Of a stretch of 36,155 bases of DNA, positions 1-36,155 are shown in pieces (the stretch's first letter is position 1; every line of letters starts with the position of its first letter). Location of the stretch: the NCBI GenBank assembly GCA_017634555.1, contig JAGBNF010000044.1, positions 1 through 36,155 of the forward strand, in the 5' to 3' direction. The notes beneath the pieces were generated by a model. The model saw only the letters and a list, made by a program, of their open reading frames with translations, was not told the DNA's origin and did no database searches. The DNA comes from Eubacterium sp. GTDB lineage: Bacteria; Bacillota; Clostridia; Lachnospirales; Lachnospiraceae. The position numbers were made by a program, and so were the translations under genes.

Positions 1-1
1 A

Positions 2-328
2 TTCCTACATAACAGAATCACAAATAATGAAAGCATAATATTCATCACCTTCGATGATAAAACACCCGTTGGATTTATTCAATTATACCCTTCTTTTTCA
101 ACGGTATCTCTAAAACGCCAATGGCACTTAAATGATTTATATGTAAGACCAGAATATAGAAGAAAGGGATATGCATCAGCCTTAATGTCTGCAGCTAAAA
201 AACACTTTTATGATAGAGCTAAAGGATTTACATTAATCACCGAAAAAACAAATACAACCGCTAAAGCTTTCTATAATGCTAATGGTTGGAAAACAGATGA
301 ATATGATTTTTACACATTTTTTTATTAA
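2..328 (+). CDS. GNAT-family N-acetyltransferase, C-terminal part (5' end outside the window)
   Basis: An open frame runs in from the left edge and stops at TAA 326-328; about 108 residues are visible. It is recognised as a GNAT acetyltransferase by motif A, the acetyl-CoA pyrophosphate-binding segment VRPEYRRKGYASALM, followed by a helix and the segment TNTTAKAFYNANGWK typical of the last strand/helix of the fold. Such enzymes move an acetyl group from acetyl-CoA to an amine; the substrate cannot be told. It is the only plus-strand gene in the first 7.9 kb and converges on the minus-strand GNAT gene at 405. Its codons are more AT-rich than those of most neighbours, which fits the accessory character of this end of the window. 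Confidence 0.85.
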   Translation, partial: FLHNRITNNESIIFITFDDKTPVGFIQLYPSFSTVSLKRQWHLNDLYVRPEYRRKGYASALMSAAKKHFYDRAKGFTLITEKTNTTAKAFYNANGWKTDEYDFYTFFY

Positions 329-336
329 ATGAATAT

Positions 337-361
337 GAGGATATCCTGTTGGGATATCCTC
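337..361. terminator. 10-bp hairpin between convergent GNAT genes
   Basis: GAGGATATCC (337-346) and GGATATCCTC (352-361) form a perfect 10-bp stem with a 5-nt loop, placed between two convergent genes. Neither strand has a clear T-run after the stem, so a bidirectional transcription end is plausible but not proven. Confidence 0.45.
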
Positions 362-404
362 TACATATTGAAATTATATGTTCCCTTATACATTAACCTG
401 GAAG

Positions 405-884
405 TTAAAGTGTGTGATAGTATGGGCAGATATTCTCGTAATGCCCATCCTTCATCCTAAACCCACCTGGGATAGTTCCGAGCTGTACAAAACCAAGTCT
501 TTCATATAAATGTCTTGCATGAATGTTGCTCTCTACTACAGCATTGAACTGTAATACTCTGAATCCGATATCCATTGCTTTAAGCAGACAATCACTTACA
601 AGTTTTTCTCCGATATGCTGCCCCCGGCACTTAGAATTTACTGCATAGCTCGCATTACAAATATGCCCGCATCTTCCAACATTATTCGGATGCAGTATAT
701 ATAAGCCAACTATCCGACCATCATCTTCTGCTACACCGGTATAGCTCTGTGCCTCAAAGAACTCTTTCCCCAATGAAGCATCAAGAACGTCTTCCTGTGG
801 AAATGCTATTCCATCTTCAACAACCTCATTCCAGATGTCTATCATATCCTGAAGGTCTTTTTCCTCATATCTCCGAATTATCAT
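405..884 (-). CDS. GNAT-family N-acetyltransferase
   Basis: A complete 159-residue GNAT protein. The N-terminus MIIRRYEEKDLQDM and the central segment with SKCRGQHIGEKLVSDCL (motif A, Q/R-x-x-G-x-x, acetyl-CoA binding) mark the family, and SNIHARHLYERLGFVQLGT is the usual strand 6/7 region. Its length is normal for single-domain GNATs and resembles the YncA/L-amino-acid acetyltransferase group, but substrate assignment would be a guess. The start has an AGGTGAA ribosome site about 6 bases upstream. It lies 34 bases downstream of the broken methyltransferase gene on the same strand and may once have shared its transcript. Confidence 0.85.
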   Translation of the reverse strand: MIIRRYEEKDLQDMIDIWNEVVEDGIAFPQEDVLDASLGKEFFEAQSYTGVAEDDGRIVGLYILHPNNVGRCGHICNASYAVNSKCRGQHIGEKLVSDCLLKAMDIGFRVLQFNAVVESNIHARHLYERLGFVQLGTIPGGFRMKDGHYENICPYYHTL

Positions 885-918
885 TTAAATTCACCTCACC
901 GATAAACTGCTTATTCTC

Positions 919-1730
919 TCAAACCTTAAGGTGAATCATTTTCACCATAGAAAACATGTCAGAAATTACCATGCTGACTTTTGTTGAAAACTTTAACCCC
1001 TTTTTACTGATATAACGATAAAACGGTTCTTCATTCAGTACCCTCGCACTTCCTCCGATTGTCCCCACAAGATCCTCAGCTGAATCCACATAGAAAAACA
1101 TCTTCGCATCTTCATGTCCGACAGTCTTCATATGCTTCTTTTGCATCATCGTCATTCCGCTTTTGTTGACAGTATCAAAGAGAAGTTCAATCTCTCCATG
1201 ATTCTGCAACATCCGAATCAGTGAAAGCACCTGCTTTTCTTCAAAATAGTAAAACAACCCGCTGGCGATAATAAAAAGCGACTCAGTCGGGTGACAGGAG
1301 CGTATCTTTTCGAGCCAATCCTTTTTAAAAGCGTCCCCGGCAATATATATTTCACGCTCAGCTTCCGGCAAAAGATTCCTACGGTATTCAATAACATCGG
1401 GAAGATCGACACCGTACTACTTAGTATGCCCGTTGTCATCACGATAGTATGTCGTTTCGAGTCCGCAGCCGAGTTGAATGATCACACCTTCGGGATTTCG
1501 CTTAATAAAATCCGCGATATATCGATCCACATTGGCAGATCTTGAGGCAGAAGCCAGGTAAGTATACTGGTCTGCGTATCATTTTCGATCATTCCTTCCG
1601 GCATCCTGCTTTTCAGTTCCAGTGCCTTTTTGTCATACAGGATAGCCCGGCAATTTTCGCTGGCGTAGATTCTGCCGAGCACCGGTACAAAGAGGGTATC
1701 TTCCACCACTCCAAGTTTGGTTTCACTCAT
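919..1730 (-). pseudogene. LCM-family class I SAM-dependent methyltransferase, broken by frameshift and nonsense mutation
   Basis: The protein resembles the leucine carboxyl methyltransferase-type O-methyltransferases (LCM, PF04072), but it is split. The first frame (start at 1730, after a GAAAGGA site) encodes MSETKLGVVEDTLFVPVLGR to about ...NDTQTSILT. Around 1554-1559 the homology jumps to the overlapping frame (LASASRSANVDRYIADFI, then the SAM-binding VIIQLGCGLETTYYR), which fits loss of one base. That frame then meets TAG at 1417-1419, in HTK*YGVDLPDVIEYR, where relatives have Trp (TGG to TAG). The rest, from LLPEAEREIYIAGDAFKKDW to the end, is intact. Two independent lesions make a real pseudogene more likely than a sequencing error. 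The 919-1371 segment alone would lack the SAM-binding core. Confidence 0.85.
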
Positions 1731-1901
1731 ATTCTTAATTTCCTTTCGCATATTTTATATGCACCTTGAAGTCACAGACACCATCTCCATGGCCTATAGT
1801 TTTTGTCCTGTCCCATGACAACTCTTTATTCGATGTGTAACAATTCACATTAGCCATTTTAAAAATTATTTTCATTTTGGCTAATAGAAATATTGGCGTT
1901 T

Positions 1902-1944
1902 GATCAAAAAACAGCACCCGACATTTACCTGTCCGATGCTGTGT
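1902..1944 (-). terminator. Intrinsic terminator, minus strand
   Basis: Read on the minus strand, ACAGCATCGGACA pairs with TGTCGGGTGCTGT (one G-G mismatch, one wobble) and is followed by TTTTTTG. It would end leftward transcription coming from the integrase remnant. Confidence 0.65.
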
Positions 1945-2206
1945 AATCTATCTGCTAACCCGGGTCTCAATATAGCTTGTTACAAAATGAAATAATATTG
2001 ATATTGTTTCTTGGTCTCCCAAATACCAAGTACCACGGGAGTACCATTTTTCTATAAATTATAATAATTTATAACAAGTTACATACGAGATCAAATTACC
2101 ACGAACCCAGTAAATATGCAGTTTCATAGAGTCTTATGACTCTTTATGGAGATACATGAAATAGGACTTCATATAACTATACCTAGTTTCATAATATTTC
2201 CTCCAT

Positions 2207-2230
2207 GCCCGTATTTACGGGCTTTTCTTC
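2207..2230 (+). terminator. Intrinsic terminator-like hairpin, plus strand
   Basis: GCCCGTA (2207-2213) and TACGGGC (2216-2222) form a tight 7-bp stem followed by TTTTCTTCC. No plus-strand gene ends nearby, so it may be a boundary terminator of the integrative element. Confidence 0.45.
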
Positions 2231-2241
2231 CATTTTATTTC

Positions 2242-2287
2242 GGAGGTTTACGCCAATTGACGTAAACCTTTTGATTATTTTTTTACT
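2242..2287 (+). repeat. Inverted pair of integrase-site-like repeats, also terminator-like
   Basis: AGGTTTACG and CGTAAACCT flank CCAATTGA, giving a 9-bp stem followed on the plus strand by a T-rich tract. The two arms are inverted copies of the ATTGGCGTAAA-type repeat found again at 2333 and 3001 (minus-orientation copy 2247-2257; plus copy with one mismatch, ATTGACGTAAA, from 2256). It may be both an arm-type recombinase site and a transcription terminator. Confidence 0.5.
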
Positions 2288-2325
2288 TTCCAAATCATAT
2301 TTTTCATTTTCATTCACGCCCTTCA

Positions 2326-2919
2326 TCATAAAATTGGCGTAGATTTCTTCGAAAAAATCTCCATTGCTTCCTCAAGGGATTCATCTATCATATGTACATA
2401 TGTATCCATTGTGGTGGAGGGATTGGAATGCCCCAGAATCTTCTGGAGGGCTTTGGGTTTTACACCTCTATCTATGCACCTGGTAGCAAAGGTGTGTCTG
2501 AGAGCATGCATACAGAAGGGTTTTATCCCTGCAGATTCACAGATCTATTCTGCTCGTCCAAAGTCAGAAAATGAATCTCATTCTTCTTTTTGACTCTGGG
2601 CATCATGACCCCGTTAAGCGGTTGCCTTGGAATGATATCATTCATCATGGCACTTTTCAGCATTGATCCCATGCAAATATATGTCTGATATCATCCAGTA
2701 TCTGTACCACTGATCTACGGTAAGATCCTCCGCTCTCGCATCAGCATCCTCATCACTATTCAATTTACCGAGAGCGACATATTTCTTTGCTTCGGAAACC
2801 TTATCAAAGTATTTCTCATGTCGTTTCCCATCTGCACCTGTAAATCTGGCGGAATACTTTCCGTCTTTCCTTTGCATGACCCCCAGTCCAAGTTCTTTAC
2901 CTTTCAGGTCTCTTCCCAT
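2326..2919 (-). pseudogene. int: Tn916/ICE-type tyrosine recombinase (integrase), remnant with internal deletions
   Basis: The start at 2919 (AAAGGAG, 8-base spacing) opens MGRDLKGKELGLGVMQRKDG, the N-terminal arm-binding domain of Tn916-like integrases, up to TVDQWYRYW. Near 2670 the homology continues in another frame (MLKSAMMNDIIPRQPLNGVM, then EIHFLTLDEQNR). Near 2544 it moves to a third frame with AGIKPFCMHALRHTFATR and LGHSNPSTTMDTYVH, the C-terminal catalytic box with His-x-x-Arg, His and the nucleophile Tyr. Most of the core-binding domain and the segment carrying the first catalytic Arg and Lys are missing. Family members are about 390-400 residues; the pieces here add up to roughly half. 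The element can no longer integrate or excise with its own enzyme. Confidence 0.85.
2333..2343 (+). repeat. ATTGGCGTAGA repeat beside the integrase 3' end
   Basis: A copy of the ATTGGCGTA repeat lying at the very end of the integrase remnant. Together with 1892-1900, 2247-2268 and 3001-3011 it belongs to a family of short direct and inverted repeats resembling arm-type binding sites of tyrosine recombinases. Confidence 0.45.
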
Positions 2920-2944
2920 ATTATCAGCTCCTTTCCTTATCCCG

Positions 2945-2994
2945 AAAAAGAGCCTAAATGCAAGCAATACATTACCATAAACAGGCTCTTTTTT
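2945..2994. terminator. Bidirectional terminator at the xis/int junction
   Basis: AAAAAGAGCCT (2945-2955) and AGGCTCTTTTTT (2983-2994) are perfect inverted arms with a 27-base loop. On either strand the stem ends in a T-run. It overlaps the last codons of xis and precedes int. Confidence 0.6.
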
Positions 2995-3232
2995 CAATAT
3001 ATTGGCGTAAAGTCAAAATGGCGAATCCCACCTCCGTAGCGCGGTTTATGTACTCTTCAAAGGGTATTCTTTTGATTAAAGTTTTCTTCCCAACATAGAG
3101 GACAAAATCACATAACGGAGACTTTGTCATTTCCCTTAATTTGTTCATCCCAATCCCGCTATATGCAGCCGCCTCCTCGATGGAAAGAGTCATTTTGTCT
3201 TTGATAGCGACTTCATAATGTTCATTACTCAT
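2972..3232 (-). CDS. xis: Tn916-like excisionase
   Basis: An 86-residue protein starting MSNEHYEVAIKDKMTLSIEE. The pattern KMTLSIEEAAAYSGIGMNKLRE, then a short basic wing with KKTLIKRIPFEEYI, matches the winged-helix excisionases that accompany Tn916-type integrases: it would bend DNA at the element ends and favour excision. The start at 3232 is set by GGAGGT five bases upstream; a longer frame further upstream has no such site. The C-terminal tail after EEYINRAT is about 20 residues longer than usual and runs through the ATTGGCGTAAA repeat and terminator, so the original end may have been altered when the element decayed. It is upstream of, and in the same direction as, the broken integrase, as in Tn916 relatives. 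Confidence 0.85.
   Translation of the reverse strand: MSNEHYEVAIKDKMTLSIEEAAAYSGIGMNKLREMTKSPLCDFVLYVGKKTLIKRIPFEEYINRATEVGFAILTLRQYIEKRACLW
3001..3011 (+). repeat. ATTGGCGTAAA repeat within the xis 3' end
   Basis: A perfect copy of the ATTGGCGTAAA repeat seen inverted at 2247-2257. It lies inside the xis reading frame near its stop and is a candidate arm-type recombinase site. Confidence 0.4.
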
Positions 3233-3354
3233 ACGGCACCTCCATCTCGAAATCTTGAGACAGAGCCAAAACAAAACGGATCCTCTTGGCCCGGATGCAG
3301 CTCTACCTCTCACATCCCAGTCAAAGAAAATCCGTGATTTTAAACCCCAATAAA

Positions 3355-3394
3355 CAAAAAAGACGGCTGACACAGACAACCTTGCCAACCGTCT
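3355..3394 (-). terminator. Terminator of the redox operon
   Basis: On the minus strand AGACGG pairs with CCGTCT around an internal loop and is followed by TTTTTTG. It lies 14 bases after the stop of the CMD-cupin gene, the last gene of the operon. Confidence 0.75.
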
Positions 3395-3407
3395 AAAAAA
3401 GAATTTT

Positions 3408-4163
3408 CTATTTCAGCTTCTCATATTCTTCATCTAATACCGCTTCAAACCATTCCGTAGATTCTTCTTCTCCCGGAATCTCTATTGCCAGATGTGAGAA
3501 CCACGAATCCGATGCCGCACCGTGCCAATGCTTTGTTTCCGCAGGAATGTTGATGACCGTTCCCGGAGTCATTTCCACCGCTTCTTTGCCCCATTCCTGA
3601 TAATATCCTCTGCCGCCGACACAGATCAGCATCTGACCGCCGCCGCTCTTCGCATGATGAATATGCCAGTTGTTTCTGCATCCCGGCTCAAAGGTAACAT
3701 TAAAAACCGGAATCTGCTCCTTAGACACAGGCACAAGGTAACTCTGTCCTACAAAGAACTCCCCGTAAGGATTCGGCTCACCGATTGGGAAGAAGATCGT
3801 ATTCTGATATCTGTCCTTATCCGTCAATTCTTCCTCTTCTTCATTCCATACTTCTTTCGCCAGCCGGAATATCGCCCAGCCCTTCGGCCAGCCCACATAC
3901 ATCGTTGCATGGGTGATGATTGCGGCAATCTCTTCTTTTGTCACACCATGTGCCTTCGCATTCTGAAGGTGATAGATAAGAGAAGAATCCGTGATACCAG
4001 ATGCCATCAGGGATACTACCGTAATGATGCACTTTGTTTTTACATCGATTGCTGCTTCATTCCACACTTCGCCGAAAAGCACATCATCATTCAGATGTGC
4101 GAACATCGGTGCAAACTCTCCTAACTGCTGCCTTCCTGCAGTCTGTACTATTTTCTCGCTCAT
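3408..4163 (-). CDS. Carboxymuconolactone decarboxylase-like / cupin two-domain protein
   Basis: A 251-residue protein. Residues about 20-105 form a CMD domain (TKCIITVVSLMASGITDSSL, then AKAHGVTKEEIAAIITHATM), the AhpD/CMD helical fold. Residues about 135-240 form a cupin with the metal-site motif around WHIHHAKSGGGQ (two His) and a later TKHWHGAASDSW with another His. CMD-cupin fusions are common in gut clostridia next to flavodoxins and iron alcohol dehydrogenases, as here; the reaction is not established, but a redox or small-molecule detoxification role is likely. GGAGG seven bases upstream selects the start at 4163; an ATG five codons earlier falls inside that ribosome site. It is the last gene of a leftward operon. 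Confidence 0.88.
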   Translation of the reverse strand: MSEKIVQTAGRQQLGEFAPMFAHLNDDVLFGEVWNEAAIDVKTKCIITVVSLMASGITDSSLIYHLQNAKAHGVTKEEIAAIITHATMYVGWPKGWAIFRLAKEVWNEEEEELTDKDRYQNTIFFPIGEPNPYGEFFVGQSYLVPVSKEQIPVFNVTFEPGCRNNWHIHHAKSGGGQMLICVGGRGYYQEWGKEAVEMTPGTVINIPAETKHWHGAASDSWFSHLAIEIPGEEESTEWFEAVLDEEYEKLK

Positions 4164-4181
4164 GTTATTTCCTCCCATTGG

Positions 4182-4604
4182 TTACAGGAATGCTCCGTTA
4201 CAAACCTGAATAACCTGTCCCTTCACATGTTTACCCATATCTGAGGCAAGGAAGAGACAAGCGTTTGCCTGATCCATCGGATCACACTCAGGACCAGGAA
4301 AATAAACGAAATGCTTGCTGTACTCCAGCATCTTTGCACCGCCCTCCATCGGCAGTCTTGTCGGCATTGCCTTATCATCCGTCTGCATATCTGCCCCATC
4401 CCTGGCAACTCTCATCTCTAAATCTCCTTCTGTGCTCTTTCTCTGTGTATCATCAACCTGCACAGATGCTTCTTCACTTGTATTTTCACTGCTTTGCGCC
4501 TGTGTCTGTTCCTGCGGTGCATCTGAGCCTACATGATTGTTTCCGCAGGCAGTAAGTGACAAACATAGGATACCGGCACACATCACTGCAATTATTTTCT
4601 TCAT
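4182..4604 (-). CDS. Chimeric ORF: lipoprotein signal peptide joined to a short-chain dehydrogenase C-terminus
   Basis: A 140-residue ORF with two unrelated parts. Residues 1-20 are a lipoprotein signal (MKKIIAVMCAGILCLSLTAC, lipobox LTAC, acylated Cys20), followed by a Ser/Glu/Gln-rich linker to about residue 63. Residues about 65-140 look like the tail of a short-chain dehydrogenase/reductase: MDQANACLFLASDMGKHVKG followed by QVIQVCNGAFL is the usual final helix and strand of an SDR. The Rossmann nucleotide-binding glycines and the catalytic Ser-Tyr-Lys are absent, so it cannot be an active dehydrogenase. A deletion that joined a lipoprotein gene to an SDR gene would explain it. It sits 13 bases after the butanol dehydrogenase gene and 18 bases before the CMD-cupin gene. 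Whether the product is made or stable is unknown. Confidence 0.75.
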   Translation of the reverse strand: MKKIIAVMCAGILCLSLTACGNNHVGSDAPQEQTQAQSSENTSEEASVQVDDTQRKSTEGDLEMRVARDGADMQTDDKAMPTRLPMEGGAKMLEYSKHFVYFPGPECDPMDQANACLFLASDMGKHVKGQVIQVCNGAFL

Positions 4605-4617
4605 CTCTCATCCTACC

Positions 4618-5784
4618 TTATAGACTTTCCTTTACGATTTCCACAACTTCATCCCTTGTAAGCGCCTTATATCCACCATCAAAAAGAAATGTAGCATCTG
4701 CTATCCCATCAATCATATCCTCAGTAACACCCAGTTCCTTTGCACTGAGAACAACGCCGATTTCCTTCATCCAGCTTTCCATTGCGGCAAGTCCCGCTTC
4801 TGCCGCATCCCGTTCACCCATGTCTTCTGTACGGATATCCCACACTTCCTTCGCAAAACGGACGAACTTATGAAGTCCGTAAGGCATGATGTGGCGATAG
4901 TAGGGAAGAGATACTGCGGACAGTGTCATCCCATGCGTGGCATCGGTATATGCACCGATAGCCTGCCCTATCATATGAACCTCCCAGTCCGTGGACTTTC
5001 CCTTTGCAATCAGGGTGTTCAGCGCCCAGGTCGCAGACCACATCAGGTTGCTCCTGGCCTCGTAATCCTCAGGATTCTTTACTGCGATACGTGAGGCATG
5101 TATGACCGATTTCATCAGTGCCTCCGCAAGATAGTCGCTTGTATTGTCATCGTCGCCGGAGAAATACTGCTCACAGATATGGTTGAAAATATCATAGATC
5201 CCGGCAACCATCTGGTACTTCGGTACCGTGTAGGTATATTTCGGATTCAAGATCGAAAACTTTGGCATCACATTATCGCCGAATACATGTCCGATCTTCT
5301 TTTTCTGCTCGTGATTTGTTATAACAGCACCGCCGTTCATTTCCGAACCTGTTCCCACCATCGTAAGTATGCTGCCTACAGGAATGATACGATTGTCTAC
5401 ATCCTCCATCCGCAGATAATACTTATCCCACGGGTCTTCCTCACACCAGGCGGAAACAGAAACAGCTTTCGCATAATCAATCGTAGAGCCTCCGCCTACC
5501 GCAAGGATCAGATCAACATCGTTTTCCTTTGCGATCCTGCATCCCTCATACAGCTTCTGCACGGTTGGATTAGACATGACGCCTGGATCTTCAAAAACCT
5601 CTTTCCCTTCATCCTTAAGGGCTTTAAGCACTTCATCGTAGATTCCGTTTTTCTTTATAGAACCGCCGCCATAGGTCAGCATGACCTTTTTCCCGTAATT
5701 CTTCAATTCTTCCCCCAGAAAAGCGATTGCGTCATCTCCGAAGTACAGTCTGGTCGGATTTGAATAGCTGAAATTTCCTAACAT
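4618..5784 (-). CDS. bdhA: NAD(P)H-dependent butanol dehydrogenase-type iron-containing alcohol dehydrogenase
   Basis: A 388-residue group III alcohol dehydrogenase; it would reduce aldehydes such as butyraldehyde to alcohols with NAD(P)H in the cytoplasm. The N-terminus MLGNFSYSNPTRLYFGDDAI and LTYGGGSIKKNGIYDEV are typical of the BdhA/YqhD branch. The nucleotide motif GGGSTIDYAK is at 97-106 and VGTGSEMN at 143-150. Metal ligands fit Asp198, His202, His270 and His284. AGGAGG upstream of 5784 fixes the start; the frame is open 56 codons further upstream, but that stretch overlaps the preceding gene and has no homology. It is 19 bases downstream of the flavodoxin gene in the same operon, suggesting a shared redox response. 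The exact substrate is inferred from family likeness only. Confidence 0.9.
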   Translation of the reverse strand: MLGNFSYSNPTRLYFGDDAIAFLGEELKNYGKKVMLTYGGGSIKKNGIYDEVLKALKDEGKEVFEDPGVMSNPTVQKLYEGCRIAKENDVDLILAVGGGSTIDYAKAVSVSAWCEEDPWDKYYLRMEDVDNRIIPVGSILTMVGTGSEMNGGAVITNHEQKKKIGHVFGDNVMPKFSILNPKYTYTVPKYQMVAGIYDIFNHICEQYFSGDDDNTSDYLAEALMKSVIHASRIAVKNPEDYEARSNLMWSATWALNTLIAKGKSTDWEVHMIGQAIGAYTDATHGMTLSAVSLPYYRHIMPYGLHKFVRFAKEVWDIRTEDMGERDAAEAGLAAMESWMKEIGVVLSAKELGVTEDMIDGIADATFLFDGGYKALTRDEVVEIVKESL

Positions 5785-5803
5785 GTGATTTTCCTCCTTT
5801 TGC

Positions 5804-6322
5804 TTAAAGACTCTTGCCGAATCTGTACAATTCTTTTCTCTTCTTTTCAGACTTGTTCTGCCTTCCGTTCGCAGTAAAGATACCTGCATTTTCCACGCCC
5901 CAGTATTCCACAATGGACTGGAAATACTCCGTGATTGCCGCCCCGTAGACAAACTTGCTGCCCGAACTCATAATCAGCGCCACCTTTTTCACATTCTTCG
6001 GAATGTCGATGGCATAGGTACGGTGTATAACAGCCTGAAGCTGTGCGGAAAGGGTGAAATAGTATATCGGTGATGCAAAGACGATCATATCCGAGGAAAG
6101 GATCGCCGGATAGATTTCCAGCATATCATCCTTTTGTGCACATATGCCCTTTTCTTTATTTCTGCAATATTCACAGGCCATACAACCTCGAATGTTTTTA
6201 TGGGCAACATTTACGCTTACCACTTCATGTCCTGCTTCCTTCGCTCCTTCAGCGAATGCCCTTGCCATATCCGAAGTCGGACCATCAAGATGCGGGCTTC
6301 CATTCAAAATCAGTATTTTCAC
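5804..6322 (-). CDS. Flavodoxin-family NAD(P)H-dependent FMN oxidoreductase
   Basis: A 172-residue flavodoxin-fold protein (NADPH-dependent FMN reductase / flavodoxin_2 type). MKILILNGSPHLDGPTSDMA is the FMN-phosphate loop; IRGCMACEYCRNKEKGICAQ is the Cys-rich insertion common to this clostridial subgroup; MIVFASPIYYFTLSAQLQAV forms the flavin-contacting loop. It starts with GTG at 6320-6322, overlapping the TGA of the upstream lipoprotein gene and preceded by GGAGG seven bases away, so translational coupling is likely. It probably passes reducing equivalents in the same redox response as the downstream alcohol dehydrogenase. Physiological partner unknown. Confidence 0.88.
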   Translation of the reverse strand: MKILILNGSPHLDGPTSDMARAFAEGAKEAGHEVVSVNVAHKNIRGCMACEYCRNKEKGICAQKDDMLEIYPAILSSDMIVFASPIYYFTLSAQLQAVIHRTYAIDIPKNVKKVALIMSSGSKFVYGAAITEYFQSIVEYWGVENAGIFTANGRQNKSEKKRKELYRFGKSL

Positions 6323-6924
6323 TGCTGTGCCTCCATACTTATCGTAATTGTCACATCTCCGTTGCCAAGGAGCCCTGCCATTCCCTCATTATCCTGATCT
6401 GTGATATGTCCCAGCCTTGTATAGCTCCATGAATTGCTGCCGTAAAATACCACGATCTGATCTCCTGAATACAGTACAATATCTCCCGATGAGGTGGTTG
6501 TCTGCGAATCGTTTCTCGGAAGATTTCTTCCGAGCGGTCCTACCTGTTCAAAACCGCCATACATGGACATTTGAATCTCAAGCGGCGAATCCTTGCATAA
6601 ATCCATCAGCGCATCAACGGATTCATTTTCTTCCCACAAAACATTCAAGGCAGTACCGTTTATCTTCATTTGCAGCATCTTTTCTGTATCCTCCGTTTCT
6701 GTTTTCAAATCCTCTGTTTGGATTTGATCTTCAGTTACATTGCTTTCCGATTCATTTTCCGGTATCTCTGTTATTCCGATTGTCTCTTCCTGTGTACTTC
6801 CTTTACTGTTAACTGCTTCAGTTGAAGCAGCATCAGGTTCCGGTGCGCCGGTCTTACCGCATGCGCTGAAGGCCACCGCTATAATCGAAACCACAATAAA
6901 CAACGTTGTCATTTTCATTTTCAT
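6319..6924 (-). CDS. Lipoprotein with cyclophilin-like domain
   Basis: A 201-residue secreted lipoprotein. The signal peptide ends in AFSAC (Cys22 acylated), and a Glu/Thr/Ser-rich linker runs to about residue 84. The rest is a cyclophilin-like beta-barrel of the type annotated as cyclophil_like2 (PF18050): MKINGTALNVLWEENESVDA, MSMYGGFEQVGPLGRNLPRN, SSGDIVLYSGDQIVVFYGSN and LLGNGDVTITI. Such domains occur next to flavodoxins and CMD proteins in gut bacteria; peptidyl-prolyl isomerase activity is not established. Its start overlaps the end of the 81-residue gene by 4 bases (ATGA), and its stop overlaps the flavodoxin start, so the three are tightly coupled. The product would sit on the outer face of the membrane. 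Confidence 0.85.
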   Translation of the reverse strand: MKMKMTTLFIVVSIIAVAFSACGKTGAPEPDAASTEAVNSKGSTQEETIGITEIPENESESNVTEDQIQTEDLKTETEDTEKMLQMKINGTALNVLWEENESVDALMDLCKDSPLEIQMSMYGGFEQVGPLGRNLPRNDSQTTTSSGDIVLYSGDQIVVFYGSNSWSYTRLGHITDQDNEGMAGLLGNGDVTITISMEAQQ

Positions 6925-7166
6925 AGTTTTTCCTGCTTTCTGTGCTTTTTTGTCTGAAACACAAGGTAATCCAGACAGTCCAATGCTTTCTGATATCCAT
7001 GTATCCTGGTAAGCAGTTCTTTTCTATACCCTTCAAGAATCCGGAGCATTTCCCTCTCATTTTCTGTCTCTGCCAGACCTATGCACTCTCTGGTCATTTC
7101 CTCCGGACACATTGCATCCTTCAGATTTTGGAGTAAACATCCCTGTCTGTCATTTGTCGCCGCCAT
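6921..7166 (-). CDS. Small helical protein, resembles the C-terminal part of MerR-type regulators
   Basis: An 81-residue protein of unknown function. The core (ENEREMLRILEGYRKELLTR, then IHGYQKALDCLDYLVFQTKK) is an amphipathic coiled coil of the sort found C-terminal to the DNA-binding domain in MerR-family regulators, but no helix-turn-helix is present. Two Cys near the N-terminus (CLLQNLKDAMC) could be redox-active or bind metal; that is speculation. It overlaps the upstream reductase gene by 17 bases and the downstream lipoprotein gene by 4 bases. GAGGTGAAGA ahead of 7166 supports the start. The tight packing argues it is a real gene. Confidence 0.7.
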   Translation of the reverse strand: MAATNDRQGCLLQNLKDAMCPEEMTRECIGLAETENEREMLRILEGYRKELLTRIHGYQKALDCLDYLVFQTKKHRKQEKL

Positions 7167-7839
7167 TCTTCACCTCATATCGAAGCCACACGGCTCCGTC
7201 TTCAAATTTTTGGATATCTTTCAGCAGCATATGAACGGGTTCCCTGTCTTTCCGCCTTCCGTCAAAGACCTGGGGCTCCCCCTCTCTGCCGTCAATAGCA
7301 GGTCCTATCAGCAGGCTTACTTCATCGACAAGCCCCTCATCCAGAAAGCTGCCATTGATATGTCCGCCTCCAACAATCGCCATACGCTCAATCCAAAAAT
7401 TCTCTGCCAGAATTTCCGATGCACGTCTTAAATCAATATGTCCTTTGCCGCAGGCGATCCATGAAATCTTTTTGGTGTTAAGGTAGTCAAGATATTTCTC
7501 GGACACATCCTCGCTCATAATGATCAGATGCGGCTTATCCGTATCGCCATCATCCCAAAGAAGCGTTCCCTTTGTATCTACGATGATCTCATAGCCCTTC
7601 GCATCAGCATTTTTACGGAAGCCTTCTTTTCCGTATGTTTTCCCCTCTGACGGTGAAAACTTTCCGGGCTGCGCCATCTCAAGCTGTGCCGTCACTCTGC
7701 CGCTCACTGTTGAAGGTGTATTTAAGGCATTTAATGTCAGGTAATACTCATCGACGCCATTTATTTTCTCAGTCATAGAGCAGTCTATACGGCCATCTGC
7801 AGCCATCATCATGTGGCAAATAATATATGGTTTCTGCAT
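7150..7839 (-). CDS. RibD C-terminal-domain / dihydrofolate reductase-fold oxidoreductase
   Basis: A 229-residue protein with the RibD_C (5-amino-6-ribosylaminouracil reductase-like) fold: PYIICHMMMAADGRIDCSM at the N-terminus, SGRVTAQLEMA, then IVGGGHINGSFLDEGLVDEV, the NADPH-binding Gly-rich loop and following helix. It lacks the deaminase half of RibD, so it is likely a stand-alone NADPH-dependent reductase rather than a riboflavin-pathway enzyme; no riboflavin genes are nearby. GGAGGAG lies just before the ATG at 7839. It is the first gene of the leftward redox operon and starts about 40 bases after the -10 at 7878-7883. Confidence 0.85.
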   Translation of the reverse strand: MQKPYIICHMMMAADGRIDCSMTEKINGVDEYYLTLNALNTPSTVSGRVTAQLEMAQPGKFSPSEGKTYGKEGFRKNADAKGYEIIVDTKGTLLWDDGDTDKPHLIIMSEDVSEKYLDYLNTKKISWIACGKGHIDLRRASEILAENFWIERMAIVGGGHINGSFLDEGLVDEVSLLIGPAIDGREGEPQVFDGRRKDREPVHMLLKDIQKFEDGAVWLRYEVKNGGDK

Positions 7840-7877
7840 TATTTACTCCTCCCACGTGAAATCTTTCTTTTATGAAC

Positions 7878-7907
7878 AGTATATGTTCCACACCAAGAAA
7901 TGTCCAA
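7878..7907 (-). promoter_or_regulatory. Promoter of the redox operon with palindrome over the -10
   Basis: On the minus strand TTGGAC (7902-7907), an 18-base spacer and TATACT (7878-7883) form a good sigma-A promoter. The palindrome GAACA-N5-TGTTC (7874-7888) covers the -10 and would be a natural operator for the divergent LysR protein. Confidence 0.65.
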
Positions 7908-7915
7908 TATCTATA

Positions 7916-7944
7916 TTGCATTTTTAGTTATTCTATTTTAGAAT
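7916..7944 (+). promoter_or_regulatory. Promoter of the LysR gene with palindrome
   Basis: TTGCAT (7916-7921), a 17-base spacer and TAGAAT (7939-7944) precede the LysR gene. The perfect inverted repeat ATTCTATTTTAGAAT (7930-7944) includes the -10, a plausible autoregulatory site. Confidence 0.65.
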
Positions 7945-7963
7945 ATCTATGGAGGTGTTCATT

Positions 7964-8842
7964 ATGGAAATAAGGGTACTCAGGTACTTCCTTGAGACAG
8001 CCAGGGAGGGCAATATGACAAGAGCCGCCGAGCGTCTGCTTGTCTCACAGCCCACCATGTCAAAACAGCTCAAGGAACTGGAAAAAGAGCTTGGAACCAA
8101 GCTTTTTGTCCGCTCAAATTACAGCATCCATCTGACAGAGGCGGGAATGCTTCTCAGAGAGCGTGCGGAAGATATTCTATCTCTGGTTGACAAAACCGAG
8201 GCTGAATTTAAATCATTGGAGGAGATAAACAGCGGCGATATCTATGTCGGGGCTCCGGAATCAGAGGCAATGGGGCTTTTTGCAGATATTGTCTGCAATT
8301 TACAGAAAAGCTATCCAAAGATCCGATGCAATATATACAGCGGCAATATGCAGGATGTTTGTGAAAAGCTCGACAAAGGCTTGCTTGACTTTGCCATTGT
8401 GATGAATTTTGTGGATCTGAATAAATACAACTATCTCCCCATGTCCACTAAGGACAGATGGGGAGTGATCTTCCGAAGTGATGATGCTCTTTCAAAAAAG
8501 AAATCCTTTTCAATTTCCGATCTAAGAGATATGCCGCTGATCTGTTCAAAGCAGTGGGTAGATCAGGAATTGCCTGACTGGTTCGGTTATGACCTTAAGG
8601 ACGTAAATATAGTCGCCACGTATAACCTTCCCTATAATGGCGCCGTTATGGCAAAAGCCGGCATAGGCTACGCTGTAATGCTTGATAAGCTCGTTCACAC
8701 AGGTGATGGAAGCGATATCACCTTCCGTCCCCTAAAGGATGTTCCAAATGCTGAGATGTTTATCATCTGGAGAAAATACCAAACCTTTACCCCGGTGGCA
8801 GAGCTTCTGATCAAAGAACTACATAAATCTTTCAAAATATAA
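7964..8842 (+). CDS. LysR-family transcriptional regulator
   Basis: A 292-residue LTTR. Residues 1-60 are the winged helix-turn-helix (MEIRVLRYFLETAREGNMTR, AAERLLVSQPTMSKQLKELE, then a basic wing). The rest is the periplasmic-binding-protein-like co-inducer domain starting at GDIYVGAPES. GGAGG eight bases upstream selects ATG 7964; an ATG at 7949 overlaps the ribosome site. It is divergent from the seven-gene redox operon, the classic arrangement for an LTTR controlling its neighbour. Genes of this set (flavodoxin, iron alcohol dehydrogenase, CMD-cupin) suggest the inducer is an aldehyde, electrophile or oxidant, but nothing in the sequence identifies it. Its 3' end overlaps the tail of the pflA terminator. 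Confidence 0.92.
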   Translation: MEIRVLRYFLETAREGNMTRAAERLLVSQPTMSKQLKELEKELGTKLFVRSNYSIHLTEAGMLLRERAEDILSLVDKTEAEFKSLEEINSGDIYVGAPESEAMGLFADIVCNLQKSYPKIRCNIYSGNMQDVCEKLDKGLLDFAIVMNFVDLNKYNYLPMSTKDRWGVIFRSDDALSKKKSFSISDLRDMPLICSKQWVDQELPDWFGYDLKDVNIVATYNLPYNGAVMAKAGIGYAVMLDKLVHTGDGSDITFRPLKDVPNAEMFIIWRKYQTFTPVAELLIKELHKSFKI

Positions 8843-8866
8843 AAGCAGCACCCTCTCGGATGCCGC
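8834..8866 (-). terminator. Terminator of pflA
   Basis: As minus-strand RNA, GCGGCAUCC pairs with GGGUGCUGC (two G-U wobbles) around a GAGA loop and is followed by UUUUAUAUUUU. The pairing is better on the minus strand than on the plus strand, so it mainly serves pflA. Confidence 0.7.
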
Positions 8867-8893
8867 CTTACTTTATAATATGATAATATTCAT

Positions 8894-9688
8894 TTATAGT
8901 TTCAATCCCAGAATCTTCGAAGCACGTTCCACCTCTTCCTTAGTCGGCGGCTGCACTTCCTTAAGCGGATAATCTATTCCGAGTCTTTCATACTCCGGAA
9001 CTCCCATCCTGTGATACGGAAGAATCTCAACCTTTGAAACAGTCTTCAACGAATCTATAAATCTCTTCAGCTCTTCAAGTGCTTCCTGCTCATCCGTGAT
9101 TCCCGGAACAAGTACATGTCTGATCCACATTTCCTTGCCGTTATCCGAAAGATACCGTGCCATATCCAGAATATTCTTATTTGTATGCCCCGTAAGCTCT
9201 CTATGCTGTTCGTCCTTGATATGCTTTATATCCAATATAAAAAGATCGGTGACCTCACAGAGTTTTTCAAATTTCTCAAAGAATTCCCCATCACGCCTGA
9301 AGGGATTACCTGATGTATCCAGTGTTGTGTTTATACCTTCCTTCTTTGCAAGCGTAAAAAGCTCCGTCACAAAATCGATCTGAAGAAGAGCCTCTCCGCC
9401 ACTCACGGTAATGCCTCCGCCATTTTTCCAGTACGATCTGAATCTGATAGCCTTCTTAAGAATCTCAGTCGGAGTTGCGCACTCCACTCTGATTCCGCAG
9501 GCCTTTATCTTATTTATGCTTTCTTCCGCATTTCCTCCCGAAGCATTAACAACACTCCAGGTTTCAGGATTATGGCAGTACTTACACCTCATATTGCAGC
9601 CCTGCATAAACACTATGAATCTGATTCCCGGCCCGTCAACCGCTCCAAAGCTTTCCGTCGAATGAATATATCCGATTGTTTCTGACAT
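8894..9688 (-). CDS. pflA: Pyruvate formate-lyase activating enzyme (radical SAM)
   Basis: A 264-residue radical SAM enzyme that installs the glycyl radical on PflB. The N-terminus MSETIGYIHSTESFGAVDGP leads to the cluster motif C-x3-C-x2-C at Cys31, Cys35 and Cys38 (CNMRCKYCHNPETW), and GGGITVSGGEALLQ is the SAM-contacting GGE motif. The length matches other PflA proteins. ATG 9688 is preceded by GGGGGT; the frame is open 21 codons further upstream without homology. It follows pflB by about 66 bases that contain a strong hairpin, so the two are probably cotranscribed with differential 3' stability. A terminator follows at 8834-8866. Confidence 0.95.
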   Translation of the reverse strand: MSETIGYIHSTESFGAVDGPGIRFIVFMQGCNMRCKYCHNPETWSVVNASGGNAEESINKIKACGIRVECATPTEILKKAIRFRSYWKNGGGITVSGGEALLQIDFVTELFTLAKKEGINTTLDTSGNPFRRDGEFFEKFEKLCEVTDLFILDIKHIKDEQHRELTGHTNKNILDMARYLSDNGKEMWIRHVLVPGITDEQEALEELKRFIDSLKTVSKVEILPYHRMGVPEYERLGIDYPLKEVQPPTKEEVERASKILGLKL

Positions 9689-9711
9689 AATAACCCCCGA
9701 TATTAAAACAT

Positions 9712-9738
9712 AGCCCGGAGAGATTATCCCTCCGGGCT
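9712..9738 (-). terminator. Intercistronic hairpin between pflB and pflA
   Basis: AGCCCGGAG and CTCCGGGCT form a perfect 9-bp stem with a 9-base loop, followed on the minus strand by ATGTTTTAAT. The T-run is weak, so partial termination or mRNA stabilisation of the more abundant pflB message is likely. Confidence 0.6.
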
Positions 9739-9754
9739 GACCTTGATTCACTAA

Positions 9755-12022
9755 TTATAATGACTCGTGGAATGTTCTGCTTATTACATCGAGCTGCTGC
9801 TCTCTTGTCAGGCTTATGAACTTAACTGCATAACCTGAAACTCTGATAGTGAAGTTTGCATACTCCGGCTTGTCCGGATTCTCCATAATATCCTCAAGAG
9901 TCTCACGGCTGAATACATTTACGTTAAGGTGATGTGCACCCTGATCGAAGTATCCGTCCATAGCATTTACAAGATTCTGAACTCTCTCATCCTCATCATG
10001 TCCGAGAGCATCAGGATTCATTGACTGAGTATTTGAGATACCGTCAAGTGCCCAGACATAAGGAATCTTAGCAACAGAATTAAGTGATGCAAGAAGTCCG
10101 CTCTTCTCTGCTCCGTAGCTTGGGTTAGCACCAGGTGCAAGCGGAGTCCATGCCTTACGTCCATCAGGAAGGCTTCCTGTATACTTACCATACACAAGAT
10201 TTGATGTAATAGTAAGAATTGATGTAGTCGGCTCTGAATTACGATATGTATGTCTCTTCTTGATATCATCAAGGAATGTCTTAAGTAACCAAACTCCGAT
10301 GCTGTCAGCTCTGTCGTCATCATTTCCGTACTTAGGGAATTCTCCCTCAGCCTTATAATCTACAGCAAAGCCTTCCTCATCACGGATAACCTTAACCTTT
10401 GCATACTTGATAGCAGAAAGAGAGTCAATAACGTGTGAGAAACCTGCTATACCGGTTGCAAATGTGCGGCGCACGTCAGTATCAATAAGAGCCATCTCAG
10501 CTGCCTCATAGTAATACTTATCATGCATATAATGAATAAGATTGAGTGTATTTACATACAGTCCTGCAAGCCAGTCAAGCATGAACTCAAATCTCTCGAT
10601 AACCTCATCATAATCAAGATACTCTGAAGTAATAGGTCTTGCTGCAGGTCCTACCTGTACACGTGACTTAGCATCAACACCACCGTTGATAGCGAAAAGA
10701 AGACACTTTGCAAGATTTGCTCTTGCTCCGAAGAACTGAATTTCCTTACCTGTCTGTGTAGCTGATACACAGCAGCAGATAGAATAATCATCACCCCATA
10801 CAGGCTTCATAACATCATCGTTCTCATACTGAATAGAACTTGTCTTTACAGACATTCTTGCAGCATATTTCTTAAATGCTTCAGGAAGCTGTGAAGAATA
10901 AAGAACTGTAAGGTTTGGTTCCGGTGAAGGTCCCATATTTTCAAGTGTATGAAGAAATCTGAAACAGTTCTTTGTAACGTGTGTACGTCCGTCCATACCG
11001 ATACCGCCCACCTCAAGAGTAGCCCATACAGGATCTCCCGAGAACAGCTCGTTGTATGACTGGATACGCGCGAACTTAACCATTCTGAGCTTCATTACAA
11101 AATGATCGATAAGCTCCTGAGCTTCCTTCTCTGTAATGATACCCTTCTTAAGATCTCTTTCAATATAAATATCAAGGAATGTAGACACACGGCCAACTGA
11201 CATAGCAGCTCCGTTCTGTGTCTTGATTGCTGCAAGATATCCGAAGTAAAGCCACTGAACTGCTTCCTTCGCATTCTTAGCAGGACGGGAAATATCATAG
11301 CCGTAAATCTCAGCCATCTTCTTCATTACCTTAAGAGCCTTGATCTGCTCAGCAAGCTCTTCTCTCTGTCTGATAATATCATCAGTCATTACACCATGAC
11401 CACAATTCTTCTTATCTTCTTCCTTCCAAGCGATAAGCTGGTCTATTCCGTAAAGTGCAATTCTTCTGTAATCACCGACAATACGTCCTCTTCCGTATGT
11501 ATCCGGAAGTCCTGTGATGATATGACTACGTCTTGCTGCTCTCATCTCATCGGTATAAGCATCAAAAACTGCCTGATTGTGAGTCTTATGATACTCTGTA
11601 AATACCTTATGAAGATCAGCATTTGGCTCATATCCATACATTGTAAGTGATTCTTCAGCCATCTTGATTCCGCCGAATGGCATAAATGCTCTCTTAAGCG
11701 GCTTGTCTGTCTGAAGACCTACAATCTGCTCCATGTCTTTCATGGACTCATCTATATAACCCGGTCCATATGAAGTAAGTGATGAAACAATCTCTGTTTC
11801 CTCATCAAGTACTCCACCGTTCTCTCTTTCCTTCTTCTGAAGTTCCTGAAGTTTTCCCCAAAGCTTTTCTGTCCGCTCTGTAGGTCCTTCGAGAAAGCTT
11901 TCATCACCGGTATACGGAGTATAATTATATGTAATGAATTCTCTTACATTACATTCCTCTTTCCATAAACGTCCGGCAAATCCATCCCATTCTTCAAATG
12001 TAAGCATTAGATCCTTTTGCAT
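9755..12022 (-). CDS. pflB: Formate C-acetyltransferase (pyruvate formate-lyase)
   Basis: A 755-residue glycyl-radical enzyme converting pyruvate and CoA to acetyl-CoA and formate under anaerobic conditions. The active-site cysteines are in [12 protein letters not shown] (Cys416-418; the family uses an adjacent Cys pair), and the glycyl radical is Gly730 in RVSGYAVKF near the C-terminus. Length and ends match PFL of Firmicutes. AGGAGG lies about 10 bases before ATG 12022; an internal ATG ([10 protein letters not shown]) is a less likely start. The leader carries a hairpin (12078-12102) and candidate promoters near 12111-12146. This is a central fermentation step and fits a strict anaerobe. 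Confidence 0.97.
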
Positions 12023-12077
12023 CGCTTCTATTCCTCCTATAACGACACGCTACTGCTCTCTTTGACATTCCACACTC

Positions 12078-12102
12078 CACATCTTTTCAGCAGGAAGATG
12101 TG
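12078..12102 (-). other. Hairpin in the pflB leader
   Basis: CACATCTT (12078-12085) and AAGATGTG (12095-12102) form an 8-bp stem in the 5' untranslated region of pflB. It lacks a T-run and may affect mRNA stability rather than termination. Confidence 0.4.
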
Positions 12103-12110
12103 TATATTAA

Positions 12111-12155
12111 ACATTACTATAGCCTCTCCATAAAGTCAATTGTAAATATATACAA
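12111..12155 (-). promoter_or_regulatory. Candidate pflB promoter with a Rex-like box
   Basis: On the minus strand, TTGACT (12134-12139) with a 17-base spacer to TAATGT (12111-12116), or TTTACA (12141-12146) with a 19-base spacer to TATAGT (12116-12121), could drive pflB. TTGTAAATATATACAA (12140-12155) next to the -35 resembles a Rex (NADH-responsive) operator, TTGT...ACAA, but is two bases shorter than the usual 18-bp site. Confidence 0.35.
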
Positions 12156-12205
12156 AAAACACACTATATAGTGCGATTCTATTGTATCCCAACTAGATAG
12201 TGTGT
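12153..12205 (-). terminator. Terminator of the YD-repeat-like gene
   Basis: On the minus strand ACACACTATCTAGT (12192-12205) pairs with ACTATATAGTGTGT (12159-12172; 2 mismatches) across a 19-base loop and is followed by TTTTTTG. It insulates pflB from the upstream gene. Confidence 0.7.
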
Positions 12206-12297
12206 TGATTTTAAGCTTGCACACGATATTTCGTCGTTTCGGCGTTTTTTCACCTTAATTTATGGTGTTTTCATACCCATATTTCAGGCTTAAGTTT

Positions 12298-13668
12298 TTA
12301 ATAATATGTATACTCATATTCATACGAGTGATCGTAGGTTCCCGCATTTCTCATCATATCAGTGCAGACATCGTGCACCTTCACCGGATATCCGTATTCG
12401 TTATATTCAGCCGAATATTCATAACCCGAGAAATCCACATGACGAAGCAGATTACCGGCGTTATCATATTCCCAGACTGCTGAAACATTTGCCTCTCCGT
12501 TTTCACGCACATATGACATCCTCATAATCCGGCCTTTACTATCATAATCTGTTTTAGTATGCCGTGACACCTCTCCGTCCGCACTTGTTTGTATAAGCTC
12601 TGTTTCTCCGTACTCACCGTATTTATGTTCTACTTTAAAAGAAAACTCGCCGTCATTATAGTTTTCCTCCAGTACCGGTCTTTCCTCTTCATCATAACTG
12701 TATACACATTTATATTCATTCATGGTATCAGTCATACGGATAAGCTTTCCCTCTGAATCATACTCATATTCATATGTTCTATATATATAGCCATCTTCCA
12801 GTATTGTGGTATCCTTTATCATCCGACCGTCTTCATATTCGTATTCATGACGGTCCCATATAGACCCGTCTTCATTGTAATTTATTCTTTCCCTGATCAG
12901 GCCTGATTCATATGTATTCTTTTCATCCAGATACATATCATCTTCACTGTCGCCTTCATAAACCTCGATCAGATTTCCGTCCGCATCGTAATTATTCTTT
13001 GTATAATCAAATGTACCGTCTGACTTTGCAACAACCTTGCTTACCAGATTCTCACCCTCGTATGTATAGGTTACCGAAGTCCTTACCGAACCATCCTTCT
13101 CATAAAAATCATACTTCAGGAGCTTACCGTCAGCATCATATTCCTTCATCTCAGCCAGTACAGAATAGTCCTTGATCTTTTCCTGTTTAATGGCCGGCTT
13201 ATCCTCTTTGCTTACTGCGATGTCTCCACTCTCCTCAGATGAGTAACCCTCGCCCAGATATATATCACCTATCTGATTAAGATCATATATACCGGAAGCT
13301 ATAAGAATCCCGTTTGCCTTCACTTCGATTTCAAAAGGAACACTGCTCTGTGACGAGTCCAGGCCCCTCACATCGATTTCAACGTTATAATGATCCAAAT
13401 CATCCGTCTTAAGTACATAAATAAAGAAGTTATGTCCATCTATGGTGAAGCTGTATTCATATAATCCGTAGGTTGCATAATGTGAAAACTTCGTGGATAT
13501 CACATTTTTCTTCATTCCCGATTCGTTCGTTACTGAAATGTTCTGCACATCAAAGTCCGAATTAATCCTGACCGACGTGTGAAAAAAGTAATTTCCCGCG
13601 ATTAATGCTCCAACCGCCAAAACAGCCAGCACGGCCAAAAAAATGATCAGCTTCTTTTTCTTCTTCAT
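12298..13668 (-). CDS. Membrane-anchored YD/RHS-repeat-like extracytoplasmic protein
   Basis: A 456-residue protein of unknown function. A Lys-rich start (MKKKKKL) and one hydrophobic segment at about 6-28 form a signal anchor; the rest should be outside the membrane. Residues about 30-135 look like a small beta domain. From about 165 to the end the chain repeats units of roughly 20 residues with patterns such as YDADGKLLKYDFYEKDGS, YDSEGKLIRM and YDSKGRIMRM, i.e. YD-type repeats as in RHS proteins but without a toxin core or RHS-associated domain. It is rich in Asp, Glu and Tyr. It lies 12 bases after the serine hydrolase gene, so the two are likely cotranscribed. Surface binding or adhesion is a guess. 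Confidence 0.7.
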   Translation of the reverse strand: MKKKKKLIIFLAVLAVLAVGALIAGNYFFHTSVRINSDFDVQNISVTNESGMKKNVISTKFSHYATYGLYEYSFTIDGHNFFIYVLKTDDLDHYNVEIDVRGLDSSQSSVPFEIEVKANGILIASGIYDLNQIGDIYLGEGYSSEESGDIAVSKEDKPAIKQEKIKDYSVLAEMKEYDADGKLLKYDFYEKDGSVRTSVTYTYEGENLVSKVVAKSDGTFDYTKNNYDADGNLIEVYEGDSEDDMYLDEKNTYESGLIRERINYNEDGSIWDRHEYEYEDGRMIKDTTILEDGYIYRTYEYEYDSEGKLIRMTDTMNEYKCVYSYDEEERPVLEENYNDGEFSFKVEHKYGEYGETELIQTSADGEVSRHTKTDYDSKGRIMRMSYVRENGEANVSAVWEYDNAGNLLRHVDFSGYEYSAEYNEYGYPVKVHDVCTDMMRNAGTYDHSYEYEYTYY

Positions 13669-13680
13669 TTAATCACTCTC

Positions 13681-14814
13681 TCATTCACCAAACACTATAT
13701 CTCTTAGAGTCGGATGAATGGTCTCGTATGCCATGCCACAATTTCTGACATGCTGAGTATATACAAAGCTTGTTCTGGTAGCTGTATCCATCTGAATACT
13801 GCTTCCTGCCGCACCGTCCCATCCGAAGATACCGATAGGTGCAGTTGAGCCTACCCTTTCGGGATACATGAATACCTGCATGCCGCATCCGTAACCATAA
13901 CCGACTCGCCCCATATTGGTTGCGATTTCTTCCATACCTGCTTCGGATAAAAGATTCTTCTTAATCTGTTCCACAGTTTCCGCTTTAAGAAGCCTGATGC
14001 CGTCAGCCGATATACCTCCGCACGCCAGAGTATCTGCAAGCTTTGCATAATCCTCTGTACAGCTTATAAGTCCGGCTCCGCCACTCTCATATCTCTCCGA
14101 AAGCTGGTAATTACAGGTCTGTTCCATAGGAACAATACCCTCATCATTCATAATATACTGCTGGGCAAGTCTCTCAACATCATCATTCTCCGGCTTTGCA
14201 AAAAATGTATCAGTCATTCCGAGCTTTTCCCAGATATTTTTCTTCAGATACTCCCCGAAGCCCATTCCCGTTACCACTTCAATTATTGCTGCAACCACAT
14301 CATGGCTGAAGCTGTAATGGAAATGTGTTCCCGGAACGAATTCCAGCGGAGATTCAGTAAATGCATCCACAAAATCTCTTGTAGTTGCATTCTCTCCCAG
14401 CTCTTCTGTCACGCGAAGGATTCCCGGTCTCTTCAGATCATAATCCAGTCCCGACTGCATAGAAAGAAGATGCCAGATTCTCATCGGCTCCTGAAGCTCT
14501 CTCAGCCCCTCTTCATCCTTAACCTGAAGCTTACTATATGCAGGAAGATACTTTCCTACTTCATCCTCCATAGAAATCTTTCCCTGCTCTATAAGCTGCA
14601 TCACGGCAGTCATTGTCTGTATCTTTGTCATGGAAAACATCAGATATCTCTGATCCGCCTGAACCTTCTTAGTTCTATCCTTATCCACCGTTCCGTTCAT
14701 ATGTCTGTATATCTGCTTATGGTCCTGATATACAATACAATCAACTGATGGAATCCCCTTATCTATCAATGAATCCAGATAGCTTGTCAGCTTTTCCTCA
14801 TCGAATCTACTCAT
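13681..14814 (-). CDS. Beta-lactamase-related serine hydrolase
   Basis: A 377-residue class C beta-lactamase/EstB-type serine hydrolase. The nucleophile motif S-x-x-K is SMTK at 61-64 (YLMFSMTKIQTMTAV) and the second box is Tyr167 in FHYSFSHDV, as in esterase and D-aminopeptidase relatives. No signal peptide is visible, so it is probably cytoplasmic, which argues against a true beta-lactamase or penicillin-binding protein. GAGGAGG lies upstream of the ATG at 14814. The downstream YD-repeat gene follows after 12 bases. The substrate is likely an ester or amide but cannot be read from sequence. Confidence 0.88.
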   Translation of the reverse strand: MSRFDEEKLTSYLDSLIDKGIPSVDCIVYQDHKQIYRHMNGTVDKDRTKKVQADQRYLMFSMTKIQTMTAVMQLIEQGKISMEDEVGKYLPAYSKLQVKDEEGLRELQEPMRIWHLLSMQSGLDYDLKRPGILRVTEELGENATTRDFVDAFTESPLEFVPGTHFHYSFSHDVVAAIIEVVTGMGFGEYLKKNIWEKLGMTDTFFAKPENDDVERLAQQYIMNDEGIVPMEQTCNYQLSERYESGGAGLISCTEDYAKLADTLACGGISADGIRLLKAETVEQIKKNLLSEAGMEEIATNMGRVGYGYGCGMQVFMYPERVGSTAPIGIFGWDGAAGSSIQMDTATRTSFVYTQHVRNCGMAYETIHPTLRDIVFGE

Positions 14815-14882
14815 CTTTCACTTCCTCCTCATAGGATGACTTCAAATCATAGATTCAATATATCACAAATCACAGTCTGATA

Positions 14883-15128
14883 TCACTTCTTTTTGCTTAT
14901 TATTCTGATCATGATATTGGATATTAAACCAAACACAAATACAACCAATCCCAGCTCTGTCAGATTTTTTCCGATTCCGCTGTCAATCGCATAAGATACC
15001 TGCAGTTCTAATGGAGGATCCTGGTACGGAAGTCCCGCCTTGAACATCGAATAATATATCCCCATCATAAGCAGAAAGATTCCTGAAATGATTATCGATC
15101 CTGTAAACATTTTTAATTTATCTTTCAT
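14883..15128 (-). CDS. Small two-helix membrane protein
   Basis: An 81-residue protein with hydrophobic segments at about 10-29 (SIIISGIFLLMMGIYYSMF) and 57-76 (LGLVVFVFGLISNIMIRI), a short loop between them (AGLPYQDPPLELQVSYAIDS), and a Lys-rich C-terminus. No family is recognised. ATG 15128 is chosen because AGAGGA lies eight bases upstream; the frame opens ten codons earlier without such a site. It has its own strong promoter (15179-15207) with a palindrome over the transcription start, so it is specifically controlled. Confidence 0.7.
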   Translation of the reverse strand: MKDKLKMFTGSIIISGIFLLMMGIYYSMFKAGLPYQDPPLELQVSYAIDSGIGKNLTELGLVVFVFGLISNIMIRIISKKK

Positions 15129-15150
15129 ATCATCATTCCTCTCATAAGAA

Positions 15151-15207
15151 AAAGTCATATTATCACTATGTTAATATGACTTTAACATAACCATATCCGA
15201 TTGTCAA
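15151..15207 (-). promoter_or_regulatory. Strong promoter with an 11-bp inverted repeat operator
   Basis: On the minus strand TTGACA (15202-15207), 17 bases, TAAAGT (15179-15184) is a near-consensus promoter. AAAGTCATATT (15151-15161) and AATATGACTTT (15173-15183) are perfect inverted arms 11 bases apart that cover the -10 and predicted start, as expected for the operator of a dimeric repressor. Confidence 0.75.
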
Positions 15208-15232
15208 TATGTTTTTATCATTATAATATTAT

Positions 15233-16147
15233 CTAAAATATATCCAGCATGCTGTCCAGATATATCTCCTCACGTACTATAATCTGATACTCCGGCTTTG
15301 TCATATAGTACAGCAGCATTTCAAGAATCACCGCACTGCCCAGACTCCGACCTTCTATCTTGAAGTTATTGAATCCATTCGGTACATATATTTCCCTAAT
15401 ATCGTCTATACCAATAAATCCCGGATTCTTCATCGCCTCCGAAAACCTGTAGCCCAGCGCCGCATTCGGTGATACGCATATATGATCTGCGCAGTCTTCT
15501 CCCAGGCTTTTCCGGCTCACATTTTCATAGCAGTTTTTCCTGTCATAGCAGTCATACCAGCAGCATTCATTGCACAGGAATTCAACCTTCTGTTTCAGTT
15601 CATAAGGCAGCTTGTTTAATGATTCATGCTCCTTATTTAGTCTGAAGTCAGGAACCACATAACGGAATTCTTCTCGTTTCAGCTCCTCTTCAAACTGCAC
15701 GAAATCCGTGATCACCTTCGTAGTGGAAGATACGAAATAAAAATCCGGATACTTCTCACTTATATATTTAAGCAGCAGATCAGAACATATTATCACCCCA
15801 TTTTCAGCAGTGCCCGTCCGCTCAAACATTTCACATAATCTGTTGCATTTCTTATCCGAAAGGTGTTCTTCACGGATAAGCGAATTGCTGAAGGTAAGTC
15901 GTGCCGAGATATCATATTCTTTCATGAGTGCAGCTACACCCGCAGGATTTTCTTCTCCGAATCCAACACGTCCACCGCCCCACAAACAGTCCTGCGGAGC
16001 CCCGTAAATCGAGCCTATCTCACAGTTGTCATAGAAGTATTCCCTATGCTCACGGAACAGCGGCAGAAATGCACTGTACAGATTATAGAATTCAAACAAT
16101 CCCGGTAAGTGATAATATATCTTCTTATCCTCAGCCTGCATAATCAT
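15233..16147 (-). CDS. Cys-rich protein resembling peptidase U32-type barrels, function unknown
   Basis: A protein of about 304 residues of no firmly recognised family. The order of strands and helices (GSIYGAPQDCLWGGGRVGFG, a helix with VAALMKEYDISARLTFSNSL, then YFVSSTTKVI and YVVPDFRLN) recalls the TIM-barrel proteins of the U32 peptidase group. A cluster of Cys follows: FLCNECCWYDCYDRKNCYEN and then DCADHICVSP, which could hold a metal or Fe-S cluster. ATG 16147 (AGGAGG 13 bases upstream) overlaps the last codons of the upstream gene by 17 bases; ATG 16141 is an alternative. This tight coupling suggests a shared function with the glycosidase-like protein. No catalytic role can be assigned. 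Confidence 0.65.
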   Translation of the reverse strand: MIMQAEDKKIYYHLPGLFEFYNLYSAFLPLFREHREYFYDNCEIGSIYGAPQDCLWGGGRVGFGEENPAGVAALMKEYDISARLTFSNSLIREEHLSDKKCNRLCEMFERTGTAENGVIICSDLLLKYISEKYPDFYFVSSTTKVITDFVQFEEELKREEFRYVVPDFRLNKEHESLNKLPYELKQKVEFLCNECCWYDCYDRKNCYENVSRKSLGEDCADHICVSPNAALGYRFSEAMKNPGFIGIDDIREIYVPNGFNNFKIEGRSLGSAVILEMLLYYMTKPEYQIIVREEIYLDSMLDIF

Positions 16148-18332
16148 CGTAGATACGGTTCCTCCTCTTTCTCTCTTCAGGAGACATTTTATCACATCCT
16201 GCAATATCATACGCACCGAATGTATTATAGAGTCTCGAGGTCGGATCAAGCTCTACATAGGTAACCCACGGAAGCCAGTGATGGAGCGTTTGAAGCTCCT
16301 GATCCGCAAATCCTCCGCCTTCCCACGAAAGTCCCTGAATCCTATAACCGAATTCTCCGTATACATCATTCGCATTCCTTGAATTATTATGGATAAACTC
16401 CGCATAATCCCTGTAATGCTCATCTCCCGTAATAACATAGATTCGATAATAAAGATATGCGCACGCAGCCATATACATATCACCACCGCCGGTGCCTATG
16501 GTAACCGGACTCTGACCGCTGATGGAGCGTTTTGAAAGCGGGCAGTTAGGTCTGTCCGAATACACAGGGAACGTCCAGGAATATGTCCAGGTCTCCGTAT
16601 AGTCCGCAGCTCCCAGCAGTGCATCCAGCCACTTATCCTCTCCCGTCAGATCATAAAGCGAAAGGAATCCGAACATCGCATATATACCCGATTCATTATC
16701 CATCACATCAGTGTTATCACATGTAGAACCGCGGTACTCCATGTTCTTATATACATTATCATAGGACCACTGTCCCGCCCTGAGTGCAGTTTCCTTATAT
16801 TCCTCCTTGCCGGTCACAAGATAGAGCTGAACGAAAAAGCGGACAATACTGATGGTATTTGCCTTGGAATCCATTCTCATGGCTCCATCACGCTCATACG
16901 CGCGATAGAAGGATCCATCCTCATTCTGGATTCCCATGAAGAAATGTGCGGCCTTCTCACAGAATTCAAGCCAGTCAGGATGCTCCTCAGTCTTCTTCTT
17001 TGTAAGGACATAAGCATCCAGAATGTTCTCCAGACCGTCAGCCGACATGCGGAGCCAGATCGGATAAGGTTCAAACTCCTTGTTGATCGGACTGTAGCAT
17101 CCGTTTGGTGCACCGTTTTCTTCCGCACCGTTCTTAACCCAGAAAAGAATCATATTCTGTCCCTTTTCAAACGCCTCATTATCTCCTTCTCGAAGTCCGT
17201 AATCCATAAGCTGATAGCCTATTCCCGGCTGCTGTCCTACGAATCCGAACTGCATGGATATACTGTCCACATCAAAATCCGGAAGGAAGGATGAGAATGG
17301 AACACCCCATGCTCCGTCTCCGTAATCTCTGCAAAGGAGCTTCATAGCATTTATATTGTTGTGATACTGAAGCTCCTGATTCACATCGAAAAGCTCAGCG
17401 CGAAGTCTGTCATACACCGATCTCCATGCCCATTTCATCATAGGATAGAAATCATCAAACTGTCCGAGATTCAGTCTCACCACGTAGTCATCCGAAAAGT
17501 CCTTCTCCATCGAATGGAGTACACGATTAAAGGTTTTATTCTTCATCATGTAATCGATATTGAAAAACATCTGCTGATCTCCGACCTGTCCGTCAGCACA
17601 TGGATAAACATAATCGATAGTAATTCCGTCACGTACCGCTTCTGTCTCTTTTCTGACCGGATACCCGTAATAAAGATACGCTATCGTCTTATTCTCCGGC
17701 TTTGAAAGCCCTATGGAACCTACGTTGCATTCTCTGTCTATCATCTGGGCGAACTTACATGTTTTACGTCCCGGAAGCGCCACATCCGATTTTTCACGGG
17801 AGAACATAATAGCCTCACCGGTCTTCTTACTTAATGCCGCAAAAAGAGGAAGTGTCATTCCTGTCTCCTTGCGCCAGTTATATTCACATTCAGGATCAAA
17901 GCCTACTACATAAGGACGGGCATACTCATTGTCCTTATACCAGGTTGCAGGCGCAAAGCACTGATAATCTCTGATGGTATCCGCATCTGGAAGAACAAAT
18001 GAAATCTTCGAAGCAAATCCAAGATCATCCTCTCCCTTTTCAAGAATAGTAAGCCTTCTCGAAATTACTACTCCATCATCCTCAGCTGAGTATTCATCAC
18101 TAAATTCCAGCCTTGAACCATTCGGCGTCTCCATTATTCCCGATGCGATAACCCTGCCCTCAGATTCCTCAACAGAATCATAGGCCCTATCAAAAAATTC
18201 AATGACGGCCATAGCAGTCTTGATAAAGGCATACATAGGACGCTTGTTATAGTAAAGCGTACTGCCTGCCTTTTCAATCACCACTCCGCCGTCATTGAAA
18301 ATCAACTCATAATCTCCGTTTTGTAACCTCAT
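16131..18332 (-). CDS. Large six-hairpin-glycosidase-like protein
   Basis: A 733-residue cytoplasmic protein (no signal peptide). The N-terminal 280 residues are beta-rich. From about 290 to 700 there are repeated helix pairs with conserved aromatics and glycines (MMKWAWRSVYDRLRAEL, GIQNEDGSFYRAY, DVMDNESGIYAMFGFLSLYD, WLDALLGAADYTETWTYSW, LSWEGGGFADQELQTLHHWL) that fit an (alpha/alpha)6 toroid. Such two-part proteins act on oligosaccharides or are related phosphorylases/lyases, but no glycoside hydrolase family can be named and no catalytic acid can be assigned. The gene overlaps the Cys-rich gene downstream. It starts about 80 bases after the HxlR gene ends, with no clear terminator between them. 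Confidence 0.65.
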   Translation of the reverse strand: MRLQNGDYELIFNDGGVVIEKAGSTLYYNKRPMYAFIKTAMAVIEFFDRAYDSVEESEGRVIASGIMETPNGSRLEFSDEYSAEDDGVVISRRLTILEKGEDDLGFASKISFVLPDADTIRDYQCFAPATWYKDNEYARPYVVGFDPECEYNWRKETGMTLPLFAALSKKTGEAIMFSREKSDVALPGRKTCKFAQMIDRECNVGSIGLSKPENKTIAYLYYGYPVRKETEAVRDGITIDYVYPCADGQVGDQQMFFNIDYMMKNKTFNRVLHSMEKDFSDDYVVRLNLGQFDDFYPMMKWAWRSVYDRLRAELFDVNQELQYHNNINAMKLLCRDYGDGAWGVPFSSFLPDFDVDSISMQFGFVGQQPGIGYQLMDYGLREGDNEAFEKGQNMILFWVKNGAEENGAPNGCYSPINKEFEPYPIWLRMSADGLENILDAYVLTKKKTEEHPDWLEFCEKAAHFFMGIQNEDGSFYRAYERDGAMRMDSKANTISIVRFFVQLYLVTGKEEYKETALRAGQWSYDNVYKNMEYRGSTCDNTDVMDNESGIYAMFGFLSLYDLTGEDKWLDALLGAADYTETWTYSWTFPVYSDRPNCPLSKRSISGQSPVTIGTGGGDMYMAACAYLYYRIYVITGDEHYRDYAEFIHNNSRNANDVYGEFGYRIQGLSWEGGGFADQELQTLHHWLPWVTYVELDPTSRLYNTFGAYDIAGCDKMSPEERKRRNRIYDDYAG

Positions 18333-18415
18333 AACAATACCCTCTCTGTAAGTAAAAATATTAAAGCATCTACTTATCAGATTAATTCATTCGGCACAAA
18401 AACAAAAGTATAAAA

Positions 18416-18835
18416 TTATCCTGTTTTGCCTGTTTTTTGCGGATTATATTCCGGCAGACCTTCCAGATCCTTCTCGGTTATGACACCCTTATTTATAAGA
18501 GTCTCCTTCATCCCCTTTTCCAACATATAATCAACGCCAATCATCTGCATGATATCTATTGCCTCTATCATCTTCTTGCCGCGCCGCTCCGTTATAGAAT
18601 ATTCAACACGGAGAGGATAACCGTCAAAGGTCTTCTTCTCAACAAGGCCGAACTGAATAAGCTCCCTCAGCTGTTCAAGAAGCATCTTCTGATTGATGCC
18701 CTCAATCTCATGCTCAAGCTCGGAAAGTCCCTTAGGTCCCTCCTTCATCTGAAACAGGATTATAGTCTTCCATTTTCCTTTAATGATATCGTGCACTATC
18801 TCAAGCGGGCACGTATAATCATCTCTTATTTTCAT
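18416..18835 (-). CDS. HxlR-family transcriptional regulator
   Basis: A 139-residue winged-helix regulator. The HxlR signature is clear: DYTCPLEIVHDIIKGKWKTI with the conserved Cys9 used for redox or electrophile sensing in several relatives, then SELEHEIEGINQKMLLEQLR (recognition helix) and the wing VEKKTFDGYPLRVEYSITER. The start ATG overlaps the stop of the upstream isochorismatase-like gene (ATGA at 18832-18835), so the two are translationally coupled and probably form a self-regulated pair acting on the palindrome at 19354-19373. Confidence 0.92.
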   Translation of the reverse strand: MKIRDDYTCPLEIVHDIIKGKWKTIILFQMKEGPKGLSELEHEIEGINQKMLLEQLRELIQFGLVEKKTFDGYPLRVEYSITERRGKKMIEAIDIMQMIGVDYMLEKGMKETLINKGVITEKDLEGLPEYNPQKTGKTG

Positions 18836-19341
18836 AGATATTTCTCCAGCTTAACAACATCCGCAAATCCGTCTGCGAGAGCTGCCATATATACCGCATG
18901 TACCGTTTCGGCATCCACCTTTCTTCCGTCATGCTTCAGACCCTTGGTTGTACATGCATCATCTATAACTGTTACTTCATATCCATAATCTTGACATGCT
19001 CTGACCGTAGTGTCAACACACATATGTGACATCATGCCTGCAACAACAAGTTTTTCCACTCCCTGCTCCTCAAGATATTCCCTAAGGTCTGTCTTAAGAA
19101 AAGAATTCGGATAATCCTTATGTACTATCTTTTCATTCTCAAGGGGCTTAACCAGGTCATGTATGCATCTAAGTATCTCAAAGTTATGCTGTACATGTAC
19201 GATAGTCTTTCCTTCTGCTCTGAACTTTTCAAGCAGCTTCGCCGCCTGCATTGCCGCATCCTTCGGCTTATACAGCTTCATAGGTCCCGGTTTAAAGTAT
19301 ATCCTCTGAATATCTATCAGTAATAACGCTTCATTACTCAT
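18832..19341 (-). CDS. Isochorismatase-family cysteine hydrolase
   Basis: A 169-residue cysteine hydrolase with the triad in the usual places: Asp10 (LLLIDIQ), Lys75 (KIVHKDYPN) and Cys108 (AGMMSHMCVDTTVRA). Relatives hydrolyse amides or isochorismate-like ethers (nicotinamidase, YcaC-type). The substrate is unknown. The start at 19341 is set by AGGAGG eight bases upstream; a GTG three codons earlier overlaps that region. Coupling with the HxlR regulator suggests it removes a small reactive or toxic compound that the regulator senses. Confidence 0.9.
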   Translation of the reverse strand: MSNEALLLIDIQRIYFKPGPMKLYKPKDAAMQAAKLLEKFRAEGKTIVHVQHNFEILRCIHDLVKPLENEKIVHKDYPNSFLKTDLREYLEEQGVEKLVVAGMMSHMCVDTTVRACQDYGYEVTVIDDACTTKGLKHDGRKVDAETVHAVYMAALADGFADVVKLEKYL

Positions 19342-19353
19342 TTCTGTCACCTC

Positions 19354-19390
19354 CTGTATTCAAAATAATACAGAAGAAATCGAATGACAA
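19354..19390 (-). promoter_or_regulatory. Promoter and candidate HxlR operator
   Basis: On the minus strand TTGTCA (19385-19390), 17 bases, TATTTT (19362-19367). CTGTATT-N6-AATACAG (19354-19373) is a perfect palindrome that covers the -10 and ends at the ribosome site, a natural repressor site for the HxlR protein encoded by the transcript. Confidence 0.6.
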
Positions 19391-19391
19391 T

Positions 19392-19411
19392 TACCCACTT
19401 TTTTGTGGGTA
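19392..19411. other. Inverted repeat upstream of the hydrolase promoter
   Basis: TACCCAC and GTGGGTA flank six T bases. It lies just upstream of the -35 box and could be a second protein-binding site or a weak hairpin. Confidence 0.35.
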
Positions 19412-19451
19412 TTAATCAGGTCAGATCATTAGTCCATATATCATAAGCAAC

Positions 19452-19499
19452 AAAAAACGGCACACCCTCGAAACCGTCTAAGTTTCCCGGGTGTGCCGT
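19452..19499 (-). terminator. Terminator of glnN
   Basis: On the minus strand ACGGCACACCCGGGAAAC pairs with the segment ending GGGTGTGCCGT, followed by TTTTTTG. It is a canonical strong terminator 15 bases after the glnN stop. It has no upstream hexaloop hairpin, unlike the leader terminators at 21858, 30033 and 35485. Confidence 0.85.
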
Positions 19500-19514
19500 A
19501 ATAATCAGATTATA

Positions 19515-21614
19515 TTAGTTTACACTGAAGAGAAGCTGACCATAGCTTGGGAATGGCCAATCCTTCTGTGATGTAAGCATCTCAGCTTCATCAACATAAG
19601 CTCTGAGCGATTCCATTGTAAGAAGAAGTGTATCTCTTACAAACTCTGATGACTTGAAGATATCAGGAAGATCCTTAAGTGTTGCGATAGCATCCTCAAG
19701 AGCCTTAACTGACTCAAGTATATGATCTGTAAGCTCTGAAAGTCTCTCGATTGTAGAAACTTCATAATTGCACTTAACCTTATCACTTACCTGTCTCATC
19801 AGTGATGTTGTCTGAGCAAGCTTGAAGAGGTATCCCTCGATTGCAGGAAGATAATTCTTGCGAACCATATCAACCATTGTGAGAGCCTCGATATTAACTG
19901 TCTTTACATAGTTCTCAAGCATGATCTCACATCTTGACTGAAGCTCTGCCTCTGTAAATACCTTATGAGCCATAAGCATATCCATGTTCTTCTTATCAAG
20001 GAGACGTGGCATAGCATCAGCTGTTGTCTTAAGGTTAAGAAGGCCTCTCTTCTCTGTAGCTTCAACGATCCAATCCTCACCATATCCGTTTCCGTCGAAG
20101 AGGATTCTCTGATGATCTGTAATAACCTTCTTGATAAGTGTATGAAGATCTTCTTCGAAGTTCTCTGACTTCTCAAGGATATCAGCATACTGACGAAGGC
20201 TTTCTGCAACTGCTGCATTCAGCATGATGTTGCAGCATGCGATACTGTTAGATGAACCGAGTGATCTGAACTCAAACTTATTTCCTGTAAATGCGAACGG
20301 TGATGTTCTGTTACGATCTGTTGTATCTCTTGAGAAGCTTGGAAGTGAATGAACACCCAGCTTCATAACAACCTTCTCTGTTCCCTCATATGGCTCATCA
20401 TTTCTGATAGCATTGAGGATACCTGTAAGCTCATCTCCAAGGAAGATTGAGATGATTGCCGGAGGTGCTTCGTTAGCTCCGAGTCTGTGATCGTTTCCTG
20501 CTGTAGCAACAGAAAGTCTGAGAAGATCCTGATAATCATCGACTGCCTGAATTACTGCGCAGAGGAAAAGCAGGAACTGTGCATTCTCATAAGGTGTCTT
20601 TCCAGGTGAAAGAAGATTGATTCCTGTATCTGTTCCGATTGACCAGTTGTTATGCTTTCCTGATCCGTTAACACCTGCGAATGGCTTCTCATGAAGGAGA
20701 CACTCCATACCATGTCTTGCAGCAACCTTCTTCATGATCTCCATAGTAAGCTGATTTGAATCTGTTGCAACGTTTGTTGTTGAGTAAATAGGAGCAAGCT
20801 CATGCTGTGCAGGTGCAACTTCGTTATGCTCTGTCTTAGCAAGGATTCCCAGCTTCCAAAGCTCCTGATTAAGGTCTTCCATGTACTCTGTTACTCTTGG
20901 CTTGATAACTCCGAAGTAATGGTCATCCATTTCCTGTCCCTTAGGAGGCATAGCTCCGAAAAGTGTTCTTCCTGTATACTTAAGGTCAGGTCTCTTATTG
21001 AAAACTTCCTTATCTACCAGGAAGTACTCCTGCTCAGGACCAACGCTTGTTCTAACATACTTGCAGTCTGTTCCGAAAAGCTTGAGAATTCTCTTTGCCT
21101 GCTTGTTGATAGCCTGCATAGATCTGAGAAGCGGTGTCTTCTTATCAAGAGCTTCTCCTGAATATGAACAGAACGCTGTAGGAATACAAAGTGTATGATC
21201 TTTAATGAATGCATAAGATGTAGGATCCCATGCTGTATATCCTCTTGCCTCAAATGTAGCTCTGAGTCCGCCTGAAGGGAATGATGATGCATCAGGCTCA
21301 CCCTTGATAAGCTCCTTACCGGAGAACTCCATCAGAACTCCTCCGTCCGGTGAAGGTGATATAAAGCTGTCATGCTTCTCAGCTGTAACTCCTGTAAGTG
21401 GCTGGAACCAATGTGTAAAATGTGTGGCTCCGTTTTCGATTGCCCAGCTCTTCATTTCCTCTGCAACTGCATCGGCAACATGCTCATCAAGTCTTGTATT
21501 CTCATCGATAGTCTTCTTAAGTGATGCATATACATCATCCGAAAGTCTTGCTCTCATTACTCTGTCATCAAAAACGAGTGATCCAAACATCTCAGGTACA
21601 TTTGTTTTTTCCAT
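19515..21614 (-). CDS. glnN: Glutamine synthetase type III (GSIII)
   Basis: A 699-residue GSIII, the large form found in Bacteroidetes, cyanobacteria and clostridia; it makes glutamine from glutamate, ammonia and ATP. Landmarks are [40 protein letters not shown] (substrate-binding His/Asn loop), [20 protein letters not shown] and [20 protein letters not shown], all typical of GSIII. Length and C-terminus ([10 protein letters not shown]) are normal. AGGAGG nine bases before 21614 fixes the start; the frame is open 20 codons further upstream in AT-rich leader. Transcription probably begins near 21905 and must pass an intrinsic terminator with a competing hairpin, then a 250-base structured leader. 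A second GSIII is partly visible at the right edge. Confidence 0.96.
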
Positions 21615-21672
21615 TTTGTGGTTCCTCCTCATTATTAAATAATAATAAAAATAATTATTTTCTGTTTTCCAC

Positions 21673-21834
21673 ATCGTGAAGAATCCTTTCGCTTCGCTCA
21701 GTATTCTTCACGATGATGCGATCTCGCCAAAGTCACATATCTGCCTTCGGCAGATATGTATGAGATATAGCACATTGTTCTTGAACGCAAGCGTTCGAAC
21801 ATATGCTATATCTCATGCATATGCTTCGCATATG
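21673..21834 (-). ncRNA. Array of four strong hairpins in the glnN leader
   Basis: Four perfect or near-perfect stems lie in series between the leader terminator and glnN: 21673-21714 (12 bp, 18-base loop), 21735-21759 (11 bp, 3-base loop), 21760-21816 (13 bp outer stem around an inner GAACGC/GCGTTC stem), and 21818-21834 (7 bp, CATATGC/GCATATG). Loops are short and three contain TTC/GAA. No known riboswitch is recognised. It may be a structured 5' leader or a cluster of palindromic repeats inserted here. Confidence 0.55.
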
Positions 21835-21857
21835 TAACCTTGGCTCGATTAACGCAC

Positions 21858-21894
21858 AAAAAGGCGCCTTAGAGCTAAGCTCTAAGACGCCTTT
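21858..21894 (-). terminator. Leader terminator (attenuator) of glnN
   Basis: On the minus strand AAAGGCGTCTTAGAGC pairs with GCTCTAAGGCGCCTTT over about 16 bp (one wobble) and ends in a T-run. It lies only about 10-50 bases downstream of the predicted transcription start and about 250 bases upstream of glnN, so it must be read through for glnN expression. Confidence 0.8.
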
Positions 21895-21899
21895 GTCTT
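21884..21899 (-). promoter_or_regulatory. ANTAR-type hexaloop hairpin overlapping the glnN terminator
   Basis: AAGAC-AAAGGC-GTCTT forms a 5-bp stem with hexaloop AAAGGC (A at 1, G at 4). It uses the 5' strand of the terminator, so its formation prevents termination. The same layout occurs upstream of amt and pyrG. Confidence 0.6.
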
Positions 21900-21911
21900 C
21901 TTCGGTTATTT

Positions 21912-21940
21912 ACTTTACTACGATAAACCAGAAAAGTCAA
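21912..21940 (-). promoter_or_regulatory. Promoter of glnN
   Basis: On the minus strand TTGACT (21935-21940), 17 bases, TAAAGT (21912-21917). It sits about 50 bases after the stop of the ANTAR gene and places the transcript start near 21905, just before the hexaloop hairpin. Confidence 0.65.
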
Positions 21941-21989
21941 CCCTGTTTTTTAATTTTTTCGAGCAATTTTTTATTGTCGTCGGAAGCCG

Positions 21990-22571
21990 TTAATCATCCA
22001 CGATTTCTTCGGCCACCTGTCGTTTGGTAAGTCCCTTATTCATAGCCTCACGGATTATATATTCATGAGCATCTGCCTCGCTCATTCCCTTCTTCTCCAC
22101 AAGCACTATCTTTGCACGACTTACAAGCTTCAGTTCTTCCATCTTCTCATTAAGTATCCTGAGCTTTTTATGGACTGCTCTCAGCCTGTCATTCATTGCT
22201 ATGACAAGTCTTATCATCCTTTCAAGTTCACCCAGCTTGATAGGCTTCTGAAGCGTCATTACTCCATGTTCTATCAGCCTGTCATTAACACTCTGGAACA
22301 CCTCTGTCGGAACCGCAAGAATAACTCCTGAGCTGTGTTTCTCCACAACGTCCATAACAAACTCCGTTCCGAGACCATCCTGCAGCGGAGCATTTACTAT
22401 TACAAGATCATACTCTCTGACAAGAAGCTCACGCCTTGCGGATGAAGCACTCTTTCTGATTTCAATGATATCAAAGCGTCTGTCAGGAAGAACCTTCTTC
22501 ACGGTAATATTGAATTGTTCGGATGACGACACTATAAGCACCGAATACCTGTTATCATTTCTTTCTTTCAT
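21990..22571 (-). CDS. ANTAR-domain RNA-binding regulator with pseudo-receiver domain
   Basis: A 193-residue two-domain protein. Residues about 8-125 have a receiver fold (YSVLIVSSSEQF, EYDLVIVNAPLQDGLG, LQKPIKLGELERMI), but the phospho-acceptor Asp is Asn60 and the N-terminal acidic pair is missing, so it should not be phosphorylated. Residues about 139-190 are an ANTAR domain: AKIVLVEKKGMSEADAHEYI followed by IREAMNKGLTKRQVAEEIVD. ANTAR proteins (AmiR, NasR, EutV) bind hexaloop RNA hairpins and prevent transcription termination. The gene is 21 bases after the GS-I-like gene and directly upstream of the glnN attenuator. It is the obvious candidate to act on the hairpins at glnN, amt and pyrG; how it senses nitrogen is unknown. 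Confidence 0.9.
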   Translation of the reverse strand: MKERNDNRYSVLIVSSSEQFNITVKKVLPDRRFDIIEIRKSASSARRELLVREYDLVIVNAPLQDGLGTEFVMDVVEKHSSGVILAVPTEVFQSVNDRLIEHGVMTLQKPIKLGELERMIRLVIAMNDRLRAVHKKLRILNEKMEELKLVSRAKIVLVEKKGMSEADAHEYIIREAMNKGLTKRQVAEEIVDD

Positions 22572-22592
22572 ACCTGCCTCGATCTGAAATCA

Positions 22593-23765
22593 TTAGGAAA
22601 TGTACTTATCGATAATAGCCTTAGGCAGGAATCCACTAATAAATTCACTGTCCTCAGCCATCTTCTTTGCTTCCTTTCTTGACTTAGGAAGAAGAATGCT
22701 CTCACCGTCTACCTCTTCAGGCAGAGTAAGCTTGTTCTTTATTCCGTAAAGTCCGGCATGTATAAGAAGTGCATAGGCAAGATAAGGATTGCTGAGTGCG
22801 TCAGGCGATCTCAGCTCTACTCTTGTGCTTCCCTTAATATCATCTATATGTATCAGCTCGGATCCACCGATTCTTGACCAGTTAACCTTATCAGGTGCAG
22901 TTCCCTGTCCGAATCTGTTATAGGATGCATCCGTCGGATTAAGGAATATTGTTATATCCTTGATTTTTGACAGAATACCTGCTGCGGCATACTTCGCAAC
23001 GTCATTGCCATCCTCATCCTGTGCGAAAACATTGATATGATAACCGTTGCCCGGCTTATCTGAAAGCGGCATCGGTGAAAAATCGGCATAAAGCCCGTTT
23101 CTGTCAGCCACTGTTGCTACAACCATCTTAAATGTGATCATCTGGTCCGCAGCCTTAAGCGGCTTTCCGTAATGGAAGTCTATCTCATTCTGTCCGGGTC
23201 CTCTCTCATGATGCGAACGCTCCGGAGTAAGGCCCATTTCCTCTATAGTGAGGCAGATCTCACGACGGATATTCTCTCCTCTGTCCAGTGGAGCAATATC
23301 CATATAGCCTGCTTCATCATAAGGAATCTTTGTCGGATTTGCTTCATCATCTGTCTTGAACAGATAGAATTCCATTTCCGATCCAAACTTGAATTCTATT
23401 CCTGCAGCCTTTGCTTCTTCTACTGCATTTCTGAGTATATTTCTTGTGTCAGCCTCAAAAGGAGTTCCGTCTGATGTGCAGACATCGCAGAACATTCTGA
23501 GAACTCGACCCGAATCAGGTCTCCAAGGAAGTACAGAAAGAGTAGTCGGATCCGGCTTCAGATACAGATTTGCCTCTTCACTTCCCTCAAAACCTCTTAT
23601 CGCCTTGGCATTGATAGCGATACCATCCTTAAATGCCTTATGTACCTCACTCGGCATTATAGATATATTCTTCTGGACACCGAAGGCATCTCTGAATGCA
23701 AGTCGTATAAACTTGGCATCCTCTTCTTCGATATATTCCATTACTTCAGCTTCTGTAAAATTCAT
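22593..23765 (-). CDS. glnA: Glutamine synthetase type I-like protein, divergent active site
   Basis: A 390-residue GS-I family protein, shorter than the usual ~440-470. Conserved ligands are present: Glu130 and Glu132 (GSEMEFYLF), Glu187 and Glu194 (HERGPGQNEIDF), His243 (GNGYHIN), Glu317 and Arg319 (TRVELRSPDALSNPYLA). But the segment that in Escherichia coli GlnA carries the Glu327 flap and Arg339/Arg344 (GYEAP, NRSA, IRIP) reads YNRFGQGTAPDKVNWSRIGG and then SELIHIDDI: the flap Glu aligns with Thr289 and both Arg are lost by my alignment. It may be a slow or altered ligase or a regulatory paralogue. It lies 69 bases after carB and directly before the ANTAR gene. AAAGGA upstream supports ATG 23765. 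Confidence 0.85.
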   Translation of the reverse strand: MNFTEAEVMEYIEEEDAKFIRLAFRDAFGVQKNISIMPSEVHKAFKDGIAINAKAIRGFEGSEEANLYLKPDPTTLSVLPWRPDSGRVLRMFCDVCTSDGTPFEADTRNILRNAVEEAKAAGIEFKFGSEMEFYLFKTDDEANPTKIPYDEAGYMDIAPLDRGENIRREICLTIEEMGLTPERSHHERGPGQNEIDFHYGKPLKAADQMITFKMVVATVADRNGLYADFSPMPLSDKPGNGYHINVFAQDEDGNDVAKYAAAGILSKIKDITIFLNPTDASYNRFGQGTAPDKVNWSRIGGSELIHIDDIKGSTRVELRSPDALSNPYLAYALLIHAGLYGIKNKLTLPEEVDGESILLPKSRKEAKKMAEDSEFISGFLPKAIIDKYIS

Positions 23766-23834
23766 ATGAATTCCTTTCTCTCATATCAATACCTTTAACC
23801 GATATTATCATTTCACCGCTATACGCGGCGATCA

Positions 23835-26800
23835 CTAAATTGTTGAAATTCTTGGAGTGATATCCTCAAGAACATCAAGAAGGATCTTTACCGTATCAAG
23901 AGATGTAAATATAGTTACACCGTTCATGATAGCGCAGCGTCTGATCTCAATTCCGTCTCCATAATGTACTCCTGAAAGGATAGCACGTGTATTGATGATA
24001 TAGCTTACGTAACCTGCCTCGATAGATCTGAGAACCTCATCACTACCGTCACTGAGCTTTCCTCTGATTCTGGTTCTGATACCATGCTCCTTGAGGAATT
24101 CACCCGTACCGACAGTTGCCTCGATATTGAAACCGAGCTCATAGAATCTTCTAACCAGTGGAAGTGCTTCTTCCTTATCCTCATCGGCAAGAGTAACCAT
24201 TACGGTTCCGTACTCCTTCATCTTGATACCTGAAGCCTGAAGAGCCTTATAGAATGCTCTCTTAAGACTTCTGTCATATCCGATGGCCTCACCTGTAGAC
24301 TTCATCTCAGGTGAAAGATATGCATCCATACCATTCAGCTTTGCGAAGGAGAAGGCAGGTGCTTTAACATACCACTTCTTAGCCTTCTTTAAAATGTTCT
24401 CCTTAGCCTCTTCATCAGCTGCAGCGTCCGCCTCAGCCTGAGCCTGAATTATCTTCAGTCCGCCTTCCTCTGCGATTCCGAGATATCCCTGCTCCTCAAG
24501 GCTGTGTCCGAGCATAACCTTTGTAGCAATATCAACCAGCGGATAGCCTGTTGACTTTGAAAGGAAAGGTACACTTCTGGATGCACGAGGGTTAACCTCG
24601 ATGATATATACATTATCCTGCTTATCAACGATAAACTGGATATTGAAAAGTCCTACAATACCGATTCCGAGACCGAGCTTTGTTGTGTAATCTGTGATTG
24701 TCTCCTTAACCTTTTCAGAAATGGAATAAGGAGGATAAACGCTTGTACTGTCTCCCGAATGTACACCGGTTCTTTCAACAAGCTCCATGATACCGGGAAG
24801 GAATACATCCTTTCCGTCACAGATAGCATCAACCTCAACCTCTTTACCTACGATATACTTATCAACAAGAACAGGTCTGTCCTCATCAACTTCAACCGCA
24901 CTCTTGAGGTAATGTCTGAGCATTGTCTCGTTTGCAACGATCTCCATAGCACGTCCACCAAGAACGAAGCTTGGACGAACAAGTACCGGATAACCGATCT
25001 TCTCTGCAGCAGCCACACCACTCTCGATATCTGTAACCGCAACCCCCTTCGGATGAGGAATGTCAAGACTCTCGATAACACCCTCGAAGGCATCTCTGTC
25101 CTCAGCTCTGAAGATAGCATCACAGTCTGTTCCGATAATCTTTACACCTCTGTCCCTGAGCGGCTCGGCAAGGTTGACAGCTGTCTGTCCACCGAGTGAA
25201 GTGATAACACCCTCAGGCTTTTCAAGGTCGATAATATTCATGATATCCTCTGCGGTAAGCGGCTCGAAATACAGCTTATCTGCAGTTGTATAATCCGTAG
25301 AAACAGTCTCCGGATTGTTATTTATAACTATAGCCTCATAGCCCATTTCATGAATGGTCCTTACGGCATGTACTGTTGAGTAATCGAACTCAACACCTTG
25401 TCCGATTCTGATAGGACCTGAACCGAGAACTATGATCTTCTTGTTGTCTGAAACTATAGACTCATTTTCCTCTTCATATGTTGAATAGAAGTAAGGAACG
25501 TAGCTTTCAAACTCGCTGGCACATGTATCGATCATCTTATATACCGGACGGATGTCGTACTCTTTTCTGAGCTTCCATACATCATCCTCTGTAAGTCCTG
25601 TCAGCTCTGCGATATAAGAATCTGAGAATCCCATCTTCTTCGCAGAGTAAAGGATTTCCTTATCGATCGTCTTTCCTGCCAGCTTCTCAAGATGTCTCTC
25701 AAACTCAACGATATTTCTGATCTTATCCAGGAAGAACATATCGATTCCCGTTCTGTTCATGATGACCTGAAGATCTACACCCAGCCAGATAAGCTGTGAA
25801 AGCGCATAGATTCTGTCATCCGTACCATCCTCGATATACTTGAGCAACTTCTCAACTGCCTCAGCTCTGTTTTCAGGTTCAGGCTTATCGGACAAGCTCT
25901 TAACATCGAACTTCTCAAGATGGATATGGTTTCTTCCGTCTTCGAGTGATCTGATTGCCTTGAGAAGGCTTTCCTCAAATGTGCGGCCTACGGACATTGT
26001 CTCTCCTGTTGCCTTCATCTGAGTAGAGAGCACATTTGATGCAAGCGTAAACTTATCAAATGGGAATCTAGGCATCTTTGTTACTATATAGTCAAGTGCA
26101 GGCTCGAAGCATGCAGGTGTATTAGCAAGCTGGATCTCATCAAGATTCATGCCTACGGCAATCTTCGCAGATACTCTTGCGATAGGATAACCGCTGGCCT
26201 TTGAAGCAAGTGCCGATGATCTTGATACACGAGGATTAACCTCGATAACGTAGTAATTAAATGACTGTGGATCAAGTGCAAACTGGCAGTTACATCCACC
26301 CTTAACTCCGAGAGCTCTGATGATCTTGAGAGCACTGTCACGGAGCATATGATACTCTTTATTTGTAAGTGTCTGGCTAGGAGCTACTACTATGGAATCT
26401 CCTGTATGGATTCCTACAGGGTCCAGATTCTCCATGTTGCAGACTACGAGTGCCGTATCGTTGGCATCTCTCATTACTTCGTACTCAATTTCCTTATAAC
26501 CCTTGATACTCTTCTCAACGAGTACCTGATGAACAGGTGAAAGCGCAAGAGCATTCTTCATCATATCTGCCATTTCCTCAGGATTATCGGCAAAGCCGCC
26601 GCCTGTACCACCCAGTGTGAATGCAGGTCTGAGGATAACAGGATATCCGATTCTTTCTGCAGCCTGAAGTCCTTCCTCTACAGTGTATGTAATCTCTGAA
26701 GGAACAACCGGTTCACCCAGCTTTTCACAAAGCTCCTTAAACTCTTCTCTATCCTCTGCGCATCTGATACTTGCAGCATCTGTTCCGAGAAGCTCTATCT

Positions 26801-27134
26801 CGCATTCATCAAGAACGCCCTTATCATTAAGCTGCATAGCAAGGTTAAGACCTGTCTGTCCACCGATTCCCGGTACTATCGCATCCGGTCTTTCATAACG
26901 GCATATACGAGCCATATACTCAAGAGTAAGCGGCTCCATATAAACCTTGTCTGCAACCATTGTATCTGTCATTATCGTAGCAGGATTTGAATTGGCAAGT
27001 ATAACCTCATAGCCCTCTTCCTTAAGTGCAAGGCAGGCCTGTGTGCCGGCATAATCAAACTCTGCAGCCTGTCCTATAACGATAGGACCGGATCCTATAA
27101 CTAAAATCTTATGTAGATCTTTTCTCTTTGGCAT
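23835..27134 (-). CDS. carB: Carbamoyl-phosphate synthase large subunit
   Basis: A 1099-residue synthetase subunit that makes carbamoyl phosphate from bicarbonate, ATP and ammonia channelled from CarA, for pyrimidines and arginine. The two homologous halves are clear: [20 protein letters not shown] near the N-terminus and [20 protein letters not shown] in the middle, each followed by an ATP-grasp domain ([38 protein letters not shown]). The C-terminal MGS-like domain binds effectors. Length and order are normal. GAGGGAT precedes the ATG. It is 43 bases after carA and forms an operon with it. Confidence 0.97.
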
Positions 27135-27177
27135 TTTCTATCCCTCTTCTATCTGGAACTGTTCTAACAATATCCGC

Positions 27178-28272
27178 TTATTTATTCGCTCTGAAAAGAC
27201 TCATCTTTTCAATGAATCTGTCGAAAAGATATGTGCTGTCCTGTGGTCCCGGTGCACTCTCAGGATGATACTGTACTGAAAATGTGTATCCATCCTCCGA
27301 TGCAAGACCTTCAACAGTTTTATCCAGGAGATTGATATGTGACACCTTAAGTCCTGTGCCTTCTACTGTTGAATCATCAACCGCATAGCTGTGGTTCTGG
27401 CTGGTAATCTCAATCTTTCCCGTAGCAATATCCTTAACAGGATGATTGCCTCCTCTGTGACCGAATTTAAGCTTATATGTTTTAGCTCCGTGTGAAAGCG
27501 CGATAAGCTGATGTCCGAGGCAAATTCCGAACATCGGGAGCTTTCCCTTCAGAGCCTTAAGAGTCTCAATAACTTCAGGAACATCCTCCGGATCTCCCGG
27601 GCCGTTAGATATAAAAAGTCCGTCCGGCTTCATCTTAAGGATCTCATCAGCTGATGTTCTGTAAGGAACAACAGTTACATTACAACCATGAGAATTAAGC
27701 TCGCGGACGATATTCATCTTCATGCCGCAGTCAATAGCGACAACGTTATACTTTGGATTGGAAGTTCTTGAATACCACTTCTTCTTGCAGCTGCATCTTG
27801 AAACAGCGTCATGACGAAGCTCAGTCTCCTTAAGAATCTTAAGTCCTTCCTCCAGACTTGTATCTATTCCCGTAACAAGAACCTTACGTGATCCGTGATC
27901 TCTGATACTTCTTACAAGCTTTCTTGTATCAATACCATAAATACCCGGAACATCTGCTTCTTCGAGAAGCTCTGAAAGGGTTCTGGTAAAACGGAAATTA
28001 GACGGATTATCATTAACTTCGCGCACGATAAGTGCACCGAGGTTAAGCATTTTACTTTCAAAGTCCTCATCGGTTATACCGTAATTACCGATGAGAGGAT
28101 AAGACATCACAATGGCCTGATCTGTATAGGAAGGATCTGAAATGATCTCCTGATAACCTGCCATGGATGTGTTGAATACGATTTCGGCAACCACATCTCT
28201 GTCTGCACCAAAGCCGTATCCCAGATACTCACTGCCGTCTTCTAATATGATTTTCTTATTAAATGCAGTCAT
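27178..28272 (-). CDS. carA: Carbamoyl-phosphate synthase small subunit (glutamine amidotransferase)
   Basis: A 364-residue subunit that releases ammonia from glutamine and passes it to CarB. The N-terminal CPSase_sm domain (EDGSEYLGYGFGADRDVVAE, FNTSMAGYQEIISDPSY) is followed by a class I glutamine amidotransferase domain with nucleophile Cys in MFGICLGHQLIAL and the catalytic His-Glu in VQYHPESAPGP. All catalytic residues are present. It directly precedes carB and follows pyrG by 102 bases that contain a long hairpin and a possible promoter. Confidence 0.97.
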   Translation of the reverse strand: MTAFNKKIILEDGSEYLGYGFGADRDVVAEIVFNTSMAGYQEIISDPSYTDQAIVMSYPLIGNYGITDEDFESKMLNLGALIVREVNDNPSNFRFTRTLSELLEEADVPGIYGIDTRKLVRSIRDHGSRKVLVTGIDTSLEEGLKILKETELRHDAVSRCSCKKKWYSRTSNPKYNVVAIDCGMKMNIVRELNSHGCNVTVVPYRTSADEILKMKPDGLFISNGPGDPEDVPEVIETLKALKGKLPMFGICLGHQLIALSHGAKTYKLKFGHRGGNHPVKDIATGKIEITSQNHSYAVDDSTVEGTGLKVSHINLLDKTVEGLASEDGYTFSVQYHPESAPGPQDSTYLFDRFIEKMSLFRANK

Positions 28273-28322
28273 ATTCTTCTTCCTCAGTTATCTAATAATA
28301 TATTTAAACATCTCCAGAATGC

Positions 28323-28368
28323 ATAATAGCAGAATCATCACAAAAAACAAGTCTTCATGATGATTCTG
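28323..28368 (-). promoter_or_regulatory. carA leader: 11-bp hairpin overlapping a possible promoter
   Basis: CAGAATCATCA (28330-28340) and TGATGATTCTG (28358-28368) form a perfect 11-bp stem with a 17-base loop that contains six T on the minus strand. TTGTTT (28345-28350), 16 bases, TATTAT (28323-28328) could be a promoter on the same strand. No T-run follows the stem, so it is not a standard terminator. Confidence 0.45.
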
Positions 28369-28374
28369 TAATAA

Positions 28375-30000
28375 TTATTTTCTGTCGACATCAAGTGCAC
28401 TCTTAACGAACTCCTTGAAAATCGGATGTGGACGGTTAGGTCTTGACTTGAACTCAGGATGATACTGAACTCCGATATAGAACGGATGATCTGTAAGTTC
28501 TACGGTCTCAACAAGATGTCCGTCAGGAGACTGACCTGCTATTACAAGTCCTGCTTCCGTAAGTACATCACGATATTCATTATTGAATTCATATCTATGG
28601 CGATGACGCTCATGAATAACTTCATTTGCCTCATCCGAACCTGCAGGGAAATAACATCTCTCAAGCAATGTTCCAGGTGCAACAACACAAGGATAGCTTC
28701 CGAGTCTGAGTGTTCCACCCTTGTTGACGCTGTCAGACTGACCCGGCATGAAATCTATAACCTTTACATCTGTAGCATTATGGAACTCTCCTGAACATGC
28801 GTCCTTAAGTCCTGCCACATTTCTTGCAAACTCTATAACAGCTATCTGCATACCGAGACATATTCCGAAGTACGGAATCTTATGTTCTCTCGAGTACTTA
28901 GCTGCAAGTACCATTCCGTCGATACCTCTGTCTCCGAAGCCTCCGGGAACTATTATACCATCAACGTGCTTAAGTTTCTCCTCATAATTTTGTTCATTTA
29001 ATTCTTCTGAATCGATCCAGTCGATCGTTACATGAGCATTAAGCGCAAAACCCGAATGATTAAGGGCTTCCGCAACTGAAAGGTATGCATCATGAAGCTG
29101 AACGTACTTACCGACAAGTCCGATAGTTACGTCCTTCTCACGTGCATCTATATCACTTACCATCTTCTTCCACTCAGCAAGATCCGGCTCCTTAGGATCA
29201 AGACCAAGCTCACGGCATACAACCTTTGAAAGGCCTGCATCCTCAAGCATAAGAGGCGCTGCATAAAGGCTTGGCAAAGTTCTGTTTTCGATAACGCAGT
29301 CTTCCTTAACATTACAGAACATGGATATCTTCTTAAATATAGATGGCTCAAGCGGCTCATCACATCTTAGCACGATAATGTCAGGGCGTACTCCCATTCC
29401 CTGAAGCTCCTTTACGGAATGCTGTGTCGGCTTTGACTTATGCTCATCAGAACCGTGAAGGAACGGAACAAGTGTTACATGTATAAAGAGGCTGTCTTCC
29501 TTCGGAATCTCAAGTGAAATCTGTCTTACTGCCTCTATGAACGGCTGTGACTCAATATCGCCGATAGTACCACCGATCTCTGTGATAACTATATCGGCAT
29601 CAGTCTCGTTGCCTACTCTGTAAACGAATTCCTTTATCTCATTTGTAATATGAGGAATTACCTGAACAGTTGAACCGAGGTACTTACCCTCGCGTTCCTT
29701 ATTCAGCACATTCCAGTATACCTTACCTGAAGTAAGATTTGAATACTTATTAAGATTTTCATCGATGAATCTTTCATAATGTCCAAGGTCGAGATCTGTC
29801 TCAGCTCCGTCTTCTGTTACATATACCTCTCCATGCTGATACGGACTCATTGTTCCCGGATCAACATTTATATATGGATCGAGCTTCTGTGCAGCCACCT
29901 TATAACCTCTGGCCTTGAGCAGTCTTCCAAGTGAAGCCGCCGTAATTCCTTTACCAAGACCTGAAACAACACCGCCTGTTACGAAAATGTACTTTGCCAT
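28375..30000 (-). CDS. pyrG: CTP synthase
   Basis: A 541-residue enzyme converting UTP to CTP using ATP and glutamine. The synthetase domain begins [20 protein letters not shown] with [20 protein letters not shown]; the glutamine amidotransferase domain has nucleophile Cys in [14 protein letters not shown] and the His-Glu pair in [11 protein letters not shown]. Length is typical. AGGAGG before the ATG. The gene is preceded by its own promoter, an intrinsic terminator and the same hexaloop hairpin seen before glnN and amt. The pyrimidine-rich terminator strand and GGGCTC start used by the CTP-sensing Bacillus pyrG leader are not seen. Confidence 0.97.
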
Positions 30001-30032
30001 CGATATCCTCCTGATTTTTTCACACTACAAAT

Positions 30033-30069
30033 AAAAAAAGGCACTTCGAGCTATGTAACCCGAAGCGCC
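30033..30069 (-). terminator. Leader terminator (attenuator) of pyrG
   Basis: On the minus strand GGCGCTTCGGG pairs with CTCGAAGTGCC (two G-U wobbles) around an 8-base loop and is followed by TTTTTTT. It lies about 33 bases before the pyrG start and within the pyrG transcript. Confidence 0.8.
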
Positions 30070-30077
30070 ATTGCTTC
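30062..30077 (-). promoter_or_regulatory. ANTAR-type hexaloop hairpin overlapping the pyrG terminator
   Basis: GAAGC-AATGGC-GCTTC forms a 5-bp stem with hexaloop AATGGC (A at 1, G at 4). The loop and 3' arm are part of the terminator's 5' strand, so the two structures exclude each other. Confidence 0.6.
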
Positions 30078-30111
30078 AAAACCAATATCATTTATTTTTT
30101 TAACAATTATC

Positions 30112-30139
30112 AGTATATTACTTTATTTTCAAAAGTCAA
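30112..30139 (-). promoter_or_regulatory. Promoter of pyrG
   Basis: On the minus strand TTGACT (30134-30139), 16 bases, TATACT (30112-30117). It would start transcription near 30105, about 28 bases before the hexaloop hairpin. Confidence 0.7.
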
Positions 30140-30181
30140 GGAGCTTTTAACTATTTTTTACAAAATTTATTATAATCCTCT

Positions 30182-31075
30182 CTACAACTGCTCCTGTGCC
30201 GGAAGAGTCAGTGTTATTACAAAACTCGACTCATCCTGTGATGCACTGATATCTCCGCCCATCTTCTCTGCAAATCCCTTACATATATATAAGCCGAGGC
30301 CTGCACCGCCTGTGGAACGTGCCGCATCACCCTTTACAAATCTGTCGAATATCCTGTCCGTATCGATTTTCGAACCGGGATCCGTAATGATCCTGAGTTT
30401 TACATTTTCCTCCTCTTCCGGATCGATAACAAAATCCAGTTTCTTTTCCGAATACTTAACCGCATTTGATATAAGATTCTGAATGATCCTGACAAGCTTT
30501 TTCTTATCAGCAAAAACATATATATTCTGCTCCGACTGTTCGAAGGATGGCTCAAGACCTTTTCTGTCTATCTCCGGACTTTCAGCAAGTATCTCTTCAC
30601 AGATGATCTCACAAAGATTTACTCTCACAGCTTCAATATCCACCTGACCGGATTCTATGAGTGAAAGCTCAAAGAAATCATTTACCAGCTTATTCAGATA
30701 ACGGGCTCTCTCAAGCGCAATATCTATATTCGCTGTCATCTCTGCTCTGTCTTCCGTTTTTGATGCTATCTGAAGATATCCTATTATTGAGGTCAACGGA
30801 GTCCTCATATCATGGGATATCATGGATATAGACTCTCTCATTTTATTCTCCTCTTCCTTACCCTCGGCCTTAATCTCCAATATATATTCATAGAGATGAT
30901 TAACCTCGGTGATCATATTCTGCAGATCACTGTCCACAAAATCAACATTCATCTGCCTTTTGTCCGGGTTATTCTTCATTTCCCCGATTACCCTTTTCAT
31001 CTGGCTCTTCATCAAGATCAGCTTGATAAACAAAAAGAGGACCAGTGCTATAAGTATAATGATAACATATAACAT
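30182..31075 (-). CDS. Sensor histidine kinase
   Basis: A 297-residue kinase with one N-terminal membrane helix (MLYVIIILIALVLFLFIKLI) and almost no extracellular domain, so it probably senses through its transporter partner or inside the membrane. The HisKA box has the phospho-acceptor His in MISHDMRTPLTSIIGY; the HATPase domain shows the N box NLISNAVKYS and G box GGAGLGLYICKGFAEKMGG. ATG 31075 is set by AGGAGG seven bases upstream. It follows the ABC permease by 25 bases. Such short kinases beside a BcrA-type ABC transporter often respond to antimicrobial peptides; that role is an inference here. Confidence 0.9.
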   Translation of the reverse strand: MLYVIIILIALVLFLFIKLILMKSQMKRVIGEMKNNPDKRQMNVDFVDSDLQNMITEVNHLYEYILEIKAEGKEEENKMRESISMISHDMRTPLTSIIGYLQIASKTEDRAEMTANIDIALERARYLNKLVNDFFELSLIESGQVDIEAVRVNLCEIICEEILAESPEIDRKGLEPSFEQSEQNIYVFADKKKLVRIIQNLISNAVKYSEKKLDFVIDPEEEENVKLRIITDPGSKIDTDRIFDRFVKGDAARSTGGAGLGLYICKGFAEKMGGDISASQDESSFVITLTLPAQEQL

Positions 31076-31100
31076 AACAGGTCCTCCTAATTTCAATTAA

Positions 31101-31826
31101 TTAATTTGCCACGTCACGCTTATTAAAGAATATGATTGTGGCTGTCACAAACACTACGATAGCTATTATCGCACATATTGCACATGGTATCAAATCAGAA
31201 TTTTCTGAACTCTTTGCAAAGCAGAAGAAAGAATGCTCGTAGATAAGATTAGCTCTAAATACATTTCTGAGTACGTTTCCACCAACGGCAGCTACAGATA
31301 CGCAGGCAAAAAGTGCAGTATACACATTTCCGCAGATATATGTGATCAGCATATAAAATGCATTCATTGCGATGAGCTGAAGGCATACAACACCAATCCA
31401 TGCAATATCCTTCTTATTAAAGCCATCAAAGGAATAACCAAATCCGGATCCGTACTGAATAACAGTTTCTACTACAAGTCCAAGATGGAAAATGATTGTT
31501 AAAACGCTTGTAGCGATAAGCTGGCTGATAACAGTCATCCATCTTTTATTACCTGTAACGATCACTCTGTGAAGAGTTCTGTTCGTAAAGTCAATTCCCA
31601 CATACCATGCAATAAGCATTCCTATCAGGAAAGAAAATGAAGCGTCTGAAACGCCGTCCATGAATCCGTCATACATACAGCCATTCGGATGAGCATCAAC
31701 ATATGACTGCTTAATTCCTCCAACGATCAGATTATACACAACCAAAAATAACAGAAATCCCATACTCACATAAAACGGAGTAAATCTTTTCATTTTATAT
31801 CTTTCTATTTTAAACAGATTAAGCAT
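31101..31826 (-). CDS. ABC-2 type transporter permease
   Basis: A 241-residue membrane protein with about six hydrophobic segments (FYVSMGFLLFLVVYNLIVG; FLIGMLIAWYVGIDF; LIATSVLTIIFHLGLVVETV; WIGVVCLQLIAMNAFYMLIT; TALFACVSVAAVGG; AICAIIAIVVFVTATIIFF). The typical FTNRTLHRVIVTGNKRW loop after the second helix marks the ABC-2/BcrB-like permeases. It overlaps the ATPase gene by 8 bases, so the two are translationally coupled and form one exporter. Substrate unknown; peptide antibiotic efflux is common for this type. Confidence 0.88.
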   Translation of the reverse strand: MLNLFKIERYKMKRFTPFYVSMGFLLFLVVYNLIVGGIKQSYVDAHPNGCMYDGFMDGVSDASFSFLIGMLIAWYVGIDFTNRTLHRVIVTGNKRWMTVISQLIATSVLTIIFHLGLVVETVIQYGSGFGYSFDGFNKKDIAWIGVVCLQLIAMNAFYMLITYICGNVYTALFACVSVAAVGGNVLRNVFRANLIYEHSFFCFAKSSENSDLIPCAICAIIAIVVFVTATIIFFNKRDVAN

Positions 31827-32742
31827 TTGCTTCCCCTCCTGTAATTGTCATAAAGTAATCTTCCAGTGACTGCTCTTTCTCAGAGAGCTCAGAAATAACT
31901 ATTCCTGCTTCCATAAGATGCTTTGAAAGCTCAGCCTTCATTTCCGGCTTTCCAAAGATTTTTACTGTGTCATCCGACTCAACCTTATAGGATGTACCCG
32001 GAAAATACTTTTCAAGGATCGTCACTGTCTCAGGAATGTTGCTGTCCTTCACCATAATATACTGACTGCATTTTTCCTCAAGCTTTTCATGTGTATCAGT
32101 CTCAATTATTCTTCCCTTATGAATAAAGATGAAATCCGTTGCCAGAAGATAAAGTTCACTTAAGATATGGCTTGAAATGAAGATCGTACATTCTTTTTCT
32201 TCATTTATCTTCTTCAGCATATTTCTGAGAGCAACTATATTCTTAGGATCAAGTCCGTTTATCGGCTCATCTAAGATAAGGAACTGTGGATTTCCTATCA
32301 TAGCCATTGCTATTCCGAGTCTCTGCTTCATTCCCATAGAAAGCTTCTTTGCTGCTTTCTTCTGCTGATCTTCAAGACCCACAAGCTCGATAACTCTGTC
32401 TGTTGCTGATTTATCAGGATTGCCCACCAGCATTCTCTGAATCTCCACATTCTGTCTTACCGAGTACTTCGGATAAAGATATGGGCCCTCGATCATTGTT
32501 CCCATTGCCTTACGTTTATTTTCTATAGCCTTCGGATCATCCTCTCCCATCAGTGAGAAGTCACCGGATGTCGGAAAAATAAGTCCTGCTATTATCTTCA
32601 TAAATGTACTCTTGCCGGCTCCGTTTTCTCCAATAAAACCGTATATATGATTTTTCTTCAAAGTAACACTCACATTATCAAGTGCAAATGTGTCCTTATA
32701 CTTTTTTGAAAGATTTCTTGTTTCAAGTATTACATCACTCAT
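31819..32742 (-). CDS. ABC transporter ATP-binding protein (BcrA-type)
   Basis: A 307-residue ATPase. Walker A is GENGAGKST, the signature is LSMGMKQRLGIAMAM, Walker B is FLILDEPINGLDP, and the H-loop His lies in TIFISSHILSEL. The extra C-terminal domain of about 90 residues is usual for the BcrA/lantibiotic-immunity class. AAGGAAC precedes the ATG. It heads a three-gene set with the permease and kinase. A TATAAT lies upstream near 32780 but a good -35 was not found. Confidence 0.93.
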   Translation of the reverse strand: MSDVILETRNLSKKYKDTFALDNVSVTLKKNHIYGFIGENGAGKSTFMKIIAGLIFPTSGDFSLMGEDDPKAIENKRKAMGTMIEGPYLYPKYSVRQNVEIQRMLVGNPDKSATDRVIELVGLEDQQKKAAKKLSMGMKQRLGIAMAMIGNPQFLILDEPINGLDPKNIVALRNMLKKINEEKECTIFISSHILSELYLLATDFIFIHKGRIIETDTHEKLEEKCSQYIMVKDSNIPETVTILEKYFPGTSYKVESDDTVKIFGKPEMKAELSKHLMEAGIVISELSEKEQSLEDYFMTITGGEANA

Positions 32743-32814
32743 TTTTTTTAGTTCCTTTCGTTTTGATGATGTGAGTATATTATATGACTCTAAGAAAAAT
32801 GTTCACCAATCTTA

Positions 32815-32857
32815 AAGAAAAACTAAAGAATACCGCCCTTACTTTGAAAGGCGGTAT
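32815..32857 (-). terminator. Terminator of the response regulator gene
   Basis: On the minus strand ATACCGCC (32850-32857) pairs with GGCGGTAT (32830-32837), followed by TCTTTAGTTTTTC. The stem includes the stop codon region of the regulator gene, so that gene and the ABC genes are probably separate transcripts. Confidence 0.7.
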
Positions 32858-33504
32858 CCCATTCCGTATACAGTATCTATATATGGTTCATCTGTTACTT
32901 TAGCAATTTTCTTACGGAGATTACTCATATGTACATTCATTGTATTATCTTCGCTTAAGTATTCTTCACCTGTTATGCTTTCAAAAAGATTACGCTTGGA
33001 AAAAACCTTATTCGGATTATTCAGCATAAGCTCCAGGATACTATACTCCATAGTAGTACAGGTCAGTTCATCCTCACCTATATATACTCTTTTAGACTCT
33101 TTATCGAGCTTCATATCTTTATATTTAAGTTCGGCTGCCGGCTTCACATCTCCGGTACGTCTGAGTACTGCTTCTATTCTAAGTATTACCTCATCCACAT
33201 CAAAAGGCTTACTTATATAATCATCTGTTCCCAGCTTCAGAAGCTCAATCCTGTTTACTACTTCATTCTTTGCCGAAAGAACTATGACCGGTGTATTCTT
33301 TTTCTTTCTCAGTTCACCTAGAACTTCTTCTCCTGTTTTCTTCGGCATCATCAGATCCAGCAGTATAAGCTCATAATCCTTTTCCAAAGCCTTTGCAAGA
33401 CCTGTTTCTCCATCGAGTGCACTGTCGGTTTCATATCCGTTATCCGAAAGCACCTTGCAGAGAAGGTTATTTATCATAGCATCATCTTCAATAACAAGTA
33501 TCAC
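32839..33504 (-). CDS. OmpR/PhoB-family response regulator
   Basis: A 221-residue regulator. The receiver domain has an acidic pair in VIEDD, the phospho-acceptor Asp in LILLDLMMPKKTGEEV and Lys in DDYISKPFDVDEV; the C-terminal winged helix ends SNLRKKIAKVTDEPYIDTVY then GMGYRL. I chose the GTG start at 33502-33504 (VILVIEDD) because GGGGGA lies seven bases upstream; ATG 33537 would add eleven residues and has no good ribosome site. It is probably the partner of the kinase at 30182, separated from it by the ABC genes. Confidence 0.88.
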   Translation of the reverse strand: MILVIEDDAMINNLLCKVLSDNGYETDSALDGETGLAKALEKDYELILLDLMMPKKTGEEVLGELRKKKNTPVIVLSAKNEVVNRIELLKLGTDDYISKPFDVDEVILRIEAVLRRTGDVKPAAELKYKDMKLDKESKRVYIGEDELTCTTMEYSILELMLNNPNKVFSKRNLFESITGEEYLSEDNTMNVHMSNLRKKIAKVTDEPYIDTVYGMGYRLSK

Positions 33505-33612
33505 TTTAATTTCCCCCAATACTTTTTCTCCTGCCATTTTACCGTAACCATCTGCACTCTTCAACCTTAATATTTCCTGATGACTCTGCATGTTATCATA
33601 AATATAAGAAAT

Positions 33613-33673
33613 GCCCACCGGATCAATCGTTCATGTGTGTCATACGCCACACAAACAACCGACTTCGGTGGGC
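33613..33673 (-). terminator. Long hairpin after amt, probable terminator
   Basis: GCCCACCG and CGGTGGGC are perfect 8-bp arms enclosing about 45 bases that also pair (TGTGTG with CACACA). On the minus strand it follows the amt stop by 24 bases and precedes ATTTCTTATATTTATG, a weak T-rich tail. It could instead be part of the response-regulator leader. Confidence 0.5.
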
Positions 33674-33696
33674 AAATAAGAAGATGGGTAATTAAA

Positions 33697-35448
33697 TTAC
33701 TCTACATCCTGGAGAGCTGCATAATTCTCTTCACCTGTTCTTATCTTAACTACCTTACTTACAGGATATACGAAGATCTTTCCATCACCGATCTTACCTG
33801 TGTAAAGTGTCTTCTTTGCTGTTTCGATTACGCTGTCAACAGGGATTCCGCTGACAACTACTTCAAGCTTAATCTTAGGAAGGAGTGTCATATCCATTTC
33901 AACTCCACGGTATTTCTCACCGGTACCCTTCTGAATACCGCATCCACTTACCTGTGTTACTGTAATACCTGTAACACCGAGATTGTTGAGTGCTCTCTTG
34001 ATCTTATCGTATCTTGAAAGCTTTGTAATGATAACTACCTTATTGATACCTGTATCAACTATTCCTGCATTCTTCATATCCTTAGTTGTATCAACTACAG
34101 GAACTGAAGCCTTCTTCTGAGCTTCGCTTGCTGAGTCATAATCAGAAACACCAAGATTTGTATTTTCATTTTCACTCATCATAGCGCTTGACATATCAAC
34201 GATACTGAATCCTGAATAAGCTGATGCAAGACCATGCTCTGTTGAATCAAGACCTTCAATTTCTTCTTCCTCTGATACTCTGAGACCGAAGATTGCCTTA
34301 ATGATTGTGAATACGATGATCATTGTAACTATTGTCCATGCTGCTACTGATGCAAATCCGAGTAACTGAATTCCTAACTGATGGAAACCACCGCCGTAGA
34401 AAAGACCTACAACACTGTCATTTCCAGGAGCTGAAGTTGTTGCAAAAAGTCCTGTTGCAATTGTTCCCCAGATACCGTTCATCATATGTACCGCTACTGC
34501 ACCAACAGGATCGTCGATGTGAAGCTTGAAATCAAGGAGCCATACTCCGAATACTACGAGAAGTCCGGCAACTGCACCGATTATGATTGCACCTGATGCA
34601 TCTGTTACATCACATGGAGCTGTAATAGCTACAAGACCTGCAAGTGAAGCATTGAGACACATTGAAACATCAGGCTTACCATACTTAACCCATGTAAATA
34701 TCATACATACTACTGTTGCTACTGAAGGTGCGATTGTTGTTGTAACGAATACTGATGCAAGCTGATCAACTGATGTACAAGCTGCGCCGTTGAATCCGTA
34801 CCATCCAAACCAGAGGATAAATACACCAAGTGCACCGATTACTATATTATGTCCAGGGAAGGCGTTAACCTTAACAACCTTACCATTTGAATCCTTTTCA
34901 AATTTTCCTATACGAGGACCAACCATCTTTGCTCCGATGAGGGCTGAGATACCGCCAACCATGTGGATTGCACATGAACCTGCGAAATCATGGAAGCCAA
35001 TCTGAGAAAGCCAGCCACCACCCCAAATCCAATGAGCCTCAATTGGATAAATTACAAGTGAAATAATTCCAGAATATACACAGTAGCTAATAAACTTTGT
35101 TCTTTCTGCCATGGCACCACTTACGATTGTTGCTGTTGTAGCGCAGAACACAAGGTTAAATACAAAGTTGCTCCAGTCAAAGTTTGCATAGTCTGTAAAT
35201 ATTCCTAGTGTTGGTCTTCCTACTAATCCAAAGAGACAATCCTCTCCAAACATAAGACCAAATCCTAAAACAATAAACATTACTGTACCAATACAGAAAT
35301 CCATCAGGTTTTTCATAATGATATTTCCTGTATTTTTTGCTCTGGTAAATCCTGCCTCTACCATTGCAAATCCCGCTTGCATCCAAAATACAAGGGCAGC
35401 TCCTATAAGGAACCAGACTCCAAATAACATGCTTGAATAAGCTTCCAT
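33697..35448 (-). CDS. amt: Ammonium transporter fused to a PII signalling domain
   Basis: A 583-residue fusion. Residues 1-390 are an Amt channel with about eleven membrane helices; the conduction-pore twin His are His162 (FHDFAGSCAIHMVGG) and His321 (VGAVAVHMMNGIWG). Residues about 391-467 are a polar Ser/Glu-rich linker. Residues 468-583 are a complete PII (GlnB/GlnK) domain: NKVVIITKLSRYDKIKRAL, GITVTQVSGCGIQKGTGEKY, LLPKIKLEVVV and the ATP-binding TGKIGDGKIFVYPV and KIRTGEE. The T-loop keeps Tyr513 (position 46 of E. coli GlnB) but the uridylylated Tyr51 is Met518. In most bacteria GlnK is separate and blocks AmtB by inserting its T-loop; here it is tethered. Amt-PII fusions have been seen in some bacteria. 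GGAGG before the ATG. Confidence 0.95.
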   Translation of the reverse strand: MEAYSSMLFGVWFLIGAALVFWMQAGFAMVEAGFTRAKNTGNIIMKNLMDFCIGTVMFIVLGFGLMFGEDCLFGLVGRPTLGIFTDYANFDWSNFVFNLVFCATTATIVSGAMAERTKFISYCVYSGIISLVIYPIEAHWIWGGGWLSQIGFHDFAGSCAIHMVGGISALIGAKMVGPRIGKFEKDSNGKVVKVNAFPGHNIVIGALGVFILWFGWYGFNGAACTSVDQLASVFVTTTIAPSVATVVCMIFTWVKYGKPDVSMCLNASLAGLVAITAPCDVTDASGAIIIGAVAGLLVVFGVWLLDFKLHIDDPVGAVAVHMMNGIWGTIATGLFATTSAPGNDSVVGLFYGGGFHQLGIQLLGFASVAAWTIVTMIIVFTIIKAIFGLRVSEEEEIEGLDSTEHGLASAYSGFSIVDMSSAMMSENENTNLGVSDYDSASEAQKKASVPVVDTTKDMKNAGIVDTGINKVVIITKLSRYDKIKRALNNLGVTGITVTQVSGCGIQKGTGEKYRGVEMDMTLLPKIKLEVVVSGIPVDSVIETAKKTLYTGKIGDGKIFVYPVSKVVKIRTGEENYAALQDVE

Positions 35449-35479
35449 AATATTTTCCTCCTTGGGGTTTATTATTATT

Positions 35480-35509
35480 TATATAAAAAGGCGCGCAGTA
35501 TTTTTTCAA
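35480..35509 (-). promoter_or_regulatory. Possible amt promoter inside the terminator
   Basis: On the minus strand TTGAAA (35504-35509), 18 bases, TATATA (35480-35485). If active, it would start amt after the terminator and bypass the attenuator. The overlap with the stem makes this uncertain. Confidence 0.35.
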
Positions 35510-35524
35510 ATACTGCACGCCTTT
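35485..35524 (-). terminator. Terminator between the right-edge GSIII gene and amt
   Basis: On the minus strand AAAGGCGTGCAGTATTT pairs with AAATACTGCGCGCCTTT over 17 bp with one wobble, followed by T residues. It lies about 36 bases before the amt start, so amt transcription from the upstream gene depends on read-through. Confidence 0.85.
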
Positions 35525-35528
35525 GTGC
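35515..35528 (-). promoter_or_regulatory. ANTAR-type hexaloop hairpin overlapping the amt terminator
   Basis: GCAC-AAAGGC-GTGC forms a 4-bp stem with hexaloop AAAGGC (A at 1, G at 4), using the 5' strand of the terminator. Same layout and same loop as at glnN. Confidence 0.55.
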
Positions 35529-35544
35529 TACCTTCTAATTACGC

Positions 35545-36155
35545 TTATTTTACGCTATAAAGAATTTCTCCGTATGTTGGGTATGGCCAGATATCACTTG
35601 GTACTACTGTTTCAAGCTCATCAACCACCTCTCTAAGCTCATTCATATCTGCAAAAATTACATCATGATGGAACTTAGCCAAATCATATGTCTCAGTTAA
35701 TTCTTTTGCCTTATCAATGTCTGCTTCAAGCTTTTCAAGTCTTTCATCCATTGATGTTGTTAACTTAGCTGCCTGCTCCAATCTCTTCTTTTCCACTGAA
35801 GAATCAACTGGAAGTCCTGTAGCTGCCTTTGCGTTAAGAGTTTCTGCAAGTGTAAACTGATAATCACTAGCAGCTGCCATAATGTCTTTCTTAACCATAG
35901 CATCCATTGTAAGAGCTTCGATATCAATTACCTTATAGTAATTCTCAAGCTGGATGTCATATCGGCTATAAAGCTCCTGCTCCGTAAATACGTTATGCTT
36001 TGTAAATACATCAATTGCTTTCTTATCTACGAATGCTGGAAGGGCATCTACTGTAGACTTGAGGTTCTTAAGTCCTCTTCTCTCTGCTTCCTTTACCCAC
36101 TCATCAGAATATCCGTTACCATTGAAGATGATTCTCTTGTGGGCTGTAAGCTCTC
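35545..36155 (-). CDS. glnN: Glutamine synthetase type III, C-terminal part (5' end outside the window)
   Basis: An open frame enters from the right edge and ends at TAA 35545-35547; about 202 residues are visible. It matches the C-terminal part of the complete GSIII at 19515: AHKRIIFNGNGYSDEWVKEA (there [20 protein letters not shown]), ALPAFVDKKAIDVFTKHNVF, ELYSRYDIQLENYYKVIDIE and the final DIWPYPTYGEILYSVK. It is a second, clearly diverged GSIII copy. It lies upstream of amt in the same direction with a terminator in the 96-base gap, so the pair is a GSIII-Amt/PII unit whose downstream half may be controlled by read-through. Confidence 0.93.
   Translation of the reverse strand, partial: ELTAHKRIIFNGNGYSDEWVKEAERRGLKNLKSTVDALPAFVDKKAIDVFTKHNVFTEQELYSRYDIQLENYYKVIDIEALTMDAMVKKDIMAAASDYQFTLAETLNAKAATGLPVDSSVEKKRLEQAAKLTTSMDERLEKLEADIDKAKELTETYDLAKFHHDVIFADMNELREVVDELETVVPSDIWPYPTYGEILYSVK

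Follow-up and report, generated by a model that had tools for sequence, protein, structure and literature searches.

Putative single-hexaloop attenuators of a predicted ANTAR-controlled nitrogen regulon in Clostridia

Gene context and leaders of the locus

The window, by which we mean the whole stretch of DNA analysed (36,155 nucleotides), carries the following features:

19515..21614, minus strand: glnN, type III glutamine synthetase, predicted target (start codon inferred)
21860..21894, minus strand: intrinsic terminator of the glnN leader, with one strand in common with the hairpin (terminator scanner and folding)
21884..21899, minus strand: putative antiterminator hairpin of the glnN leader, AAGAC-AAAGGC-GTCTT, loop AAAGGC (leader hairpin scan)
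21912..21940, minus strand: sigma-70-like promoter of glnN, TTGACT-17-TAAAGT, with the -10 element ending 17 nt 5' of loop A1 (coordinates read from sequence)
21990..22571, minus strand: proposed antiterminator, an ANTAR protein whose receiver domain lacks the aspartate (domain match, alignments)
22593..23765, minus strand: proposed sensor, a GlnA-like protein of 390 aa that has lost catalytic residues (domains, alignments)
23835..28272, minus strand: carB (23835-27134) and carA (27178-28272), named from translations
28375..30000, minus strand: pyrG, CTP synthase, predicted target (domain matches)
30040..30069, minus strand: intrinsic terminator of the pyrG leader (terminator scanner and folding)
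30059..30080, minus strand: putative antiterminator hairpin of the pyrG leader, TTTGAAGC-AATGGC-GCTTCGGG, G-U pairs included (leader hairpin scan)
30112..30139, minus strand: sigma-70-like promoter of pyrG, TTGACT-16-TATACT, with the -10 element ending 39 nt 5' of loop A1 (coordinates read from sequence)
33697..35448, minus strand: amt fused to a P-II domain, predicted target (domain matches)
35487..35524, minus strand: intrinsic terminator of the amt leader (terminator scanner and folding)
35515..35528, minus strand: putative antiterminator hairpin of the amt leader, GCAC-AAAGGC-GTGC (leader hairpin scan)

The preliminary description of this DNA had placed three hexaloop hairpins on the minus strand, each overlapping a strong terminator. 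All three were found as described, and terminators called by the scanner overlap them in all three leaders, of which the amt leader lies between a second glnN and amt. The stems are 4-8 bp long (the 5-bp core of the pyrG hairpin is 30062-30077, minus strand) and the loop is AANGGC. In each leader, the 3' strand of the small hairpin doubles as the 5' strand of the terminator, so that the two structures are mutually exclusive. Folding z-scores are -4.1, -3.9 and -5.7 for the glnN, pyrG and amt leaders, respectively. A known RNA family was rejected as the identity of the leaders, since Rfam 15 gave no match at the gathering score in the window. In pyrG attenuation of the B. subtilis type, G residues are added reiteratively and the 5' G run of the transcript pairs with the terminator; reading the sequence showed no G run near the predicted pyrG start. 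The carA, carB, pyrG, GlnA-like and ANTAR genes may possibly form one unit.

Hexaloops whose first letter is A and fourth is G (A1/G4) and whose stem has at least 4 bp are frequent in the window (29 on the plus and 78 on the minus strand), and A1/G4 by itself is therefore weak evidence. AANGGC hexaloops with such a stem number only four, namely those of the three leaders and one at 29540 (plus strand) inside the pyrG frame. Furthermore, none of the five terminators that had been singled out as lacking such a hairpin (19452, 8834, 12153, 3355 and 32815) has an A1/G4 hexaloop with a stem of at least 4 bp on either strand. The association between hexaloop and terminator is not due to chance.

Conservation of the element and its co-occurrence with the ANTAR gene

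The covariance-model search that had been suggested recovered the element 5' of the same kinds of gene, and alignments revealed a conserved loop together with covariation of both stem and terminator, the absence of which would have spoken against the element. Where AANGRC stands at the foot of a terminator, a hexaloop stem of at least 4 bp is present in 71 of 84 cases, compared with 6 of 128 other terminators; for loci retrieved without the covariance model, the corresponding figures are 26/32 and 4/93. Under a looser control that takes the best of seven loop offsets, 24 of the 128 other terminators reach such a stem. Compensatory changes were found in four of the five stem pairs (94 cells versus 20.5 in shuffles). 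The loop consensus is AANGGC with an invariant closing C-G, positions 2 and 6 being conserved as well, though the scan did not demand them. At loci retrieved through the GlnA-like protein, hexaloops overlapping terminators show the A1/G4 combination 44 times and all other combinations together 25 times; 41 of these 44 start with AA. Several model matches have no attenuator in the scan (for example, L045, L047, L048, L057, L074, L078, L093, L103, L104 and L107).

Copies stand mainly 5' of glnN, amt, glnA, gltB, asnB, gdhA and pyrG. The proposed regulon of glutamine synthesis, ammonium uptake and CTP synthesis is supported by these comparisons; it is broader than first described, with gltB, asnB, gdhA, glnA, purF, carA and dapL added, and its link to CTP is real yet uncommon (3 of the 24 pyrG orthologues looked at have the element). 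We found no paper in the open PMC literature that joins ANTAR with CTP synthase.

Of the 293 genomes of the class that were searched, the covariance model has matches in 100. The motif is present in 92 of 156 genomes with the ANTAR gene versus 8 of 137 without it (odds ratio 23), although these genomes share kinship and the p-value of the association overstates their independence. Element presence thus tracks the ANTAR gene, a comparison that had also been proposed. Among glnN leaders, 15/30 have the element, and 0/4 of those without ANTAR. As many as 64 of the 156 ANTAR genomes have no match at the threshold used. Conversely, eight class genomes have a match although no ANTAR was found in them: five carry real-looking attenuators (G182, G186, G250, G395 and G411) and three (G364, G381 and G409) had none in the scan. 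With G130 added, real-looking attenuators are present in six genomes where ANTAR was not found. Gaps in draft assemblies would be a likely explanation for these six. Many Clostridia have this small RNA switch close to the beginning of genes for ammonium, glutamine and glutamate, sometimes also of CTP-synthesis genes, and it probably decides whether transcription continues; the known switches that it resembles have two hairpins, whereas it has one.

The ANTAR protein and its GlnA-like neighbour

The ANTAR gene, reported earlier to lie in the same cluster, was found there (21990..22571, minus strand). Its product has an ANTAR domain (PF03861, 5.6e-15) behind a receiver domain that scores 24.2 bits, under its cut-off of 30.2. 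Across 28 ANTAR proteins, the EutV residues that read G4 (Lys149, Glu160, Tyr164 and Met172) show either no change or conservative substitutions, the position of Tyr164 being His as in AmiR; the window protein has not retained EutV Arg142, Arg175 and Arg177. Inspection of the alignment by eye revealed no phosphorylatable Asp in the receiver domain of any of the 28 sequences. The activity of the protein is therefore probably set by a partner protein rather than by phosphorylation, as in AmiC-AmiR.

The ANTAR gene sits behind the gene of the GlnA-like protein, and this adjacency is kept in nearly all loci seen. The GlnA-like protein retains glutamine synthetase domains and most metal-site residues, E131 being lost in 4 of the 25 nearest loci. 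The window protein lacks D50 of the ammonia site, E327 of the flap, R339 and R344, all residues of type I glutamine synthetase in Salmonella numbering. In the window clade, from which ammonia-site and flap residues have been lost, R344 is absent in 25/25 and R339 in 24/25 loci, and a flap Glu is absent from 17 of 23 proteins of the close GlnA set and kept in 6. Against the NCBIfam GlnA model, the window protein scores 286 bits (cut-off 429). We propose, as a hypothesis, that it is the nitrogen sensor of its ANTAR partner. We found no report of a glutamine-synthetase-like sensor in titles and abstract beginnings of the open PMC literature.

Proposed mechanism, alternatives and known systems

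We consider it quite likely that the three leaders are attenuators of one nitrogen/glutamine regulon, opened by ANTAR binding to a single hexaloop hairpin. Polymerase would make the small hairpin first; that hairpin and terminator exclude each other is directly visible in the sequence. Without a factor, the far more stable terminator should prevail, ending transcription before it reaches the gene. The loop would be bound by the ANTAR protein, whose gene follows that of the GlnA-like protein, with conserved Lys, Glu, His and Met reading G4, and the hairpin so held would let polymerase read through. A single hexaloop, mostly within the first ~20 nt of the RNA, would suffice, unlike in studied targets. 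A partner protein, for which the adjoining GlnA-like protein is the natural candidate, would set ANTAR activity instead of phosphorylation. We infer ANTAR binding, read-through and the signal from studied ANTAR systems and the comparative evidence.

It might be argued that the leaders are ordinary dual-hexaloop ANTAR targets with an overlooked P1, in which case nothing would be structurally new. An exception is L181, an amt leader from a relative, where a clear P1 (GATGC-AACGAG-GCATC) lies 2 nt ahead of the hairpin; weaker P1-like matches are seen in seven further leaders, and tandem attenuators occur (L035, L186 and L199). However, an overlooked P1 was rejected, because P1-like hairpins directly upstream are found in 14 of 141 copies, compared with 9, 14 and 9 in control windows farther upstream. 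Moreover, in 96 of the 141 copies a promoter has its -10 element ending 8-19 nt 5' of the loop, compared with a mean of 7.9 copies for shuffled upstream sequence, so that the hairpin should make up the first ~20 nt of the RNA and P1 would fall outside it. The window's glnN, pyrG and amt leaders have no P1, each having just one A1/G4 hexaloop with a stem of at least 3 bp in the stretch scanned, and we regard this reading as quite unlikely. Another RNA-binding factor, or the RNA alone, might read the hairpin, with ANTAR co-occurring through a common nitrogen gene set. The six genomes where ANTAR was not found fit this, but the published ANTAR signature of the loop (A1 and G4), the association over 293 genomes and the kept G4-reading residues argue against it, and typical riboswitches are larger than a hairpin of 14-22 nt; such a reader is unlikely. 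Finally, the loop could be a by-product of terminators that start with AAAGGCG and end with CGCCTTTT, the hairpin having no function, and AAAGGC is indeed paired with the 3' end of the terminator in two of the leaders, those of glnN and amt. Yet the 5' strand of the hairpin is dispensable for the terminator and nevertheless covaries with the strand in common, and in slid pairings the paired share falls from 95% to 32-53%. Covariation and the control terminators led us to reject this highly improbable explanation.

As to the signal, we tentatively propose that a degenerate GlnA in the type III-glutamine-synthetase clade, with catalysis lost and the metal pocket mostly kept, might signal the status of glutamine or of ATP/glutamate through binding or release of the aspartate-less ANTAR protein. 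The latter would in turn open attenuators with a single hexaloop at the RNA 5' end throughout glutamine metabolism, as far as the CTP, carbamoyl-phosphate and purine amidotransferases. Alternatively, the GlnA-like protein may be an active ligase acting on another amine, its link with ANTAR being co-regulation alone. Glutamine-synthetase-like gamma-glutamylpolyamine or ethanolamide synthetases are described in the available part of PMC9397018, the window protein weakly matches the gamma-glutamylputrescine synthetase model (160 bits, cut-off 650), its metal site is mostly retained, and D50, R339 and R344 persist in many relatives beyond the inner clade. The nearly universal loss of R339 and R344 in the window clade, the short protein and the nearly constant ANTAR neighbour speak against a ligase, which we regard as somewhat less likely than not.

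The aspartate-less receiver-ANTAR protein next to a candidate sensor resembles the partner-controlled ANTAR proteins of AmiC-AmiR and NasS-NasT, AmiR likewise lacking the phosphorylatable Asp; the difference is that the sensor candidate here is a glutamine-synthetase-like protein, a putative pseudoenzyme. In glnA-nitR of Clostridium saccharobutylicum, an ANTAR gene lies behind glnA, under nitrogen control and with an active GlnA; we know of no single-hexaloop regulon there. Titles and abstract beginnings in the open PMC literature gave no report of single-hexaloop leaders, and the titles on ANTAR and Lachnospiraceae look unrelated to them. Judged from sequence comparison, the single-hexaloop variant of ANTAR antitermination is real, and it suggests that ammonium assimilation is widely controlled in this way in Clostridia of the gut and rumen, with the control extending to nucleotide synthesis.

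In the dual-hexaloop targets (EutV/eut, NasR/nasF and AmiR/ami), as far as the available part of PMC3369931 describes them, an A1/G4 hexaloop hairpin likewise overlaps an intrinsic terminator, and ammonium transporter, glutamine synthase and glutamate synthase genes are already listed as targets. The leaders described here share this arrangement, the nitrogen genes and the co-occurring ANTAR gene, but have one hexaloop instead of two, a difference that the preliminary description did not mention, mostly at the predicted RNA 5' end, with AANGGC and a closing C-G; they also precede CTP synthase, carA, asnB and purF, none of which is among the targets named in that part. According to the available part of PMC8934654, the minimal EutV target has been redefined as a single hexaloop, and one EutV dimer cannot hold both hexaloops of one RNA. 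The single-hexaloop binding site predicted there agrees with our leaders, and the G4-reading residues match. In vivo, however, EutV antitermination needs both hexaloops and phosphorylation-driven dimers (PMC8934654, same part), whereas here there is one hexaloop and no phosphorylatable Asp. Natural single-hexaloop leaders near the RNA 5' end would thus offer a minimal system for testing how ANTAR proteins use their targets.

Hairpins and neighbouring genes in the window

Where the preliminary description had placed them in the leaders of glnN, pyrG and amt, small hexaloop hairpins with A at loop position 1 and G at position 4 (A1/G4, the signature read by ANTAR proteins) are indeed present on the minus strand, and in 3/3 leaders the hairpin overlaps a strong intrinsic terminator as claimed. 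We refer to this combination, in which the 3' strand of the hairpin doubles as the 5' strand of the terminator, as the attenuator.

Leader hairpins and inverted-repeat arms in the window
glnN leader hairpin, minus strand: AAGAC-AAAGGC-GTCTT
pyrG leader hairpin, minus strand: TTTGAAGC-AATGGC-GCTTCGGG
amt leader hairpin, minus strand: GCAC-AAAGGC-GTGC
21754-21775/21801-21822 and 21672-21687/21700-21715: inverted-repeat arms

Folding z-scores of the leaders are -4.1 (glnN), -3.9 (pyrG) and -5.7 (amt). A1/G4 hexaloops are generally frequent in the window (107, both strands together). However, AANGGC hexaloops on a stem of at least 4 bp number only four, namely the three leaders and one within the pyrG frame on the opposite strand, and none of the five control terminators, said earlier to lack the hairpin, has an A1/G4 hexaloop on a stem of that length. 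An Rfam search of the window gave no matches. The stretch that separates the glnN attenuator from the glnN start contains long inverted repeats (21672-21822), which could represent a small mobile palindromic element or additional leader structure.

The ANTAR gene does lie in the same cluster (21990-22571; PF03861 at 5.6e-15, plus a weak receiver domain), and no second ANTAR was found in the window's genome (72% complete). The gene of a glutamine-synthetase-like (GlnA-like) protein ends 21 nt upstream of it and is itself preceded on the same strand by carB, carA and pyrG; given this same-strand series, the pyrG leader may also control the ANTAR gene. The amt product (33697-35448) is an ammonium transporter with a C-terminal P-II domain in one protein (Ammonium_transp and P-II). 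By sequence, the upstream frame that stops just short of the amt attenuator (at 35545) resembles the 3' end of a second glnN; the part scanned had no Pfam match.

Conservation of stem, loop and terminator

Loop conservation and compensatory changes in the small stem, the absence of which would have refuted the preliminary description, were both observed. In an alignment of 72 copies, which is fitted to the model and includes some copies antisense to others, both-side changes occur in four of five pairs (94 cells vs 20.5 in shuffles), the closing C-G pair is invariant and sliding the pairings lowers the paired fraction from 95% to 32-53%. In the terminator comparison given below, the terminator 3' arm covaries with the shared strand. 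Among 69 copies from a scan that itself required A1 and G4, A occupies loop position 2 in 68, G position 5 in 65 and C position 6 in 67, while position 3 is free. A hexaloop stem of at least 4 bp accompanies 71/84 terminators with AANGRC at the foot vs 6/128 others (24/128 under a looser control taking the best of seven offsets); at loci not fetched with the model, the figures are 26/32 vs 4/93 (16/93 with the best of seven offsets).

Further tests were run without the model. An A1/G4 hexaloop overlapping a terminator was found upstream of the best glnN orthologue in 15 of 30 hand-chosen genomes (0/4 among those without ANTAR) and in 3/24 pyrG leaders, plus one doubtful; two glnN leaders (L169, L171) have the same hairpin and terminator with the loop GAAGGC, G replacing A at position 1. 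A set fetched with the GlnA-like protein covers at least 80 loci and 1.24 Mb; judged by record title, many are from Lachnospiraceae, others from Christensenellaceae, Oscillospiraceae and further groups. Among the matches listed (80 loci), terminator-overlapping hexaloops with a stem of at least 4 bp are A1/G4 in 44 cases vs 25 for all other combinations; 41 of these 44 start with AA, and these 41 are spread over 29 of the 80 loci.

Association with ANTAR and target genes

Covariance model R1 was seeded with the three window leaders and four from relatives (L009 twice, L019, L020). Run on the window's own genome, R1 recovered its three seeds there and three further copies, a tandem pair of attenuators preceding a second amt and a single one ahead of gltB. 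A further model, R2, gave the same six copies at E up to 0.02. The tandem copies (L035:1435 and L035:1509; C13:46737-46864) have the loops AAAGGC and AATGGC and are both complete; tandem copies also occur at loci L186 and L199. At E up to 0.1, R1 matched 20/22 genomes with a close ANTAR orthologue, 46/78 with a more distant one (stricter filters, 21 further such genomes left out) and 7/28 without ANTAR by BLAST. The Pfam model detects ANTAR in 12 of these 28, one below cut-off, and R1 matches are found in 5/12 of them vs 2/16 others, where about 1.6 would be expected at that E-value.

The comparison of covariance hits with ANTAR presence, proposed earlier as a check, was extended to 293 genomes across the class; most of the relatives compared are drafts. 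R2 (E up to 0.02) matched 100 genomes and the ANTAR model 156, and the element occurs in 92/156 ANTAR genomes vs 8/137 others (odds ratio 23, p 6e-24, which overstates independence because the genomes are related). Real-looking attenuators are present in five of the eight exceptions, and ANTAR occurs in other members of the genus (four cases) or family (G186) to which these five belong. This fits, but does not prove, gaps in draft assemblies. Genome G130 (81% complete, ANTAR not found) likewise carries a real-looking attenuator.

Targets were called by a rough sequence rule for 147 distinct copies (the 141-copy set of the promoter analysis, enlarged by the copies from 12 more loci): glnN 59, amt 14, a GltB-like amidotransferase-domain protein 14, GlnA 9, pyrG 9, asnB 8, gdhA 8, gltB 7, dapL 2, purF 1, carA 1 and other 15, counts that are not frequencies, the set having been fetched partly with glnN, pyrG and GlnA. 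In the proposed regulon of glutamine synthesis, ammonium uptake and CTP synthesis, glnN, amt and pyrG recur, and it is wider than first described, with asnB, gdhA, gltB, dapL, purF and carA as further putative targets. Profile searches confirmed one example each of purF, carA, pyrG, gdhA, dapL, asnB, gltB and the amidotransferase-domain protein. One of the other targets (L285:1323) is a CobB/CobQ-like, GatD-like glutamine amidotransferase in a genome where ANTAR was not found. At four loci (L052, L068, L177, L192) divergent promoters have an attenuator on each side, with gdhA or glnN opposite the GltB-like amidotransferase-domain gene.

The ANTAR protein, its proposed partner and the single hexaloop

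Among the matches listed, the GlnA-like gene is followed by ANTAR in 72/82 cases under a strict rule; the other ten comprise six ANTAR/GlnA overlaps, one GlnA at a contig end and three without ANTAR there. The window's GlnA-like protein (22593-23765, minus strand) reaches 286 bits against the GlnA model, below the cut-off of 429. In the nearest 25 of the loci listed (L205-L229), with Salmonella glutamine synthetase numbering, D50, E327 and R344 are lost in 25/25 and R339 in 24/25, whereas E212, E220, H269, R321 and R359 are retained in 25/25, E357 in 24/25 and E131 in 21/25. Of 122 GlnA-like sequences, mostly from the window's clade, 15 carry Glu and 5 carry Asp at the E327 position. Some distant ANTAR-linked GlnA proteins seem degenerate (L025, L115-L118) and others canonical. 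A type III synthetase is encoded in 30/30 genomes of the glnN-leader test. Taken together, these findings make it tempting to propose the degenerate ANTAR-linked protein as a candidate sensor; alternatively, it might be a ligase with another substrate. ANTAR binding, the sign of control and the signal are putative, and we infer them by analogy with named ANTAR systems.

A sigma-70-like promoter lies upstream of 117/141 distinct copies, and the distance from the end of the -10 to the loop is 8-19 nt in 96 of the 141 (88 at 13-17 nt), compared with 7.9 copies on average, and at most 13, across 20 mononucleotide shuffles. Transcription usually starts 6-8 nt behind the -10, so that the hairpin would be formed by the first ~20 nt of the transcript. 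The window's glnN (17 nt from -10 to loop) fits this arrangement; in pyrG the interval is longer (39 nt), and the amt attenuator is intercistronic.

Compared with EutV, the positions aligned to Lys149, Glu160, Tyr164 and Met172 are invariant in 28 ANTAR proteins, with His at the Tyr164 position as in AmiR, whereas Arg142, Arg175 and Arg177 are not conserved in the window's protein. In EutV itself, the residues that touch G4 are Lys149, Glu160 and Tyr164, and binding requires Met172 (PMC8934654). Inspection of the alignment by eye found the phospho-Asp in 0/28; receiver domains without it are described as enriched among those with ANTAR (PMC4395418).

ANTAR targets in the published account have two hexaloops (PMC3369931), whereas the window's pyrG and amt leaders have one, with no upstream hexaloop hairpin (P1) within the stretch scanned. 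P1-like hairpins occur just upstream in 14/141 copies vs 9, 14 and 9 in control windows, that is, without excess. An amt leader at locus L181 (minus strand, near 1542) has a clear P1, GATGC-AACGAG-GCATC, followed by the AAAGGC hairpin, and thus both single- and two-hexaloop kinds exist in the class. The single-hexaloop leaders bear on a question about EutV: both hexaloops are required in vivo, but in the structure one dimer is unable to hold both hexaloops of one RNA, and the authors of the structure redefined the minimal target as a single hexaloop (PMC8934654).
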